A stretch of DNA of 42,635 nt from Calothrix anomala FACHB-343 (GTDB taxonomy: Bacteria; Cyanobacteriota; Cyanobacteriia; Cyanobacteriales; Nostocaceae). The stretch spans positions 1 to 42,635 of the forward strand of contig NZ_JACJQG010000081.1 in NCBI RefSeq assembly GCF_014696435.1, read 5' to 3'. Under the pieces are notes generated by a model. The model was given only the letters and a program-made list of their open reading frames with translations. It had not been told where the DNA came from and did no database searches. Below, in pieces: positions 1-42,635 of the stretch; the first letter of the stretch is position 1, and every line of letters begins with the position of its first letter. The position numbers and the translations under genes are program-made.

Positions 1-45
1 AAATGAATTTATAATCACAATCAAACTAATATATTTTAATCCTTC

Positions 46-79
46 GCCCAAAAATAACATATTTTGGGCTATTTTTATC
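46..79 (+). terminator. Hairpin with T-rich tail
   Basis: The arms GCCCAAAA (from 46) and TTTTGGGC (ending 69) form a stem followed on the plus strand by TATTTTTATC. This fits an intrinsic terminator for plus-strand transcription entering from outside the window. It also lies just past the stop of the minus-strand small gene at 89, but on that side the hairpin has no T tract, so termination of that gene is uncertain. Confidence 0.45.
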
Positions 80-88
80 AGACTTTTC

Positions 89-259
89 TTAACATTCAAC
101 ATTTCTGCCAAAAACAGTATGCAATTTATTCCAAGATGCATCTGAATTAGCAAATAAATTGAGATATTGATTAATACCAAGTTCAGAGTATAAATCTATC
201 CACTGAAGCTGATTAAAATTATCAGTTGTATGAGATTGATTATTGAGATTATTGAACAT
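89..259 (-). CDS. Small hypothetical protein, 56 aa
   Basis: A 57-codon ORF starts at ATG (259-257) and stops at TAA (91-89). A strong Shine-Dalgarno (GGAGT, six bases before the ATG) supports the start. The product begins MFNNLNNQSH, is rich in Asn and Gln, has a hydrophobic/aromatic centre (WIDLYSELGINQYLNLF) and ends GRNVEC. It has no signal peptide or membrane segment. I do not recognise a family. The ribosome site and protein-like composition argue for a real gene; no conservation could be checked. Confidence 0.5.
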   Translation of the reverse strand: MFNNLNNQSHTTDNFNQLQWIDLYSELGINQYLNLFANSDASWNKLHTVFGRNVEC

Positions 260-465
260 TTTTTACTCCGTAATTATGACTTGATAACAATTCTTCAAAA
301 GTTGACTCAAAACCTCTGTGCAAACTTCTCTGTTGCTTTTTCAGAGGCTTTGAAACCCTTATCCCAGCTAAAAAAAGTCACCCTCATCTACACAGCAGCC
401 TCAAGAACGTAAGAACGGCTTCTACTTTGCAATATGCGGACTATGAAAAATTAGCCTTTTTAGCC

Positions 466-626
466 GGGAGCATCCCAAATGTGCAAAAACGCCCTCACCC
501 TATAAGGGTGGGGCTAGAAATACGAAGCCTGCCTTCGCAGGCTAAAAGTTTGATAGACTGCGAAGGCAGGCTTTGTTGGTATAGCAATACCCTTCTAGGG
601 TATTGCGTCAAAATTGGGATGCTCCC
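466..626. repeat. MITE-like element with 13-bp terminal inverted repeats
   Basis: GGGAGCATCCCAA (466-478) is repeated inverted as TTGGGATGCTCCC (614-626). Between them are nested hairpins: CCCTCACCCTATAAGGGTGGGG, GCCTGCCTTCGCAGGC and AGCAATACCCTTCTAGGGTATTGCG. The part 481-546 recurs in opposite orientation at 9931-9999. There is no transposase and no credible ORF. From here to about 1028 I see no gene. Confidence 0.6.
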
Positions 627-1028
627 TTTTAGCCTACCTTTTTGGACTGAAACCGGGGTTTTCTGTAGATGTCGAGTTATTGGCGGATGGAGACAACTAC
701 GCATAGATGGAGTGTAAATATGCTGAGGATTATTTATATATATCTTTTATAATTGGCAGGTTATGGTAAATTTATGTAAATTTAGTCATAAAACCCCTAA
801 TTTTAGTCTTTCCAGCGTTTTGTTCGCTGGTGCTGCTGCTTGCTAGCTAAATGTATGTTTTTAGTTGTGTAAAAGGCGATCGCAATCCTGTCTTCTTCCT
901 CGTCAGTCTGAATTTAGCTTGAACAAAAAGAAGCTTCTCACCGTCCCCCTTCCCTTGTCCTTTTTGTTCGTATATCAAATAGGAATGCTATAGATGTAGG
1001 CTTTCACAAATGGCAGATTATTTAACTT

Positions 1029-1090
1029 GTAGGGGCACGGCACTAGTAAGATTACTCTATACAATAAAAAATTTGGATGCCGTACCCCTA
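1029..1090. repeat. Palindromic dispersed repeat (GTAGGGGCACGGCA family)
   Basis: GTAGGGGCACGGCA at the left and an inverted, nearly perfect TGCCGTACCCCTA at the right flank an AT-rich centre containing CATACAATAA-like sequence. A second member at 33421-33483 has the same ends and a related centre. This is a small non-coding palindrome typical of cyanobacterial intergenic DNA. Confidence 0.55.
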
Positions 1091-1137
1091 ATTTATTGCT
1101 CAATATTCAGAGCTAGATTTGCTTACCACAGTACAAA

Positions 1138-1332
1138 TTAAGCAACTGGATAACCAGCAGCAGCCAACGCTTCCCTGATAGCAGTTTCCGAGACTTGAGT
1201 ATCAACGCTTACCAGCTTAGTTTTAGGATCTGCTTGAATATTAGCATTGGCATCGATGGCTTTAAGTGCATTGGTAATATTGTTTGCACAAGTCGAACAA
1301 GCCATATTAGGAACAGTAAGTTTCAGTGTCAT
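1138..1332 (-). CDS. Heavy-metal-associated (HMA) domain protein, copper chaperone-like
   Basis: The 64-aa product is a single ferredoxin-like HMA domain. The metal-binding loop MACSTC (MxCxxC, residues about 10-15) follows the first strand TLKLTVPN. Size and sequence resemble the cyanobacterial Atx1/CopZ copper chaperones, which carry Cu(I) to P-type ATPases (family knowledge). No ATPase lies in the window. Directly upstream on the same strand is a decayed DUF305 gene ending 4 nt before this start, and upstream of that a MerR-type promoter, so the two were probably one metal-inducible operon. Zn or another soft metal is possible instead of Cu. Confidence 0.88.
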   Translation of the reverse strand: MTLKLTVPNMACSTCANNITNALKAIDANANIQADPKTKLVSVDTQVSETAIREALAAAGYPVA

Positions 1333-1336
1333 AAGT

Positions 1337-1512
1337 TTAAGATGATTGAAGGGAAATAAAACCAGACCAAGCTTGATACCATTGCTGCATTTGCTGAATT
1401 TCAGCAGTTTGCGATTCGATGATAGCTTGAGTCAGATGCATAATTTGTGAGTGAATAGCTGATTTTCAGCCATCCTCGACATCATTACAGCCATTTGGTG
1501 ATGCTGCTAAGG
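1337..1512 (-). pseudogene. DUF305-family C-terminal remnant, frameshifted
   Basis: Read on the minus strand, one frame gives HHQMAVMMSRMAENQLFTHK. A one-base shift near 1455 leads to the frame HSQIMHLTQAIIESQTAEIQ followed by QMQQWYQAW and a stop at 1339-1337. Together these match the C-terminal half of DUF305 proteins (a His/Met-rich HHQMA motif, then an I.SQ..EI..M..W segment), which are periplasmic and linked to metal handling. A stop codon also interrupts the frame just upstream (about 1515) and no N-terminal half is visible, so the gene is dead. It sits between a MerR-type promoter and the copper chaperone gene. Confidence 0.7.
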
Positions 1513-1555
1513 CTGATCCGTCAAAAATTTTTGACTGATATTCACCTGAGATTCA

Positions 1556-1587
1556 TCCTAAATTCTCCATTTGACTGGAGAGTCCAG
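1556..1587 (-). promoter_or_regulatory. MerR-family-type promoter/operator
   Basis: On the minus strand a -35-like CTGGAC (1587-1582) and a -10-like TTAGGA (1561-1556) are separated by an overlong 20-bp spacer. The spacer holds a perfect dyad, TCTCCA-N6-TGGAGA (1564-1581). An overlong spacer filled by such a dyad is the hallmark of promoters untwisted by MerR-family regulators (CueR, ZntR, SoxR type). It points at the DUF305 remnant and the HMA chaperone. No MerR gene is in the window. Confidence 0.55.
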
Positions 1588-1604
1588 TAGGTTTACAAGT
1601 TTTT

Positions 1605-1793
1605 TTGCCAAAATTAATATTTGTTTACAAACTTATTGAGCTTGAGGAAGCACCAGCTGCTTATAAACCAATTCAAGCTGTCATTGATGTACAGGTTGAG
1701 GCGGAAATGGTGGGTGTAGTGGCGCGGTTGAGTGCGATCGCTTTTTTTGGTTCACTGGACAAGGAGCGCGATCGCAATCGATCGCTTCTGTAG
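1605..1793 (+). pseudogene. RtcB-like RNA ligase, C-terminal fragment
   Basis: The 62-codon frame (TTG at its 5' end) contains EEAPAAYKPIQAVIDVQVEA and MVGVVARLSAIAFFG. This resembles the last ~40 residues of RtcB tRNA-splicing ligases (..P.AYK.I..V...Q.....VV.RL.P...VKG). The expected terminal V-K-G is replaced by a tail running through two HIP1 sites. The upstream ~400 residues of an RtcB are absent. The match is by eye and moderately convincing; this is a leftover rather than a working gene. Confidence 0.5.
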
Positions 1794-1814
1794 TAATGTA
1801 GCGCTTTGCAACCT

Positions 1815-1847
1815 AAAAACAAAAAGCCCCCGGTTATTACCAGGGGC
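1815..1847 (-). terminator. Strong intrinsic terminator
   Basis: On the minus strand GCCCCTGGT and ACCGGGGGC form a 9-bp stem (one G-U pair) with a 4-nt loop, followed by TTTTTGTTTTT. It ends the transcript of the 32-codon ORF at 1837-1935, whose stop codon lies in the hairpin. Confidence 0.8.
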
Positions 1848-1935
1848 GTTCATCTTTATTCCCACTAATGAGGATCGCATCTATCTGGTTTTGATTCAAA
1901 CCTAGATATGCGATTAATGCATTAAACTCATGCAT
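1837..1935 (-). CDS. Putative 32-aa peptide ending inside a terminator hairpin
   Basis: The frame starts at ATG (1935-1933) and stops at TAA (1839-1837), inside the loop of the strong minus-strand terminator. The peptide is MHEFNALIAYLGLNQNQIDA followed by ILISGNKDERPW. It is amphipathic, then polar, with a terminal Pro-Trp. The frame stays open upstream to a TAA near 1959, so a TTG or GTT-proximal start is also possible. There is no good Shine-Dalgarno and I recognise no family. The only other explanation I see for a minus-strand terminator here is a non-coding RNA. Confidence 0.35.
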   Translation of the reverse strand: MHEFNALIAYLGLNQNQIDAILISGNKDERPW

Positions 1936-2120
1936 TAATTGCAATAAGTTAACAAATTAGTTGAATGCAATACAGATTTTGCCAGCACAATTCCTACATA
2001 TTTTTCTGCGATCGCCATTTTTGGGGAAATAAGCTGGTAAATCTACTCATTCTACGTCATAGATACAGCAGGTTGCACCTAGATGCTGTATGATTTCCCG
2101 CAAATGAGAATGAAGATCCC

Positions 2121-2420
2121 ATGAGCGCGATTAGATGTTTGACTTTTTTACTGGTGCTGATGCTTTCGTTGACAGTAGCGCTGCCAGCTACTGCTGCTGT
2201 ATGCCAAAACTATCATGGACATCGTGTTTGCATTCTCAGTATTGAACGTAGCGCTAAAAACTACTGGGAATACAAAGCCTCTGTGAGCGTAGATGATGTC
2301 AAAGAGCCGACGAAAGTTTATAACTGCCGCTCTCAAGTTAAAATTCTTAAAGATGGGACTTTTGTACCATTTGGCGACAAAGACCCAGGTGAACTGATAT
2401 GTCGTTTCTTTAAGCGGTAA
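2121..2420 (+). CDS. Secreted small hypothetical protein, 99 aa
   Basis: The N-terminus MSAIRCLTFLLVLMLSLTVA followed by LPATAA is a clear Sec signal peptide with cleavage after ATAA (about residue 26). The mature part, about 73 residues, has four cysteines (CQNYHGHRVC, YNCRS and LICRFFKR), suggesting two disulphides in the periplasm or outside the cell. It ends with a basic FFKR. I do not recognise a named domain. The gene is convergent with a small membrane-peptide ORF whose stop lies 4 nt downstream. Confidence 0.75.
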   Translation: MSAIRCLTFLLVLMLSLTVALPATAAVCQNYHGHRVCILSIERSAKNYWEYKASVSVDDVKEPTKVYNCRSQVKILKDGTFVPFGDKDPGELICRFFKR

Positions 2421-2423
2421 TTT

Positions 2424-2555
2424 TCATCGCTTCTGGGCGTTAAATACACCCCAGATGACCAAAACTGTCAAACTTAAATATGCAGATACAGTTATCCATT
2501 CTTGCCAGTCAGTCAATAAACTCAGTTTTGGGTTATCAAAGAGAAATACATTCAT
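2424..2555 (-). CDS. Putative 43-aa single-pass membrane peptide
   Basis: ATG at 2555-2553, TGA at 2426-2424. The product MNVFLFDNPKLSLLTDWQEW is followed by ITVSAYLSLTVLVIWGVF and a basic tail NAQKR. This gives one transmembrane helix (about 21-38) with an N-out, K/R-in pattern. A HIP1 site lies just upstream and no clear Shine-Dalgarno is seen. Protein-like composition and topology support a real gene; the family is unknown. Confidence 0.45.
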   Translation of the reverse strand: MNVFLFDNPKLSLLTDWQEWITVSAYLSLTVLVIWGVFNAQKR

Positions 2556-2622
2556 GGTGAGCGATCGCAATTTGATGGTCGTTACTCATAATATTTGACA
2601 TTTTTGATCCTACCTTCATCCT

Positions 2623-5600
2623 TTAAAGCAGTAATTCTGACTTTGACGAACATTCTCGACTTAATAACAACTTACCATTACCCAGGCGATAAAAACCTTC
2701 CGCTTCAATAATCGGATCGCCTTTTTTCCAAGCACGAGAACTAGTTTCTACACCCCTAACCTCACCAGTATTGTAGGTAGAAACTAAACCTTCACCAGGA
2801 CGATGCGCGGGTAAAGCACCAGCACCTGTAATCATAAACGAATTTTCTTGTCGTTGATTCGCGCGAGAAATGCAACTATTGGCGATGAGTGCATTAGTAT
2901 CAATTACAGGAAATAACGGAGTAAAGCTATTAGGAATAGAACTGGTATCGGGTGCGTTAATTTTAACTACACCAGAAACGCCTAATTCAGAACTGGCTGT
3001 AATATCACTTTGTTGGGTTGGTTTTGGGCGGGCTTCAATACCAAAGTTACCTTGGGAATTGATTTCTACATTTCCACCATTTCCTGTAAAAGAGTCGCTG
3101 CTAATATTGCTGTTTTCTTGAGCAGGAGCGACGATGAATTTAGCGTTAATATTAATGTTACCTCCATTGCCACCTAATTTGCTTAATCCCGCAGTTGTGC
3201 TGATATTGCTATTACGGCGCAAGAGTAATAAATCTGTAGCATTTAAGTTAATATTGCCACCATTACCAGAGTTTGTTTGCGCAGCAATAATTCCTTCATT
3301 GTCTAAATTTACGGTAGCAGTATTAATGTTAATATCTCCCGCATTTCCTTCTCCCGTACTACTAGCGCTCAACCCCCCAGAATTAGTAATCGATAAAGTC
3401 CGAGCATTAACATTAATATTACCCCCCTCGCCTTTGCCAGTAAATCCTTCTTCCGTGGTTACTTGTGTGGCAATTCCACTTCTACTACCCTGAGAATTCT
3501 TACCATCAAATAATATTGTATCGCCAGCATTTAATCTAATATTACCTGCATTTCCCTGTCCGAGAGTATCAGTCCGAATTTGCGCACCATTTGTCAAAGA
3601 AATATCGCCAGTAGAATTAATGGAAACATTCCCTGCATTGCCTTTACCAATAGTAGCGGAAACGAGAGCAGCACCATCAGCTAAATAAACATTATGTCCT
3701 TGAATTTCAATATCTCCACCTTCACCTACTGCATTTAGGTAAACAATGGAGTATAAAAAGCTTGTTCCCGAAATATAGATATCACCACCTGATTGAATTG
3801 TAATTTTACCAGCATTTCCTTGTTGACCAATAAATGTTGCTATATTACTACTATCTTGAATTTTTATATCACCCAATGTACTTATAAAAACGTTACCAGC
3901 ATTGCCTTTACCATTAGATAATGTAATTAAATCAGCATCATCAGATAGCTTAAAACTACTGGCTACAATTTCAATATCTCCACTGTTACCTACACCATTT
4001 TCTATAACTCCGCTAGATATTGCGCTAACAAATCTTTCACTGCGTCCAGAAACTGTTACAGTACCACCTGCTTGAATTTTAATATTCCCGGCATTACCTA
4101 TACCCGATGTACCATTACTCAGAAAAGAACCACCTGTCAAGGAAACATTTTCTTTTGTATTTATTGAAATATTACCAGCATTACCTTTACCACCAAGATT
4201 GCTGTTAACAAGTAAAGATTCTCCGCTTACAGAAAATGATTTTGCGAAGATTTGAATATTTCCAGCATTACCTTCAGCCGTGTCAGAAACAACACTGAAA
4301 ATACTGCTTTTATTTGCAATAGAAATATTGTCTGCTGCTTTAACAATAATATTGCCACCATTCCCCTGCCCATTGGTGCTAGCAGCAAAATAGGAGTCAT
4401 TATCTAAAAGTAATTTGCCAGTCTCTATCTGAATATTGCCACCATTACCTATCTTTCCTGCAGCCGTACTATTGGCAAATGCACTACCATTATTGAGAGA
4501 TAAATTATCTTGAACTTTAATAGAAATAATTCCAGCATTTCCCTGCCCAAAAGTAAAACCATTAATTGATGCATTATCTAATAATAAGTTTCTAGCTTGA
4601 ATGTTAATAGTTCCACCATTACCCCTAGCTTTATCAGAAACAGTTGTACTAATTTGAGTGAAATCAATATTATTCGTATTGCTAAGAGAAATTGTTTCAG
4701 TTGCTTGAATGAAGATATTACCTCCATTACCTTGCCCAAAGGTATCAGCACTTATTATCCCTTTGTTATCTAAGAATAATTCTCTGGTATTAATGCGGAT
4801 ATCTCCACCTTTACCTACACCATCAAAACTTACATCACTACCAATATTACTAGGTAATTTTACATCTCCCAATTGTTCGGTAAAAATATTACCAAAACCT
4901 TCTATATTAATAGTTTCACTGGCGTTAATGGTAATATTACCTGCATTACCTATGCCATCTGTCCCATTATCAATACTTGCACCATTGGTTAAAGATAGTG
5001 AGCCAGTTGTGATTTCTATATTCCCGGCATTACCCACACCACCCTTTAATAGATCGCTTTGAATACCAGCAATAGAAGAGCCTACTATCCCATCTAGTTT
5101 AATTGAGTCGCGAGCATTAACAGATATATTACCTGCATTACCTTTACCAGAAACTCTAGTAGATATTTGTGAACCACCGAGTAATGAAAGGTTGTTAGTA
5201 TTTATCCAAATATTTCCACCTTCACCTACACCCTGATTAAATACCCTGCTATCAATCGAACTTTCACTAGCAAAAGTAATATTATTAGCATCAATAATAA
5301 TATTACCTGCACTACCTTGACCAAGAGTGCTACTGCTAATAAATGCCCCATTACTTGATTGTAAAGAATCTGTTTGTATTTGAATATCTCCGGCTTTACC
5401 TGTGCCTTCTGGATTGACAACAGTAGTAATTCGGCTATAAATTCGCCCTGGTTGATCGTTGTTTAAGGTAGTTTCTGTAAAACCATCTAAACTGATAGTA
5501 TCGCTAGCTTTGATATTAATAGTACCAGCATGGCCTTGCCCTAAGGTTTTGGTGTTGAGTTCGGAACCTTGGGTGAGAACAAGAGAGCCTGTTTGAATGT

Positions 5601-6867
5601 TAATACTACCACCATTGCCCACACTTCCCTCTTCGGCGGAACTATAAATTTCGCTACTACTTGTAAGGGAAATATTATCTCTGGCTATTATAGAAACTTT
5701 ACCTGAATTACCTTGCCCAAAGGTACTAGCATCGATAAAAGAATCTTGACTTAAATTTAAGGAACCTGTAGCGATATTAATATCACCTGCTGTTCCCACA
5801 GAGCCTTGTCGCACTACATTAGAAATAAAGCTACCATCAGTTAAATTTATGGTGCCTGTGGCGTTAATTTCTATATTGCCACTTTGACTATCTACTGTTC
5901 CTAAAGTTTTTTCTATCCCTGCTCTGATTTTACTATCTCCAGCTAAATTTAAATCACGGGTATGAATTTTGATATTCCCACCATTAACGCCGAGAACATG
6001 AACTTCTGCGGCTTGATTTAAGGAAACATTTGCCCGTTCTATAGCATCAGCTACAGTCAAACTGATATTATTATCGCCAGTAATATTTAAGCCGATATTT
6101 CCCGGTGCGGCTAAACTTGCTAACTCAATATTTCCGCCATAAGCACGAAGATTTCCCCCATCAAGATTGATATTACCACCAACTAACAGCAAACTTTTAC
6201 TATCCGCTACTCTTAAACCAGTAACATCTTCTGCAATGAGGTTTTTACCAGCCGCAGCTTGGGATCGATTGGTAATTCCTGCATTGGCTTGGATTTGATT
6301 AAAGAACAAAGCCGTAGGATTTACCGTCAACAATGGTACAGCTTGGGGATTTGTAGCACTAAAAATTCCCTGATTAGCAAACTGTATTCCGTTTGCAGTT
6401 GTTCCCACAAATGAACCTTGCAGATCTAAACTGGCATTATTTCCAAACACAATCCCATTGGGATTAATCAAATATAAATTTGGCTGAGAATTACCAAATA
6501 TACCCAGCCTTCCCATGATTTCTGAAGGGTTATTACCTGTCACTCGTGCAAATATATTCTGGATATCTGCATTAGGACTAAAGAAATACGCCGCCCTTCC
6601 TTCCCTAATATTAAATTCGCTAAAGCTGTGAAACTGATGAATTTGGCGAATAGCACCACCTGTAATCACTTCCTTGGCTTCTCCCTCAAAGTTGGTAATT
6701 ACTTGCGATGACTCAGCACCAAGGGTGTTATCTGGGATGATATTGCTAGGCTGGGCTAAGGTTTTCCCGGTGAAGATACTGATAGTTAGCCAGCCCAGAA
6801 ATCCTACCAATCCGAACTGCAAACAATTGTGTAAACCGTATTTTTTCGTCATCGGTGGTGCTTTCAT
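2623..6867 (-). CDS. Two-partner-secretion exoprotein (filamentous haemagglutinin N-terminal domain)
   Basis: About 1414 aa. A long signal peptide (GLVGFLGWLTISIFTGKTLA then Q) precedes the TPS domain (about residues 45-200 of this form), recognisable by EFNIREGRAAYFFSPNADIQ, GRLGIFGNSQPNLYLINPNG and SFVGTTANGI. The bulk is dozens of imperfect repeats around G.GNAGNI.I.A.D.I.L, predicted to form a right-handed beta-helix. The C-terminal block (SCISRANQRQENSFMITGAG ... GFYRLGNGKLLLSREC) is typical of cyanobacterial members. I start at the ATG at 6867 (MKAPPMTKK); a further ATG at 6852 is equally possible, and a TTG at 6909 would add 14 residues before the signal. Export needs a TpsB (FhaC/ShlB) porin, absent here. 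It is divergent from the CHASE2 cyclase. Confidence 0.92.
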   Translation of the reverse strand: MKAPPMTKKYGLHNCLQFGLVGFLGWLTISIFTGKTLAQPSNIIPDNTLGAESSQVITNFEGEAKEVITGGAIRQIHQFHSFSEFNIREGRAAYFFSPNADIQNIFARVTGNNPSEIMGRLGIFGNSQPNLYLINPNGIVFGNNASLDLQGSFVGTTANGIQFANQGIFSATNPQAVPLLTVNPTALFFNQIQANAGITNRSQAAAGKNLIAEDVTGLRVADSKSLLLVGGNINLDGGNLRAYGGNIELASLAAPGNIGLNITGDNNISLTVADAIERANVSLNQAAEVHVLGVNGGNIKIHTRDLNLAGDSKIRAGIEKTLGTVDSQSGNIEINATGTINLTDGSFISNVVRQGSVGTAGDINIATGSLNLSQDSFIDASTFGQGNSGKVSIIARDNISLTSSSEIYSSAEEGSVGNGGSINIQTGSLVLTQGSELNTKTLGQGHAGTINIKASDTISLDGFTETTLNNDQPGRIYSRITTVVNPEGTGKAGDIQIQTDSLQSSNGAFISSSTLGQGSAGNIIIDANNITFASESSIDSRVFNQGVGEGGNIWINTNNLSLLGGSQISTRVSGKGNAGNISVNARDSIKLDGIVGSSIAGIQSDLLKGGVGNAGNIEITTGSLSLTNGASIDNGTDGIGNAGNITINASETINIEGFGNIFTEQLGDVKLPSNIGSDVSFDGVGKGGDIRINTRELFLDNKGIISADTFGQGNGGNIFIQATETISLSNTNNIDFTQISTTVSDKARGNGGTINIQARNLLLDNASINGFTFGQGNAGIISIKVQDNLSLNNGSAFANSTAAGKIGNGGNIQIETGKLLLDNDSYFAASTNGQGNGGNIIVKAADNISIANKSSIFSVVSDTAEGNAGNIQIFAKSFSVSGESLLVNSNLGGKGNAGNISINTKENVSLTGGSFLSNGTSGIGNAGNIKIQAGGTVTVSGRSERFVSAISSGVIENGVGNSGDIEIVASSFKLSDDADLITLSNGKGNAGNVFISTLGDIKIQDSSNIATFIGQQGNAGKITIQSGGDIYISGTSFLYSIVYLNAVGEGGDIEIQGHNVYLADGAALVSATIGKGNAGNVSINSTGDISLTNGAQIRTDTLGQGNAGNIRLNAGDTILFDGKNSQGSRSGIATQVTTEEGFTGKGEGGNINVNARTLSITNSGGLSASSTGEGNAGDININTATVNLDNEGIIAAQTNSGNGGNINLNATDLLLLRRNSNISTTAGLSKLGGNGGNININAKFIVAPAQENSNISSDSFTGNGGNVEINSQGNFGIEARPKPTQQSDITASSELGVSGVVKINAPDTSSIPNSFTPLFPVIDTNALIANSCISRANQRQENSFMITGAGALPAHRPGEGLVSTYNTGEVRGVETSSRAWKKGDPIIEAEGFYRLGNGKLLLSRECSSKSELLL

Positions 6868-7037
6868 TGATTGTATATGAGTATCTAATGAAACCGCGTA
6901 ATTAAGCAATATTTACAGTAAATATGCAATAATCTGGTTAGGGCAATACAGTTTTCTGCAATTAATTTTGAATTTCGTTTTGCGGTAGGCAATTTTGCAC
7001 AAGCACAATACAATAAACAATCATTTGGTCTGGTGTA

Positions 7038-9260
7038 ATGTGGACAAAGCTTAGACAGCAGCTTTGGCAATGGCGTAGCTTGTTGATTATCACTCCTAGC
7101 GTTGCGGGATTGGTGATTTTACTACGCTTTACTGGTATAATTCAGTTTTTAGAATGGGCGGCTTTCGATCAATATGTGCGTTTACGCCCCCAGGAACCAC
7201 CGGAAGATAGAATTGCGATCGTGGGGATTAATGAAGCAGATTTACACGAACTGATTGGACAGGATTATATTCCAGATAAATTTTTAGCTCAGTTATTGTT
7301 AAAATTACAAGCGAAAAAGCCTAGAGCTATTGGTCTTGATATTTATCGCGATTTACCTGTAGAACCAGGACATGCAGATTTAGTTAAAGTTTATCAAAAT
7401 ACTACCAATCTGATAGGCATTCACCAAATCATTGGCGCAGGAATTCCACCTTCCCCCATACTCCAAGCTAAGGGACAAATAGGTGCGAATGGTCTACTGA
7501 TTGATCCAGATGCTAAAGTTAGGCGAGGATTTTTATCAATTCGCGATCGCGAAGGTAAACAAATGTGGAGTTTTGCCATGCTTTTGGCTTTACATTATTT
7601 ACAGCCAGAAGGAATCAAACCTCCTGATATTAACGCGCCAATTTACCGCATCGGAAAAAGCACATTCCCGGCTTTTACAGGAAATGATGGGGGTTATGTG
7701 CGGGCGAATGACAGCAAATATCAAATTTTATTAAATTACCGGGGGCCGCAAAAGTACTTTCACTCGGTTTCCATGAAAGATGTTTTGCAAGATAATTTAC
7801 CACCAGATTGGGGACGCGATCGCATTATTTTAGTTGGTAACGTCGGTGAAATTTTTGAAGATTTCGTCTTTTCTCCTTTTAATAGCGGTTTTCCCTTGGG
7901 TATCGAACGCACAGCCAGAGTCGAAATCCATGCGAATCAAATTAGCCAAATTCTTAGCACTATCCTTAACCAGCGTCCCTTAATTAAAACTTGGTCAGAT
8001 CCATTAGAATGTTTGTGGATTTTGTTATGGTCAGGAGTTGGTGCTTGCTTAATTTGGCAATTACGCACCGACAGCATGAGCAAAATTTCCTTGCATCAAA
8101 TTATAGAGCCGTTTTTAGCAGCGATCGCTTTATTTGGCATCACGTTTCTGGCTTTTTTAACTGGTTGGTGGATACCAGTTATCCCCCCATTGTTAGCTTT
8201 AAGCGGAAGTGCGATCGCTATTACAGCTTACCTCGCCCACAGCGCTGGTATGATTCGCAAAACTTTTGGGCGTTACTTAACTGATGAAGTCGTCGCGAAT
8301 TTATTAGAACAGCCCGATGGGTTGAAGCTGGGAGGCGAACGGCGGAATATTACAATTTTAACATCCGACCTCCGAGGATTTACTGCCATATCCGAACGCT
8401 TACCCGCCGAAGAAGTAATCAAAATTATCAATCTTTACCTGGGATACATGGCTGATGTCATTACCCAGTACCAAGGAACCATTGATGAATTCATGGGGGA
8501 TGGTATCTTAGTGTTATTTGGCGCTCCCACCAGTAGAGAAGATGATGCCATAAGAGCGATCGCTTGTGCTGTATCTATGCAATTAGCAATGGAACCAGTG
8601 AATCAAACCATGCAAGAACTAGGATTACCACATTTAGAAATGGGAATTGGGATTAATACTGGTGAAGTTGTTGTAGGTAACATTGGCTCAGAAAAACGCA
8701 GTAAATACGGCATAGTTGGCGACCAAGTAAACCTAACTTATCGCATTGAATCTTATAGTATTGGTGGGCAAATTTTAATTTCTGAATCTACCTTAAAACA
8801 GGTAGAGTCATTAGTCAGAATTGCTGGACAAAAATCAGTCCAACCCAAAGGTGTGAAACAACCCATAACTATTTATGAAATAGGCGGAATTGCGGGGAAA
8901 TATAATCTTTATTTACATAAAGCAACAGAAATATATTTAACTTTATCTGCACCTTTATTTTTGCAATATACAGTTTTAGACGGCAAACATATTGATAGTA
9001 ATATTAGTACAGGTAAGTTAATAAAACTTTCTGATAAAGGAGCCGAAATTTACCTTGAGGAAAATTCTGTAATATTAGCACCATTGACTAATATTAAACT
9101 TAACTTACTCCTGCCTAATAGCGAACTATTCAGCGCTGATATGTATGCTAAAGTCTTAGCGCAAACCACAGCGAATAATTATTACATTCACTTTACAAAT
9201 CAGCCGCCAGAGGTTGAGCAACAATTGCAGAGAATTTACCAATCCCTGAAATCGCAATAA
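7038..9260 (+). CDS. CHASE2-domain class III nucleotide cyclase with PilZ-like C-terminus
   Basis: 740 aa, membrane. TM helix about 15-34, extracytoplasmic CHASE2 about 35-320 (VGINEADLHEL, RPRAIGLDIYRDLP-like core), a TM bundle about 327-405, cyclase about 430-610, then a C-terminal PilZ-like region about 625-735 (KLSDKGAEI). The cyclase has both metal Asp residues (D444 in SDLRGFT, D488 in FMGDG) and the transition-state N565 and R569 (QVNLTYRIES). The purine-specificity Lys of adenylate cyclases is Glu484, and the Asp/Thr position is Gly558. Glu is the guanylate-cyclase-type residue, so the product (cAMP or cGMP) is open. The PilZ-like part lacks the canonical RxxxR motif. The start ATG shares a short divergent promoter region with the exoprotein. 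Confidence 0.93.
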   Translation: MWTKLRQQLWQWRSLLIITPSVAGLVILLRFTGIIQFLEWAAFDQYVRLRPQEPPEDRIAIVGINEADLHELIGQDYIPDKFLAQLLLKLQAKKPRAIGLDIYRDLPVEPGHADLVKVYQNTTNLIGIHQIIGAGIPPSPILQAKGQIGANGLLIDPDAKVRRGFLSIRDREGKQMWSFAMLLALHYLQPEGIKPPDINAPIYRIGKSTFPAFTGNDGGYVRANDSKYQILLNYRGPQKYFHSVSMKDVLQDNLPPDWGRDRIILVGNVGEIFEDFVFSPFNSGFPLGIERTARVEIHANQISQILSTILNQRPLIKTWSDPLECLWILLWSGVGACLIWQLRTDSMSKISLHQIIEPFLAAIALFGITFLAFLTGWWIPVIPPLLALSGSAIAITAYLAHSAGMIRKTFGRYLTDEVVANLLEQPDGLKLGGERRNITILTSDLRGFTAISERLPAEEVIKIINLYLGYMADVITQYQGTIDEFMGDGILVLFGAPTSREDDAIRAIACAVSMQLAMEPVNQTMQELGLPHLEMGIGINTGEVVVGNIGSEKRSKYGIVGDQVNLTYRIESYSIGGQILISESTLKQVESLVRIAGQKSVQPKGVKQPITIYEIGGIAGKYNLYLHKATEIYLTLSAPLFLQYTVLDGKHIDSNISTGKLIKLSDKGAEIYLEENSVILAPLTNIKLNLLLPNSELFSADMYAKVLAQTTANNYYIHFTNQPPEVEQQLQRIYQSLKSQ

Positions 9261-9272
9261 ATATTCCTGTAG

Positions 9273-9293
9273 GGGTTTAGCACTGCTAAACCC
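9273..9293. terminator. Perfect 10-bp palindrome after the cyclase gene
   Basis: GGGTTTAGCA-C-TGCTAAACCC starts 12 bases past the cyclase stop codon. The hairpin could protect or terminate the transcript, though no T tract follows on the plus strand. It may equally be a dispersed palindromic repeat. Confidence 0.4.
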
Positions 9294-9345
9294 GCCATAG
9301 TGCGGATCTATTGACACAACAAAATCAAACCTAATTGAGAAAACA

Positions 9346-9876
9346 ATGGTAACTCTTGAAACAGAACGATTGCTGCTGCGCATGTTCCGCGAAGAAGACT
9401 TTGAAGATTATGCAGCGATATTTAGCGATCGCCAAGTAACCCGTTATCTTGGTGATGGTGAACCATTATCACGGGCTACAGCTTGGCGTAGCATGGCATT
9501 TATCGTCGGACATTGGCAACTGCGCGGCTATGGAATGTGGGCAGTTGAAGAACGTCACAGTGGGGTTTTAATTGGTAGAATCGGCTTTTTCAACCCTGAA
9601 GGCTGGCCGGGATTTGAAATTGGCTGGACGCTAAAGCCTGCTTATTGGGGAAAAGGTTACGCCACTGAAGGAGCAAAAGCCGCACTGAATTATGGTTTTA
9701 GCAACTTAGATAAAGACCATATTATCAGCCTGATTTACCCTGAGAACATCCGATCGATTAAAGTTGCGCAACGCTTAGGTGAAAAACTGGAAGACAAAAC
9801 CACACTTTTCGATAAAGAAGTTTTAATTTATGGCATCAGCAGAGAAACATGGCAAGCCAAAATAATTTCTAATTGA
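9346..9876 (+). CDS. GNAT-family N-acetyltransferase, RimJ/RimL-like
   Basis: 176 aa, cytosolic. The start LETERLLLRMFREEDFEDYA is the typical first strand and helix of the RimJ/RimL subfamily. The central E(I)GWTLKPAYWGKGYATEGA carries the acetyl-CoA pyrophosphate-binding loop (W-G-K-G-Y-A), and NIRSIKVAQRLG is motif B. Family members transfer acetyl groups to N-terminal amines of ribosomal proteins or to small molecules; the substrate here is unknown. GAGAA precedes the ATG. It is probably a stand-alone gene: palindromic repeats lie on both sides. Confidence 0.9.
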   Translation: MVTLETERLLLRMFREEDFEDYAAIFSDRQVTRYLGDGEPLSRATAWRSMAFIVGHWQLRGYGMWAVEERHSGVLIGRIGFFNPEGWPGFEIGWTLKPAYWGKGYATEGAKAALNYGFSNLDKDHIISLIYPENIRSIKVAQRLGEKLEDKTTLFDKEVLIYGISRETWQAKIISN

Positions 9877-9930
9877 TTAAATTCTGAATCAACACAGGTG
9901 TAATACCATTTCGATATGAAGATGCATATT

Positions 9931-9999
9931 ATTAGCCTGCGGAGGCAGGCTTTGTTTATTTAGCCCCACCCTTGAAGGGTGAGGGCGTTAATGTGCAAC
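9931..9999 (+). repeat. Dispersed double-hairpin repeat
   Basis: TTAGCCTGCGGAGGCAGGCT then GCCCCACCCTTGAAGGGTGAGGGCG form two adjacent hairpins. The same sequence with few changes lies inverted at 481-546. Further on, TGACGGA (10017-10023) and TCCGTCA (10044-10050) form another inverted repeat between the convergent genes ending at 9876 and 10072. Confidence 0.6.
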
Positions 10000-10071
10000 C
10001 TCACATAGAATTTGTATGACGGAATACTATATGTATGAATATATCCGTCACCTAGTGTAATTATTGTTTTT

Positions 10072-10926
10072 TTAATTCATCTCATTTGGGCAAAAATGAG
10101 ATTGTTCAAACTTCACTCCAGGATTAAGTTTTGCATGAAAATTAATTCCAGATTTACCTTTATTATTTACTGAATAAGCTGCAACTAAATTTGCCATTTT
10201 CCCATCTGTGAAATGCACTGTACTATTTGAGGAATCAAATACATAATTTCCACTGCCAAAATTATTAGAAGAATACCTACCTCTACCATCAAGCTGGATT
10301 TTACCCAAGGGGCTAGGGTTAGGCTGAGGAAGAACTATACCTCCCGGGCCAGTGAAAACAGTTAAATAATAGCAGCTGTAAGTTCCTGCTAGTGCTGGTT
10401 GAGTAATTTCTGAATTGGCTGTAACAGAACCATTATTTGTTAATTGTTGAATTATTCTCGTGACTTTTTGAAAATTTTTTTCATCACCTTGACTTTTAAA
10501 CAATCGAGATGCTGCTTTTAAATCTGCAATACCCCTTTGTTTATCTCCTTGTTTAATATAAGTGAGACCTCGACCAAAGTAAGCAGTAGATACATATTTA
10601 CTAGATAAATTTTTATCTATTACCTGGTTAAAATAACATAGCGCTCTAGCATAATCTTTATTTTCTAATCTTTGCCAACCATTTTTTATAAGAAATTCTT
10701 GTAATTCGTGAACATTAGAAGGACTAGGTTCTGCAATGTCTCTGCTTACTGCATATACATCTTCTAATGTTGAAGATTCTGATGCTTGTAGCGAACATTT
10801 CATTGATTCACCAAGATTATGAAAGACATCTTTAAAGGTACGTTGTCCGTAAGCCGGAATAGACGCAAAAGTTAAAGCAGTTAAGGTTATACAGCTTCCG
10901 AAAGTTTTCCAGATTAAACGCTTCAT
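10072..10926 (-). CDS. Secreted TPR protein with an unassigned C-terminal domain (copy A)
   Basis: 284 aa. Signal peptide MKRLIWKTFGSCITLTALTF then ASIPAYGQ. Central TPR-like helices (about 75-165: AYFGRGLTYIKQGDKQRGIA). A conserved C-terminal domain (about 175-284) begins GTYSCYYL, contains SPLGKIQLDGRGRYSSNNFG and FTDGKMANLVAAYS, and ends SHFCPNEMN. Two cysteines at its ends could pair. The paralogue downstream on the same strand (11453-12309) shares all parts, so this is a local duplication. I do not know the C-terminal domain's function. The location is periplasmic or extracellular. The protein is likely linked to the neighbouring TPR-CHAT protein only by proximity. Confidence 0.8.
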   Translation of the reverse strand: MKRLIWKTFGSCITLTALTFASIPAYGQRTFKDVFHNLGESMKCSLQASESSTLEDVYAVSRDIAEPSPSNVHELQEFLIKNGWQRLENKDYARALCYFNQVIDKNLSSKYVSTAYFGRGLTYIKQGDKQRGIADLKAASRLFKSQGDEKNFQKVTRIIQQLTNNGSVTANSEITQPALAGTYSCYYLTVFTGPGGIVLPQPNPSPLGKIQLDGRGRYSSNNFGSGNYVFDSSNSTVHFTDGKMANLVAAYSVNNKGKSGINFHAKLNPGVKFEQSHFCPNEMN

Positions 10927-10996
10927 ATTGTTAACTCTTTCTTATTTATCGATAAAGTCCATAGGTAGTATCAACTTCACACAAAACCTTTGTCCC

Positions 10997-11081
10997 GCAA
11001 GGAACTGAAGTTCCTTGCTCATAGCAAAAGTCATCTTTAGATGACTAGATATGTAGCAAAATCTTGAGTCTACTTTAGTAG
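10997..11081. repeat. Three-hairpin dispersed repeat, copy 1
   Basis: Three successive small palindromes: GCAAGGAACTGAAGTTCCTTGC (10997-11018), AGTCATCTTTAGATGACT (11029-11046) and CTACTTTAGTAG (11070-11081), joined by AAAATCTTGAGT. Copy 2 at 28821-28902 keeps both the hairpins and the linker. Confidence 0.65.
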
Positions 11082-11331
11082 GGGCGGGTTCACAGATCAT
11101 TGGTGTCAACTTAACGTGAAACCCTCATCCTAACTGGCTCCCATGCTCTGCGTGGGAGCGATGATCCTGAGGCTCCGCCTCAATTCATCAGCTTTCGAGG
11201 CGGAGCCTCGCAATACGCATTTCCAGCCGGAGGCTAGAAACGAGATAGAGAAAGGTTTTGAGCTTAAGTTGACACCAATGGTTCACAGATATGCTCCAAT
11301 AATTCACGACTATCTCGCTTAACCCGCCCCT
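11080..11331. repeat. Palindromic repeat (AGGGGCGGGTT...AACCCGCCCCT) interrupted by an insertion
   Basis: AGGGGCGGGTT (11080-11090) and its inverse AACCCGCCCCT (11321-11331) would be about 60 bp apart if the 183-bp element at 11098-11280 and one target copy were removed. A further hairpin, GCCTGAGAA-N4-TTCTCAGGC, lies at 11345-11366. The 11332-11452 remainder holds no gene. Confidence 0.55.
11098..11280. mobile_element. 183-bp MITE with 17-bp TIRs and 10-bp target duplication
   Basis: CATTGGTGTCAACTTAA (11098-11114) is matched exactly inverted by TTAAGTTGACACCAATG (11264-11280). The element is flanked by direct repeats GTTCACAGAT (11088-11097 and 11281-11290), a target-site duplication. The inside has hairpins such as GAGGCTCCGCCTC / GAGGCGGAGCCTC and no ORF. 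Removing it restores a shorter palindrome. A partial relative (GATGAGGGTTTCACGTTA...AGTTGACACCAATG) is at 33374-33535. Confidence 0.8.
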
Positions 11332-11452
11332 GCTTTGGCTATTAGCCTGAGAATTCATTCTCAGGCGGGTGACAAAGCTAAGAGAGAGGCTATTTTTAGA
11401 TTAAGTTGACACAGATGAACAATGTTGTGCCCTTACGATAATCTGTACTTTT

Positions 11453-12019
11453 TTAAGTATTAACTTTTGGGCAATAATGGGACTGGTCAAAATTAATTCC
11501 CGGATTAAGTTTTGGCTCAAACCTAATTTTCGGATTACCATTCTCATCTATAGAATAAGCCGCAACTGCATCTGCCATTTTTCCATCTGTGAAACGCACT
11601 ATTCCCTTGGAGGAATCAAAGATATAATTGCCAGTGCCAAAATTTTTAGAAGAATACCTACCTCTACCATCAAGCTGGATTTTTCCCAGTGGGCTAGGTG
11701 TAGAAAGAGGTAAGGTTCCAGGTCCCATTAATCGCATTAAGTAATGGCAACTGTAAGTTCCTGCTATTGATGATTGAGTACTTTGGGTATCGGCTGTAAC
11801 AGAAGTATTATTTGTTAATTGTTGAATTATACCAGTAACTTTTTGGAAATTTTTGGCATCACCTTGACTTTGAAAAAGTTCTGCTGATTTTCTTAAATCA
11901 GTAAGAGCTTCTTGTTTCTTTCCTTGGTTTTTGAGAGCTATTCCACTACCAAAATAAGCATAGGGAAGCAAGCGAAATTTATTTGGAGATTTATCCACCA
12001 TTAGTAGCATTTTTGCCAT
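11453..12019 (-). CDS. Secreted TPR protein copy B, C-terminal part (frameshifted)
   Basis: 188 codons in the -1 frame relative to 12001-12309. It holds the TPR segment (AYFGSGIALKNQGKKQEALT) and the same C-terminal domain as copy A (GTYSCHYL, SPLGKIQLDGRGRYSSKNFG, SHYCPKVNT). Alignment with copy A shows the two halves are one gene split at 12019-12025. On its own this half has only the internal ATG at 12019-12017 and no signal peptide or Shine-Dalgarno. Its codons are not degraded, so either the shift is recent, a sequencing error, or it is recoded. Confidence 0.7.
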   Translation of the reverse strand: MAKMLLMVDKSPNKFRLLPYAYFGSGIALKNQGKKQEALTDLRKSAELFQSQGDAKNFQKVTGIIQQLTNNTSVTADTQSTQSSIAGTYSCHYLMRLMGPGTLPLSTPSPLGKIQLDGRGRYSSKNFGTGNYIFDSSKGIVRFTDGKMADAVAAYSIDENGNPKIRFEPKLNPGINFDQSHYCPKVNT

Positions 12020-12309
12020 AAAAAATGTGATTCTGCTTCTTTATGTTTTTGATCTTTCAATGCTTGAGAACCCATTTTTAAAAGTTGTTCTGGAGTATAT
12101 AATCCTTGTTTTGGAGGTGGTAGCTTTTCTGCTACTTCTTGAATAGTTTCACTATTTTTTTCAATTACATTGCGGACAAATTCTTCTATTGAAGAACCAT
12201 CAGCATAAAGTTTTCCATCATTAGTTTGTGCATTCACAGGAATAGAAACAGTAGTCAGTGCAGTTAATGCTATACAAACACCGAAATATTTCTTGCTTGA
12301 ACGTTTCAT
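12001..12309 (-). CDS. Secreted TPR protein copy B, N-terminal part (frameshifted)
   Basis: 102 codons with signal peptide (KYFGVCIALTALTTVSIPVN then AQ) and the first TPR helices (YTPEQLLKMGSQALKDQKHK). A good Shine-Dalgarno (AAGGAG, 8 nt before ATG) supports the start. The frame runs through the T6 tract at 12025-12020 and stops five codons later (WQKCY, TAA 12003-12001), while the homologous continuation is in the -1 frame. If the frameshift is real and not bypassed, this would release a short secreted stub of about 75 residues. Confidence 0.65.
   Translation of the reverse strand: MKRSSKKYFGVCIALTALTTVSIPVNAQTNDGKLYADGSSIEEFVRNVIEKNSETIQEVAEKLPPPKQGLYTPEQLLKMGSQALKDQKHKEAESHFLWQKCY
12019..12025 (-). 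other. -1 slippery heptamer T TTT TTA at the split
   Basis: On the minus strand the zero frame reads TTT (12024-12022) TTA (12021-12019) preceded by T, which is the X XXY YYZ slippery type. A -1 slip here joins the N-terminal frame to the ATG-GCA-AAA frame that continues the homology with copy A. Loss of one T from a T7 run explains it equally well. Only a weak possible stem is seen downstream. Confidence 0.5.
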
Positions 12310-12485
12310 ATTTTTAACTCCTTGTGGTTTCTTGCTAGTTGCATGTATCTCCCTGTATGGGGAGAATATATAAAAAATTAAGGAAAAATTGACTGTGAAT
12401 TTAATGTGAGTTCGATTTACCTCTCACCAAACCATCTTTGACAGAGAAATTGGCTTCAATTTCCTGACTTTTATAGGTGGCTTTA

Positions 12486-12514
12486 TCACCTTCTCCCGAA
12501 GTGGGGAGAGGTGA
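12486..12514. repeat. Hairpin after the TPR-CHAT gene
   Basis: TCACCTTCTCCC and GGGGAGAGGTGA pair around GAAGT, 35 bases past the minus-strand stop at 12549. No T tract follows, so this is a dispersed palindrome or a transcript-stabilising structure rather than a canonical terminator. Confidence 0.45.
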
Positions 12515-12548
12515 TTTAGAAGCTAGTGAAGAAATGATTGTTTGAGAT

Positions 12549-15500
12549 TTACGTCGATTCTCCAATCAAAGTAAACGCCGCCCAATCTTTAGGGTCAGAA
12601 TATTTTTTCATCGTAATTAACATAGCTTGACGTAGTGCTTGAGCTTTATCAGGTGTCTGCTGCATTTGTCGATAAAACTCCGTCATTAATAACTTGGTAG
12701 ATTCATCAGGTACACTCCATAAAGACACAATTACACTAGGAACACCTGCTGCAATTAAAGAGCGAGAAAGCCCAATTACTCCATCACCTTTAATATCACC
12801 TTGTCCTGTTTGACAAGCACTCAATACTACTAGTTCGGCTTTTAATTTCATGTCAAAAATTTCACTAGCAGTCAACAGACCATTTATCTTTTCGTTTTTA
12901 GAGGCGGAAGACTTATCAGGAGCAAGAACTATAGCGCCCGGTATACCAAAGCCAAAATCATTAAGCAATCCATGAGTTGCCAAATGAATAAATCTGGCAT
13001 TTTCCATCTGTTGCTTGACTACAATTTTGGTAGCGTCTTTACCAGTTAAAGCTTTAGTTTTGAGCATCTGAGCTATTTCACTAGCTTCTTTTTCTGCATT
13101 CGGTAAATTTCCTAATTGTTGTTGAAATACATCAGGTATTGTGGGATTACCAACAACTAACGCCCCAGTTCCTGTGACTTGTTGGCGTTGTTTATGCGTA
13201 AGTTCTAATACCTGAATTGCTGGCGCAGTCAGAATAGTATGTTTTTCAATTAGGTATTTATTTTGCTCGTCTTTAAGTGCAGGGAAGGGAACTAAAAACA
13301 ATTCGTTTTGGGGAATGAAAATTACCTTTTCATTGGGATTTGTAGGTAAATATTGAGCAATGGGTTGAATTAACAGTTGATATAGCTTTTCGTTAACGTT
13401 ATATTCTGATTTAAAAAGGCCACGAGAATCATCTACTACTCCAATAGATAGACGACTGGTTGCAACTAAATTTTTTAAAGGAATATTGATTTCTTGAGAT
13501 GTAAATTCTATCTCACCAGTTGGTTTAACTACCCAAATATAAATTTTCTGCCCATCCCATGTTCGTTTTTGATCATCATTTTTGGGAAGTTTAGGAACTG
13601 TATATTCAACAATAGTTGCATTTTGTTTCTTGGCAATTCTTTGAATGTTTTGAAGTTTTATGGTGGGTGGGATTTCAGTTATTACAGGACTTAATTTGTC
13701 ATCCCCTTTACCTGATTGCCGACTGTATAGCAATTGAATAAAAGCTCTAGCTCTACCACCTTCAGCTACTTCTAATGCTTCTTCAGGTTTATTAGTGGCA
13801 ATTAAAACCTTCTGTAACAAATCATAAGCGTGAGTCTGATTATCAAAAATAGTGATTTGAGAATCGTCTGGTAAAACTTCTCGTATTGAATTAAAAACAC
13901 TGATTGCTCTATATAAAGCAGTAGTAGCTTCAGGTAGCTTTTTCGCAACAATGGCAGTGATACCACTTGCATAAAATACTAGTGATTCTAGCAATTGATC
14001 GTCACTTTGCTTGGCAAATTCTCCAGATTGGTTGTAATAATCAATTGCTTTATCATATTTTTCTTGTTGCTCATAAAATTGACCGACATAAAAATACACA
14101 TGAGGCTTAAATTGTAACCCTTCAAAAGTATCAGTAAGTTTTAGGGCTTTTTGAAAACTTTCCCAAGCACGCTCATTGTCTCCTAATTGCGCGTAAGCTG
14201 TACCAATTCTAGAAAGAGTGATTGCTTCTAAATTTGGGTTACCTTTTGTAGGGAATGTTTCTAATTCCTCCTGTGCTTCTTTTAACTCTTTTCTTACGTT
14301 CTCTAATTCTGCGGCAGATTTAGCAGATTTGTTATAGATAGTGGGTTGATATTTGAGAGATAAGTTTTTGACTGCGGGAGATGTTTTCGGACAATCCTCT
14401 TTTGCCTTATCAGGTTGATTAAGGTGTATATAAGTCAACTGAATCAGTCCACAAATGCCCGTAATTCCTGACTTGACAATTTTTTTGTCCGCCTCAAATA
14501 TCTGTTGTTCATAACTGTTTACTTTGATTTTATTAGCCAAATTATCAGCTTCTATTAATGTTGCTAATCCTTGTTTATAAAATGTTAATGCTTGCTGAAA
14601 ATTTTTAGCTTTCAGCATATATATATTGCCCATATTCATTAACATAAATCCTTTGGTTTTTCCTTGATTAAATCTTTTTAAAAGGGAATTATGAACTTCG
14701 GAATTCATAATTTTTAGGGCTTTTTCATAATTTGATATTGCCTGTTTTGTGTTATTCAAATTTCCATAGATACTGGCTAAATCTGAATAGGTTTCTCGAA
14801 GTTTTGACCGATAATGATTCCCTGTTTGGAAAATGAGCAAAGCTTGTTGAACGGTTTTTAAAGCAGTGGAATATTGACCCTGAGAATTGTATATTGATCC
14901 CAATGATAAGAATATGCTTCCTTGTTGAGTGCGATCGCCTATTTCTTTCGCAATAGTTAAAGCTTCTTGATAAACTTCCAGGGAATGATTTATCAATTCA
15001 TTACCATTTGGATCTTTCTTAAGAAGAAGAAATGTACCCAGTGTATTGTAAAGTCCAGCAAGAGCAGATAGAAGACTGCTTTCTTGTTTGCGAAGACGTA
15101 ATTTATCTTCAGAAGAACCGTTAGCTTTTCGTAAAGCAACCAAAGCTTTCTCTAAAAAATCAATTGCTTTTACTAAGCCATCCGTGTTTGCAGAAATTGC
15201 ACCTAAACTTCTCAATGCAAGTGCTTCTGTTTCATAGTTTTTGCTTTGTTGAGCCACTGCTAAAGCTTTTTTACTGTACTGCTTTGCCAGATCAGGATTT
15301 CCCAACTTTAAGTAAGCAAGTCCCCAATTGCTCAACACTCTTGATGTTAAATCAGTATCATTAATAGCTTCAGCAATGTCTAAAGCTTTTTGATAGTAAG
15401 TAATCGCTTTTTTGTGATCCTCAAAATCACTGTAAACATCACCAATTCTTCTGAGTGCTTTACCTTCTCCCTGACGGTTTTTAATTTGACGATAAATTCC

Positions 15501-15743
15501 CAAAGCTTTTTCAAAAAGCTTTAACGCCGCTTGATTTTGATAGCTATCGAATAGTTCATAGCCTTCTTTGAGTAGTCTATCCGCTTCGGTTTTGCGATTA
15601 TTGGTGCTTTGTGCTGATGCTGGCGCAGTTCTCAAGGGTACTAGTTCTAAAGCGCCCAAGGGAAATGTGAGGTATAGCACCAAAGATGCAAGGGTGAGGC
15701 TTTGAAAGGGTTGAACTATAGAAAGATAAGGACTACGACGCAT
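12549..15743 (-). CDS. TPR-CHAT protein (putative cysteine peptidase)
   Basis: 1064 aa. A hydrophobic N-terminal segment (SLTLASLVLYLTFPLGALEL, then ASAQS) looks like a signal peptide. About 60-650 are TPR repeats (GEGKALRRIGDVYSDFEDHK, KAITYYQKALDIAEAINDTD). The C-terminal CHAT domain, about 760-1064, has the clan-CD dyad His924 (HLATHG) and Cys977 (SACQTG), followed by GVIGLSRSLIAAGVPSVIVS and the terminal DWAAFTLIGE. Family knowledge: CHAT domains are caspase-like, and some TPR-CHAT proteins are activated by partner contact. Substrate unknown; the signal suggests action outside the cytosol. It lies between secreted TPR proteins and the divergent sigma-like operon. Confidence 0.93.
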   Translation of the reverse strand: MRRSPYLSIVQPFQSLTLASLVLYLTFPLGALELVPLRTAPASAQSTNNRKTEADRLLKEGYELFDSYQNQAALKLFEKALGIYRQIKNRQGEGKALRRIGDVYSDFEDHKKAITYYQKALDIAEAINDTDLTSRVLSNWGLAYLKLGNPDLAKQYSKKALAVAQQSKNYETEALALRSLGAISANTDGLVKAIDFLEKALVALRKANGSSEDKLRLRKQESSLLSALAGLYNTLGTFLLLKKDPNGNELINHSLEVYQEALTIAKEIGDRTQQGSIFLSLGSIYNSQGQYSTALKTVQQALLIFQTGNHYRSKLRETYSDLASIYGNLNNTKQAISNYEKALKIMNSEVHNSLLKRFNQGKTKGFMLMNMGNIYMLKAKNFQQALTFYKQGLATLIEADNLANKIKVNSYEQQIFEADKKIVKSGITGICGLIQLTYIHLNQPDKAKEDCPKTSPAVKNLSLKYQPTIYNKSAKSAAELENVRKELKEAQEELETFPTKGNPNLEAITLSRIGTAYAQLGDNERAWESFQKALKLTDTFEGLQFKPHVYFYVGQFYEQQEKYDKAIDYYNQSGEFAKQSDDQLLESLVFYASGITAIVAKKLPEATTALYRAISVFNSIREVLPDDSQITIFDNQTHAYDLLQKVLIATNKPEEALEVAEGGRARAFIQLLYSRQSGKGDDKLSPVITEIPPTIKLQNIQRIAKKQNATIVEYTVPKLPKNDDQKRTWDGQKIYIWVVKPTGEIEFTSQEINIPLKNLVATSRLSIGVVDDSRGLFKSEYNVNEKLYQLLIQPIAQYLPTNPNEKVIFIPQNELFLVPFPALKDEQNKYLIEKHTILTAPAIQVLELTHKQRQQVTGTGALVVGNPTIPDVFQQQLGNLPNAEKEASEIAQMLKTKALTGKDATKIVVKQQMENARFIHLATHGLLNDFGFGIPGAIVLAPDKSSASKNEKINGLLTASEIFDMKLKAELVVLSACQTGQGDIKGDGVIGLSRSLIAAGVPSVIVSLWSVPDESTKLLMTEFYRQMQQTPDKAQALRQAMLITMKKYSDPKDWAAFTLIGEST

Positions 15744-16071
15744 AGATGAATTGTCAAGACACTGAAATTACCTACATATATCTTTGGCGGTTGGGGGGTT
15801 ATGTAAAAGTTTTGTAAATCATCAAATCCATTTTTCGCCAATGAACTCTTAATATCAATCAAAGTGCTGTATCTGAAGCGGAAATGGTTCATCCAAAAAA
15901 TACATAACTTCAAATTCTCCAAAGATATAGCTAAGTAGAGAATACGGGAGTCCATTAACAGGTAATGTATATTCAGAAATTTGGCAAAATACTGCCGTTT
16001 AGACGAGCTAGGTGCGATTTTATCAAACCTAACTCAATCTCACTAGTGAAAACACGAATAAACTATCATTT
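15744..16071. other. Divergent intergenic region, no gene seen
   Basis: 328 bp between the TPR-CHAT gene (minus) and the sigma-like gene (plus). It must contain promoters for both, but no confident boxes, operator or repeat were recognised. The minus-strand frame here lacks protein-like composition. Confidence 0.5.
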
Positions 16072-17466
16072 ATGGTAGCCAAAAAGCATCTGAATCGAGC
16101 AGGGATAGATAGAGCATCTAAATATTGGCTCTTAATTAGTATCAATAGTTTTGCTCGTAGTTGTTGTCATGAACTGATGCAGAATAAAGCGTTTTTCTTG
16201 CAACAGTTTTCCGGGGTACTTGAGCAAGAAAATATACCAGACAGGGATATTCAGCGCCAACTGATACAGTTATATCGTCATGATGGAAATCTTCAGGAAT
16301 TGGCGCTGGGTTGTCTGCGCTGCTTTATTTCTCACGAATTTAAGGCGATTTGTGAGGGTTTAACTAGTCAATTTGGCAAAACTCATGATTTTACTCTTGA
16401 GGAGATGTTACCACTGGTGCTGGATGGCGATCGCAGAAACGCTAATCATGCTCAATCCCTGACTATGAAGATTTTAGAGACTTTTGACCCAGAAAAAAGT
16501 AATTTATCAACTTGGACAAACAGGATACTCAAGAGCGATCGCACTGTCAAACAGTTTTTACTAGAACATGGTATCGAACAAGTCACAGATTGGATGATTC
16601 TCAACTACACCACACCAGGAAACCTCGCTCGGATTTTATCAAATTACCAGCGCACACAAATTGAAATTGACCGAGCCATCCAACTTCTCAATAGTTATCA
16701 CCAAATTTATCGCACCCATCTATTACAAATTAGAAAAAATGGTGCTAAAACTAGATATCCAGAGCCGACTTGGAAACAATTGCAACAAATTGCAAATTTA
16801 TATCAAGAAATCACTGCTCCTGAAGAAATCCGCGAATGTCTGCAAAATCTTGCTCAGTTAATTCGCGCAGAACGCATCCGTGCTAAACAAGGGTTACCTC
16901 GTTTAACTCCTTTAGTAGATGATAACCAAATTTTCATTCCCGAAATCTCTGAGGAACCATTAGCATTTTTAGCCAAATATCACCAAAATTTCGAGCAATG
17001 TCTGATTAGTGCTGCTTTTTTAGTCATTCGAGCTAGATTTGATTATTTACAAGGTAAAAAGACCCCTAAATCTTTACAAAAGGCAGAAAAATATATTCAA
17101 GCTCTGCATTTATTTCATTGTTGCGGAGTTTCAATGACAGAAATTGCTCAACAATTAGATTTAACGGATCAACCAGAAGTGAGTCGATTATTAGCATTGA
17201 AAAATTTACGCATTGATATTGGTCGCAATACTTTATCCTGTTTACTTGAATGTGTTAATGATATAGCACAAACTTATGTTCATCCCAGCCAAATACTAGA
17301 ACTAGACTCAAAAATAAAAGCTATCCTGGATGAAGAAATTCAAGCTGTAATGGAAAAAGCGAGAATAGATGCAAGTACGGGAGCAAAGCAACTCATCCAC
17401 AACCAGTTGGCTAAAGCTATTTGCGAATATCTCTGCACGCGCATAGAAATTAGAAAAAGGACTTAG
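16072..17466 (+). CDS. Sigma-factor-like / HTH protein of the DUF1822-CHAT cluster
   Basis: 464 aa, predicted soluble and helical. A C-terminal segment (about 343-395) CGVSMTEIAQQLDLTDQPEV followed by SRLLALKNLRIDIG resembles the region-4 helix-turn-helix of sigma-70-type factors. The middle (LQKAEKYIQALHLFHCCG) resembles sigma-like helices. Canonical region 2 motifs are not evident, so calling it an active sigma factor is inference. It heads a co-directional set: the DUF1822 gene starts 4 nt after its stop. It is likely a regulator of this locus, or a DNA-binding anti/alternative sigma relative. The ATG follows an AT-rich leader without a clear Shine-Dalgarno. Confidence 0.6.
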   Translation: MVAKKHLNRAGIDRASKYWLLISINSFARSCCHELMQNKAFFLQQFSGVLEQENIPDRDIQRQLIQLYRHDGNLQELALGCLRCFISHEFKAICEGLTSQFGKTHDFTLEEMLPLVLDGDRRNANHAQSLTMKILETFDPEKSNLSTWTNRILKSDRTVKQFLLEHGIEQVTDWMILNYTTPGNLARILSNYQRTQIEIDRAIQLLNSYHQIYRTHLLQIRKNGAKTRYPEPTWKQLQQIANLYQEITAPEEIRECLQNLAQLIRAERIRAKQGLPRLTPLVDDNQIFIPEISEEPLAFLAKYHQNFEQCLISAAFLVIRARFDYLQGKKTPKSLQKAEKYIQALHLFHCCGVSMTEIAQQLDLTDQPEVSRLLALKNLRIDIGRNTLSCLLECVNDIAQTYVHPSQILELDSKIKAILDEEIQAVMEKARIDASTGAKQLIHNQLAKAICEYLCTRIEIRKRT

Positions 17467-17470
17467 TATT

Positions 17471-18721
17471 ATGTATGTACATCATGATGAAACGGATTAT
17501 TTTTTAGAATTCAGTCAAATTTCTGAATCTATTACTTTAACAGCAGAATATTTTACTGAAGCTAGTAAGCGTAGTTTAAACTATCATAATCAATCGAAAC
17601 AATGGCAGATTTATTTACAGTTTTTAACTTATTTCGCTTGTAGGGAATGGTTAGCAGAACGGGAACCAACACTGAAAATTAATCAAGATGAATTGATAAC
17701 TTGGCAAGCTCAATATGCAGATGTAATTAATACTGCATTTAATCTATCTATTGGTAAATTTAAAGTTTGTTTAATTCCCAATCTTGATTTTAGCGATTTA
17801 GAGGTTACTATACCCAGAGCATTATTAGATTTACCAGAATTTAATGCTCATTTTTATATAGTTATTAATATTGAGGAAGAAATAGAGTTAGCTATTATCA
17901 GGGGATTTTTACGCTATGACGAAATCAGCCAATATCAACCACAACTAAAACCAGATTTAGATTGGAATTATCGCTTACCGCTAGATTGGTTTAACAGCGA
18001 TGCTAACGACTTATTGCTGTATTTGCAATGTCTATCACCTTCGGCAATTACTTTACCAGAAATTCCGCGCGATCGCCAAAATTTTCTCGCCACAATTTCA
18101 TCAGAATTATTAACACTATTACTGCAATTACGTAACTCTCCTCTGTGCAAAGTTTTGACTTGGAAACAGGGAATAGAAGTACTAACAACGCCAGATTTAT
18201 TACAAATTGTCACCCAGCCAGCCGTTAATGTTAGGTCATGGTTAAATCATCAATTACATCAAGCAATCCCAGAATTATCTTGGCAAGTATTAGCACCATT
18301 TACACCATTCCTCAGCGCCAATCAAACCCCTGAACAAGAATTAGACAATATTCTCACTCACATTCAAACTACACATAATATAGATATTCCCCCAACAGCA
18401 GGGCGAGCTTATCAAGAAATAGAATTAGAATGTTTACTACGCTTATATGCTGTCACTTGGTTATTACCAGATGATAACTCTGGCTGGAATTTACTATTAA
18501 TTTTGAAGACTATTACAGATAATAACTCTTCTACCTCTGGATTTACATTGCGAGTCATTGATAAAACCGAGATTTTGGTAGAAGAAGAATTACAACCTCA
18601 GCAGCAGGATTATATCTTTACTCTCGTTGAGGGAAGTTACGACGATCAATTTTTAGTGAATATTACATCTGCTAACGGACAAACGCAAACATTACCGCCA
18701 TTAGAGTTTAATGGTCAATAG
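17471..18721 (+). CDS. DUF1822 family protein
   Basis: 416 aa. The N-terminal third has the DUF1822 pattern: a WQIYLQFLTYFACREWLAER segment, then a small beta region (FYIVINIEEEIELAIIRGFL) and QPQLKPDLDWNYRLPLDWF, typical of these cyanobacterial proteins of unknown function. The C-terminus (RVIDKTEILVEEELQPQQQD) is beta-rich. No signal peptide or TM helix, so probably cytosolic. It starts 4 nt after the sigma-like gene and is certainly co-transcribed with it; this pairing suggests the two act together. The stop codon overlaps the first heptamer of a short tandem repeat. Confidence 0.85.
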   Translation: MYVHHDETDYFLEFSQISESITLTAEYFTEASKRSLNYHNQSKQWQIYLQFLTYFACREWLAEREPTLKINQDELITWQAQYADVINTAFNLSIGKFKVCLIPNLDFSDLEVTIPRALLDLPEFNAHFYIVINIEEEIELAIIRGFLRYDEISQYQPQLKPDLDWNYRLPLDWFNSDANDLLLYLQCLSPSAITLPEIPRDRQNFLATISSELLTLLLQLRNSPLCKVLTWKQGIEVLTTPDLLQIVTQPAVNVRSWLNHQLHQAIPELSWQVLAPFTPFLSANQTPEQELDNILTHIQTTHNIDIPPTAGRAYQEIELECLLRLYAVTWLLPDDNSGWNLLLILKTITDNNSSTSGFTLRVIDKTEILVEEELQPQQQDYIFTLVEGSYDDQFLVNITSANGQTQTLPPLEFNGQ

Positions 18722-18769
18722 TCAGTGGTCAATGGTCAATGGTCAATAGTCAATGGTCATTTGTCATTG
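18721..18769. repeat. Heptamer short tandem repeat, 7 units
   Basis: GTCAGTG, two GTCAATG, GTCAATA, GTCAATG, GTCATTT and GTCATTG run without gaps, starting in the DUF1822 stop codon. The intergenic stretch to 19078 also holds the palindrome GGTGTGTTG...CAACGCACC (18964-18991) and four AAATGAC units (19039-19066, the reverse-strand GTCATTT) ending 12 nt before the next start codon. Confidence 0.85.
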
Positions 18770-19078
18770 GTTGGTAGCTTGATAGTTGCTGCTTAATAGT
18801 TGGTATCGCTGGCATGTTTGTTAAGTAATATTAAGATATTGCATCTCAAATGATTATTTCTCCGTAAATTTCTACATATCCTCCCCCTCATGAGAGATAT
18901 GTGAGTTTGAGTAGATAATCTATCTACCAACTTTGTTTAACCTAACGGTAACACGTAGTGTAGGGTGTGTTGTCGCGCAGCGCAACGCACCAAAGTCGAG
19001 AATACTACACATACTGACTTTGATGGATTGTATTTATCAAATGACAAATGACAAATGACAAATGACAACTAAAAAATC

Positions 19079-21595
19079 ATGACGACAACGCGAACATTTT
19101 TTAACCTAACAGTGACTCGCATTCAATCAGTATGTCAATTTGAATTACAAGGAGAAGGACAAAAAATTACCGAACAAGTTGATTATCCTTTATCATTAAC
19201 TCAACGTTATGAAGATTGGCAAAGAGCTTATTTAGATTATTATCGACATTTACGGGGACGTAAAACTATCCAAGATTTGCAAAAAAAAGAATTACCTAAT
19301 ATTCATCTGCGTGGCTGGAATGTAATTAATAAAAATTTTCGCGGCAGAAAAGTAATTAGCGGTGTTGGTAAAATTACAGTAGACCGTAGCAAACAACTGA
19401 AAGATGCAGAAGCTCAATTTTTAGATGAATTTTATCGCTGGCTGTTGAGTCCTGATTTAATTAATATTCGCCGTGAGATTGCGAATGCGGCGCGAAAATT
19501 AGCAGATAAATATCAATCTGTTGAAGTATTCTTAACTTGTAACCCCATAGAAATAGCTAGATTACCTTGGGAAACTTGGGAAATTGGCACAGATTTAGGT
19601 ATTCCTGAAAAAATTAAAATTTACCGGACTCCGGCGACTATTCGCAATCAACCTATCCGTCCGTTAAAACGTAAAGCGAGAATTTTAGCTATTATTGGCT
19701 ATGATACGCATTTAAATTTCCAAGCCGATAAACAAGAATTAGAATCGCTGGATTCAATTGCATACATTGAATTTGTTGGTTGGAATACGAAAAAATCTAA
19801 AGTACTTAATGCCGATAATGAAACAGAATTAAAAACAGAAATATTTAATGCAATTAATGATAATAAAGGCTGGGATATTTTATTTTTTGCTGGACATAGT
19901 AACGAAAATATTTTAACTGGGGGAGAGTTATATGTAGCGCCCAATGTTTCTCTAGGAATTCAAGATATTGCAGAAGTATTGAAAAAGGCGCAAGCTAGAG
20001 GACTACAGTTTGCAATTTTTAACTCTTGTAGTGGATTAAATATTGCTGAATCATTAATTAACTTGGGTTTAAGCCAAGTAATTGTGATGCGAGAACCAAT
20101 ACACAATCACGTAGCACGTAAATTTTTAGTGCAATTTGTCAAGAGTTTAGCAGAATTTAAAGATGTTCATCAGGCTTTGTTAGATGCTTGTCAATATCTC
20201 AAACAACAAGTTACGCGATTTTCTTACCCTTCTGCTTATCTTGTTCCTTCACTCTATCGTCATCCAGATGCAGAACTATTTCGCCTGAAATCCTTTGGTT
20301 TTTGGAATGCGGTTAAAAAATGGTTACCAAAACCAAAATATGAAAGTTGGCTATTATTGCTTTTATTAATTAGTTTACTGCCTAATGTCCAAGATTTTTT
20401 CTTAGATAAGCGGATCTGGCTGCAAGCATTTTATCGCCAGTTTACCCATCAATTCTATAAACAAGAGTCTCCTTTAGTTTTAGTAAAAATTGATAATAAA
20501 TCACTAAATGAAGATAAAATTAAACAAGTTTATCCTTTAGATTATAGTTATTTAGCAAAGATAATTCAAAAACTATCTCAATCGAATTCGCAATTAATCG
20601 GTATCGATTATATTTTAGACCAAGGTGGACAGCAACCACAGCAAACTAAACTACTCAATCAAGCAATTCGTGGTGCTGTATCTCAAGAAAATTGGTTTGT
20701 ATTTGGGGCGTTGTCTACTGAAGATGAAAATATAAAAGAAACTGTCACTGCTGATATCGCCAGTTTGAATTGGAGTATGGCGGGTGATGTTTATATTGCT
20801 AGATGGTATGTTGAGTTACCAACAAAGATAAATAATGATAAAAATTACCCTTTTAGCTATCTTTTAGCCTTAGCTTATGCTGTACAACATCAAAAGTCAC
20901 AAAATTCATTATTTGCTGATTTACCTAAACCTCAATTATCTAGCCAACATGATTTTCGCAATACTATTACTCAACCAATAAAATCGTCAGATGCAAGATA
21001 TAATTTTTTGCAAAACTTGCGCTTACATCCCTTATCTAATTTGCAACAATCTTTTCAACCAATTCTTGACTTTTCTATTCCTCCTAGCCAAGTTTACAAA
21101 AGTATCTCGGCTTGTGAGTTACTTGGTTCTTGCGAATCAACAACCCAAATACATCATGACTTAAAGAATAAGGTAGTAATTATTGTTCCATCTGGATATA
21201 AACAAGCGGGAATTAGAGGTAAGGGTGAAGACAATGAAACTGTACCTCCAGCAATTTCTTTTTGGAATGGGTGGGGAGATGGTATATTTTCTCGAAGCGC
21301 AGCCCATGCTTACATGGTTCACCATTTACTCACCCAAAGATTAGTTGTACCTGTACCGGATTTTTTGATGATTTTAGTAGGTGCTTTGTTAGGTAAAGCA
21401 GTTACTTTAATTATCATTGAAAAACCTCGCAATCAGGTAAAAATATTTAAGATATTCTGGGGTGGATTAGTCATTTATCTTTTGAGTTCATTACAAATTT
21501 ATACCTCAGCAGCGATTTTACTCCCCTGGTTTTTTCCTTCATTGACTTTCGGTATTTACATCCTAATTGCTACAAGGAGAAACATTCGTGAATAA
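19079..21595 (+). CDS. CHAT-CHASE2 fusion membrane protein
   Basis: 838 aa. N-terminal region of unknown type (1-130), then a CHAT domain (about 140-410) with LPWETWEIG, His273 in FFAGHS and Cys317 in FNSCSG, both in the right order for clan-CD peptidases. A TM helix follows (about 423-437, WLLLLLLISLLP), then an extracytoplasmic CHASE2 domain (about 455-745; PLVLVKIDNKSL, LIGIDYILDQ) and C-terminal TM helices (about 761-835). Predicted arrangement: cytosolic peptidase-like domain controlled by an outside sensor. This is inferred from domain order. No Shine-Dalgarno; tandem AAATGAC heptamers form the leader. It overlaps the DUF928 gene by 8 nt. Confidence 0.88.
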   Translation: MTTTRTFFNLTVTRIQSVCQFELQGEGQKITEQVDYPLSLTQRYEDWQRAYLDYYRHLRGRKTIQDLQKKELPNIHLRGWNVINKNFRGRKVISGVGKITVDRSKQLKDAEAQFLDEFYRWLLSPDLINIRREIANAARKLADKYQSVEVFLTCNPIEIARLPWETWEIGTDLGIPEKIKIYRTPATIRNQPIRPLKRKARILAIIGYDTHLNFQADKQELESLDSIAYIEFVGWNTKKSKVLNADNETELKTEIFNAINDNKGWDILFFAGHSNENILTGGELYVAPNVSLGIQDIAEVLKKAQARGLQFAIFNSCSGLNIAESLINLGLSQVIVMREPIHNHVARKFLVQFVKSLAEFKDVHQALLDACQYLKQQVTRFSYPSAYLVPSLYRHPDAELFRLKSFGFWNAVKKWLPKPKYESWLLLLLLISLLPNVQDFFLDKRIWLQAFYRQFTHQFYKQESPLVLVKIDNKSLNEDKIKQVYPLDYSYLAKIIQKLSQSNSQLIGIDYILDQGGQQPQQTKLLNQAIRGAVSQENWFVFGALSTEDENIKETVTADIASLNWSMAGDVYIARWYVELPTKINNDKNYPFSYLLALAYAVQHQKSQNSLFADLPKPQLSSQHDFRNTITQPIKSSDARYNFLQNLRLHPLSNLQQSFQPILDFSIPPSQVYKSISACELLGSCESTTQIHHDLKNKVVIIVPSGYKQAGIRGKGEDNETVPPAISFWNGWGDGIFSRSAAHAYMVHHLLTQRLVVPVPDFLMILVGALLGKAVTLIIIEKPRNQVKIFKIFWGGLVIYLLSSLQIYTSAAILLPWFFPSLTFGIYILIATRRNIRE

Positions 21596-22331
21596 ATTGA
21601 AATTATTACAGGCTATTTTGTTAACTAATGTATTGATTGCTAATTTTGGCTTGACAATATCTAGCGCAGCTACTATTAAAAAACAACTACCGCAAAATTC
21701 AATTAGTAATCCAAATAATAATTTTATATCCTTGGGACTGAGGGATTTATGGACATTGTTAAGGCGTCCAAAAGTTCCTGCTGGCGGAAGAGAGCCAAAA
21801 CTTTGCGTCATTTCACCGCAAACTTTAGTAGATTCTACTGTACCAACAAATATAAATGCAAATACGCCTATAGAGATTTGGAGTTTAAAACCCTTATTTC
21901 TTTGGAATATAAAACAAGGAGATGTCAAGCTCATTGAGTTATTTAAAGCAGGTGTTAAAGAACGTATTTGGCATAAAGAAATTTCTCCAGGTCAAACCAG
22001 CATTATATATGATGGTGAACCACTACAACCAGGTCAGGTATATAATTGGCGGTTACATATTCCTTTCCCTGTAAAACAGCCATCTTTTCAAATTATGGGA
22101 GAAGAAAAGCGGAATCAAATTGCTAGTGAATTGCAACAAATCGAAGCTAAATCTAAACAGCAAGGAACTATGACAGAGACGATAGCTTTAGAAAAAGTAG
22201 ATTTGTTTGTGAATAAGCAAATGTGGGCGGATGCATTAAGGGAAATTTATGCTGTACCAAATCCATCGCCAGAACTAAAGGAGATTCAGCAACAAATTCC
22301 CTCTTTTGATTATTGTTCATCAAATAAATAA
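21588..22331 (+). CDS. DUF928 family secreted protein
   Basis: About 247 aa from the GTG at 21588, chosen because AAGGAGA ends 7 nt upstream; a TTG at 21567 would put seven residues before it. Signal peptide: KLLQAILLTNVLIANFGLTI then SSAA. The mature protein has the DUF928 features PKVPAGGREPKLCVISPQ and WHKEISPGQTSIIYDGEPLQ, then PGQVYNWRLHIPF, and a helical tail. It is translationally coupled to the CHAT-CHASE2 gene, so it is the best candidate for a periplasmic partner of the CHASE2 domain (inference). Biochemical function unknown. Confidence 0.85.
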   Translation: MNKLKLLQAILLTNVLIANFGLTISSAATIKKQLPQNSISNPNNNFISLGLRDLWTLLRRPKVPAGGREPKLCVISPQTLVDSTVPTNINANTPIEIWSLKPLFLWNIKQGDVKLIELFKAGVKERIWHKEISPGQTSIIYDGEPLQPGQVYNWRLHIPFPVKQPSFQIMGEEKRNQIASELQQIEAKSKQQGTMTETIALEKVDLFVNKQMWADALREIYAVPNPSPELKEIQQQIPSFDYCSSNK

Positions 22332-22672
22332 GTAGGGCGGTGCAATTAAACATAACTGGTGTTCGCGTAGCGTCTCCGACAGGAGAGGGCTGTCATTTGT
22401 CATTTGTCATTTGTCATTGGTAAGGGTTTTAAGCCAGTTTACGTAAAATACATAGTTTGGTTTTCTTCCACCGACTTACTTACACCTACTGCTATGAGAG
22501 ATGATTTAGCAAGTAAGCCTTAAGTTCTAGTCAGTTTAGCACCGAGAAAGATGGTGCGTTACGGCTAATTCTCACTCTCTTAAGTTCCGAAATTTTTTCA
22601 CAGCCTTAACACACCCTACTTATACCAATTGTCTGTAAAACAAATTGCATTGCAAGAAAGAACATAGTTATT
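22332..22672. other. Intergenic region with repeats
   Basis: Contains an AAGTAGGGYGGTGCAATTAAA repeat (22330-22350, shared with 29120-29168 inverted), four GTCATTT/G heptamers (22392-22419) and a palindrome GGTGCGTTACGGC...GCCTTAACACACC (22553-22615). No gene and no clear promoter is seen; the caspase gene may have its own promoter here. Confidence 0.6.
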
Positions 22673-24835
22673 ATGAAACGTCGTCATTTTTTACAATTCT
22701 CTACCTCAACTTTAGCTACTTTAGGTTTGAGCCAGTTTGATATTTGGCAAAAAGGAAATCGCTATGGACAAGTTTTAGCCCAGGATACAGGACGGAAGCT
22801 GGCGTTATTAGTGGGGGTTAATAATTATCCTAAGCTGGAAAGGAGTAATCTTTATGGCTGTATTACCGATGTAGATTTACAGCAAGAATTATTAATTCAT
22901 CGCTTTGGTTTTAATCCTAATGATATTATGAGATTAACCAGCGATCCAGAAGATGAACCACCTACTCGTAAGAATATTTTAGAAAAATTTGAAAACCATT
23001 TAATTAAACAAGCTAAACCAGGGGATGTGGTAGTTTTCCACTTTTCTGGACATGGTTCTCGTCTGGCTGAATTTGACGGGAGTACGGTAAATGATGATGA
23101 TTATAATAGTACTTTAGTGACAGCAGATGTTGGCAATGAGCCTCTAGCTAGAGATATTACGGGGCGGACTTTATTTTTGCTAGTTTCGGCTTTAAATACA
23201 GAGAATGTAACGGTAGTATTAGATAGTTGTTATTCTGGTGGTGGAACAAGGGGAAATTTAGTTATCCGTTCGACTCTGAATAATGATAGAAAAGTATCGG
23301 AGGAAGAAATTGCTTATCAAAAAGATTTGATGAAACGGCTGAATATTAATGCCGAAGAATTAGCGAGAAGGCGTAGAGATAATCAGCGTAAGGGTGTAGT
23401 TTTAGCCTCAGCGCAAGGAGATCAAGTGGCGGCTGATGCTAGTTTTGGTGATTTTCATGCTGGTGCATTTACTTACTTATTAACGCAATATTTATGGCAA
23501 CAACCTGGTAATGTAGGTAGTGCGATCGCGCAAGTTACTCCGGTGCTAAACTCAGTCTACAGGCAGACTCCGCGAGTTGATGGGCAAGCAAATCAGCCAG
23601 TATATTTTATTAATAACAGAATTCCCCCAACTGATGCCGTAATTATTCAAGGTAATGGCGATAAAGCGACTTTGTGGTTAGGGGGAGTAGATCAGGAAAG
23701 TTTAGACACCTTTAGAGAAAAGGCTACTTTTGCAATTGTGAATCAACAGGGTGAAGTCTCTGGAGAAGTAGAGTTAGTTTCTCCGCGTCGCGGTTTAAAA
23801 GCGGAAGCAAAACTGATCAAAAAAGATAATGTTACTGCTTTAAAATCGGGAATGTTGCTACAAGAATTAACACGCATAGTCCCCAAAAATTTAAAGTTAA
23901 ATATTGGTTTAGATCTATCTTTGGGTAAAGATATTAATAAAGCGAAGCAAGCACTAGAATCTATCAATCGAATTCAAGCGATCGCACCCCAAAAGCAAAA
24001 CCCACCTTATCCCAATGGCGTGCAATATATTTTCAGTCGCATCACACCTGCTTATCGCCAAAAATTGCAGGAGCAATCCCTCACTAAGTTACCAGATGTA
24101 AATAGTTTGTGTTTATTTACTGAAGGTGGGGAACTAGTATTAGAATCTTTTGGGAATGCTAGCGAAACAGTAGAAGATGCGGTAAAAAGATTAAATCCAA
24201 AATTGAAGTCAATGCTAGCAGCGAGTATTATCAAAAAAACCCTCAATAGCAACTCTTCAGCCTTGGATGTAGAAGCGGGAATATATTTACTTGATGAACC
24301 TGGGAAAATGGTAGCCAGAACTGCAACGAAACGCCACCTTAATAATCGGGGAAATGCAGAGGAAATCTATTCTCGCAAGGTGATTTTAAAAAAACAGTTT
24401 CAGTTCAGCGTCACAAATAACGAATCAACTCCCGTTCATTTTGCGATTTTGCTATTTGATTCTACTGGTGATTTATTAGTTGTATTTCCTTATGAATGGG
24501 CTGTAGCTGAGGAGTCAATGGTATTACCCGCAAATAAAACTGTCAATGTTGGTAATCCCATCCAAGCGATTGATAAAGGTACAGGAGAAGCGTTAATTAT
24601 CATCAGTAAAAAACCCTTAAAGAATGCAGTCAAGACATTATCAGCTTTAGCCAGAGAACAAAAGCGCGATCGCGGCACATTAATATTAAGAGGTGAAACC
24701 AGAGGTGCAGATGAGATAATGGGCGATTTATTGAGCGATTTAACAGATGTGCGCGGTGGGATTGTTGTTCAGCAAGCTACGCCGATAAGTAATTCTGATA
24801 CCGCTACCTTGTCAATTAGCTTCGATGTTGGTTGA
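22673..24835 (+). CDS. Caspase-family (metacaspase-like) protein with DUF4384
   Basis: 720 aa. The start KRRHFLQFSTSTLATLGLSQ is a twin-arginine type signal (RRxFLQ), so export folded to the periplasm is likely. The peptidase p20 domain (about 40-320) opens KLALLVGVNNYPKL, has the catalytic His127 (FSGHGS) and Cys186 (DSCYSGG), and continues to GVVLASAQGDQVAADASFGD (p10-like). A C-terminal DUF4384 domain (about 570-690; FQFSVTNNESTPVHFAILLF, VFPYEW) is common in such proteins. Metacaspases cleave after Arg/Lys and are linked to stress death or housekeeping. It lies at the end of the sigma-like/DUF1822/CHAT-CHASE2/DUF928 series. Confidence 0.93.
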   Translation: MKRRHFLQFSTSTLATLGLSQFDIWQKGNRYGQVLAQDTGRKLALLVGVNNYPKLERSNLYGCITDVDLQQELLIHRFGFNPNDIMRLTSDPEDEPPTRKNILEKFENHLIKQAKPGDVVVFHFSGHGSRLAEFDGSTVNDDDYNSTLVTADVGNEPLARDITGRTLFLLVSALNTENVTVVLDSCYSGGGTRGNLVIRSTLNNDRKVSEEEIAYQKDLMKRLNINAEELARRRRDNQRKGVVLASAQGDQVAADASFGDFHAGAFTYLLTQYLWQQPGNVGSAIAQVTPVLNSVYRQTPRVDGQANQPVYFINNRIPPTDAVIIQGNGDKATLWLGGVDQESLDTFREKATFAIVNQQGEVSGEVELVSPRRGLKAEAKLIKKDNVTALKSGMLLQELTRIVPKNLKLNIGLDLSLGKDINKAKQALESINRIQAIAPQKQNPPYPNGVQYIFSRITPAYRQKLQEQSLTKLPDVNSLCLFTEGGELVLESFGNASETVEDAVKRLNPKLKSMLAASIIKKTLNSNSSALDVEAGIYLLDEPGKMVARTATKRHLNNRGNAEEIYSRKVILKKQFQFSVTNNESTPVHFAILLFDSTGDLLVVFPYEWAVAEESMVLPANKTVNVGNPIQAIDKGTGEALIIISKKPLKNAVKTLSALAREQKRDRGTLILRGETRGADEIMGDLLSDLTDVRGGIVVQQATPISNSDTATLSISFDVG

Positions 24836-24841
24836 TTATAG

Positions 24842-24946
24842 GTCATTTGTCATTTGTCATTTGTCATTTGTCATTTGTCATTTGTCATTTGTCATTTGTC
24901 ATTTGTCATTTGTCATTTGTCATTTGTCATTTGTCATTTGTCATTG
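24842..24946. repeat. GTCATTT heptamer array, 15 units
   Basis: Fourteen perfect GTCATTT units (24842-24939) and a final GTCATTG, starting 6 bases after the caspase stop codon. This is a typical cyanobacterial short tandemly repeated repetitive sequence; copy number is likely to vary between strains. The rest up to 25082 holds no gene. Confidence 0.95.
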
Positions 24947-25082
24947 GTAGGGGGTTCAAATTTATAGGCGTTTTGTAATATATATCAAATCGCAACTCAT
25001 TCTCCGCGTACCTTTGTGCTTACCTTAGCGATACTTTGCGTTTAAATTTCCATCTCAATCAGCCACGCTTTTAAGAATTTTC

Positions 25083-25119
25083 GGGGCCGTTGGCTTTGAC
25101 TTTGCTCAACCAACGCCCC
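25083..25119 (-). terminator. Hairpin after serC
   Basis: GGGGCCGTTGG and CCAACGCCCC pair around a 16-nt loop, just past the minus-strand stop at 25128. Downstream on the minus strand is GAAAATTC, not a strong T tract, so termination is plausible rather than certain. Confidence 0.45.
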
Positions 25120-25127
25120 TGAGCATA

Positions 25128-26306
25128 TTAAACTAAAGACATCAATTCAGCTTTAACTGTGCTGTAAGCCCAGTCTAACCAAGGAAGCAATGCTTCGATG
25201 TCTGCGGTTTCAACTGTTGCGCCTCCCCAAATGCGCAAACCTGGAGGTGCGGCGCGATAGGGGGCGATATCGTAAGCCACTTTTTCCTTCTCCAGCAACT
25301 TAGCTAATTCAGATGCACATTTAGCTTGTGCTTCTGGTGTTTGGCTGGTAAACCAAGAATCGACAATTTTCAAGCAAATTGAGGTACAAGAGCGAGTTTC
25401 TGGAGTTTCTGCTAAAAAATCTGCCCAATCGCTACTTTCTACCCATTGCGCGATCGCTTTTAAATTAGCTTCGCTACGATTAATTAAACCGGGAAGTCCG
25501 CCAATACTTTCCGCCCAAATTAAACTATCTAAAGCATCTTCCACACACAACATCGATGGGGTGTTGATGGTATCTCCTTTGAAAATACCTTCAATCAGCT
25601 TACCTTTTTGGGTCATTCTAAATAACTTAGGTAAAGGCCAAGCTGGTTTATAACTTTCCAAACGTTCCACAGCGCGGGGAGAAAGGACAATTACGCCATG
25701 CTGTGCTTCGCCACCTAATACTTTTTGCCAAGAGTAAGTGACAACATCTAATTTACTCCAGGGTATATCCATCGCAAATACTGCGGATGTCGCATCGCAA
25801 ATAGTTAAGCCTTCGCGATCGTCTTTAATCCAGTCGCCGTTGGGGACGCGCACGCCGGATGTGGTACCATTCCACAAAAAGACAACATCATGACTAAAAT
25901 CAACAGAGCTTAAATCTGGCAAACTGCCGTAGGGTGCTTTAATCAAGCGAGTATCAGGTAACTTTAACTCATCTGTGACATCTTTCACCCATTCCTGACC
26001 GAAACTTTCCCAAGCCAAGATATCTAGGGGTCTGCTTCCCAAAAGCGACCACAAAGCCATTTCTACTGCGCCTGTATCGGAAGCAGGAACGATACCCAAG
26101 CGGTAATCAGCCGGAACGCCGAGAATTTTTTTAGAACGTTCAATGACATCGCTGATTTTGGCTTTACCATCTTTGGAACGGTGGGAACGTCCGACACAGG
26201 CGTTTTCTAGCTGCGACACAGACCAGCCAGGACGCTTGGAACAAGGGCCAGAGGAGAAGAAAGGACTTGCAGGTTTGCTGGAGGGAGGAGACAAGGGTTT
26301 AGACAT
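25128..26306 (-). CDS. serC: Phosphoserine aminotransferase
   Basis: About 392 aa, PLP-dependent aminotransferase fold type I. It converts 3-phosphohydroxypyruvate and glutamate to O-phosphoserine in the serine pathway (cytosol). The start [20 protein letters not shown], the segment [20 protein letters not shown] and the PLP-lysine motif [16 protein letters not shown] (Lys about residue 200) identify the SerC-like subgroup used by cyanobacteria and alphaproteobacteria; the end [20 protein letters not shown] fits. I start at the ATG at 26306 (MSKPLSPP); a GTG at 26318 would add four residues. It is a monocistronic-looking housekeeping gene next to the caspase gene (convergent). Confidence 0.9.
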
Positions 26307-26414
26307 AGAGAGATACACTCAACGATTATTCTCGTATGAGAAATCTTACTTGATATTACGTGCAGCTAATTAGTTGTCATTAAAATGCATAGATTTTTAT
26401 ATTGAACAATTGAC

Positions 26415-26435
26415 AAATGACCAATGACTAATGAC
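26415..26435. repeat. Short heptamer repeat, 3 units
   Basis: AAATGAC, CAATGAC and TAATGAC in a row, between serC (divergent side) and the S2P gene terminator. Confidence 0.75.
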
Positions 26436-26442
26436 GCGCAAA

Positions 26443-26473
26443 GCGCAAAAAATTCCCCCAGCTTTGCTGAGGG
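26443..26473 (-). terminator. Intrinsic terminator of the S2P/CBS gene
   Basis: On the minus strand CCCTCAGC and GCTGGGGG form a stem around AAA and are followed by AATTTTTT. It lies about 30 bases past the stop of the protease gene at 26506. Confidence 0.75.
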
Positions 26474-26505
26474 AGGTTCGAGAAGGAGTATTTGAGGTTG
26501 ACAGG

Positions 26506-27630
26506 TTATGCAGGATTTAATTCAGACCTGCGTTGTAGTAGTTGAATAATCGCTGCTTTTTCTAAAATTCCGACGAGTACGCCGTTTTCACGAATTACAG
26601 TTAGTGCAGATAATTTTTGCTGTTCCAGTAGCTGAACTACTTCTGTTAACGGTTTGTCAGATTGGACTGTGGTAGATTCAGCAATCGGTCGCATTACTTG
26701 TTTAATTTGCGTTTGTGACCATTCTGTTGTGGGGATGGTGCGTAAATCATTGGCAGCGATCGCGCCTACTAATTGTCCGTTATCATCGGTAACTAGGAAG
26801 CGATGCCAGCTTTCACCAGTCATAATTCTTTCATCAGCAAATTCTCTCAAGGTGAGATTCGCAGAAACTATCGGGCTATTAGGAGTAACTGCATCTTCGG
26901 CTGTTAAACCTGTGAGTTTTTCCTGAACTCTGGCGTATTGTGCTGCATTTCCAGCATTTTGCAACAAGAAGAAACCAATTAACAAGTTCCAAACGTTAGC
27001 AAAGCTGCCAACTAATAGTAAGGGAATTAAACCAGAGGCGATCGCAATCCAACCAAATATCTGTCCAACTCGGCTGGCAAATGTGACACCTTTATAAGGA
27101 TTGCCTGTGATTTTCCAAACTAAAGCTTTCAGTATATTCCCGCCATCTAAAGGTAAGCCAGGAATTAAGTTAAATAGCGCTAAAGCTAAGTTAACCGCAG
27201 CTATCACACCAAGAATCGCGGCGGCTGGCCCTGTGGCGGCGGTCGCATAACCAACTACTGTAGTTACAGCAAATATCAGTATACTAACCAACGGCCCCGC
27301 GATCGCTACCCAAAAAGCCTCACCAGGAGTTTCTGATTCCTTTTCTAAGCTAGCTAAACCACCAAAGATAAATAAGGTGATGGATTTGACATCAATTCCT
27401 TGACGCAGGGCGACGAAGCTATGTCCTAATTCGTGGGCGACGACAGAGGCGAATAACAACAGCGCTGTCATCAATCCTAAGATTAAAGCTAGCCCCCCAG
27501 ATAATTGGGGAAATTGTCCCATCAGTCCGCTACTATAAGTCCAAGTTACTAAACCCAGAACTAAAAACCATGATGGATGGATATAAAAGGGAATCCCGAA
27601 GAGATTACCAACGCGAATTGTTCCATTCAT
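26506..27630 (-). CDS. Site-2 protease family (M50) protein with two CBS domains
   Basis: About 374 aa, integral membrane zinc metalloprotease. The active-site HELGH (His66, Glu67, His70 with the ATG start) lies in a TM helix, and the third ligand in NLIPGLPLDGGNIL. Five to six TM helices run to about 225, then two cytosolic CBS domains (about 240-370; LTAEDAVTPNSPIV, IKQVMRPIAESTTV, LSALTVIRENGVLV) that may bind adenine nucleotides. Family role: regulated intramembrane proteolysis. I choose the ATG at 27630 because AAAGGTG precedes it; a GTG at 27639 adds three residues. Its substrate is unknown. Confidence 0.92.
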   Translation of the reverse strand: MNGTIRVGNLFGIPFYIHPSWFLVLGLVTWTYSSGLMGQFPQLSGGLALILGLMTALLLFASVVAHELGHSFVALRQGIDVKSITLFIFGGLASLEKESETPGEAFWVAIAGPLVSILIFAVTTVVGYATAATGPAAAILGVIAAVNLALALFNLIPGLPLDGGNILKALVWKITGNPYKGVTFASRVGQIFGWIAIASGLIPLLLVGSFANVWNLLIGFFLLQNAGNAAQYARVQEKLTGLTAEDAVTPNSPIVSANLTLREFADERIMTGESWHRFLVTDDNGQLVGAIAANDLRTIPTTEWSQTQIKQVMRPIAESTTVQSDKPLTEVVQLLEQQKLSALTVIRENGVLVGILEKAAIIQLLQRRSELNPA

Positions 27631-27678
27631 GTCGTTCACCTTTGATTTGAGCCAATCTCGAGAAAATCTCTCTTAACA

Positions 27679-27706
27679 GTCAACCGTCAACCGTCAACAG
27701 TCAACG
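27679..27706. repeat. GTCAACN heptamer repeat, 4 units
   Basis: GTCAACC twice, GTCAACA and GTCAACG, upstream of the S2P gene. This is the same family as the 16-unit array at 39162. Confidence 0.85.
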
Positions 27707-27793
27707 TTATTTTTCTCGATGTCTTTAGTGTAACGAAATGTAAATTTATTTTAATCTTTCTCGCAGTAGAGGTGTCCGTCCTTTAAAGTGCGG

Positions 27794-28717
27794 TTATTTC
27801 GATGTAGAGGTTTTAACATCTACTGGCAAAGCATAAAAACCCAAGTGATTGCTAACCGGACGTTCCCGCATCGGTATTCTGGTATGAATGGGAGCATTTA
27901 ATACCTGAGATTTATTCATTTTATCCATAACTAAAGTTACAGAACCGCCACCATCTAAATTAACTGCATTATCTGCACCTAAAGCGATCGCAGTTTGCGC
28001 CAACTCAGTCAAAGTTAAACCTTCACTATAAAAAGGCTGTTTACCATCGACAGCAATTAACCAAAGTTTATTACCCTCTCGGTTGATTGCAGCTGCTAAC
28101 CGGGGATAAGGTTTATTTTCCGAAATTTGCGCAGTCACAGTCTTACCACCAGCAACGAACATTTCTTGCCCAGCAATTCCCTGAATAGTATCTTGAGGAC
28201 ATTTACCATTAGCGATAATTTGCGCCAGATTATTTTTACCAAAGCAAATCACCGCCTTATCCGATTGTGATTGAGAATAGCGCAGTCCATTAGAAATAGA
28301 TTCCCCTAAAGGACGAGTAGGATCGCCGCTATGGGGATAGTAATCCCAAGGAGTTTTTTCATAAAACTGGTGAAAGTAACTACCATTTACCGCCAATTGC
28401 AGCTGAAATTCTTGGAGAAATGCCGAAGTAGTGCGGGCGAAGGTTTTTCTTCTCCCTTTATGGGGATTTCCCGGCGTGACGAAAGGTTTAATCCCCGGTG
28501 CTGTTAAATCAACCGTGACAATATGCATTGTCACAGGGCGCGGTTGGGAAATAGCCCGACGCTGATAAACAATACCTTGAAACAATACCTGCTGTTCATC
28601 AGTGCGGGATGGGCGAAACAGACACAAAAATCCGTAGAAAAGTGCGGGTGATAATAATAAAGTGGCAACAGCCGCAATTAACAAGCGACGGATGTAAACT
28701 CGGTAGCGATTTTGCAT
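27794..28717 (-). CDS. Phosphodiester glycosidase family protein
   Basis: 307 aa. One N-terminal TM or signal-anchor helix (LLIAAVATLLLSPALFYGFL), then a phosphodiester glycosidase (NAGPA-like) domain over most of the rest. Visible marks are MHIVTVDLTAPGIKPFVTPG, LAVNGSYFHQFY, a central AAAINREGNKLWLIAVDGKQ and ADNAVNLDGGGSVTLVMDK, the last being the family signature. Members remove sugars in phosphodiester linkage or act in exopolysaccharide and envelope metabolism; the substrate here is unknown. Likely periplasmic, membrane-anchored, alone in its transcript. Confidence 0.9.
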   Translation of the reverse strand: MQNRYRVYIRRLLIAAVATLLLSPALFYGFLCLFRPSRTDEQQVLFQGIVYQRRAISQPRPVTMHIVTVDLTAPGIKPFVTPGNPHKGRRKTFARTTSAFLQEFQLQLAVNGSYFHQFYEKTPWDYYPHSGDPTRPLGESISNGLRYSQSQSDKAVICFGKNNLAQIIANGKCPQDTIQGIAGQEMFVAGGKTVTAQISENKPYPRLAAAINREGNKLWLIAVDGKQPFYSEGLTLTELAQTAIALGADNAVNLDGGGSVTLVMDKMNKSQVLNAPIHTRIPMRERPVSNHLGFYALPVDVKTSTSK

Positions 28718-28820
28718 AGATTTATTGTTTACGTCAACTTACTTATTTGCGCACCCTTACTAAGTAATTATGACGAAAATAGCGATCGCTAACCCAAATA
28801 TATCGCCCAACCCGGTTACC

Positions 28821-28902
28821 GCAAGGAACTGAAGTTCCTTGCTAATAACCAAAGTCATCTAAAGATGACTAAATATCTTTAAAATCTTGAGTCTACTGAA
28901 GT
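28821..28902. repeat. Three-hairpin dispersed repeat, copy 2
   Basis: GCAAGGAACTGAAGTTCCTTGC (28821-28842), AGTCATCTAAGATGACT and CTACTGAAGTA with the linker AAAATCTTGAGT between the last two. It matches copy 1 at 10997-11081. The loops and third hairpin differ, as expected for copies that have drifted but kept base pairing in the first two. Confidence 0.65.
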
Positions 28903-29086
28903 AAACTTTGATTATTAGCCCTTCGACTCCGCTCAGGGTGGGTGACAAAGCCGTTACAGGCGAAAAGATAAATTCCTACCACCGACAATAGCTAGATTTG
29001 TTAATCTAGAAATAATGAAAATAGTAGTAATGATGCTGGCATAGCTGGATAACTCCTACTAAGCAGTATAGGCTAGAAACCCTAAC

Positions 29087-29128
29087 AAATGACCAATGAC
29101 CAATGACCAATGACCAATGACTAATGAC
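29087..29128. repeat. NAATGAC heptamer repeat, 6 units
   Basis: AAATGAC, four CAATGAC and TAATGAC, i.e. GTCATTN on the other strand. It abuts the GACAGCCCTTGC end of the repeat shared with 22330-22395, where heptamers also follow GGGCTGTC. Confidence 0.9.
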
Positions 29129-29202
29129 AGCCCTTGCTAACTATATTTAATTGCACCACCCTACTTAAATAATTATTAAAACTGATACTCAGAGTAAGAA
29201 CT

Positions 29203-29706
29203 ATGACAGCATTTGAACCAAACAGTATCCGTTCTTATAGCCAAGAAGATGTACAGCAAATTTTGCAATTAGCGATCGCTAGTCATGCGGAAAATATAAA
29301 TAGAGAATTTTCTTACAATGAGTTGCTAGAAATCGCTGGAGAGTTAGAAATATCACCAGATATTCTCAAATTAGCAGAACGAGATTGGCGATCGCAACAA
29401 AGCGAAGTCCAACGTCGGCAAGTCTTTAATCTCTACCGTCAAGGCAGATTAAAAAAGCGGTTGGGAAATTACGCCATTGTCAACGTTTTCTTTATCTTAG
29501 TAGATTTACTGAGCGGTGGCGGTCTTACTTGGTCGCGATATATTCTATTATTTTGCGGCTTCCTCGTAGGCTTAGATATCTGGAATACCTTACTTATTAA
29601 AGGCGAAGAATACGAAAAAGCCTTCCAACGCTGGAACCGCAACCATCAAATTAAACAAACAATCAGTTCAGTGGTGAATAAATGCGTTAAAGCATTACAG
29701 GCTTAA
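29203..29706 (+). CDS. 2TM domain-containing protein
   Basis: 167 aa. The N-terminal ~60 residues (SYSQEDVQQILQLAIASHAE, LLEIAGELEISPDILKLAER) form a helical module common in cyanobacterial and Bacteroidetes proteins in which helices of this type precede a 2TM domain. Two TM helices follow (about 88-107 NYAIVNVFFILVDLLSGG, and 113-130 YILLFCGFLVGLDIWNTLL) and a basic cytosolic tail. Function unknown; a membrane-associated regulator is a guess. The TPR-CHAT gene begins 98 nt downstream in the same direction and could be co-transcribed. Confidence 0.75.
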   Translation: MTAFEPNSIRSYSQEDVQQILQLAIASHAENINREFSYNELLEIAGELEISPDILKLAERDWRSQQSEVQRRQVFNLYRQGRLKKRLGNYAIVNVFFILVDLLSGGGLTWSRYILLFCGFLVGLDIWNTLLIKGEEYEKAFQRWNRNHQIKQTISSVVNKCVKALQA

Positions 29707-29804
29707 ATAATATTTTTTAATTTAATCATCAAACTTTGTTAAAATTTTCCTGACCTAGAGGGTTGCGAGAGTTATCCTAAGTAGTTACATATAAAATTTT
29801 ACTC

Positions 29805-32800
29805 ATGTTACTACGTTTAATTACTATTAGCGCCCTCCTAACATTATTTGCACCATCCTTACTCTTTCATAATTCAGCATCAGTTATTGCCCAAGCACCA
29901 ACGCCAACGGCTGAGGAAAAAATTACCGAAGCGATTACCTTAAATAGTAATGGCGAAGGAATGGTATATAAAGATTTAGTTGGTTTAGGGGATTTGCAAG
30001 CTGGGTTAGAAATGTTCCAGCAAGCGTTGGCGATTTTCAAAAAATACAATGCAAAAGCAGGGGAAGCTAACGCCCTTACCAATATCGGCTATGTTTATCT
30101 GCGTCAGGGTAAATATTCTCAAGCGCTGGAGTTTTTGCAACAATCTTTAGCTATCCGTAAACAAGCACGAGATACCCAGAATGAATGGATACCTTTGTCC
30201 TATATAGGAGAAGTATATACCAATTTAGGTCAATATCCCCAGGCAGTTGAAGCTTATCAATCAACTTTAACTATTCTCAAACAACTGCAAGCTGCTAACC
30301 CTAAAGATTCCAGTTATCCTACAAGTCAACGCATTCTGCTGGCGGATACTGGGGCTGTATATTTTAGGATGGGTCAATATCAAAAGGCTTTAGAACTTTA
30401 TCAACAAAGTTTAGCAATTTACAACGCTAATAGCGATCGCGCTGGTAGTGCGGAGACTTTAAATAATATTGGTGTTGTTTACATTAATTTGGGTAACTAT
30501 ACTCAAGCGCTAGATGCTTACCAACAAGCTTTAACTCCGATTCAAGACTTTTGTTATCAACAAAAATCGACTTGCTTTTATGGTACAGAAGCAGCAATTT
30601 TAAATAATCTTGCAGGCGCTTATTTTAGCTTGGGACAATATCAAAAATCTTTAGAATTAGCGGAGAAATCTGCCAATATTTACAAAAAATTCCGCACTGG
30701 GGAATATAAAGGTACAAATAAACAAGATATAAAATTACTCTACGATGCTCTCGGACAAAATCCCCAAGCTTTACAACAAGTTAGCAGTCGCGCGAATGTT
30801 GGCGATGCTTTTGGTAAAGATTCGTTTCAATTTCAAGGGGAAGCATTGAACCTGAATAATATCGGGCAAATTTATTTTAGCCAAGGTAAGAATGAACAAG
30901 CACTGAGGCTATATCAACAGGCTTTAGCTATTTATCAAGAAAATAAATATCCCCAAGGAATTGCTGTCACCTTAAATAATATTGGGCGAGTTTACGCTAG
31001 TACCGGGAAATATAACCAAGCTATCGAGTCAAATCAGCAAGCTTTGACTAATTATAAAACAGTAGGCGATCGCACTGGCGAAGGTGTCACCCTTAGCAAT
31101 ATCGGACAAATTTACCAGCAGCAACAGCAGTATGAAAAAGCTACCAGCTTATATCAGCAAGCTTTAGCTATACACCGGGAAGTGAGCGATAAAGTCAGCG
31201 AAGCTGCTACACTGAAGTATTTAGGGGATGTGTTAGCCCAACAAAATCAACCACAATTAGCGATCGCATTCTACAAACAATCAGTTAATCTTACCGAAAC
31301 TATCCGCCAAAATTTGCGCGTTGTTCCTACAGATATTCAAAAATCCTATACAGAAACAGTCTCGGAAAGGTACCGCCGATTAGCTGATTTATTACTCAAG
31401 CAAAACCGTTCAGCTGAAGCGCAACAAGTTTTAGATTTACTGAAAATTCAGGAAGTGCAAGATTTTCTGGGTAATAATCGTGGGAGTAATCAAACAATAA
31501 CAGCTAATCGTGCTTCTCAGCCAGTACAAAACTTACCCTTAAAACCGCAAGAACAAGAAATATCGCAAAAATATAGCGCCATTCAAGATAAAGTAATTCT
31601 CTTAGGTAAAGAACTTACTACTCTCCGCAAAATTAATCCTAAAGAACGCACCTCAACACAAGAAAAGCGCATCGCCGAACTAGTACAACTTGAGCAACAA
31701 GCTACCGCCGAATTTAACAAATTTATCAAAAGTCCAGCTGTAGTTGCTTTAACTCAGCAATTATCTACAACATCAAGTCAAGAAAACCTCAGTTTACGCC
31801 AACTAAATTCACTGCGGGATAATTTACGCCAGTTAAATAACAAAGCTATTCTCCTTTATCCCTTAGTTTTAGAAGATAGGTTAGAATTAGTCATTGTTAC
31901 AGCAGACACACCACCGATTCATCGTACAGTAGCCGTAAAAAAACAAGAGTTAGAGCAAACAATTGAAGAATATCGGCAAAAAATCCAAGTACCTCGTAAT
32001 AATATCAAACAGCCAGCACTTAAATTATATAGCTGGCTAATTCAACCTATAGAAAATGAACTTAAACAAGCCGATGCAAAAACAATTATTTATGCTCCCG
32101 ATGGACAATTAAGATACGTTCCCTTAGCTGGATTATTTGATGGAAAAGAATGGCTAGCACAAAGATTTGTAGTCAATAACATTACATCTGCAAGTCTCAC
32201 CAAATTTGACAACAAACCCCCGAAAAATATTAACGTTTTAGCAGCAGCTTTTACCCAAGGCGATTATACAGTCAAACTAGCCAATCGCGCCGAAGTTTTT
32301 CAAGGATTACAATTTGCTAAAACTGAAGTAGAAACCTTAGCTAAAACAATTCCTGGAACTAAAATAATCTTAGATAAACTATTTAGTCCAACAGCAACAA
32401 TTCCCCAAATGAACGATTATAAAATTGTCCATTTGGCAACTCATGGATATTTAGTTAAAGGGAGTCCTGAAGATTCTTTTATTTTATTTGGTGATGGCGA
32501 ACATGTTACTTTACGGGATATCGAAAATTGGTCTTTACCCAATGTTGATTTAGTCGTTTTAAGTGCTTGTCAAACAGCATTAGGAGAAAAATTAGGCAAT
32601 GGACAAGAAATTCTTGGTTTAGGATATCAAATTCAACTAACAGGAGCCAAGGCATCTATTGCTTCATTATGGCCTGTATCTGATGGCGGTACACAGGCTT
32701 TGATGAATGTATTTTATCAAGAATTAAAATTGGGTAAATTAACAAAAGCCGAAGCCTTACAAAAAGCCCAAATAGCTTTAATATCCGGTAATTATTCAGC

Positions 32801-32906
32801 AAATAAGCAAAATAAAAGTAATAGTCAGTTAATTGCTAATGCTACCAATGAATTTAGTCATCCCTTCTATTGGGCACCTTTTATTTTAATTGGTAATGGG
32901 CTGTGA
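29805..32906 (+). CDS. TPR-CHAT protein, second copy
   Basis: 1033 aa. Signal peptide (LITISALLTLFAPSLLFHNS then ASVIAQAP). Tandem TPRs about 60-500 with consensus such as ALNNIGQIYFSQGKNEQALR and LYQQALAIYQENKYPQG; then a coiled region (500-650) and a CHAT domain to the end with His880 (HLATHG), Cys922 (SACQTALGE), GYQIQLTGAKASIASLWPVS and the terminal FYWAPFILIGNG. Same architecture as the protein at 12549-15743 but diverged and oppositely oriented, so not a recent duplicate. Presumed periplasmic or secreted peptidase-like protein; substrate unknown. Confidence 0.93.
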   Translation: MLLRLITISALLTLFAPSLLFHNSASVIAQAPTPTAEEKITEAITLNSNGEGMVYKDLVGLGDLQAGLEMFQQALAIFKKYNAKAGEANALTNIGYVYLRQGKYSQALEFLQQSLAIRKQARDTQNEWIPLSYIGEVYTNLGQYPQAVEAYQSTLTILKQLQAANPKDSSYPTSQRILLADTGAVYFRMGQYQKALELYQQSLAIYNANSDRAGSAETLNNIGVVYINLGNYTQALDAYQQALTPIQDFCYQQKSTCFYGTEAAILNNLAGAYFSLGQYQKSLELAEKSANIYKKFRTGEYKGTNKQDIKLLYDALGQNPQALQQVSSRANVGDAFGKDSFQFQGEALNLNNIGQIYFSQGKNEQALRLYQQALAIYQENKYPQGIAVTLNNIGRVYASTGKYNQAIESNQQALTNYKTVGDRTGEGVTLSNIGQIYQQQQQYEKATSLYQQALAIHREVSDKVSEAATLKYLGDVLAQQNQPQLAIAFYKQSVNLTETIRQNLRVVPTDIQKSYTETVSERYRRLADLLLKQNRSAEAQQVLDLLKIQEVQDFLGNNRGSNQTITANRASQPVQNLPLKPQEQEISQKYSAIQDKVILLGKELTTLRKINPKERTSTQEKRIAELVQLEQQATAEFNKFIKSPAVVALTQQLSTTSSQENLSLRQLNSLRDNLRQLNNKAILLYPLVLEDRLELVIVTADTPPIHRTVAVKKQELEQTIEEYRQKIQVPRNNIKQPALKLYSWLIQPIENELKQADAKTIIYAPDGQLRYVPLAGLFDGKEWLAQRFVVNNITSASLTKFDNKPPKNINVLAAAFTQGDYTVKLANRAEVFQGLQFAKTEVETLAKTIPGTKIILDKLFSPTATIPQMNDYKIVHLATHGYLVKGSPEDSFILFGDGEHVTLRDIENWSLPNVDLVVLSACQTALGEKLGNGQEILGLGYQIQLTGAKASIASLWPVSDGGTQALMNVFYQELKLGKLTKAEALQKAQIALISGNYSANKQNKSNSQLIANATNEFSHPFYWAPFILIGNGL

Positions 32907-33389
32907 AATTTTCATCATGAGTTGAAAAAATTTTTTGAACCTAATACAAGAAGGTATTTGATGTTGGGTTGCGTTTTTCAACCTAGAGTAAATCATCCCA
33001 ATTTAAATAGTTTTTGCGGTATATCAATATATTTTATACCAATTCACTATGATGATGCACTTAATATTTATTTAATGAACCGCCAAGACGAGGCAGTGCG
33101 TTGGGCGGCTTTGCCGACTTGAAGCAACTGCCGTGCCAAGTACGCCAAGAGAAAAGAAGCAAGTATTAAGTGCAAGTTTACAGAGAATTGGTATTAGAGG
33201 GCATGGCAGTGCCCATTGGTGTAAACTTAAATTCAAACGCTTACCCCACAAGCTTTTTACCCCTCCCCTAACCCCTCCCCGTAAACGGGGAGGGGAAGTT
33301 TTGGCTTTAGACAAAACTGGGGTGGGGTAACGCGGATCTGGATGGTAGAAGATTTGAGGTAAAATCAAGTCCTGATGAGGGTTTCACGT

Positions 33390-33522
33390 TACAGCTATTT
33401 TCAGGTAAATAGACCACACTGTAGGGGCACGGCATAGACAATCTTTTGGCACATACAATAATTTTACTGGTGCCGTGCCCCTACTACGACAGATGTGGTT
33501 CAAATAGGTGAAAACTGCTGTA
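33390..33522. mobile_element. TA-flanked palindromic MITE (IS630/mariner type), 129 bp
   Basis: Left end CAGCTATTTTCAGGTAAATA (from 33392) matches, inverted and imperfectly, the right end ending 33520 (reverse complement CAGCAGTTTTCACCTATTTG). Each side is flanked by TA (33390-33391, 33521-33522). Excising the insert and one TA rebuilds GATGAGGGTTTCACGTTAAG followed by TTGACACCAATG, the exact end of the other element at 11098-11129. The core is the GTAGGGGCACGGCA palindrome (33421-33483). No transposase. Confidence 0.75.
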
Positions 33523-33649
33523 AGTTGACACCAATGTGCCATGCCCTTACCATCTGTCGCATTCTTTTTTTAAATTGGTATAGCTGTAGCCAGATAGATT
33601 AAGACATCAAGCTAAAATAAAACCCTGGCAATAAAAGGTTTTTAAGTCT

Positions 33650-33712
33650 GTCAACAGTCAACAGTCAACAGTCAACCGTCAACAGTCAACCGTCAACCGT
33701 CAACCGTCAACA
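33650..33712. repeat. GTCAACN heptamer array, 9 units
   Basis: Nine gapless units of GTCAACA or GTCAACC, about 420 bp upstream of the first sensor gene. Same unit as the array between the two sensors. Confidence 0.95.
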
Positions 33713-34136
33713 ATCGCTTCAGGAATATTTTTTACTTGTAAGTCCCCAAAACAACCTACTATTGATGACGAATGCGGAAATAATTACCTATATTAATTAA
33801 TAATTTATACCTTGTCATTTAGTAGAAAAACTGAGGTTGACTTGCTGTATTTCTTTCGGAAAACAAACAATAAGAACTTGCCAGAGAAAAACATTAGAGT
33901 CATTATATATACATGAAATTATGCACTTACCTAATTTAGGTAGGAAAAATCAATGTGATAAAAATGTCTTTCAATTTAATAATGAACAAGATAAACTAAA
34001 AAATCTCCCCTTAGTAGGATTTCATGAAGATGTGATGCTGATAATGCATATGAGAAGCGATCGCTCTAGCTGCATTGAAATCACAGATAAGACAAGTAAA
34101 GCAATTTACCTGTAATTTAGATAGACACTATCATGT

Positions 34137-37100
34137 ATGGCAACGTCCCATTACTCAATCTTGATTCTGGAGGATTCACCAGAGAATCGCTCAATATACC
34201 GCAAGTACTTAAATCAGGATTTACTTGCTACATATAATGTAATCGAGGCTGAGTCAGGAATAGCAGCATGGGCACAGCTGAGACAAAACCAGCCAGACTT
34301 AATTTTGCTTAACGAACAACTACCGGATATAGGTGGTTTAGAATTTTTGCAGCAGTTACGGGAGCAATTTGATGACTCTCAAATTCCCGCGATTATTTTA
34401 GCAGATTTGGCAAATGAGGCGATCGCATCTGGCGCAACACAATATCTAGCTTCAGAATTTTTAGAAAAAAGTCAACTCACCAGTGCAAAGCTGTGTCAAA
34501 CGCTGCATTTCACATTGGAAAAAACCCATCTTAAACAGCAACTAAAAGTTCAAGCCCAACAACAACAGTTTTTAGCCAGAACCTTACAGCGCATCCATCA
34601 ATGTTTACAGTTAGAGGAACTTCTCACAACAACCGTTAACGAGTTACGAGAATTTCTCCAAGTCGATCGGGTGTTATTGTGTCAATTAAACGCTTCAATC
34701 AAAGACACCGTCATATCCGACTCTATATTACCACAGTCGCAAAGCGGCCTCAACAATCAAATTCAAGATATTTGCTGGCAAGAACATCAGCGAATAGCTA
34801 ATACTAACAGTGACATTTGGGCAATTCCTGATATTCAGGCTGCTGAACTAACAGCTTGTCATCTGGAATTGTTAGAGAAATTTCATGTTAAAGCTCATTT
34901 GGTGGTGCCGATTTTACTGAAGTATGAAAGCAATGGCGATTTCTCTCCAGTCTTGTGGGGATTATTGATTGTTCACCATTGCCGCGCAACTCGTCAATGG
35001 CAGACACATGAACTCGATTTACTCACACAATTATCTGTGCATTTAGCTGTAGCTATTCAACAGGCACAGATGTATGAAAATGTGCAAAATTTGAACTCTG
35101 TGGGGCTAATTCCTGAAGAGCGAGAGATGAATGAGAAAAAGCGCCTAGAAAAGGAACGTCAAGAAGCATTAGCCGCCCTCAAAGCCTCGGAAGCTGAACT
35201 GCGAGGGTTGTTTAATGCAATGGTTGATGTAATTTTGGTAGTAGATAAACAAGGGCGTTATCTGAAAATAGCGCCTACTGGTGCGGATAAGCTTTACCTC
35301 CCCCCTGAAGAATTAATTGGGAAAACAGCCCATGAAATTTTACCCCATCACCTTGCAGAGCAGTTTGTCAGTTTGATTGGAGAAACTCTAGCTACACAAG
35401 CAACAAAAGAATGCGAATACAGCTTACATATTGGTAATCAAGATCTGTGGTTTCATGCTAAAGTTTCACCAATTTCCGCAGAAACAGTAATTTGGGCTGC
35501 AAGAGATATCACCGCAGCCAAACGCCACGAAATTATTCAGAAAAATGCCGAACAAGCACTGCAAGAAAATCAAATTCTCTTGCGCGTGATTATGGATAGC
35601 TTACCCATGTCTATCTTTTGGAAAGATCAGAACTATCGTTACTTGGGTTGCAATCGTCAGTTTTTGATAGATGCGGGACTAACTTCAACAGCAGAAATTT
35701 TTGGTAAAACAGATTTTGAGATGGTTTGGCAAGAACAAGCCCCAATTTATCAAGCCGACGATCGCCTTGTCATGGAATCTCGTCAGCCAAAGTTTAATAT
35801 TGAAGAACCAATTACCAAAAGCGGTAATCTTCACAGGTGGTTACGCACCAATAAAGTCCCACTACACAGGCCTGATGGAGAAATTATCGGCATTTTAGGT
35901 AGCTATGAAGATATTACAGAACGCAAGGCAATTGAGCAAGCTTTACAAGAAAGCGAACGCCGTTACGCCACCCTAGCCGCATCCGCACCTGTAGGTATTT
36001 TCCGCACCGATGCTCAAGGAAATTGTCTGTATGTTAACCATGTCTGGTGTGAAAATACGGGTTTGACTCCTCAACAAGCAGCAGGCCAAGGATGGGCTGT
36101 AGCTTTACACCCAGAAGACCGAGATATAGTTGCAGCCCAATGGCATCATCTCATCCAAACAGAGGAAACTTTTAGCCTAGAATATCGGTTTTTGCGCCCG
36201 GATGGCTTGGAAAATTGGGTATTTGGGCAAGCTGTTCCCGAAAAAAACCCCGACGGCACTGTCATCGGTTATATCGGTACAATTACTAATATAAATCGTA
36301 GCAAAAAAGCCGAAGCGGCTTTACGGCACAGTCAAAACCTTTACCGCACTCTGGTAGATAACTTTCCCAATGGCGCATTTGTGCTGTACGATCGCGACTT
36401 GCGATACGTGCTAGTAGGAGGCTTAGAACTAGCGCGAGCAGGTTTTAACAAGTCAGACATGGAAGGAAAAACGGTGTGGGAAATCTTTCCACCAGAAACA
36501 TGCGAAATTATCGCACCCATGTTATACAAAGCACTGGCTGGTGAAACAGTAATTGCCGAAGTTCCTTATCAAGAGTCTCTGTATTTAACCCATTATATAC
36601 CCGTGCGCGACGAACAGGGTAATGTGATTGCAGGTATCCTGATGACGCAAAACATCACCGAACGCAAACAAGCCGAGAATGCTCTGCGAGATAGTGAAGA
36701 GAAATTTCGCCAATTTGCAGAAAATAGTCACCAAGTCATGTTATTGCGGCAGATTGACTCTGGCGAGTTACTGTATGTCAACCCCATCTATGAGGAAGTC
36801 TGGGGACGAAGTTGTGACAGTTTGTTAGCTAGTCCTAACTCTTGGCAGGATGCGCTGCACCCAGATGATGTTCCCCGGATTGAAGCAACCTATCAAGCCA
36901 CGGCGGGACAGGGATTTTTCAGTGAAGAGTACCGGATTATTCGTCCTGATGGCTCAATTCGCTGGATTTGGGGTCGATGTTTCCCAATTCAAGATAGAAC
37001 AGGGAAAATTTACCGCATTGGTGCTATAGCCGAAGATATTACCAAGCGCAAACAAACAGAACAAGAACGCGATCGCCTACTACAAATTTTAGCATTACAA

Positions 37101-39158
37101 AATCAAACTTTAGAGCAAGAAGTTGCCCGACGCACCGCCGAATTACAACAAAGTGAAAACCGCTTCCGCAATCTGGTAGAAACATCTAGTGATTGGGTAT
37201 GGGAAGTGAATGAATCGGGCGTTTATACCTATGTGAGTCCGCAAATTATTAATATTTTGGGATATTATCCAGAGGAAGTTTTAGGTAAAACTCCCTTTGA
37301 TTTAATGCCACCTCAAGAAGCCGAAAGAGTCTTGAACGAGTTTATGAAATTTGTCTCAGTGCAAGCTCCCTTTCAATGCTTAGAAAATACTAATTGTCAT
37401 AAAGATGGCAGATTAATTATTTTAGAAACCAGCGCTGTACCCATTTTTGATGCCGATGGACAATTTCGCGGTTATCGCGGTATGGATCGGGATATCACAG
37501 CCCGCAAACGCTCGCAAGCTCAGTTACAGGAAGCAGAAATTCAATTACGTAACTTATCAGATCGCCTAAAATTAGCAGTTACATCTGCCAAAATTGGGAT
37601 ATGGGATTGGGATTTGCTCAACGATTCCATACTTTGGGATGAGCGAATGTATGAACTTTTTGGTGTTTCCCCTGAGAATTTTGATATCAGTCAGGGAGCT
37701 GAGGCAAAACTGGAACAGCTGTTTCATCCTGATGATACAGTTGCCCTCAAAACTACTATTCAACAGGTAATTGCTGGAGATGGAGAACTAGAGACGGAGG
37801 TTAGAATTATCTTAGCCGATGGTAAAATTCGCACTCTCAAAGCCTATGGGCTGGTGCAACGCGATTCTCAAGGGCAAATCCAAAGGCTAATCGGTATTGC
37901 CTATGATATTAGCGAGCGCAAATTAGCAGAAATCCAACTACAACAAACCAATCAACAACTAGCAACTTCTAATGCAGAACTTGCTCGCGCTACTCGGCTC
38001 AAAGATGAATTTCTCGCTACCATGAGTCACGAACTCCGCACCCCTCTGAATGCAATTCTTGGCTTATCGGAAGCATTACAGGAAGAAGTATTTGGCGTGA
38101 TCAACGATAAACAAAGACGGAGTTTGCAAACCATTGAACGCAGTGGTAAGCATTTATTAGAATTAATCAACGATATCCTCGATTTATCGAAAATTGAAGC
38201 CGGTCAACTAGAGTTACACTATACCCAAATAGCTATCAGTCCCCTATGCCAAGCAAGTTTGACATTTATTAAACAGCAAGCCTTACAAAAACGCATTCAA
38301 CTGGAAGTAAATATTCAACCCCATTTACCAAAGTTAATGGTAGATGAACGCCGAATTCGCCAAGTTTTGATTAATTTACTCAATAATGCCGTAAAATTTA
38401 CCCCAGAAGGCGGGCGCATTACCTTAGAAGTTACCCATCAAAAATTGGCGCAAGCAGCAGAGATGACATCAGCGCAAAATTTTATTCGCATTGCTGTCAT
38501 TGATACAGGTATTGGCATCGCGCCCAAAAACCTCAATAAATTATTTCAACCTTTTATCCAAATTGATAGTGCGTTAAATCGTCAATATAACGGTACTGGT
38601 TTAGGGTTAGTTCTCGTTAAGCGACTGGTGGAAATACATGGCGGTAAAGTAGGAGTTAGCAGCGAACCTGGTATAGGTAGTTGCTTTAGCGTTGATTTAC
38701 CCTGTGGCAATATCTCTGAGGTAGCTGATTCAGTGCAATCGCTATCATCCGAGCTAAATTCTACCCTCATCGCTACAGCAAAAGATTCACCCCTAATATT
38801 GCTAGCAGAAGATAACGAAGCTAATATTTTGACCTTCTCTGGTTATTTAGAAGCGGTAGGTTACCGCCTGATTTTAGCAAAAACCGGTCAAGAAGCGATC
38901 GCCCTAAGCAAAAGCCAATCCCCCAATTTAATTTTAATGGATATACAAATGCCAGGAGTTGATGGCTTAGAAGCAATTAAACAAATTCGTGCAGATTCTC
39001 ACTGTGTAAATATTCCTATCATTGCCTTGACAGCCTTAGCTATGCCTGGCGATCGAGAACAATGTTTAGCTGGTGGTGCTAACGAATATCTCTGCAAACC
39101 AGTCAAACTCCAGCAACTTGCAGCCCTGATTCAACAGCTTTTAGATGCAAGTAATTAA
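34137..39158 (+). CDS. Hybrid sensor histidine kinase: REC-GAF-multiPAS-HisKA-HATPase-REC
   Basis: 1673 aa, no TM helix. N-terminal receiver (7-120) with the phospho-acceptor replaced by Asn59 (LLNEQLPD). GAF about 140-315 with Cys213 (DICW) and Cys241-His242 (TACHLELLEKF), the positions used by two-cysteine cyanobacteriochromes. About seven PAS/PAC domains (350-1270; HPEDRDIVAAQWHHL, RDITARK). Phospho-acceptor His1298 in MSHELRTPLNAIL; ATPase boxes NLLNNAVKFTPEGG, DTGIGIAPKN and GTGLGLVLVK; C-terminal receiver with Asp1602 (LMDIQMPG). It passes phosphate from His1298 to Asp1602 and probably to an outside Hpt protein. Signals are perhaps light (GAF) plus redox or ligand (PAS). Paralogue of the next gene. 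Confidence 0.93.
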   Translation: MATSHYSILILEDSPENRSIYRKYLNQDLLATYNVIEAESGIAAWAQLRQNQPDLILLNEQLPDIGGLEFLQQLREQFDDSQIPAIILADLANEAIASGATQYLASEFLEKSQLTSAKLCQTLHFTLEKTHLKQQLKVQAQQQQFLARTLQRIHQCLQLEELLTTTVNELREFLQVDRVLLCQLNASIKDTVISDSILPQSQSGLNNQIQDICWQEHQRIANTNSDIWAIPDIQAAELTACHLELLEKFHVKAHLVVPILLKYESNGDFSPVLWGLLIVHHCRATRQWQTHELDLLTQLSVHLAVAIQQAQMYENVQNLNSVGLIPEEREMNEKKRLEKERQEALAALKASEAELRGLFNAMVDVILVVDKQGRYLKIAPTGADKLYLPPEELIGKTAHEILPHHLAEQFVSLIGETLATQATKECEYSLHIGNQDLWFHAKVSPISAETVIWAARDITAAKRHEIIQKNAEQALQENQILLRVIMDSLPMSIFWKDQNYRYLGCNRQFLIDAGLTSTAEIFGKTDFEMVWQEQAPIYQADDRLVMESRQPKFNIEEPITKSGNLHRWLRTNKVPLHRPDGEIIGILGSYEDITERKAIEQALQESERRYATLAASAPVGIFRTDAQGNCLYVNHVWCENTGLTPQQAAGQGWAVALHPEDRDIVAAQWHHLIQTEETFSLEYRFLRPDGLENWVFGQAVPEKNPDGTVIGYIGTITNINRSKKAEAALRHSQNLYRTLVDNFPNGAFVLYDRDLRYVLVGGLELARAGFNKSDMEGKTVWEIFPPETCEIIAPMLYKALAGETVIAEVPYQESLYLTHYIPVRDEQGNVIAGILMTQNITERKQAENALRDSEEKFRQFAENSHQVMLLRQIDSGELLYVNPIYEEVWGRSCDSLLASPNSWQDALHPDDVPRIEATYQATAGQGFFSEEYRIIRPDGSIRWIWGRCFPIQDRTGKIYRIGAIAEDITKRKQTEQERDRLLQILALQNQTLEQEVARRTAELQQSENRFRNLVETSSDWVWEVNESGVYTYVSPQIINILGYYPEEVLGKTPFDLMPPQEAERVLNEFMKFVSVQAPFQCLENTNCHKDGRLIILETSAVPIFDADGQFRGYRGMDRDITARKRSQAQLQEAEIQLRNLSDRLKLAVTSAKIGIWDWDLLNDSILWDERMYELFGVSPENFDISQGAEAKLEQLFHPDDTVALKTTIQQVIAGDGELETEVRIILADGKIRTLKAYGLVQRDSQGQIQRLIGIAYDISERKLAEIQLQQTNQQLATSNAELARATRLKDEFLATMSHELRTPLNAILGLSEALQEEVFGVINDKQRRSLQTIERSGKHLLELINDILDLSKIEAGQLELHYTQIAISPLCQASLTFIKQQALQKRIQLEVNIQPHLPKLMVDERRIRQVLINLLNNAVKFTPEGGRITLEVTHQKLAQAAEMTSAQNFIRIAVIDTGIGIAPKNLNKLFQPFIQIDSALNRQYNGTGLGLVLVKRLVEIHGGKVGVSSEPGIGSCFSVDLPCGNISEVADSVQSLSSELNSTLIATAKDSPLILLAEDNEANILTFSGYLEAVGYRLILAKTGQEAIALSKSQSPNLILMDIQMPGVDGLEAIKQIRADSHCVNIPIIALTALAMPGDREQCLAGGANEYLCKPVKLQQLAALIQQLLDASN

Positions 39159-39161
39159 GAA

Positions 39162-39273
39162 GTCAACCGTCAACCGTCAACCGTCAACCGTCAACCGTCA
39201 ACCGTCAACCGTCAACCGTCAACAGTCAACAGTCAACCGTCAACAGTCAACAGTCAACCGTCAACCGTCAACA
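39162..39273. repeat. GTCAACC/A heptamer array, exactly 16 units
   Basis: Sixteen gapless units, mostly GTCAACC with GTCAACA interspersed in the second half, starting 4 bases after the first sensor's stop codon. It separates two paralogous sensors and could be a slippage or recombination hotspot. Confidence 0.95.
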
Positions 39274-39338
39274 GCTATATCAGGGACAAAATCGGACAGG
39301 TAAGTATAATTAAGTATCACTAGCTGTCAATCTCATCT

Positions 39339-42300
39339 ATGGCAATTTCTCATTACACAATTTTGCTTTTGGAGAATTCACCAGAAGATAGATCCCTTTA
39401 CTGCCGTTACTTAAATCAGGATCTACTTGCCACTTATAATATAGTTGAGATTGATACGGTAATAGCAGCGAGAAAATACTTAGCCCAAAACCAACCAGAC
39501 TTAATAATTTTAGACTATCAACTGCCAGATATGGATGGTTTGGCATTTCTTGAGCAGTTGCAGTGGCAATATGAGAGTTTGCCAGTGCCAGTAATTATGT
39601 TAACAGGGCAGGGAGATGAAGCGATCGCGGCTCAAGCTATCAAGTTGGGTGCGGCAGAATATTTAGCTAAAGATAAACTCACATGTACGGAATTTTGCCA
39701 AACGGTGCATTCCACATTAGAGAAAACCCTTCTGCAGCAGCAAATCAAAATACAAGAGCAACAACAACTATTATTAGCCAGAATTTTGCTGCGAATTCGC
39801 CAGTTTCTCGGTTTACAAGCAATTCTCTCCATAGCCGTGCAAGAGGTAAGAGAACTTCTCAAAGCAGATAGAGCGATCGTCTACCAATTTGACTCGCAAA
39901 TGAATGGTACAATTGTTGCCGAGTCAGTACTACCACTATGGAAAGCTGCCCTTAACTCTCAAATTCAAGACATTTGCTTTAGCGAAAATCAGGGCGTAGC
40001 TTATTTAGGTGGCAAAATTCGGGCAATTGCAGATATTTACAATGCGGGATTAACAGACTGTCATATTCACTTACTAGAACAATTTGGGGTGAAGGCGAAT
40101 CTAGTTGTACCCATTTTGATGCACCGTCAAAATCTAGGAGAAGTCAGAGAATCAAATACTCAGGTACTGTGGGGATTGCTGATAGCTCATCAGTGCAGCA
40201 CAACTCGCGAATGGCAGAAACATGAACTCAGTATCCTCGAACAACTATCTATACATTTAGCTGTAGCGATTCAACAAGCAGAACTATATGAAAATTTGCA
40301 AATTCTCAATAAATCTTTAGAAGAGAAAGTACAAGTACGAAGCCAGGAATTGCAAGCTAGCGATCGCCGATTCCAGGCAATTTTTAATAATAGTTTTCAG
40401 TTTACCGGACTGCTGACAACTGAGGGAATTTTACTCGAAGCCAACCAAACAGCTTTAAACTTTGGCGGTATTAAACGAGAAGAGATTATTAATCAACCTT
40501 TTTGGGAAGCTTACTGGTGGAAAATTTCCCCAGCAACTCAGCAAAGATTAAAACAAGCGATCGCACTGGCTGCCCAAGGTGAATTTATCCGCTATGAAGT
40601 AGATATATTAGGTGCTGGGGAGCAAATAACCACCATAGACTTTTCTCTACGTCCCCTCAAGGATGAATCGGGAAAAGTAGTGATGCTAATTCCTGAAGGA
40701 CGGGATATTTCCGCACGCAAACAAGCAGAAGCCACCTTGCAACTCCAAGCCCAAATTCTCAATGAAATTCATGATGCGGTAGTTTCTACAGATATCAATG
40801 GCATCATTCAAACTTGGAATCAAGGTGCAGCGAAACTTTTTGGTTATACAACAACTGAAGTTATAGGGCAGCCAGTTAGTTTACTTTACTTTCCTGAAGA
40901 TTTAGAGCAACTGTCAACACAGGTAATGGAGCCGCTATTCCAAAATGGCACTCATGCAACTGAGGTGCGAAATCGCACTAAAACAGGAGAAGAGATATAT
41001 ATTAACTTGCGGCTTTCAGTCATGCGAGACAACCAAGGTAACATCATTCGCCTACTCGGTTGTTCTCATAATATTAGCGAACGCAAAAAGGTAGAAAAAG
41101 CCCTGCAGGAAAGTCAAATTCTTTTACAAGTTGTCATGGATAGCTTACCAATAGCTATCTTTTGGAAAGATAAAAACTGCCGTTACTTAGGCTGCAATCG
41201 CCAGTTACTTTTAGATGCGGGGCTAACTTCCACAGCAGAAATTATTGGCAAAACAGATTTTGATATGGTTTGGCGAGAGCAAGCTGCACTGTATCAAGCA
41301 GACGATCGCCTAGTCATGGCATCTGGTCAACCTAAGTTTAATATTGAAGAACCATTTACCAAATCTGGCAACCTTCACAGGTGGTTGCGCACTAACAAAA
41401 TACCATTACATAACTCTGATGATGAGATTATCGCCATCGTCGCTAGCTATGAAGATATTACAGAACGCAAGGAAATTGAGCAGGCTTTACAACAAAGCGA
41501 ACGCCGCTATGCAACCCTAGCAGCATCAGCCCCCGTGGGCATTTATCGCACCGACATTGCGGGAAATTGCTTGTATGTCAACGAACACTGGTGTGAAATC
41601 ACCGGTTTGACGCTTGCAGAAGCTGTAGCGGATGGCTGGAAACAAGCTCTGCACTCAGAAGATTGCGAGCTCGTCATAGCCCAATGGCAGCACCTAGTCC
41701 AAACAGGCGAAACTTTTGGTTTAGAATATCGGTTTGTTCGCCCGGATGGCGTGGAAACCTGGGTATTTGGGCAAGCTGTTCCCGAAAAGCATCCAGATGG
41801 AACATTCATCGGTTATGTGGGCACAATTACGAATATTAATCGCAGAAAACAAGCAGAACAAGAACGCGATCGCTTATTACAAGTTTTAGCATTACAAAAT
41901 CAGACTTTAGAAGCCCAAGTTGCCCAACGCACAGCTGACTTAAAACAAAGCAAAGAACGCTTCCAAAATTTAGTAGAAACATCTAGTGATTGGGTGTGGG
42001 AAGTGAATGAAGCGAGCGTTTATACTTATGTGAGTCCGCAAATTATTCAGATATTAGGATATGCCCCAGAGGAAGTTTTAGGCAAAACTCCCTTTGATTT
42101 AATGCCACCTCAAGAAGCAGAAAGAGTCTTGAACGAGTTAAGGAAATTCGTCTCACAGAAAGCTCCCTTTCAATGCTTAGAAAATATTAACCGCCATAAA
42201 GATGGAAGATTAATTACTTTAGAAACAAATGCTGTGCCAATTTTTGATGTAAATAAACAATTTCGCGGCTATCGCGGTATGGCTCGTGATATTACTGTCC

Positions 42301-42572
42301 GCAAACAAGCACAAGAACAACTGCGCAGCCTGTCAGATCGCTTAAATTTGGCAGTGAAATCGGCACAAATTGGCATTTGGGACTTAGATTTGCTCAACGA
42401 CTCCCTAGTTTGGGATGAGCGGATGTATGAACTGTTTGGTGTCTCCCCCACGAACTTTGATTTGAGTCAGGGCGCTTGGGAAAAATTTTCCCAGCTGCTC
42501 CATCCTGAAGATAGAGTTAGCATCCGTGCAGAAATGTTGAATCTCGATACAAAACTTTACATATTTGGTTAG
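39339..42572 (+). CDS. REC-GAF-multiPAS sensor protein lacking a kinase (truncated paralogue)
   Basis: 1077 aa, soluble. The receiver (7-125) is intact: Asp59 in LDYQLPDMDG, Thr in MLTGQGD, Lys in LAKDK. GAF about 140-320 has Cys213 in DICF and Cys241-His242 in TDCHIHLLEQF, 28 residues apart. PAS/PAC domains follow (345-1060; LGCNRQLLLDAGLTSTAEII, WVWEVNEASVYTYVSPQIIQ), very close to those of the upstream sensor. The last PAS breaks off after HPEDRVSIRAE: the final ~12 codons do not follow the paralogue, and a TAG ends the frame at 42572 with no HisKA, ATPase or C-terminal receiver. Either a gene truncated by rearrangement or a stand-alone response-type sensor. Confidence 0.88.
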   Translation: MAISHYTILLLENSPEDRSLYCRYLNQDLLATYNIVEIDTVIAARKYLAQNQPDLIILDYQLPDMDGLAFLEQLQWQYESLPVPVIMLTGQGDEAIAAQAIKLGAAEYLAKDKLTCTEFCQTVHSTLEKTLLQQQIKIQEQQQLLLARILLRIRQFLGLQAILSIAVQEVRELLKADRAIVYQFDSQMNGTIVAESVLPLWKAALNSQIQDICFSENQGVAYLGGKIRAIADIYNAGLTDCHIHLLEQFGVKANLVVPILMHRQNLGEVRESNTQVLWGLLIAHQCSTTREWQKHELSILEQLSIHLAVAIQQAELYENLQILNKSLEEKVQVRSQELQASDRRFQAIFNNSFQFTGLLTTEGILLEANQTALNFGGIKREEIINQPFWEAYWWKISPATQQRLKQAIALAAQGEFIRYEVDILGAGEQITTIDFSLRPLKDESGKVVMLIPEGRDISARKQAEATLQLQAQILNEIHDAVVSTDINGIIQTWNQGAAKLFGYTTTEVIGQPVSLLYFPEDLEQLSTQVMEPLFQNGTHATEVRNRTKTGEEIYINLRLSVMRDNQGNIIRLLGCSHNISERKKVEKALQESQILLQVVMDSLPIAIFWKDKNCRYLGCNRQLLLDAGLTSTAEIIGKTDFDMVWREQAALYQADDRLVMASGQPKFNIEEPFTKSGNLHRWLRTNKIPLHNSDDEIIAIVASYEDITERKEIEQALQQSERRYATLAASAPVGIYRTDIAGNCLYVNEHWCEITGLTLAEAVADGWKQALHSEDCELVIAQWQHLVQTGETFGLEYRFVRPDGVETWVFGQAVPEKHPDGTFIGYVGTITNINRRKQAEQERDRLLQVLALQNQTLEAQVAQRTADLKQSKERFQNLVETSSDWVWEVNEASVYTYVSPQIIQILGYAPEEVLGKTPFDLMPPQEAERVLNELRKFVSQKAPFQCLENINRHKDGRLITLETNAVPIFDVNKQFRGYRGMARDITVRKQAQEQLRSLSDRLNLAVKSAQIGIWDLDLLNDSLVWDERMYELFGVSPTNFDLSQGAWEKFSQLLHPEDRVSIRAEMLNLDTKLYIFG

Positions 42573-42635
42573 AGTAATTCTAAAAAGCCTAAAATAGTCA
42601 ACATAACATCATCTCCTCAAGCCAATGAACATAAC

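Follow-up and report, generated by a model that had tools for sequence, protein, structure and literature searches.

Five co-directional open reading frames occupy positions 16072-24835 on the forward strand of Calothrix anomala FACHB-343 contig NZ_JACJQG010000081.1, within the 42,635-nt stretch of DNA that was analysed as a whole (the window), and each was found where an earlier note had read a gene. The first is a sigma-like gene (16072-17466; 464 aa) with a region-2-like motif, FDPxxSxLxTW, and a C-terminal HTH. It is separated by 4 nt (17466/17471), as had been claimed, from a DUF1822 gene (17471-18721; 416 aa; PF08852, E 2.2e-44, 152.5 bits). After a gap of 357 nt comes a CHAT-CHASE2 gene (19079-21595; 838 aa; CHASE2 E 5.8e-16, CHAT E 1.5e-7), which overlaps by 8 nt with a GTG-initiated DUF928 gene (21588-22331; 247 aa; PF06051, E 3e-7). 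The latter has its own Shine-Dalgarno sequence within the CHAT-CHASE2 gene, read as AAGGAG at 21574-21579 on the same strand, and the coupling described in the earlier note thus stands. Open reading frames start at the first ATG, GTG or TTG, and long overlaps may be overcalled. A further gap of 341 nt precedes an accessory caspase gene (22673-24835; Peptidase_C14, E 2.5e-21). Both gaps contain heptamer repeats, and separate promoters are therefore possible in this genome. Divergent from these genes lies a TPR-CHAT gene (12549-15743, reverse strand; CHAT E 1.2e-72), an accessory, variable cassette that the earlier note had omitted from its gene set. Relative to the related locus L216, dN/dS indicates purifying selection on the five genes (0.15-0.27; 0.39 for TPR-CHAT).

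Families and predicted features of the encoded proteins

The family labels DUF1822, CHASE2, CHAT, DUF928 and Peptidase_C14 are borne out by Pfam, whereas the sigma-like label holds by profile comparison and fails by single-sequence search. A direct Pfam search with the sigma-like protein gives no sigma-70 match, its NCBIfam sigma70-ECF match is non-significant (TIGR02937, E 0.048; 13.3 bits vs a curated cut-off of 42.9), and the CASP-sigma model NF041236 does not match it up to E 1. The latter model does match DUF1822-linked paralogues, below its cut-off (e.g. L009, 30.7 vs 100 bits). Comparison by hhalign of the sigma-like profile with DUF1822-linked sigma-70 proteins yields a probability of 99.1 (E 1.8e-18) over 261 columns that include regions 2 and 4, and the same comparison with 73 sequences a probability of 98.8 (E 4.1e-17). 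These profiles relate the sigma-like protein to sigma-70, as a divergent branch. It has diverged beyond recognition by Pfam and NCBIfam, and binding to RNA polymerase may therefore have been lost. The gene upstream of DUF1822 is a sigma-70 relative at 15 of 19 distinct places in this genome. Of 388 genomes sampled from the class, 129 contain a match to the sigma-like family (E <= 1e-5). Where annotated plasmid stretches were examined, nine in all, relatives of the family carry the label hypothetical protein; the branch is apparently new and hitherto unrecognised.

The CHAT domain carries a complete catalytic dyad formed by His273 (codon 19895-19897) with Cys317 (codon 20027-20029), conserved in 73/73 nonredundant relatives. 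Its profile is homologous to the CHAT of HetF (probability 97.4). CHAT genes in this genome often adjoin DUF1822, and the profile of CHAT proteins from other DUF1822 loci (A6) aligns with that of CHAT-CHASE2 (A2) at a probability of 100 (E 4.2e-49), over the N-domain, CHAT and a portion of CHASE2. Hydropathy places hydrophobic segments of CHAT-CHASE2 at residues 423-443, 750-783, 787-805 and 810-832. The predicted topology puts CHAT and CHASE2 on opposite sides of the membrane, and the N-terminus of DUF928 is export-like, both in agreement with the sensing arrangement that had been proposed. This hydrophobic N-terminus (residues 4-30 by hydropathy) is common to 62/69 relatives, and the DUF928 product is probably exported. 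Of 35 pairs in which CHAT-CHASE2 and DUF928 are adjacent, 31 overlap (at -8 in 10 cases and at -14 in 8), and translational coupling of DUF928 to CHAT-CHASE2 is apparently a new element. A search of an open-licence library met DUF928 solely in work on WD40 proteins. The DUF1822 profile finds no convincing relative among solved structures; up to E 10 the matches include no Csx30 from the structure library searched, which may lack a Csx30 chain.

Conservation of the operon and variation around it

Gene order was compared across 60 loci, the best match per genome ranked by score in 60 genomes other than that of the window, and across 73 named loci that overlap with these and with plasmid records. 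The gene immediately after the sigma-like one is DUF1822 in 55/60 and 64/73 loci, CHAT-CHASE2 is next in order in 49/60, and a DUF928-like gene follows in 35/60. A DUF928-like gene is absent from 25/60 and 44/73 loci, and many of the 60 loci lie on short contigs, so that absences stem partly from contig ends. Neither DUF1822 nor DUF928 occurs in any of 19 control stretches taken at round coordinates from 13 of the 60 genomes. The sigma-like, DUF1822, CHAT-CHASE2 and DUF928 genes form a conserved, putative cyanobacterial operon, with an order far above controls. The recurrent adjacency expected in the earlier note thus holds for four of its genes; its caspase does not belong to the core, with homologues near just 11/60 and 4/73 loci and the 341-nt gap before it. 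This genome carries the set twice more (L024 and L020), and other copies are found on plasmids and in Cyanobium. The trees of the set members are correlated by a statistic that ignores species phylogeny.

Two non-coding blocks on the forward strand are also conserved. The leader upstream of the sigma-like gene (15881-16071) is identical at 187/191 positions in L215 and 165/191 in L216, compared with just 63/137 in L216 for the 137 nt preceding it; it was sought at the other loci of the set and not found. The block before CHAT-CHASE2 (18843-18926), with the inverted repeat ACATATC...GATATGT, is 95% identical in L215, and its part 18848-18925 is 94% identical in L216. Promoter-like sites in the region stand at chance level (34 found vs 34.3 expected), no shared promoter motif was identified, and an Rfam scan of the window gave no match at the gathering threshold.

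Among the accessory genes, TPR-CHATs are found near 23/60 loci. The window's own has a hydrophobic N-terminus (residues 16-39 by hydropathy), HLATHG at 920-925 and SACQT at 975-979, and its product is probably exported. It is 61% identical to its L215 counterpart, compared with 94-96% for sigma-like, DUF1822 and CHAT-CHASE2. More generally, TPR-CHATs differ strongly between loci whose regulator stays nearly identical, in a comparison of 25 pairs that reduces to 18 pairs in 6 clusters once 7 that involve records duplicating or nearly repeating another (L246 for L044, L142 for L045, L143 for L046) are dropped. Such variation of a cassette beside a near-constant regulator was not met in the literature consulted here, and suggests changing targets. 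A fixed divergent placing of TPR-CHAT was considered and rejected, the gene being directly divergent in just 2/55 and 5/66 loci with an upstream gene.

The caspase begins with a twin-arginine-like KRRHFLQ, contains GHG at 126-128 and DSCYSG at 184-189, and ends in a weak DUF4384-like match (E 0.0027, below cut-off). The 11/60 loci with caspase homologues compare with 0/19 controls. The hydropathy rule also used for DUF928 and TPR-CHAT finds an export-like N-terminus in just 1/15 caspases; the prediction of caspase export rests on the twin-arginine-like motif, present in 11/15. S8 proteases were rejected as specific partners (4/60 vs 1/19 controls, p 0.65).

A proposed proteolytic switch and its alternatives

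We propose, with about an even chance of being right, that the four-gene operon controls transcription as a proteolytic switch gated at the membrane. The conserved adjacency suggests that DUF1822 would bind the sigma-like protein and hold it inactive. CHASE2 outside the cytoplasmic membrane and the exported DUF928 could together register an envelope or external cue, as the predicted topology and the coupling suggest, and the cue would activate the cytosolic CHAT cysteine protease, with its invariant dyad, through the first membrane segment. By analogy with Csx29-Csx30-CASP-sigma and HetF-PatU3, CHAT may then cut DUF1822 and free the sigma-like protein. The freed factor might switch on the operon together with any neighbouring genes whose products are exported, TPR-CHAT and caspase among them, a step suggested by their proximity.

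This reading is supported by the gene order in the overlapping sets of 60 and 73 loci relative to the 19 controls, the L024 and L020 copies, the sigma-70 kinship of the regulator and, at 15/19 places, of the gene that precedes DUF1822, the invariant dyad with the predicted topology, and purifying selection on the genes. It is further supported by the homology of CHAT to HetF, a protease reported in parts of a review to cut PatU3 (PMC12288457), and by the description of Csx29 as cutting the sigma inhibitor Csx30 (PMC10028731). Counted against it are the lack of a convincing structural relative for DUF1822 and of a PatU match, the drift of the sigma-like protein, the promoter scan at chance, the DUF928-like absences, the leader found at no other locus, the uncorrected tree correlation, and the 1/15 caspases that are export-like by hydropathy. 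The earlier note's own model, sensing by CHASE2 and DUF928 with cleavage by CHAT, thus gains from adjacency, coupling, topology, dyad and the Csx29 precedent, and loses the caspase as a core component.

The strongest alternative, which we consider somewhat improbable, is a conflict or programmed-death system in which a sensed attack leads to CHAT autoprocessing, exported caspases and TPR-CHATs harm the cell or the intruder, and the sigma-like/DUF1822 pair merely tunes expression. The plasmid-borne copies, the strong divergence of TPR-CHATs between otherwise near-identical loci, and the placing of the related EACC2-caspase genes among conflict systems in the relevant passages of Burroughs et al. 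(2021; PMC8195603) all fit this alternative. The regulatory pair and the sensor are, however, the most conserved part, and a TPR-CHAT, caspase or S8 gene is found in just 29/60 stretches, which reach at most ~9 kb on each side, many on short contigs. PADLOC assigned no specific defence system: up to E 1, TPR-CHAT matched only TPR models of a generic kind, and beyond these a single caspase model was returned.

It is unlikely that the set acts as a switch in development or cell division, as HetF-PatU3-HetZ does, in the service of filament or envelope biogenesis. This reading draws on the homology of CHAT to HetF, on the shared logic of protease, partner and regulator described for that system, and on HetZ, whose sigma-70 signal is weak (E 3.6e-4) and which against the sigma-70 profile A4 reaches a probability of 22.8, in the helix-turn-helix only. 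The remaining profiles disagree (PatU vs DUF1822, probability 1.1; HetZ vs sigma-like, 1.8), this genome has hetF and hetZ-patU separately from the set, and the set occurs on plasmids and in Cyanobium. Very unlikely, finally, is that DUF1822 acts as a scaffold or co-activator and that CHAT cuts the sigma-like protein itself to turn transcription off, which would fit adjacency, coupling and correlated divergence equally well, but in both experimental precedents, as described, it is the partner and not the regulator that is cut.

Returning to cleavage of DUF1822, the proposed switch can be tentatively extended. The envelope sensor's CHAT might release from DUF1822 a sigma-like factor not recognised before, to control swappable exported TPR-CHAT and caspase effectors. 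The CRISPR protease switch would then have a widespread cyanobacterial counterpart, anchored in the membrane and equipped with arms-race cassettes, that senses on the outside, cleaves within and sends proteases out; we regard the whole of this extension as possible rather than probable. If true, the switch would represent a general form of cyanobacterial signalling in which an envelope-activated caspase-like protease controls a sigma-like factor. It proposes roles for DUF1822 and DUF928, offers a reason for the frequent CHAT genes beside DUF1822 in this genome, and provides the sigma-like family with a directly testable candidate substrate, DUF1822.

Comparison with known systems

The earlier note knew of no assigned function for this set; Burroughs et al. 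(2021; PMC8195603) had in fact predicted the core association, as a signalling system in which caspase proteins bearing sensors like CHASE2 join with DUF1822 and ECF sigma factors. EACC2-caspase is described there with a constant N-terminus and a variable C-terminus, for which CHASE2 is one of the options, and in most TRADD-N-free neighbourhoods it has an ECF sigma factor gene and DUF1822 beside it. As in those systems, DUF1822 adjoins here (PF08852, 55/60 loci). A further likeness to their constant N-terminus is possible, the N-domain and CHAT matching between the A2 and A6 profiles in a comparison made with DUF1822-linked CHAT proteins. The present set differs in that its regulator is a divergent sigma-70 branch below the TIGR02937 cut-off, DUF928 is translationally coupled and protease genes are often nearby. 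The main text of PMC8195603 mentions neither DUF928 nor HetF, and its passages on activation propose autopeptidase activity rather than DUF1822 cleavage. A search of an open-licence library found nothing that joins the CHAT domain, CHASE2 and cyanobacteria.

DegS-RseA-RpoE is a further point of comparison, in which a periplasmic serine protease begins the cut of a membrane anti-sigma factor. The route from envelope cue to anti-sigma cleavage, for which DegS-RseA-RpoE is mentioned in part of PMC10028731, resembles our proposal, which differs in assuming that the protease is a cytosolic cysteine enzyme and its partner soluble.

The HetF-PatU3-HetZ system of Anabaena, as outlined in the review, likewise relies on a CHAT protease in the membrane, which is reported to cleave a protein that in turn binds a regulator of transcription (PMC12288457). 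HetF differs in being described with TPR and in having no CHASE2 in Pfam, and hetF and hetZ-patU lie on separate contigs in this draft genome. The HetF model NF045509 gives 15.2 bits (cut-off 1200), and a search for hetZ by HetR site in this genome found no match. Membership in HetZ-PatU-HetF was rejected, since at the level of sequence profiles (30 HetZ and 30 PatU sequences were compared with sigma-like and DUF1822) CHAT is the only part clearly in common; the analogy is kept.

The proposed mechanism also resembles type III-E Csx29-Csx30-CASP-sigma, where, in the account given, a CHAT protease, a sigma-binding inhibitor and an ECF-like sigma factor are co-encoded, Csx29 (TPR-CHAT) cuts Csx30, the inhibitor of the sigma factor, and processed Csx30 fragments show no inhibition in a reporter (PMC10028731). 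Csx29 differs in being activated by target RNA via Cas7-11, and in acting as a TPR-CHAT in a complex rather than as a CHASE2 membrane protein. If the switch proposed here is true, this CRISPR protease version and HetF would be two cases of one logic.

Core gene set and its recurrence in cyanobacteria

The five co-directional genes described in the earlier note are present in the window as it placed them: sigma-like (16072-17466), DUF1822 (17471-18721), CHAT-CHASE2 (19079-21595), DUF928 (21588-22331) and caspase (22673-24835). The labels DUF1822, CHASE2, CHAT, DUF928 and C14 caspase are borne out by Pfam. The tight coupling also holds, with 4 nt (17467-17470) between the sigma-like and DUF1822 genes and an 8-nt overlap (21588-21595) between CHAT-CHASE2 and DUF928, whose GTG start at 21588 has its own Shine-Dalgarno, AAGGAG.

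The sigma-like family profile has matches (E ≤ 1e-5) in 129 of the 388 genomes sampled from the class. We took the best locus from each of 60 genomes and assigned gene labels by means of profiles built on the window and its relatives. DUF1822 is the next same-strand gene after the sigma-like gene in 55 loci, CHAT-CHASE2 is next in order in 49 and a DUF928-like gene in 35 (34 under a slightly narrower count); TPR-CHAT, caspase and S8 peptidase genes occur anywhere in the stretch in 23, 11 and 4. None of 19 arbitrarily placed control stretches, drawn from 13 of these genomes, has DUF1822, DUF928, TPR-CHAT or caspase, and a CHAT-CHASE2-like gene and an S8 peptidase each occur in one (Fisher tests, p from 5e-14 for DUF1822 to 0.04 for caspase); S8 is not enriched in the loci over these controls (p 0.65). 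A second, overlapping set came from scanning named genomes and comprises 73 loci, all from records titled as cyanobacterial and one without a sigma-like label, with DUF1822 (64), CHAT-CHASE2 (45) and DUF928-like (29) as next genes, and with TPR-CHAT in 34, caspase in 4 and S8 in 12. Conserved adjacency across cyanobacteria is supported for the core four genes and not for the caspase, which is peripheral to the set.

The operon is also found on plasmids of Nostoc, Tolypothrix, Calothrix, Leptolyngbya, Pseudanabaena and Acaryochloris, several of them typed mobilizable or conjugative. A directly divergent TPR-CHAT, as in the window (12549-15743, reverse strand), is a minority arrangement (2/55 and 5/66 loci having an upstream gene in the two sets), and a divergent TPR-CHAT, caspase or S8 gene lies at most three genes upstream in 7/60 and 15/73. 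We further note five very distant relatives (21-27% identity; four Cyanobium records and one cyanobacterium) with an opposite-strand TPR-CHAT, directly upstream in L282, L283 and L287 and two to three genes off in L285 and L286, which suggests that the arrangement is old.

Within the window's own genome (9.24 Mb, 144 contigs), DUF1822 occurs at 19 distinct places (20 result rows, two of them a single ORF in locus L022). A sigma-70 relative lies directly upstream at 15 of these, 12 by NCBIfam at E < 0.01 (nine over cut-off) and three, including the window, by belonging to the divergent sigma-like family. At L019, L025 and L026 the upstream gene (231-250 aa) has no NCBIfam match at E < 0.01, and at L015 the adjoining ORF is on the opposite strand. 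The window's operon is repeated at two other loci. L024 has the four core genes in the same order and then a two-partner-secretion exoprotein; L020 has the same core order, but with a TPR-CHAT inserted, and its stretch stops within or just at DUF928. The caspase is absent from both within the stretches read.

Other genes surround the window's set. A two-partner-secretion exoprotein lies at 2623-6909 (reverse strand), and another, in L024 (13649-18202), directly follows DUF928 there; the family occurs in 10/71 loci versus 1/19 controls. A CHASE2-adenylate/guanylate cyclase gene (7038-9260, forward) encodes a second CHASE2 sensor in the window; it lies upstream, at about 7 kb from the sigma-like gene. 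Tandem related TPR-like genes follow at 10072-10926 and 11453-12309 (both reverse); the latter is split over two overlapping frames (parts 59% and 31% identical) and is possibly a decaying duplicate. An additional TPR-CHAT gene (29805-32906, forward) precedes two multi-PAS/GAF proteins of very large size that carry response-regulator domains (34137-42572, forward), the first also a histidine kinase.

Sigma-70 kinship and coupling of the operon

The sigma-like label of the earlier note gains no support from single-sequence searches (NCBIfam sigma70-ECF only at E 0.048; nothing over cut-off in Pfam) and is upheld by profile-profile comparison. A profile of 12 relatives was compared with one built from eight DUF1822-linked sigma-70 proteins. 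The two match at probability 99.1 (E 1.8e-18), by way of a region-2-like motif and the C-terminal helix-turn-helix, and the result was reproduced with 73 sequences. Six of the eight reference proteins were scanned and match sigma70-ECF at E 6.4e-20 to 1.8e-33; the remaining two bear a sigma-70 annotation. Separately, HetZ of the same genome (L071) gives a weak sigma-70 match (E 3.6e-4) and, in comparison with the sigma-70 profile, a match in the helix-turn-helix only (probability 22.8).

In the 60-genome set, sigma-like and DUF1822 genes form 55 adjacent pairs; 35 of the 55 are no more than 50 nt apart, and 14 of the 55 overlap by exactly 4 nt. Of 35 adjacent CHAT-CHASE2/DUF928 pairs, 31 overlap (8 nt in 10, 14 nt in 8). 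The distance between DUF1822 and CHAT-CHASE2 is at most 50 nt in 30 of the 43 adjacent pairs, so the window's long gap at this point, which holds heptamer repeats, is unusual. Immediately before the sigma-like gene, a 191-nt stretch (15881-16071) is identical at 165 positions in L216 (Calothrix membranacea FACHB-236), against just 63 of the preceding 137 nt. Identity is 94-95% in a second block (18843-18926), which contains the inverted repeat ACATATC/GATATGT; neither block was found in other fetched loci by DNA similarity. After the caspase gene, GTCATTT is repeated in 14.9 perfect tandem copies (24842-24945), and more heptamer tandem repeats occur at 18710, 19038, 22391, 29088, 33650 and 39162.

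Protein layout, selection and the variable TPR-CHAT

CHAT-CHASE2 consists of an N-terminal domain, CHAT, a hydrophobic segment (423-443), CHASE2 (residues 429-772 by Pfam) and three further hydrophobic segments within 750-832. The CHAT dyad His273/Cys317 is kept in all 73 nonredundant relatives, and mean identity to the window is higher for CHAT (53%) than for CHASE2 (35%). By a simple hydropathy rule, rather than a signal-peptide predictor, export-like N-termini occur in 62/69 DUF928 and 76/84 TPR-CHAT proteins, in 5/131 sigma-like and 6/122 DUF1822 proteins, and in 1/15 caspases, 11 of which have a KRRHFLQ-type twin-arginine-like motif. These features predict a cytosolic place for the sigma-like protein, DUF1822 and CHAT, and a place outside the cytoplasmic membrane for DUF928, CHASE2 and TPR-CHAT, possibly also for the caspase. 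His and Cys motifs are kept in all three cysteine proteases of the window, being HLATHG (920-925) and SACQT (975-979) in TPR-CHAT and GHG (126-128) and DSCYSG (184-189) in the caspase. Relatives keep the TPR-CHAT motifs in 76 (His) and 74 (Cys) of 84, and the strict caspase motifs in 14 (GHG) and 8 (Cys) of 15.

L216 and L215 (Calothrix brevissima NIES-22) have TPR-CHAT and all five genes in unchanged order. The dN/dS of the five genes is 0.15-0.27 against L216 and 0.15-0.44 against L215, and that of TPR-CHAT about 0.39. Pairwise distances of the four core proteins over 53 loci are correlated (r 0.72-0.88, shared ancestry included).

The TPR-CHAT adjoining the operon does not track the core. 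Between the window and L215, sigma-like, DUF1822 and CHAT-CHASE2 are 94%, 94% and 96% identical (dS 0.06, 0.10 and 0.11), whereas TPR-CHAT is 61% identical (dS 0.71), falling to 30-44% in the middle (about aa 241-588) from 82% over the first 80 residues and 75-93% beyond 750; the variable part is the TPR middle. We compared 18 locus pairs with sigma-like identity of at least 85% and TPR-CHAT in the same position, which form six clusters and are not independent. TPR-CHAT shows the greater dS in all 18, at least threefold in 12; TPR-CHAT identity is below 70% in 12 and at least 80% in five. In three pairs involving locus L048, CHAT-CHASE2 is equally divergent (57-61%). Many loci with 88-96% identity in the regulator carry strongly different TPR-CHATs in matched positions. 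The high dS points to probable swaps with diverged copies, not fast amino-acid change alone.

Proposed mechanism and relation to known systems

Two experimentally studied systems have the logic that we propose for the window's set. In type III-E CRISPR, the TPR-CHAT protease Csx29 cleaves Csx30; intact Csx30 binds an ECF-like sigma factor and inhibits it, whereas its processed fragments are not inhibitory (PMC10028731). In Anabaena, HetF, a CHAT protein, reportedly cleaves PatU3, which binds and limits HetZ (review PMC12288457; PMC7377430). Based on this shared logic and on the homology of the window's CHAT to that of HetF, we propose that DUF1822 would inhibit the sigma-like protein, that CHASE2 and DUF928 would gate the CHAT protease in response to a cue, and that CHAT would cleave DUF1822 and release the sigma-like protein towards its putative targets.

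The set is not filed under either system, because it matches neither the HetF model nor the CASP-sigma model of type III-E CRISPR, and profile comparison found no HetZ/PatU kinship. Csx30 did not appear among the matches of the DUF1822 profile to solved structures up to E 10, a result at the level of sequence.

The earlier note knew of no assigned function for the set; the observation is real and now better supported than that first reading could make it, but the core had already been printed as a prediction (Burroughs et al., PMC8195603), of a signalling system made up of ECF sigma factors, DUF1822 and caspase proteins that carry sensors, CHASE2 among them. When eight CHAT proteins encoded at other DUF1822 loci (seven in this genome, one on a plasmid) are combined into a profile, it matches the CHAT-CHASE2 family of the window at probability 100 (E 4.2e-49), and the set is for this reason best seen, at the level of sequence, as a branch that has diverged within the predicted kind. 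What sets this branch apart is a regulator that had gone unrecognised, the coupling of DUF928, the protease genes often found nearby and the way its cassettes behave.
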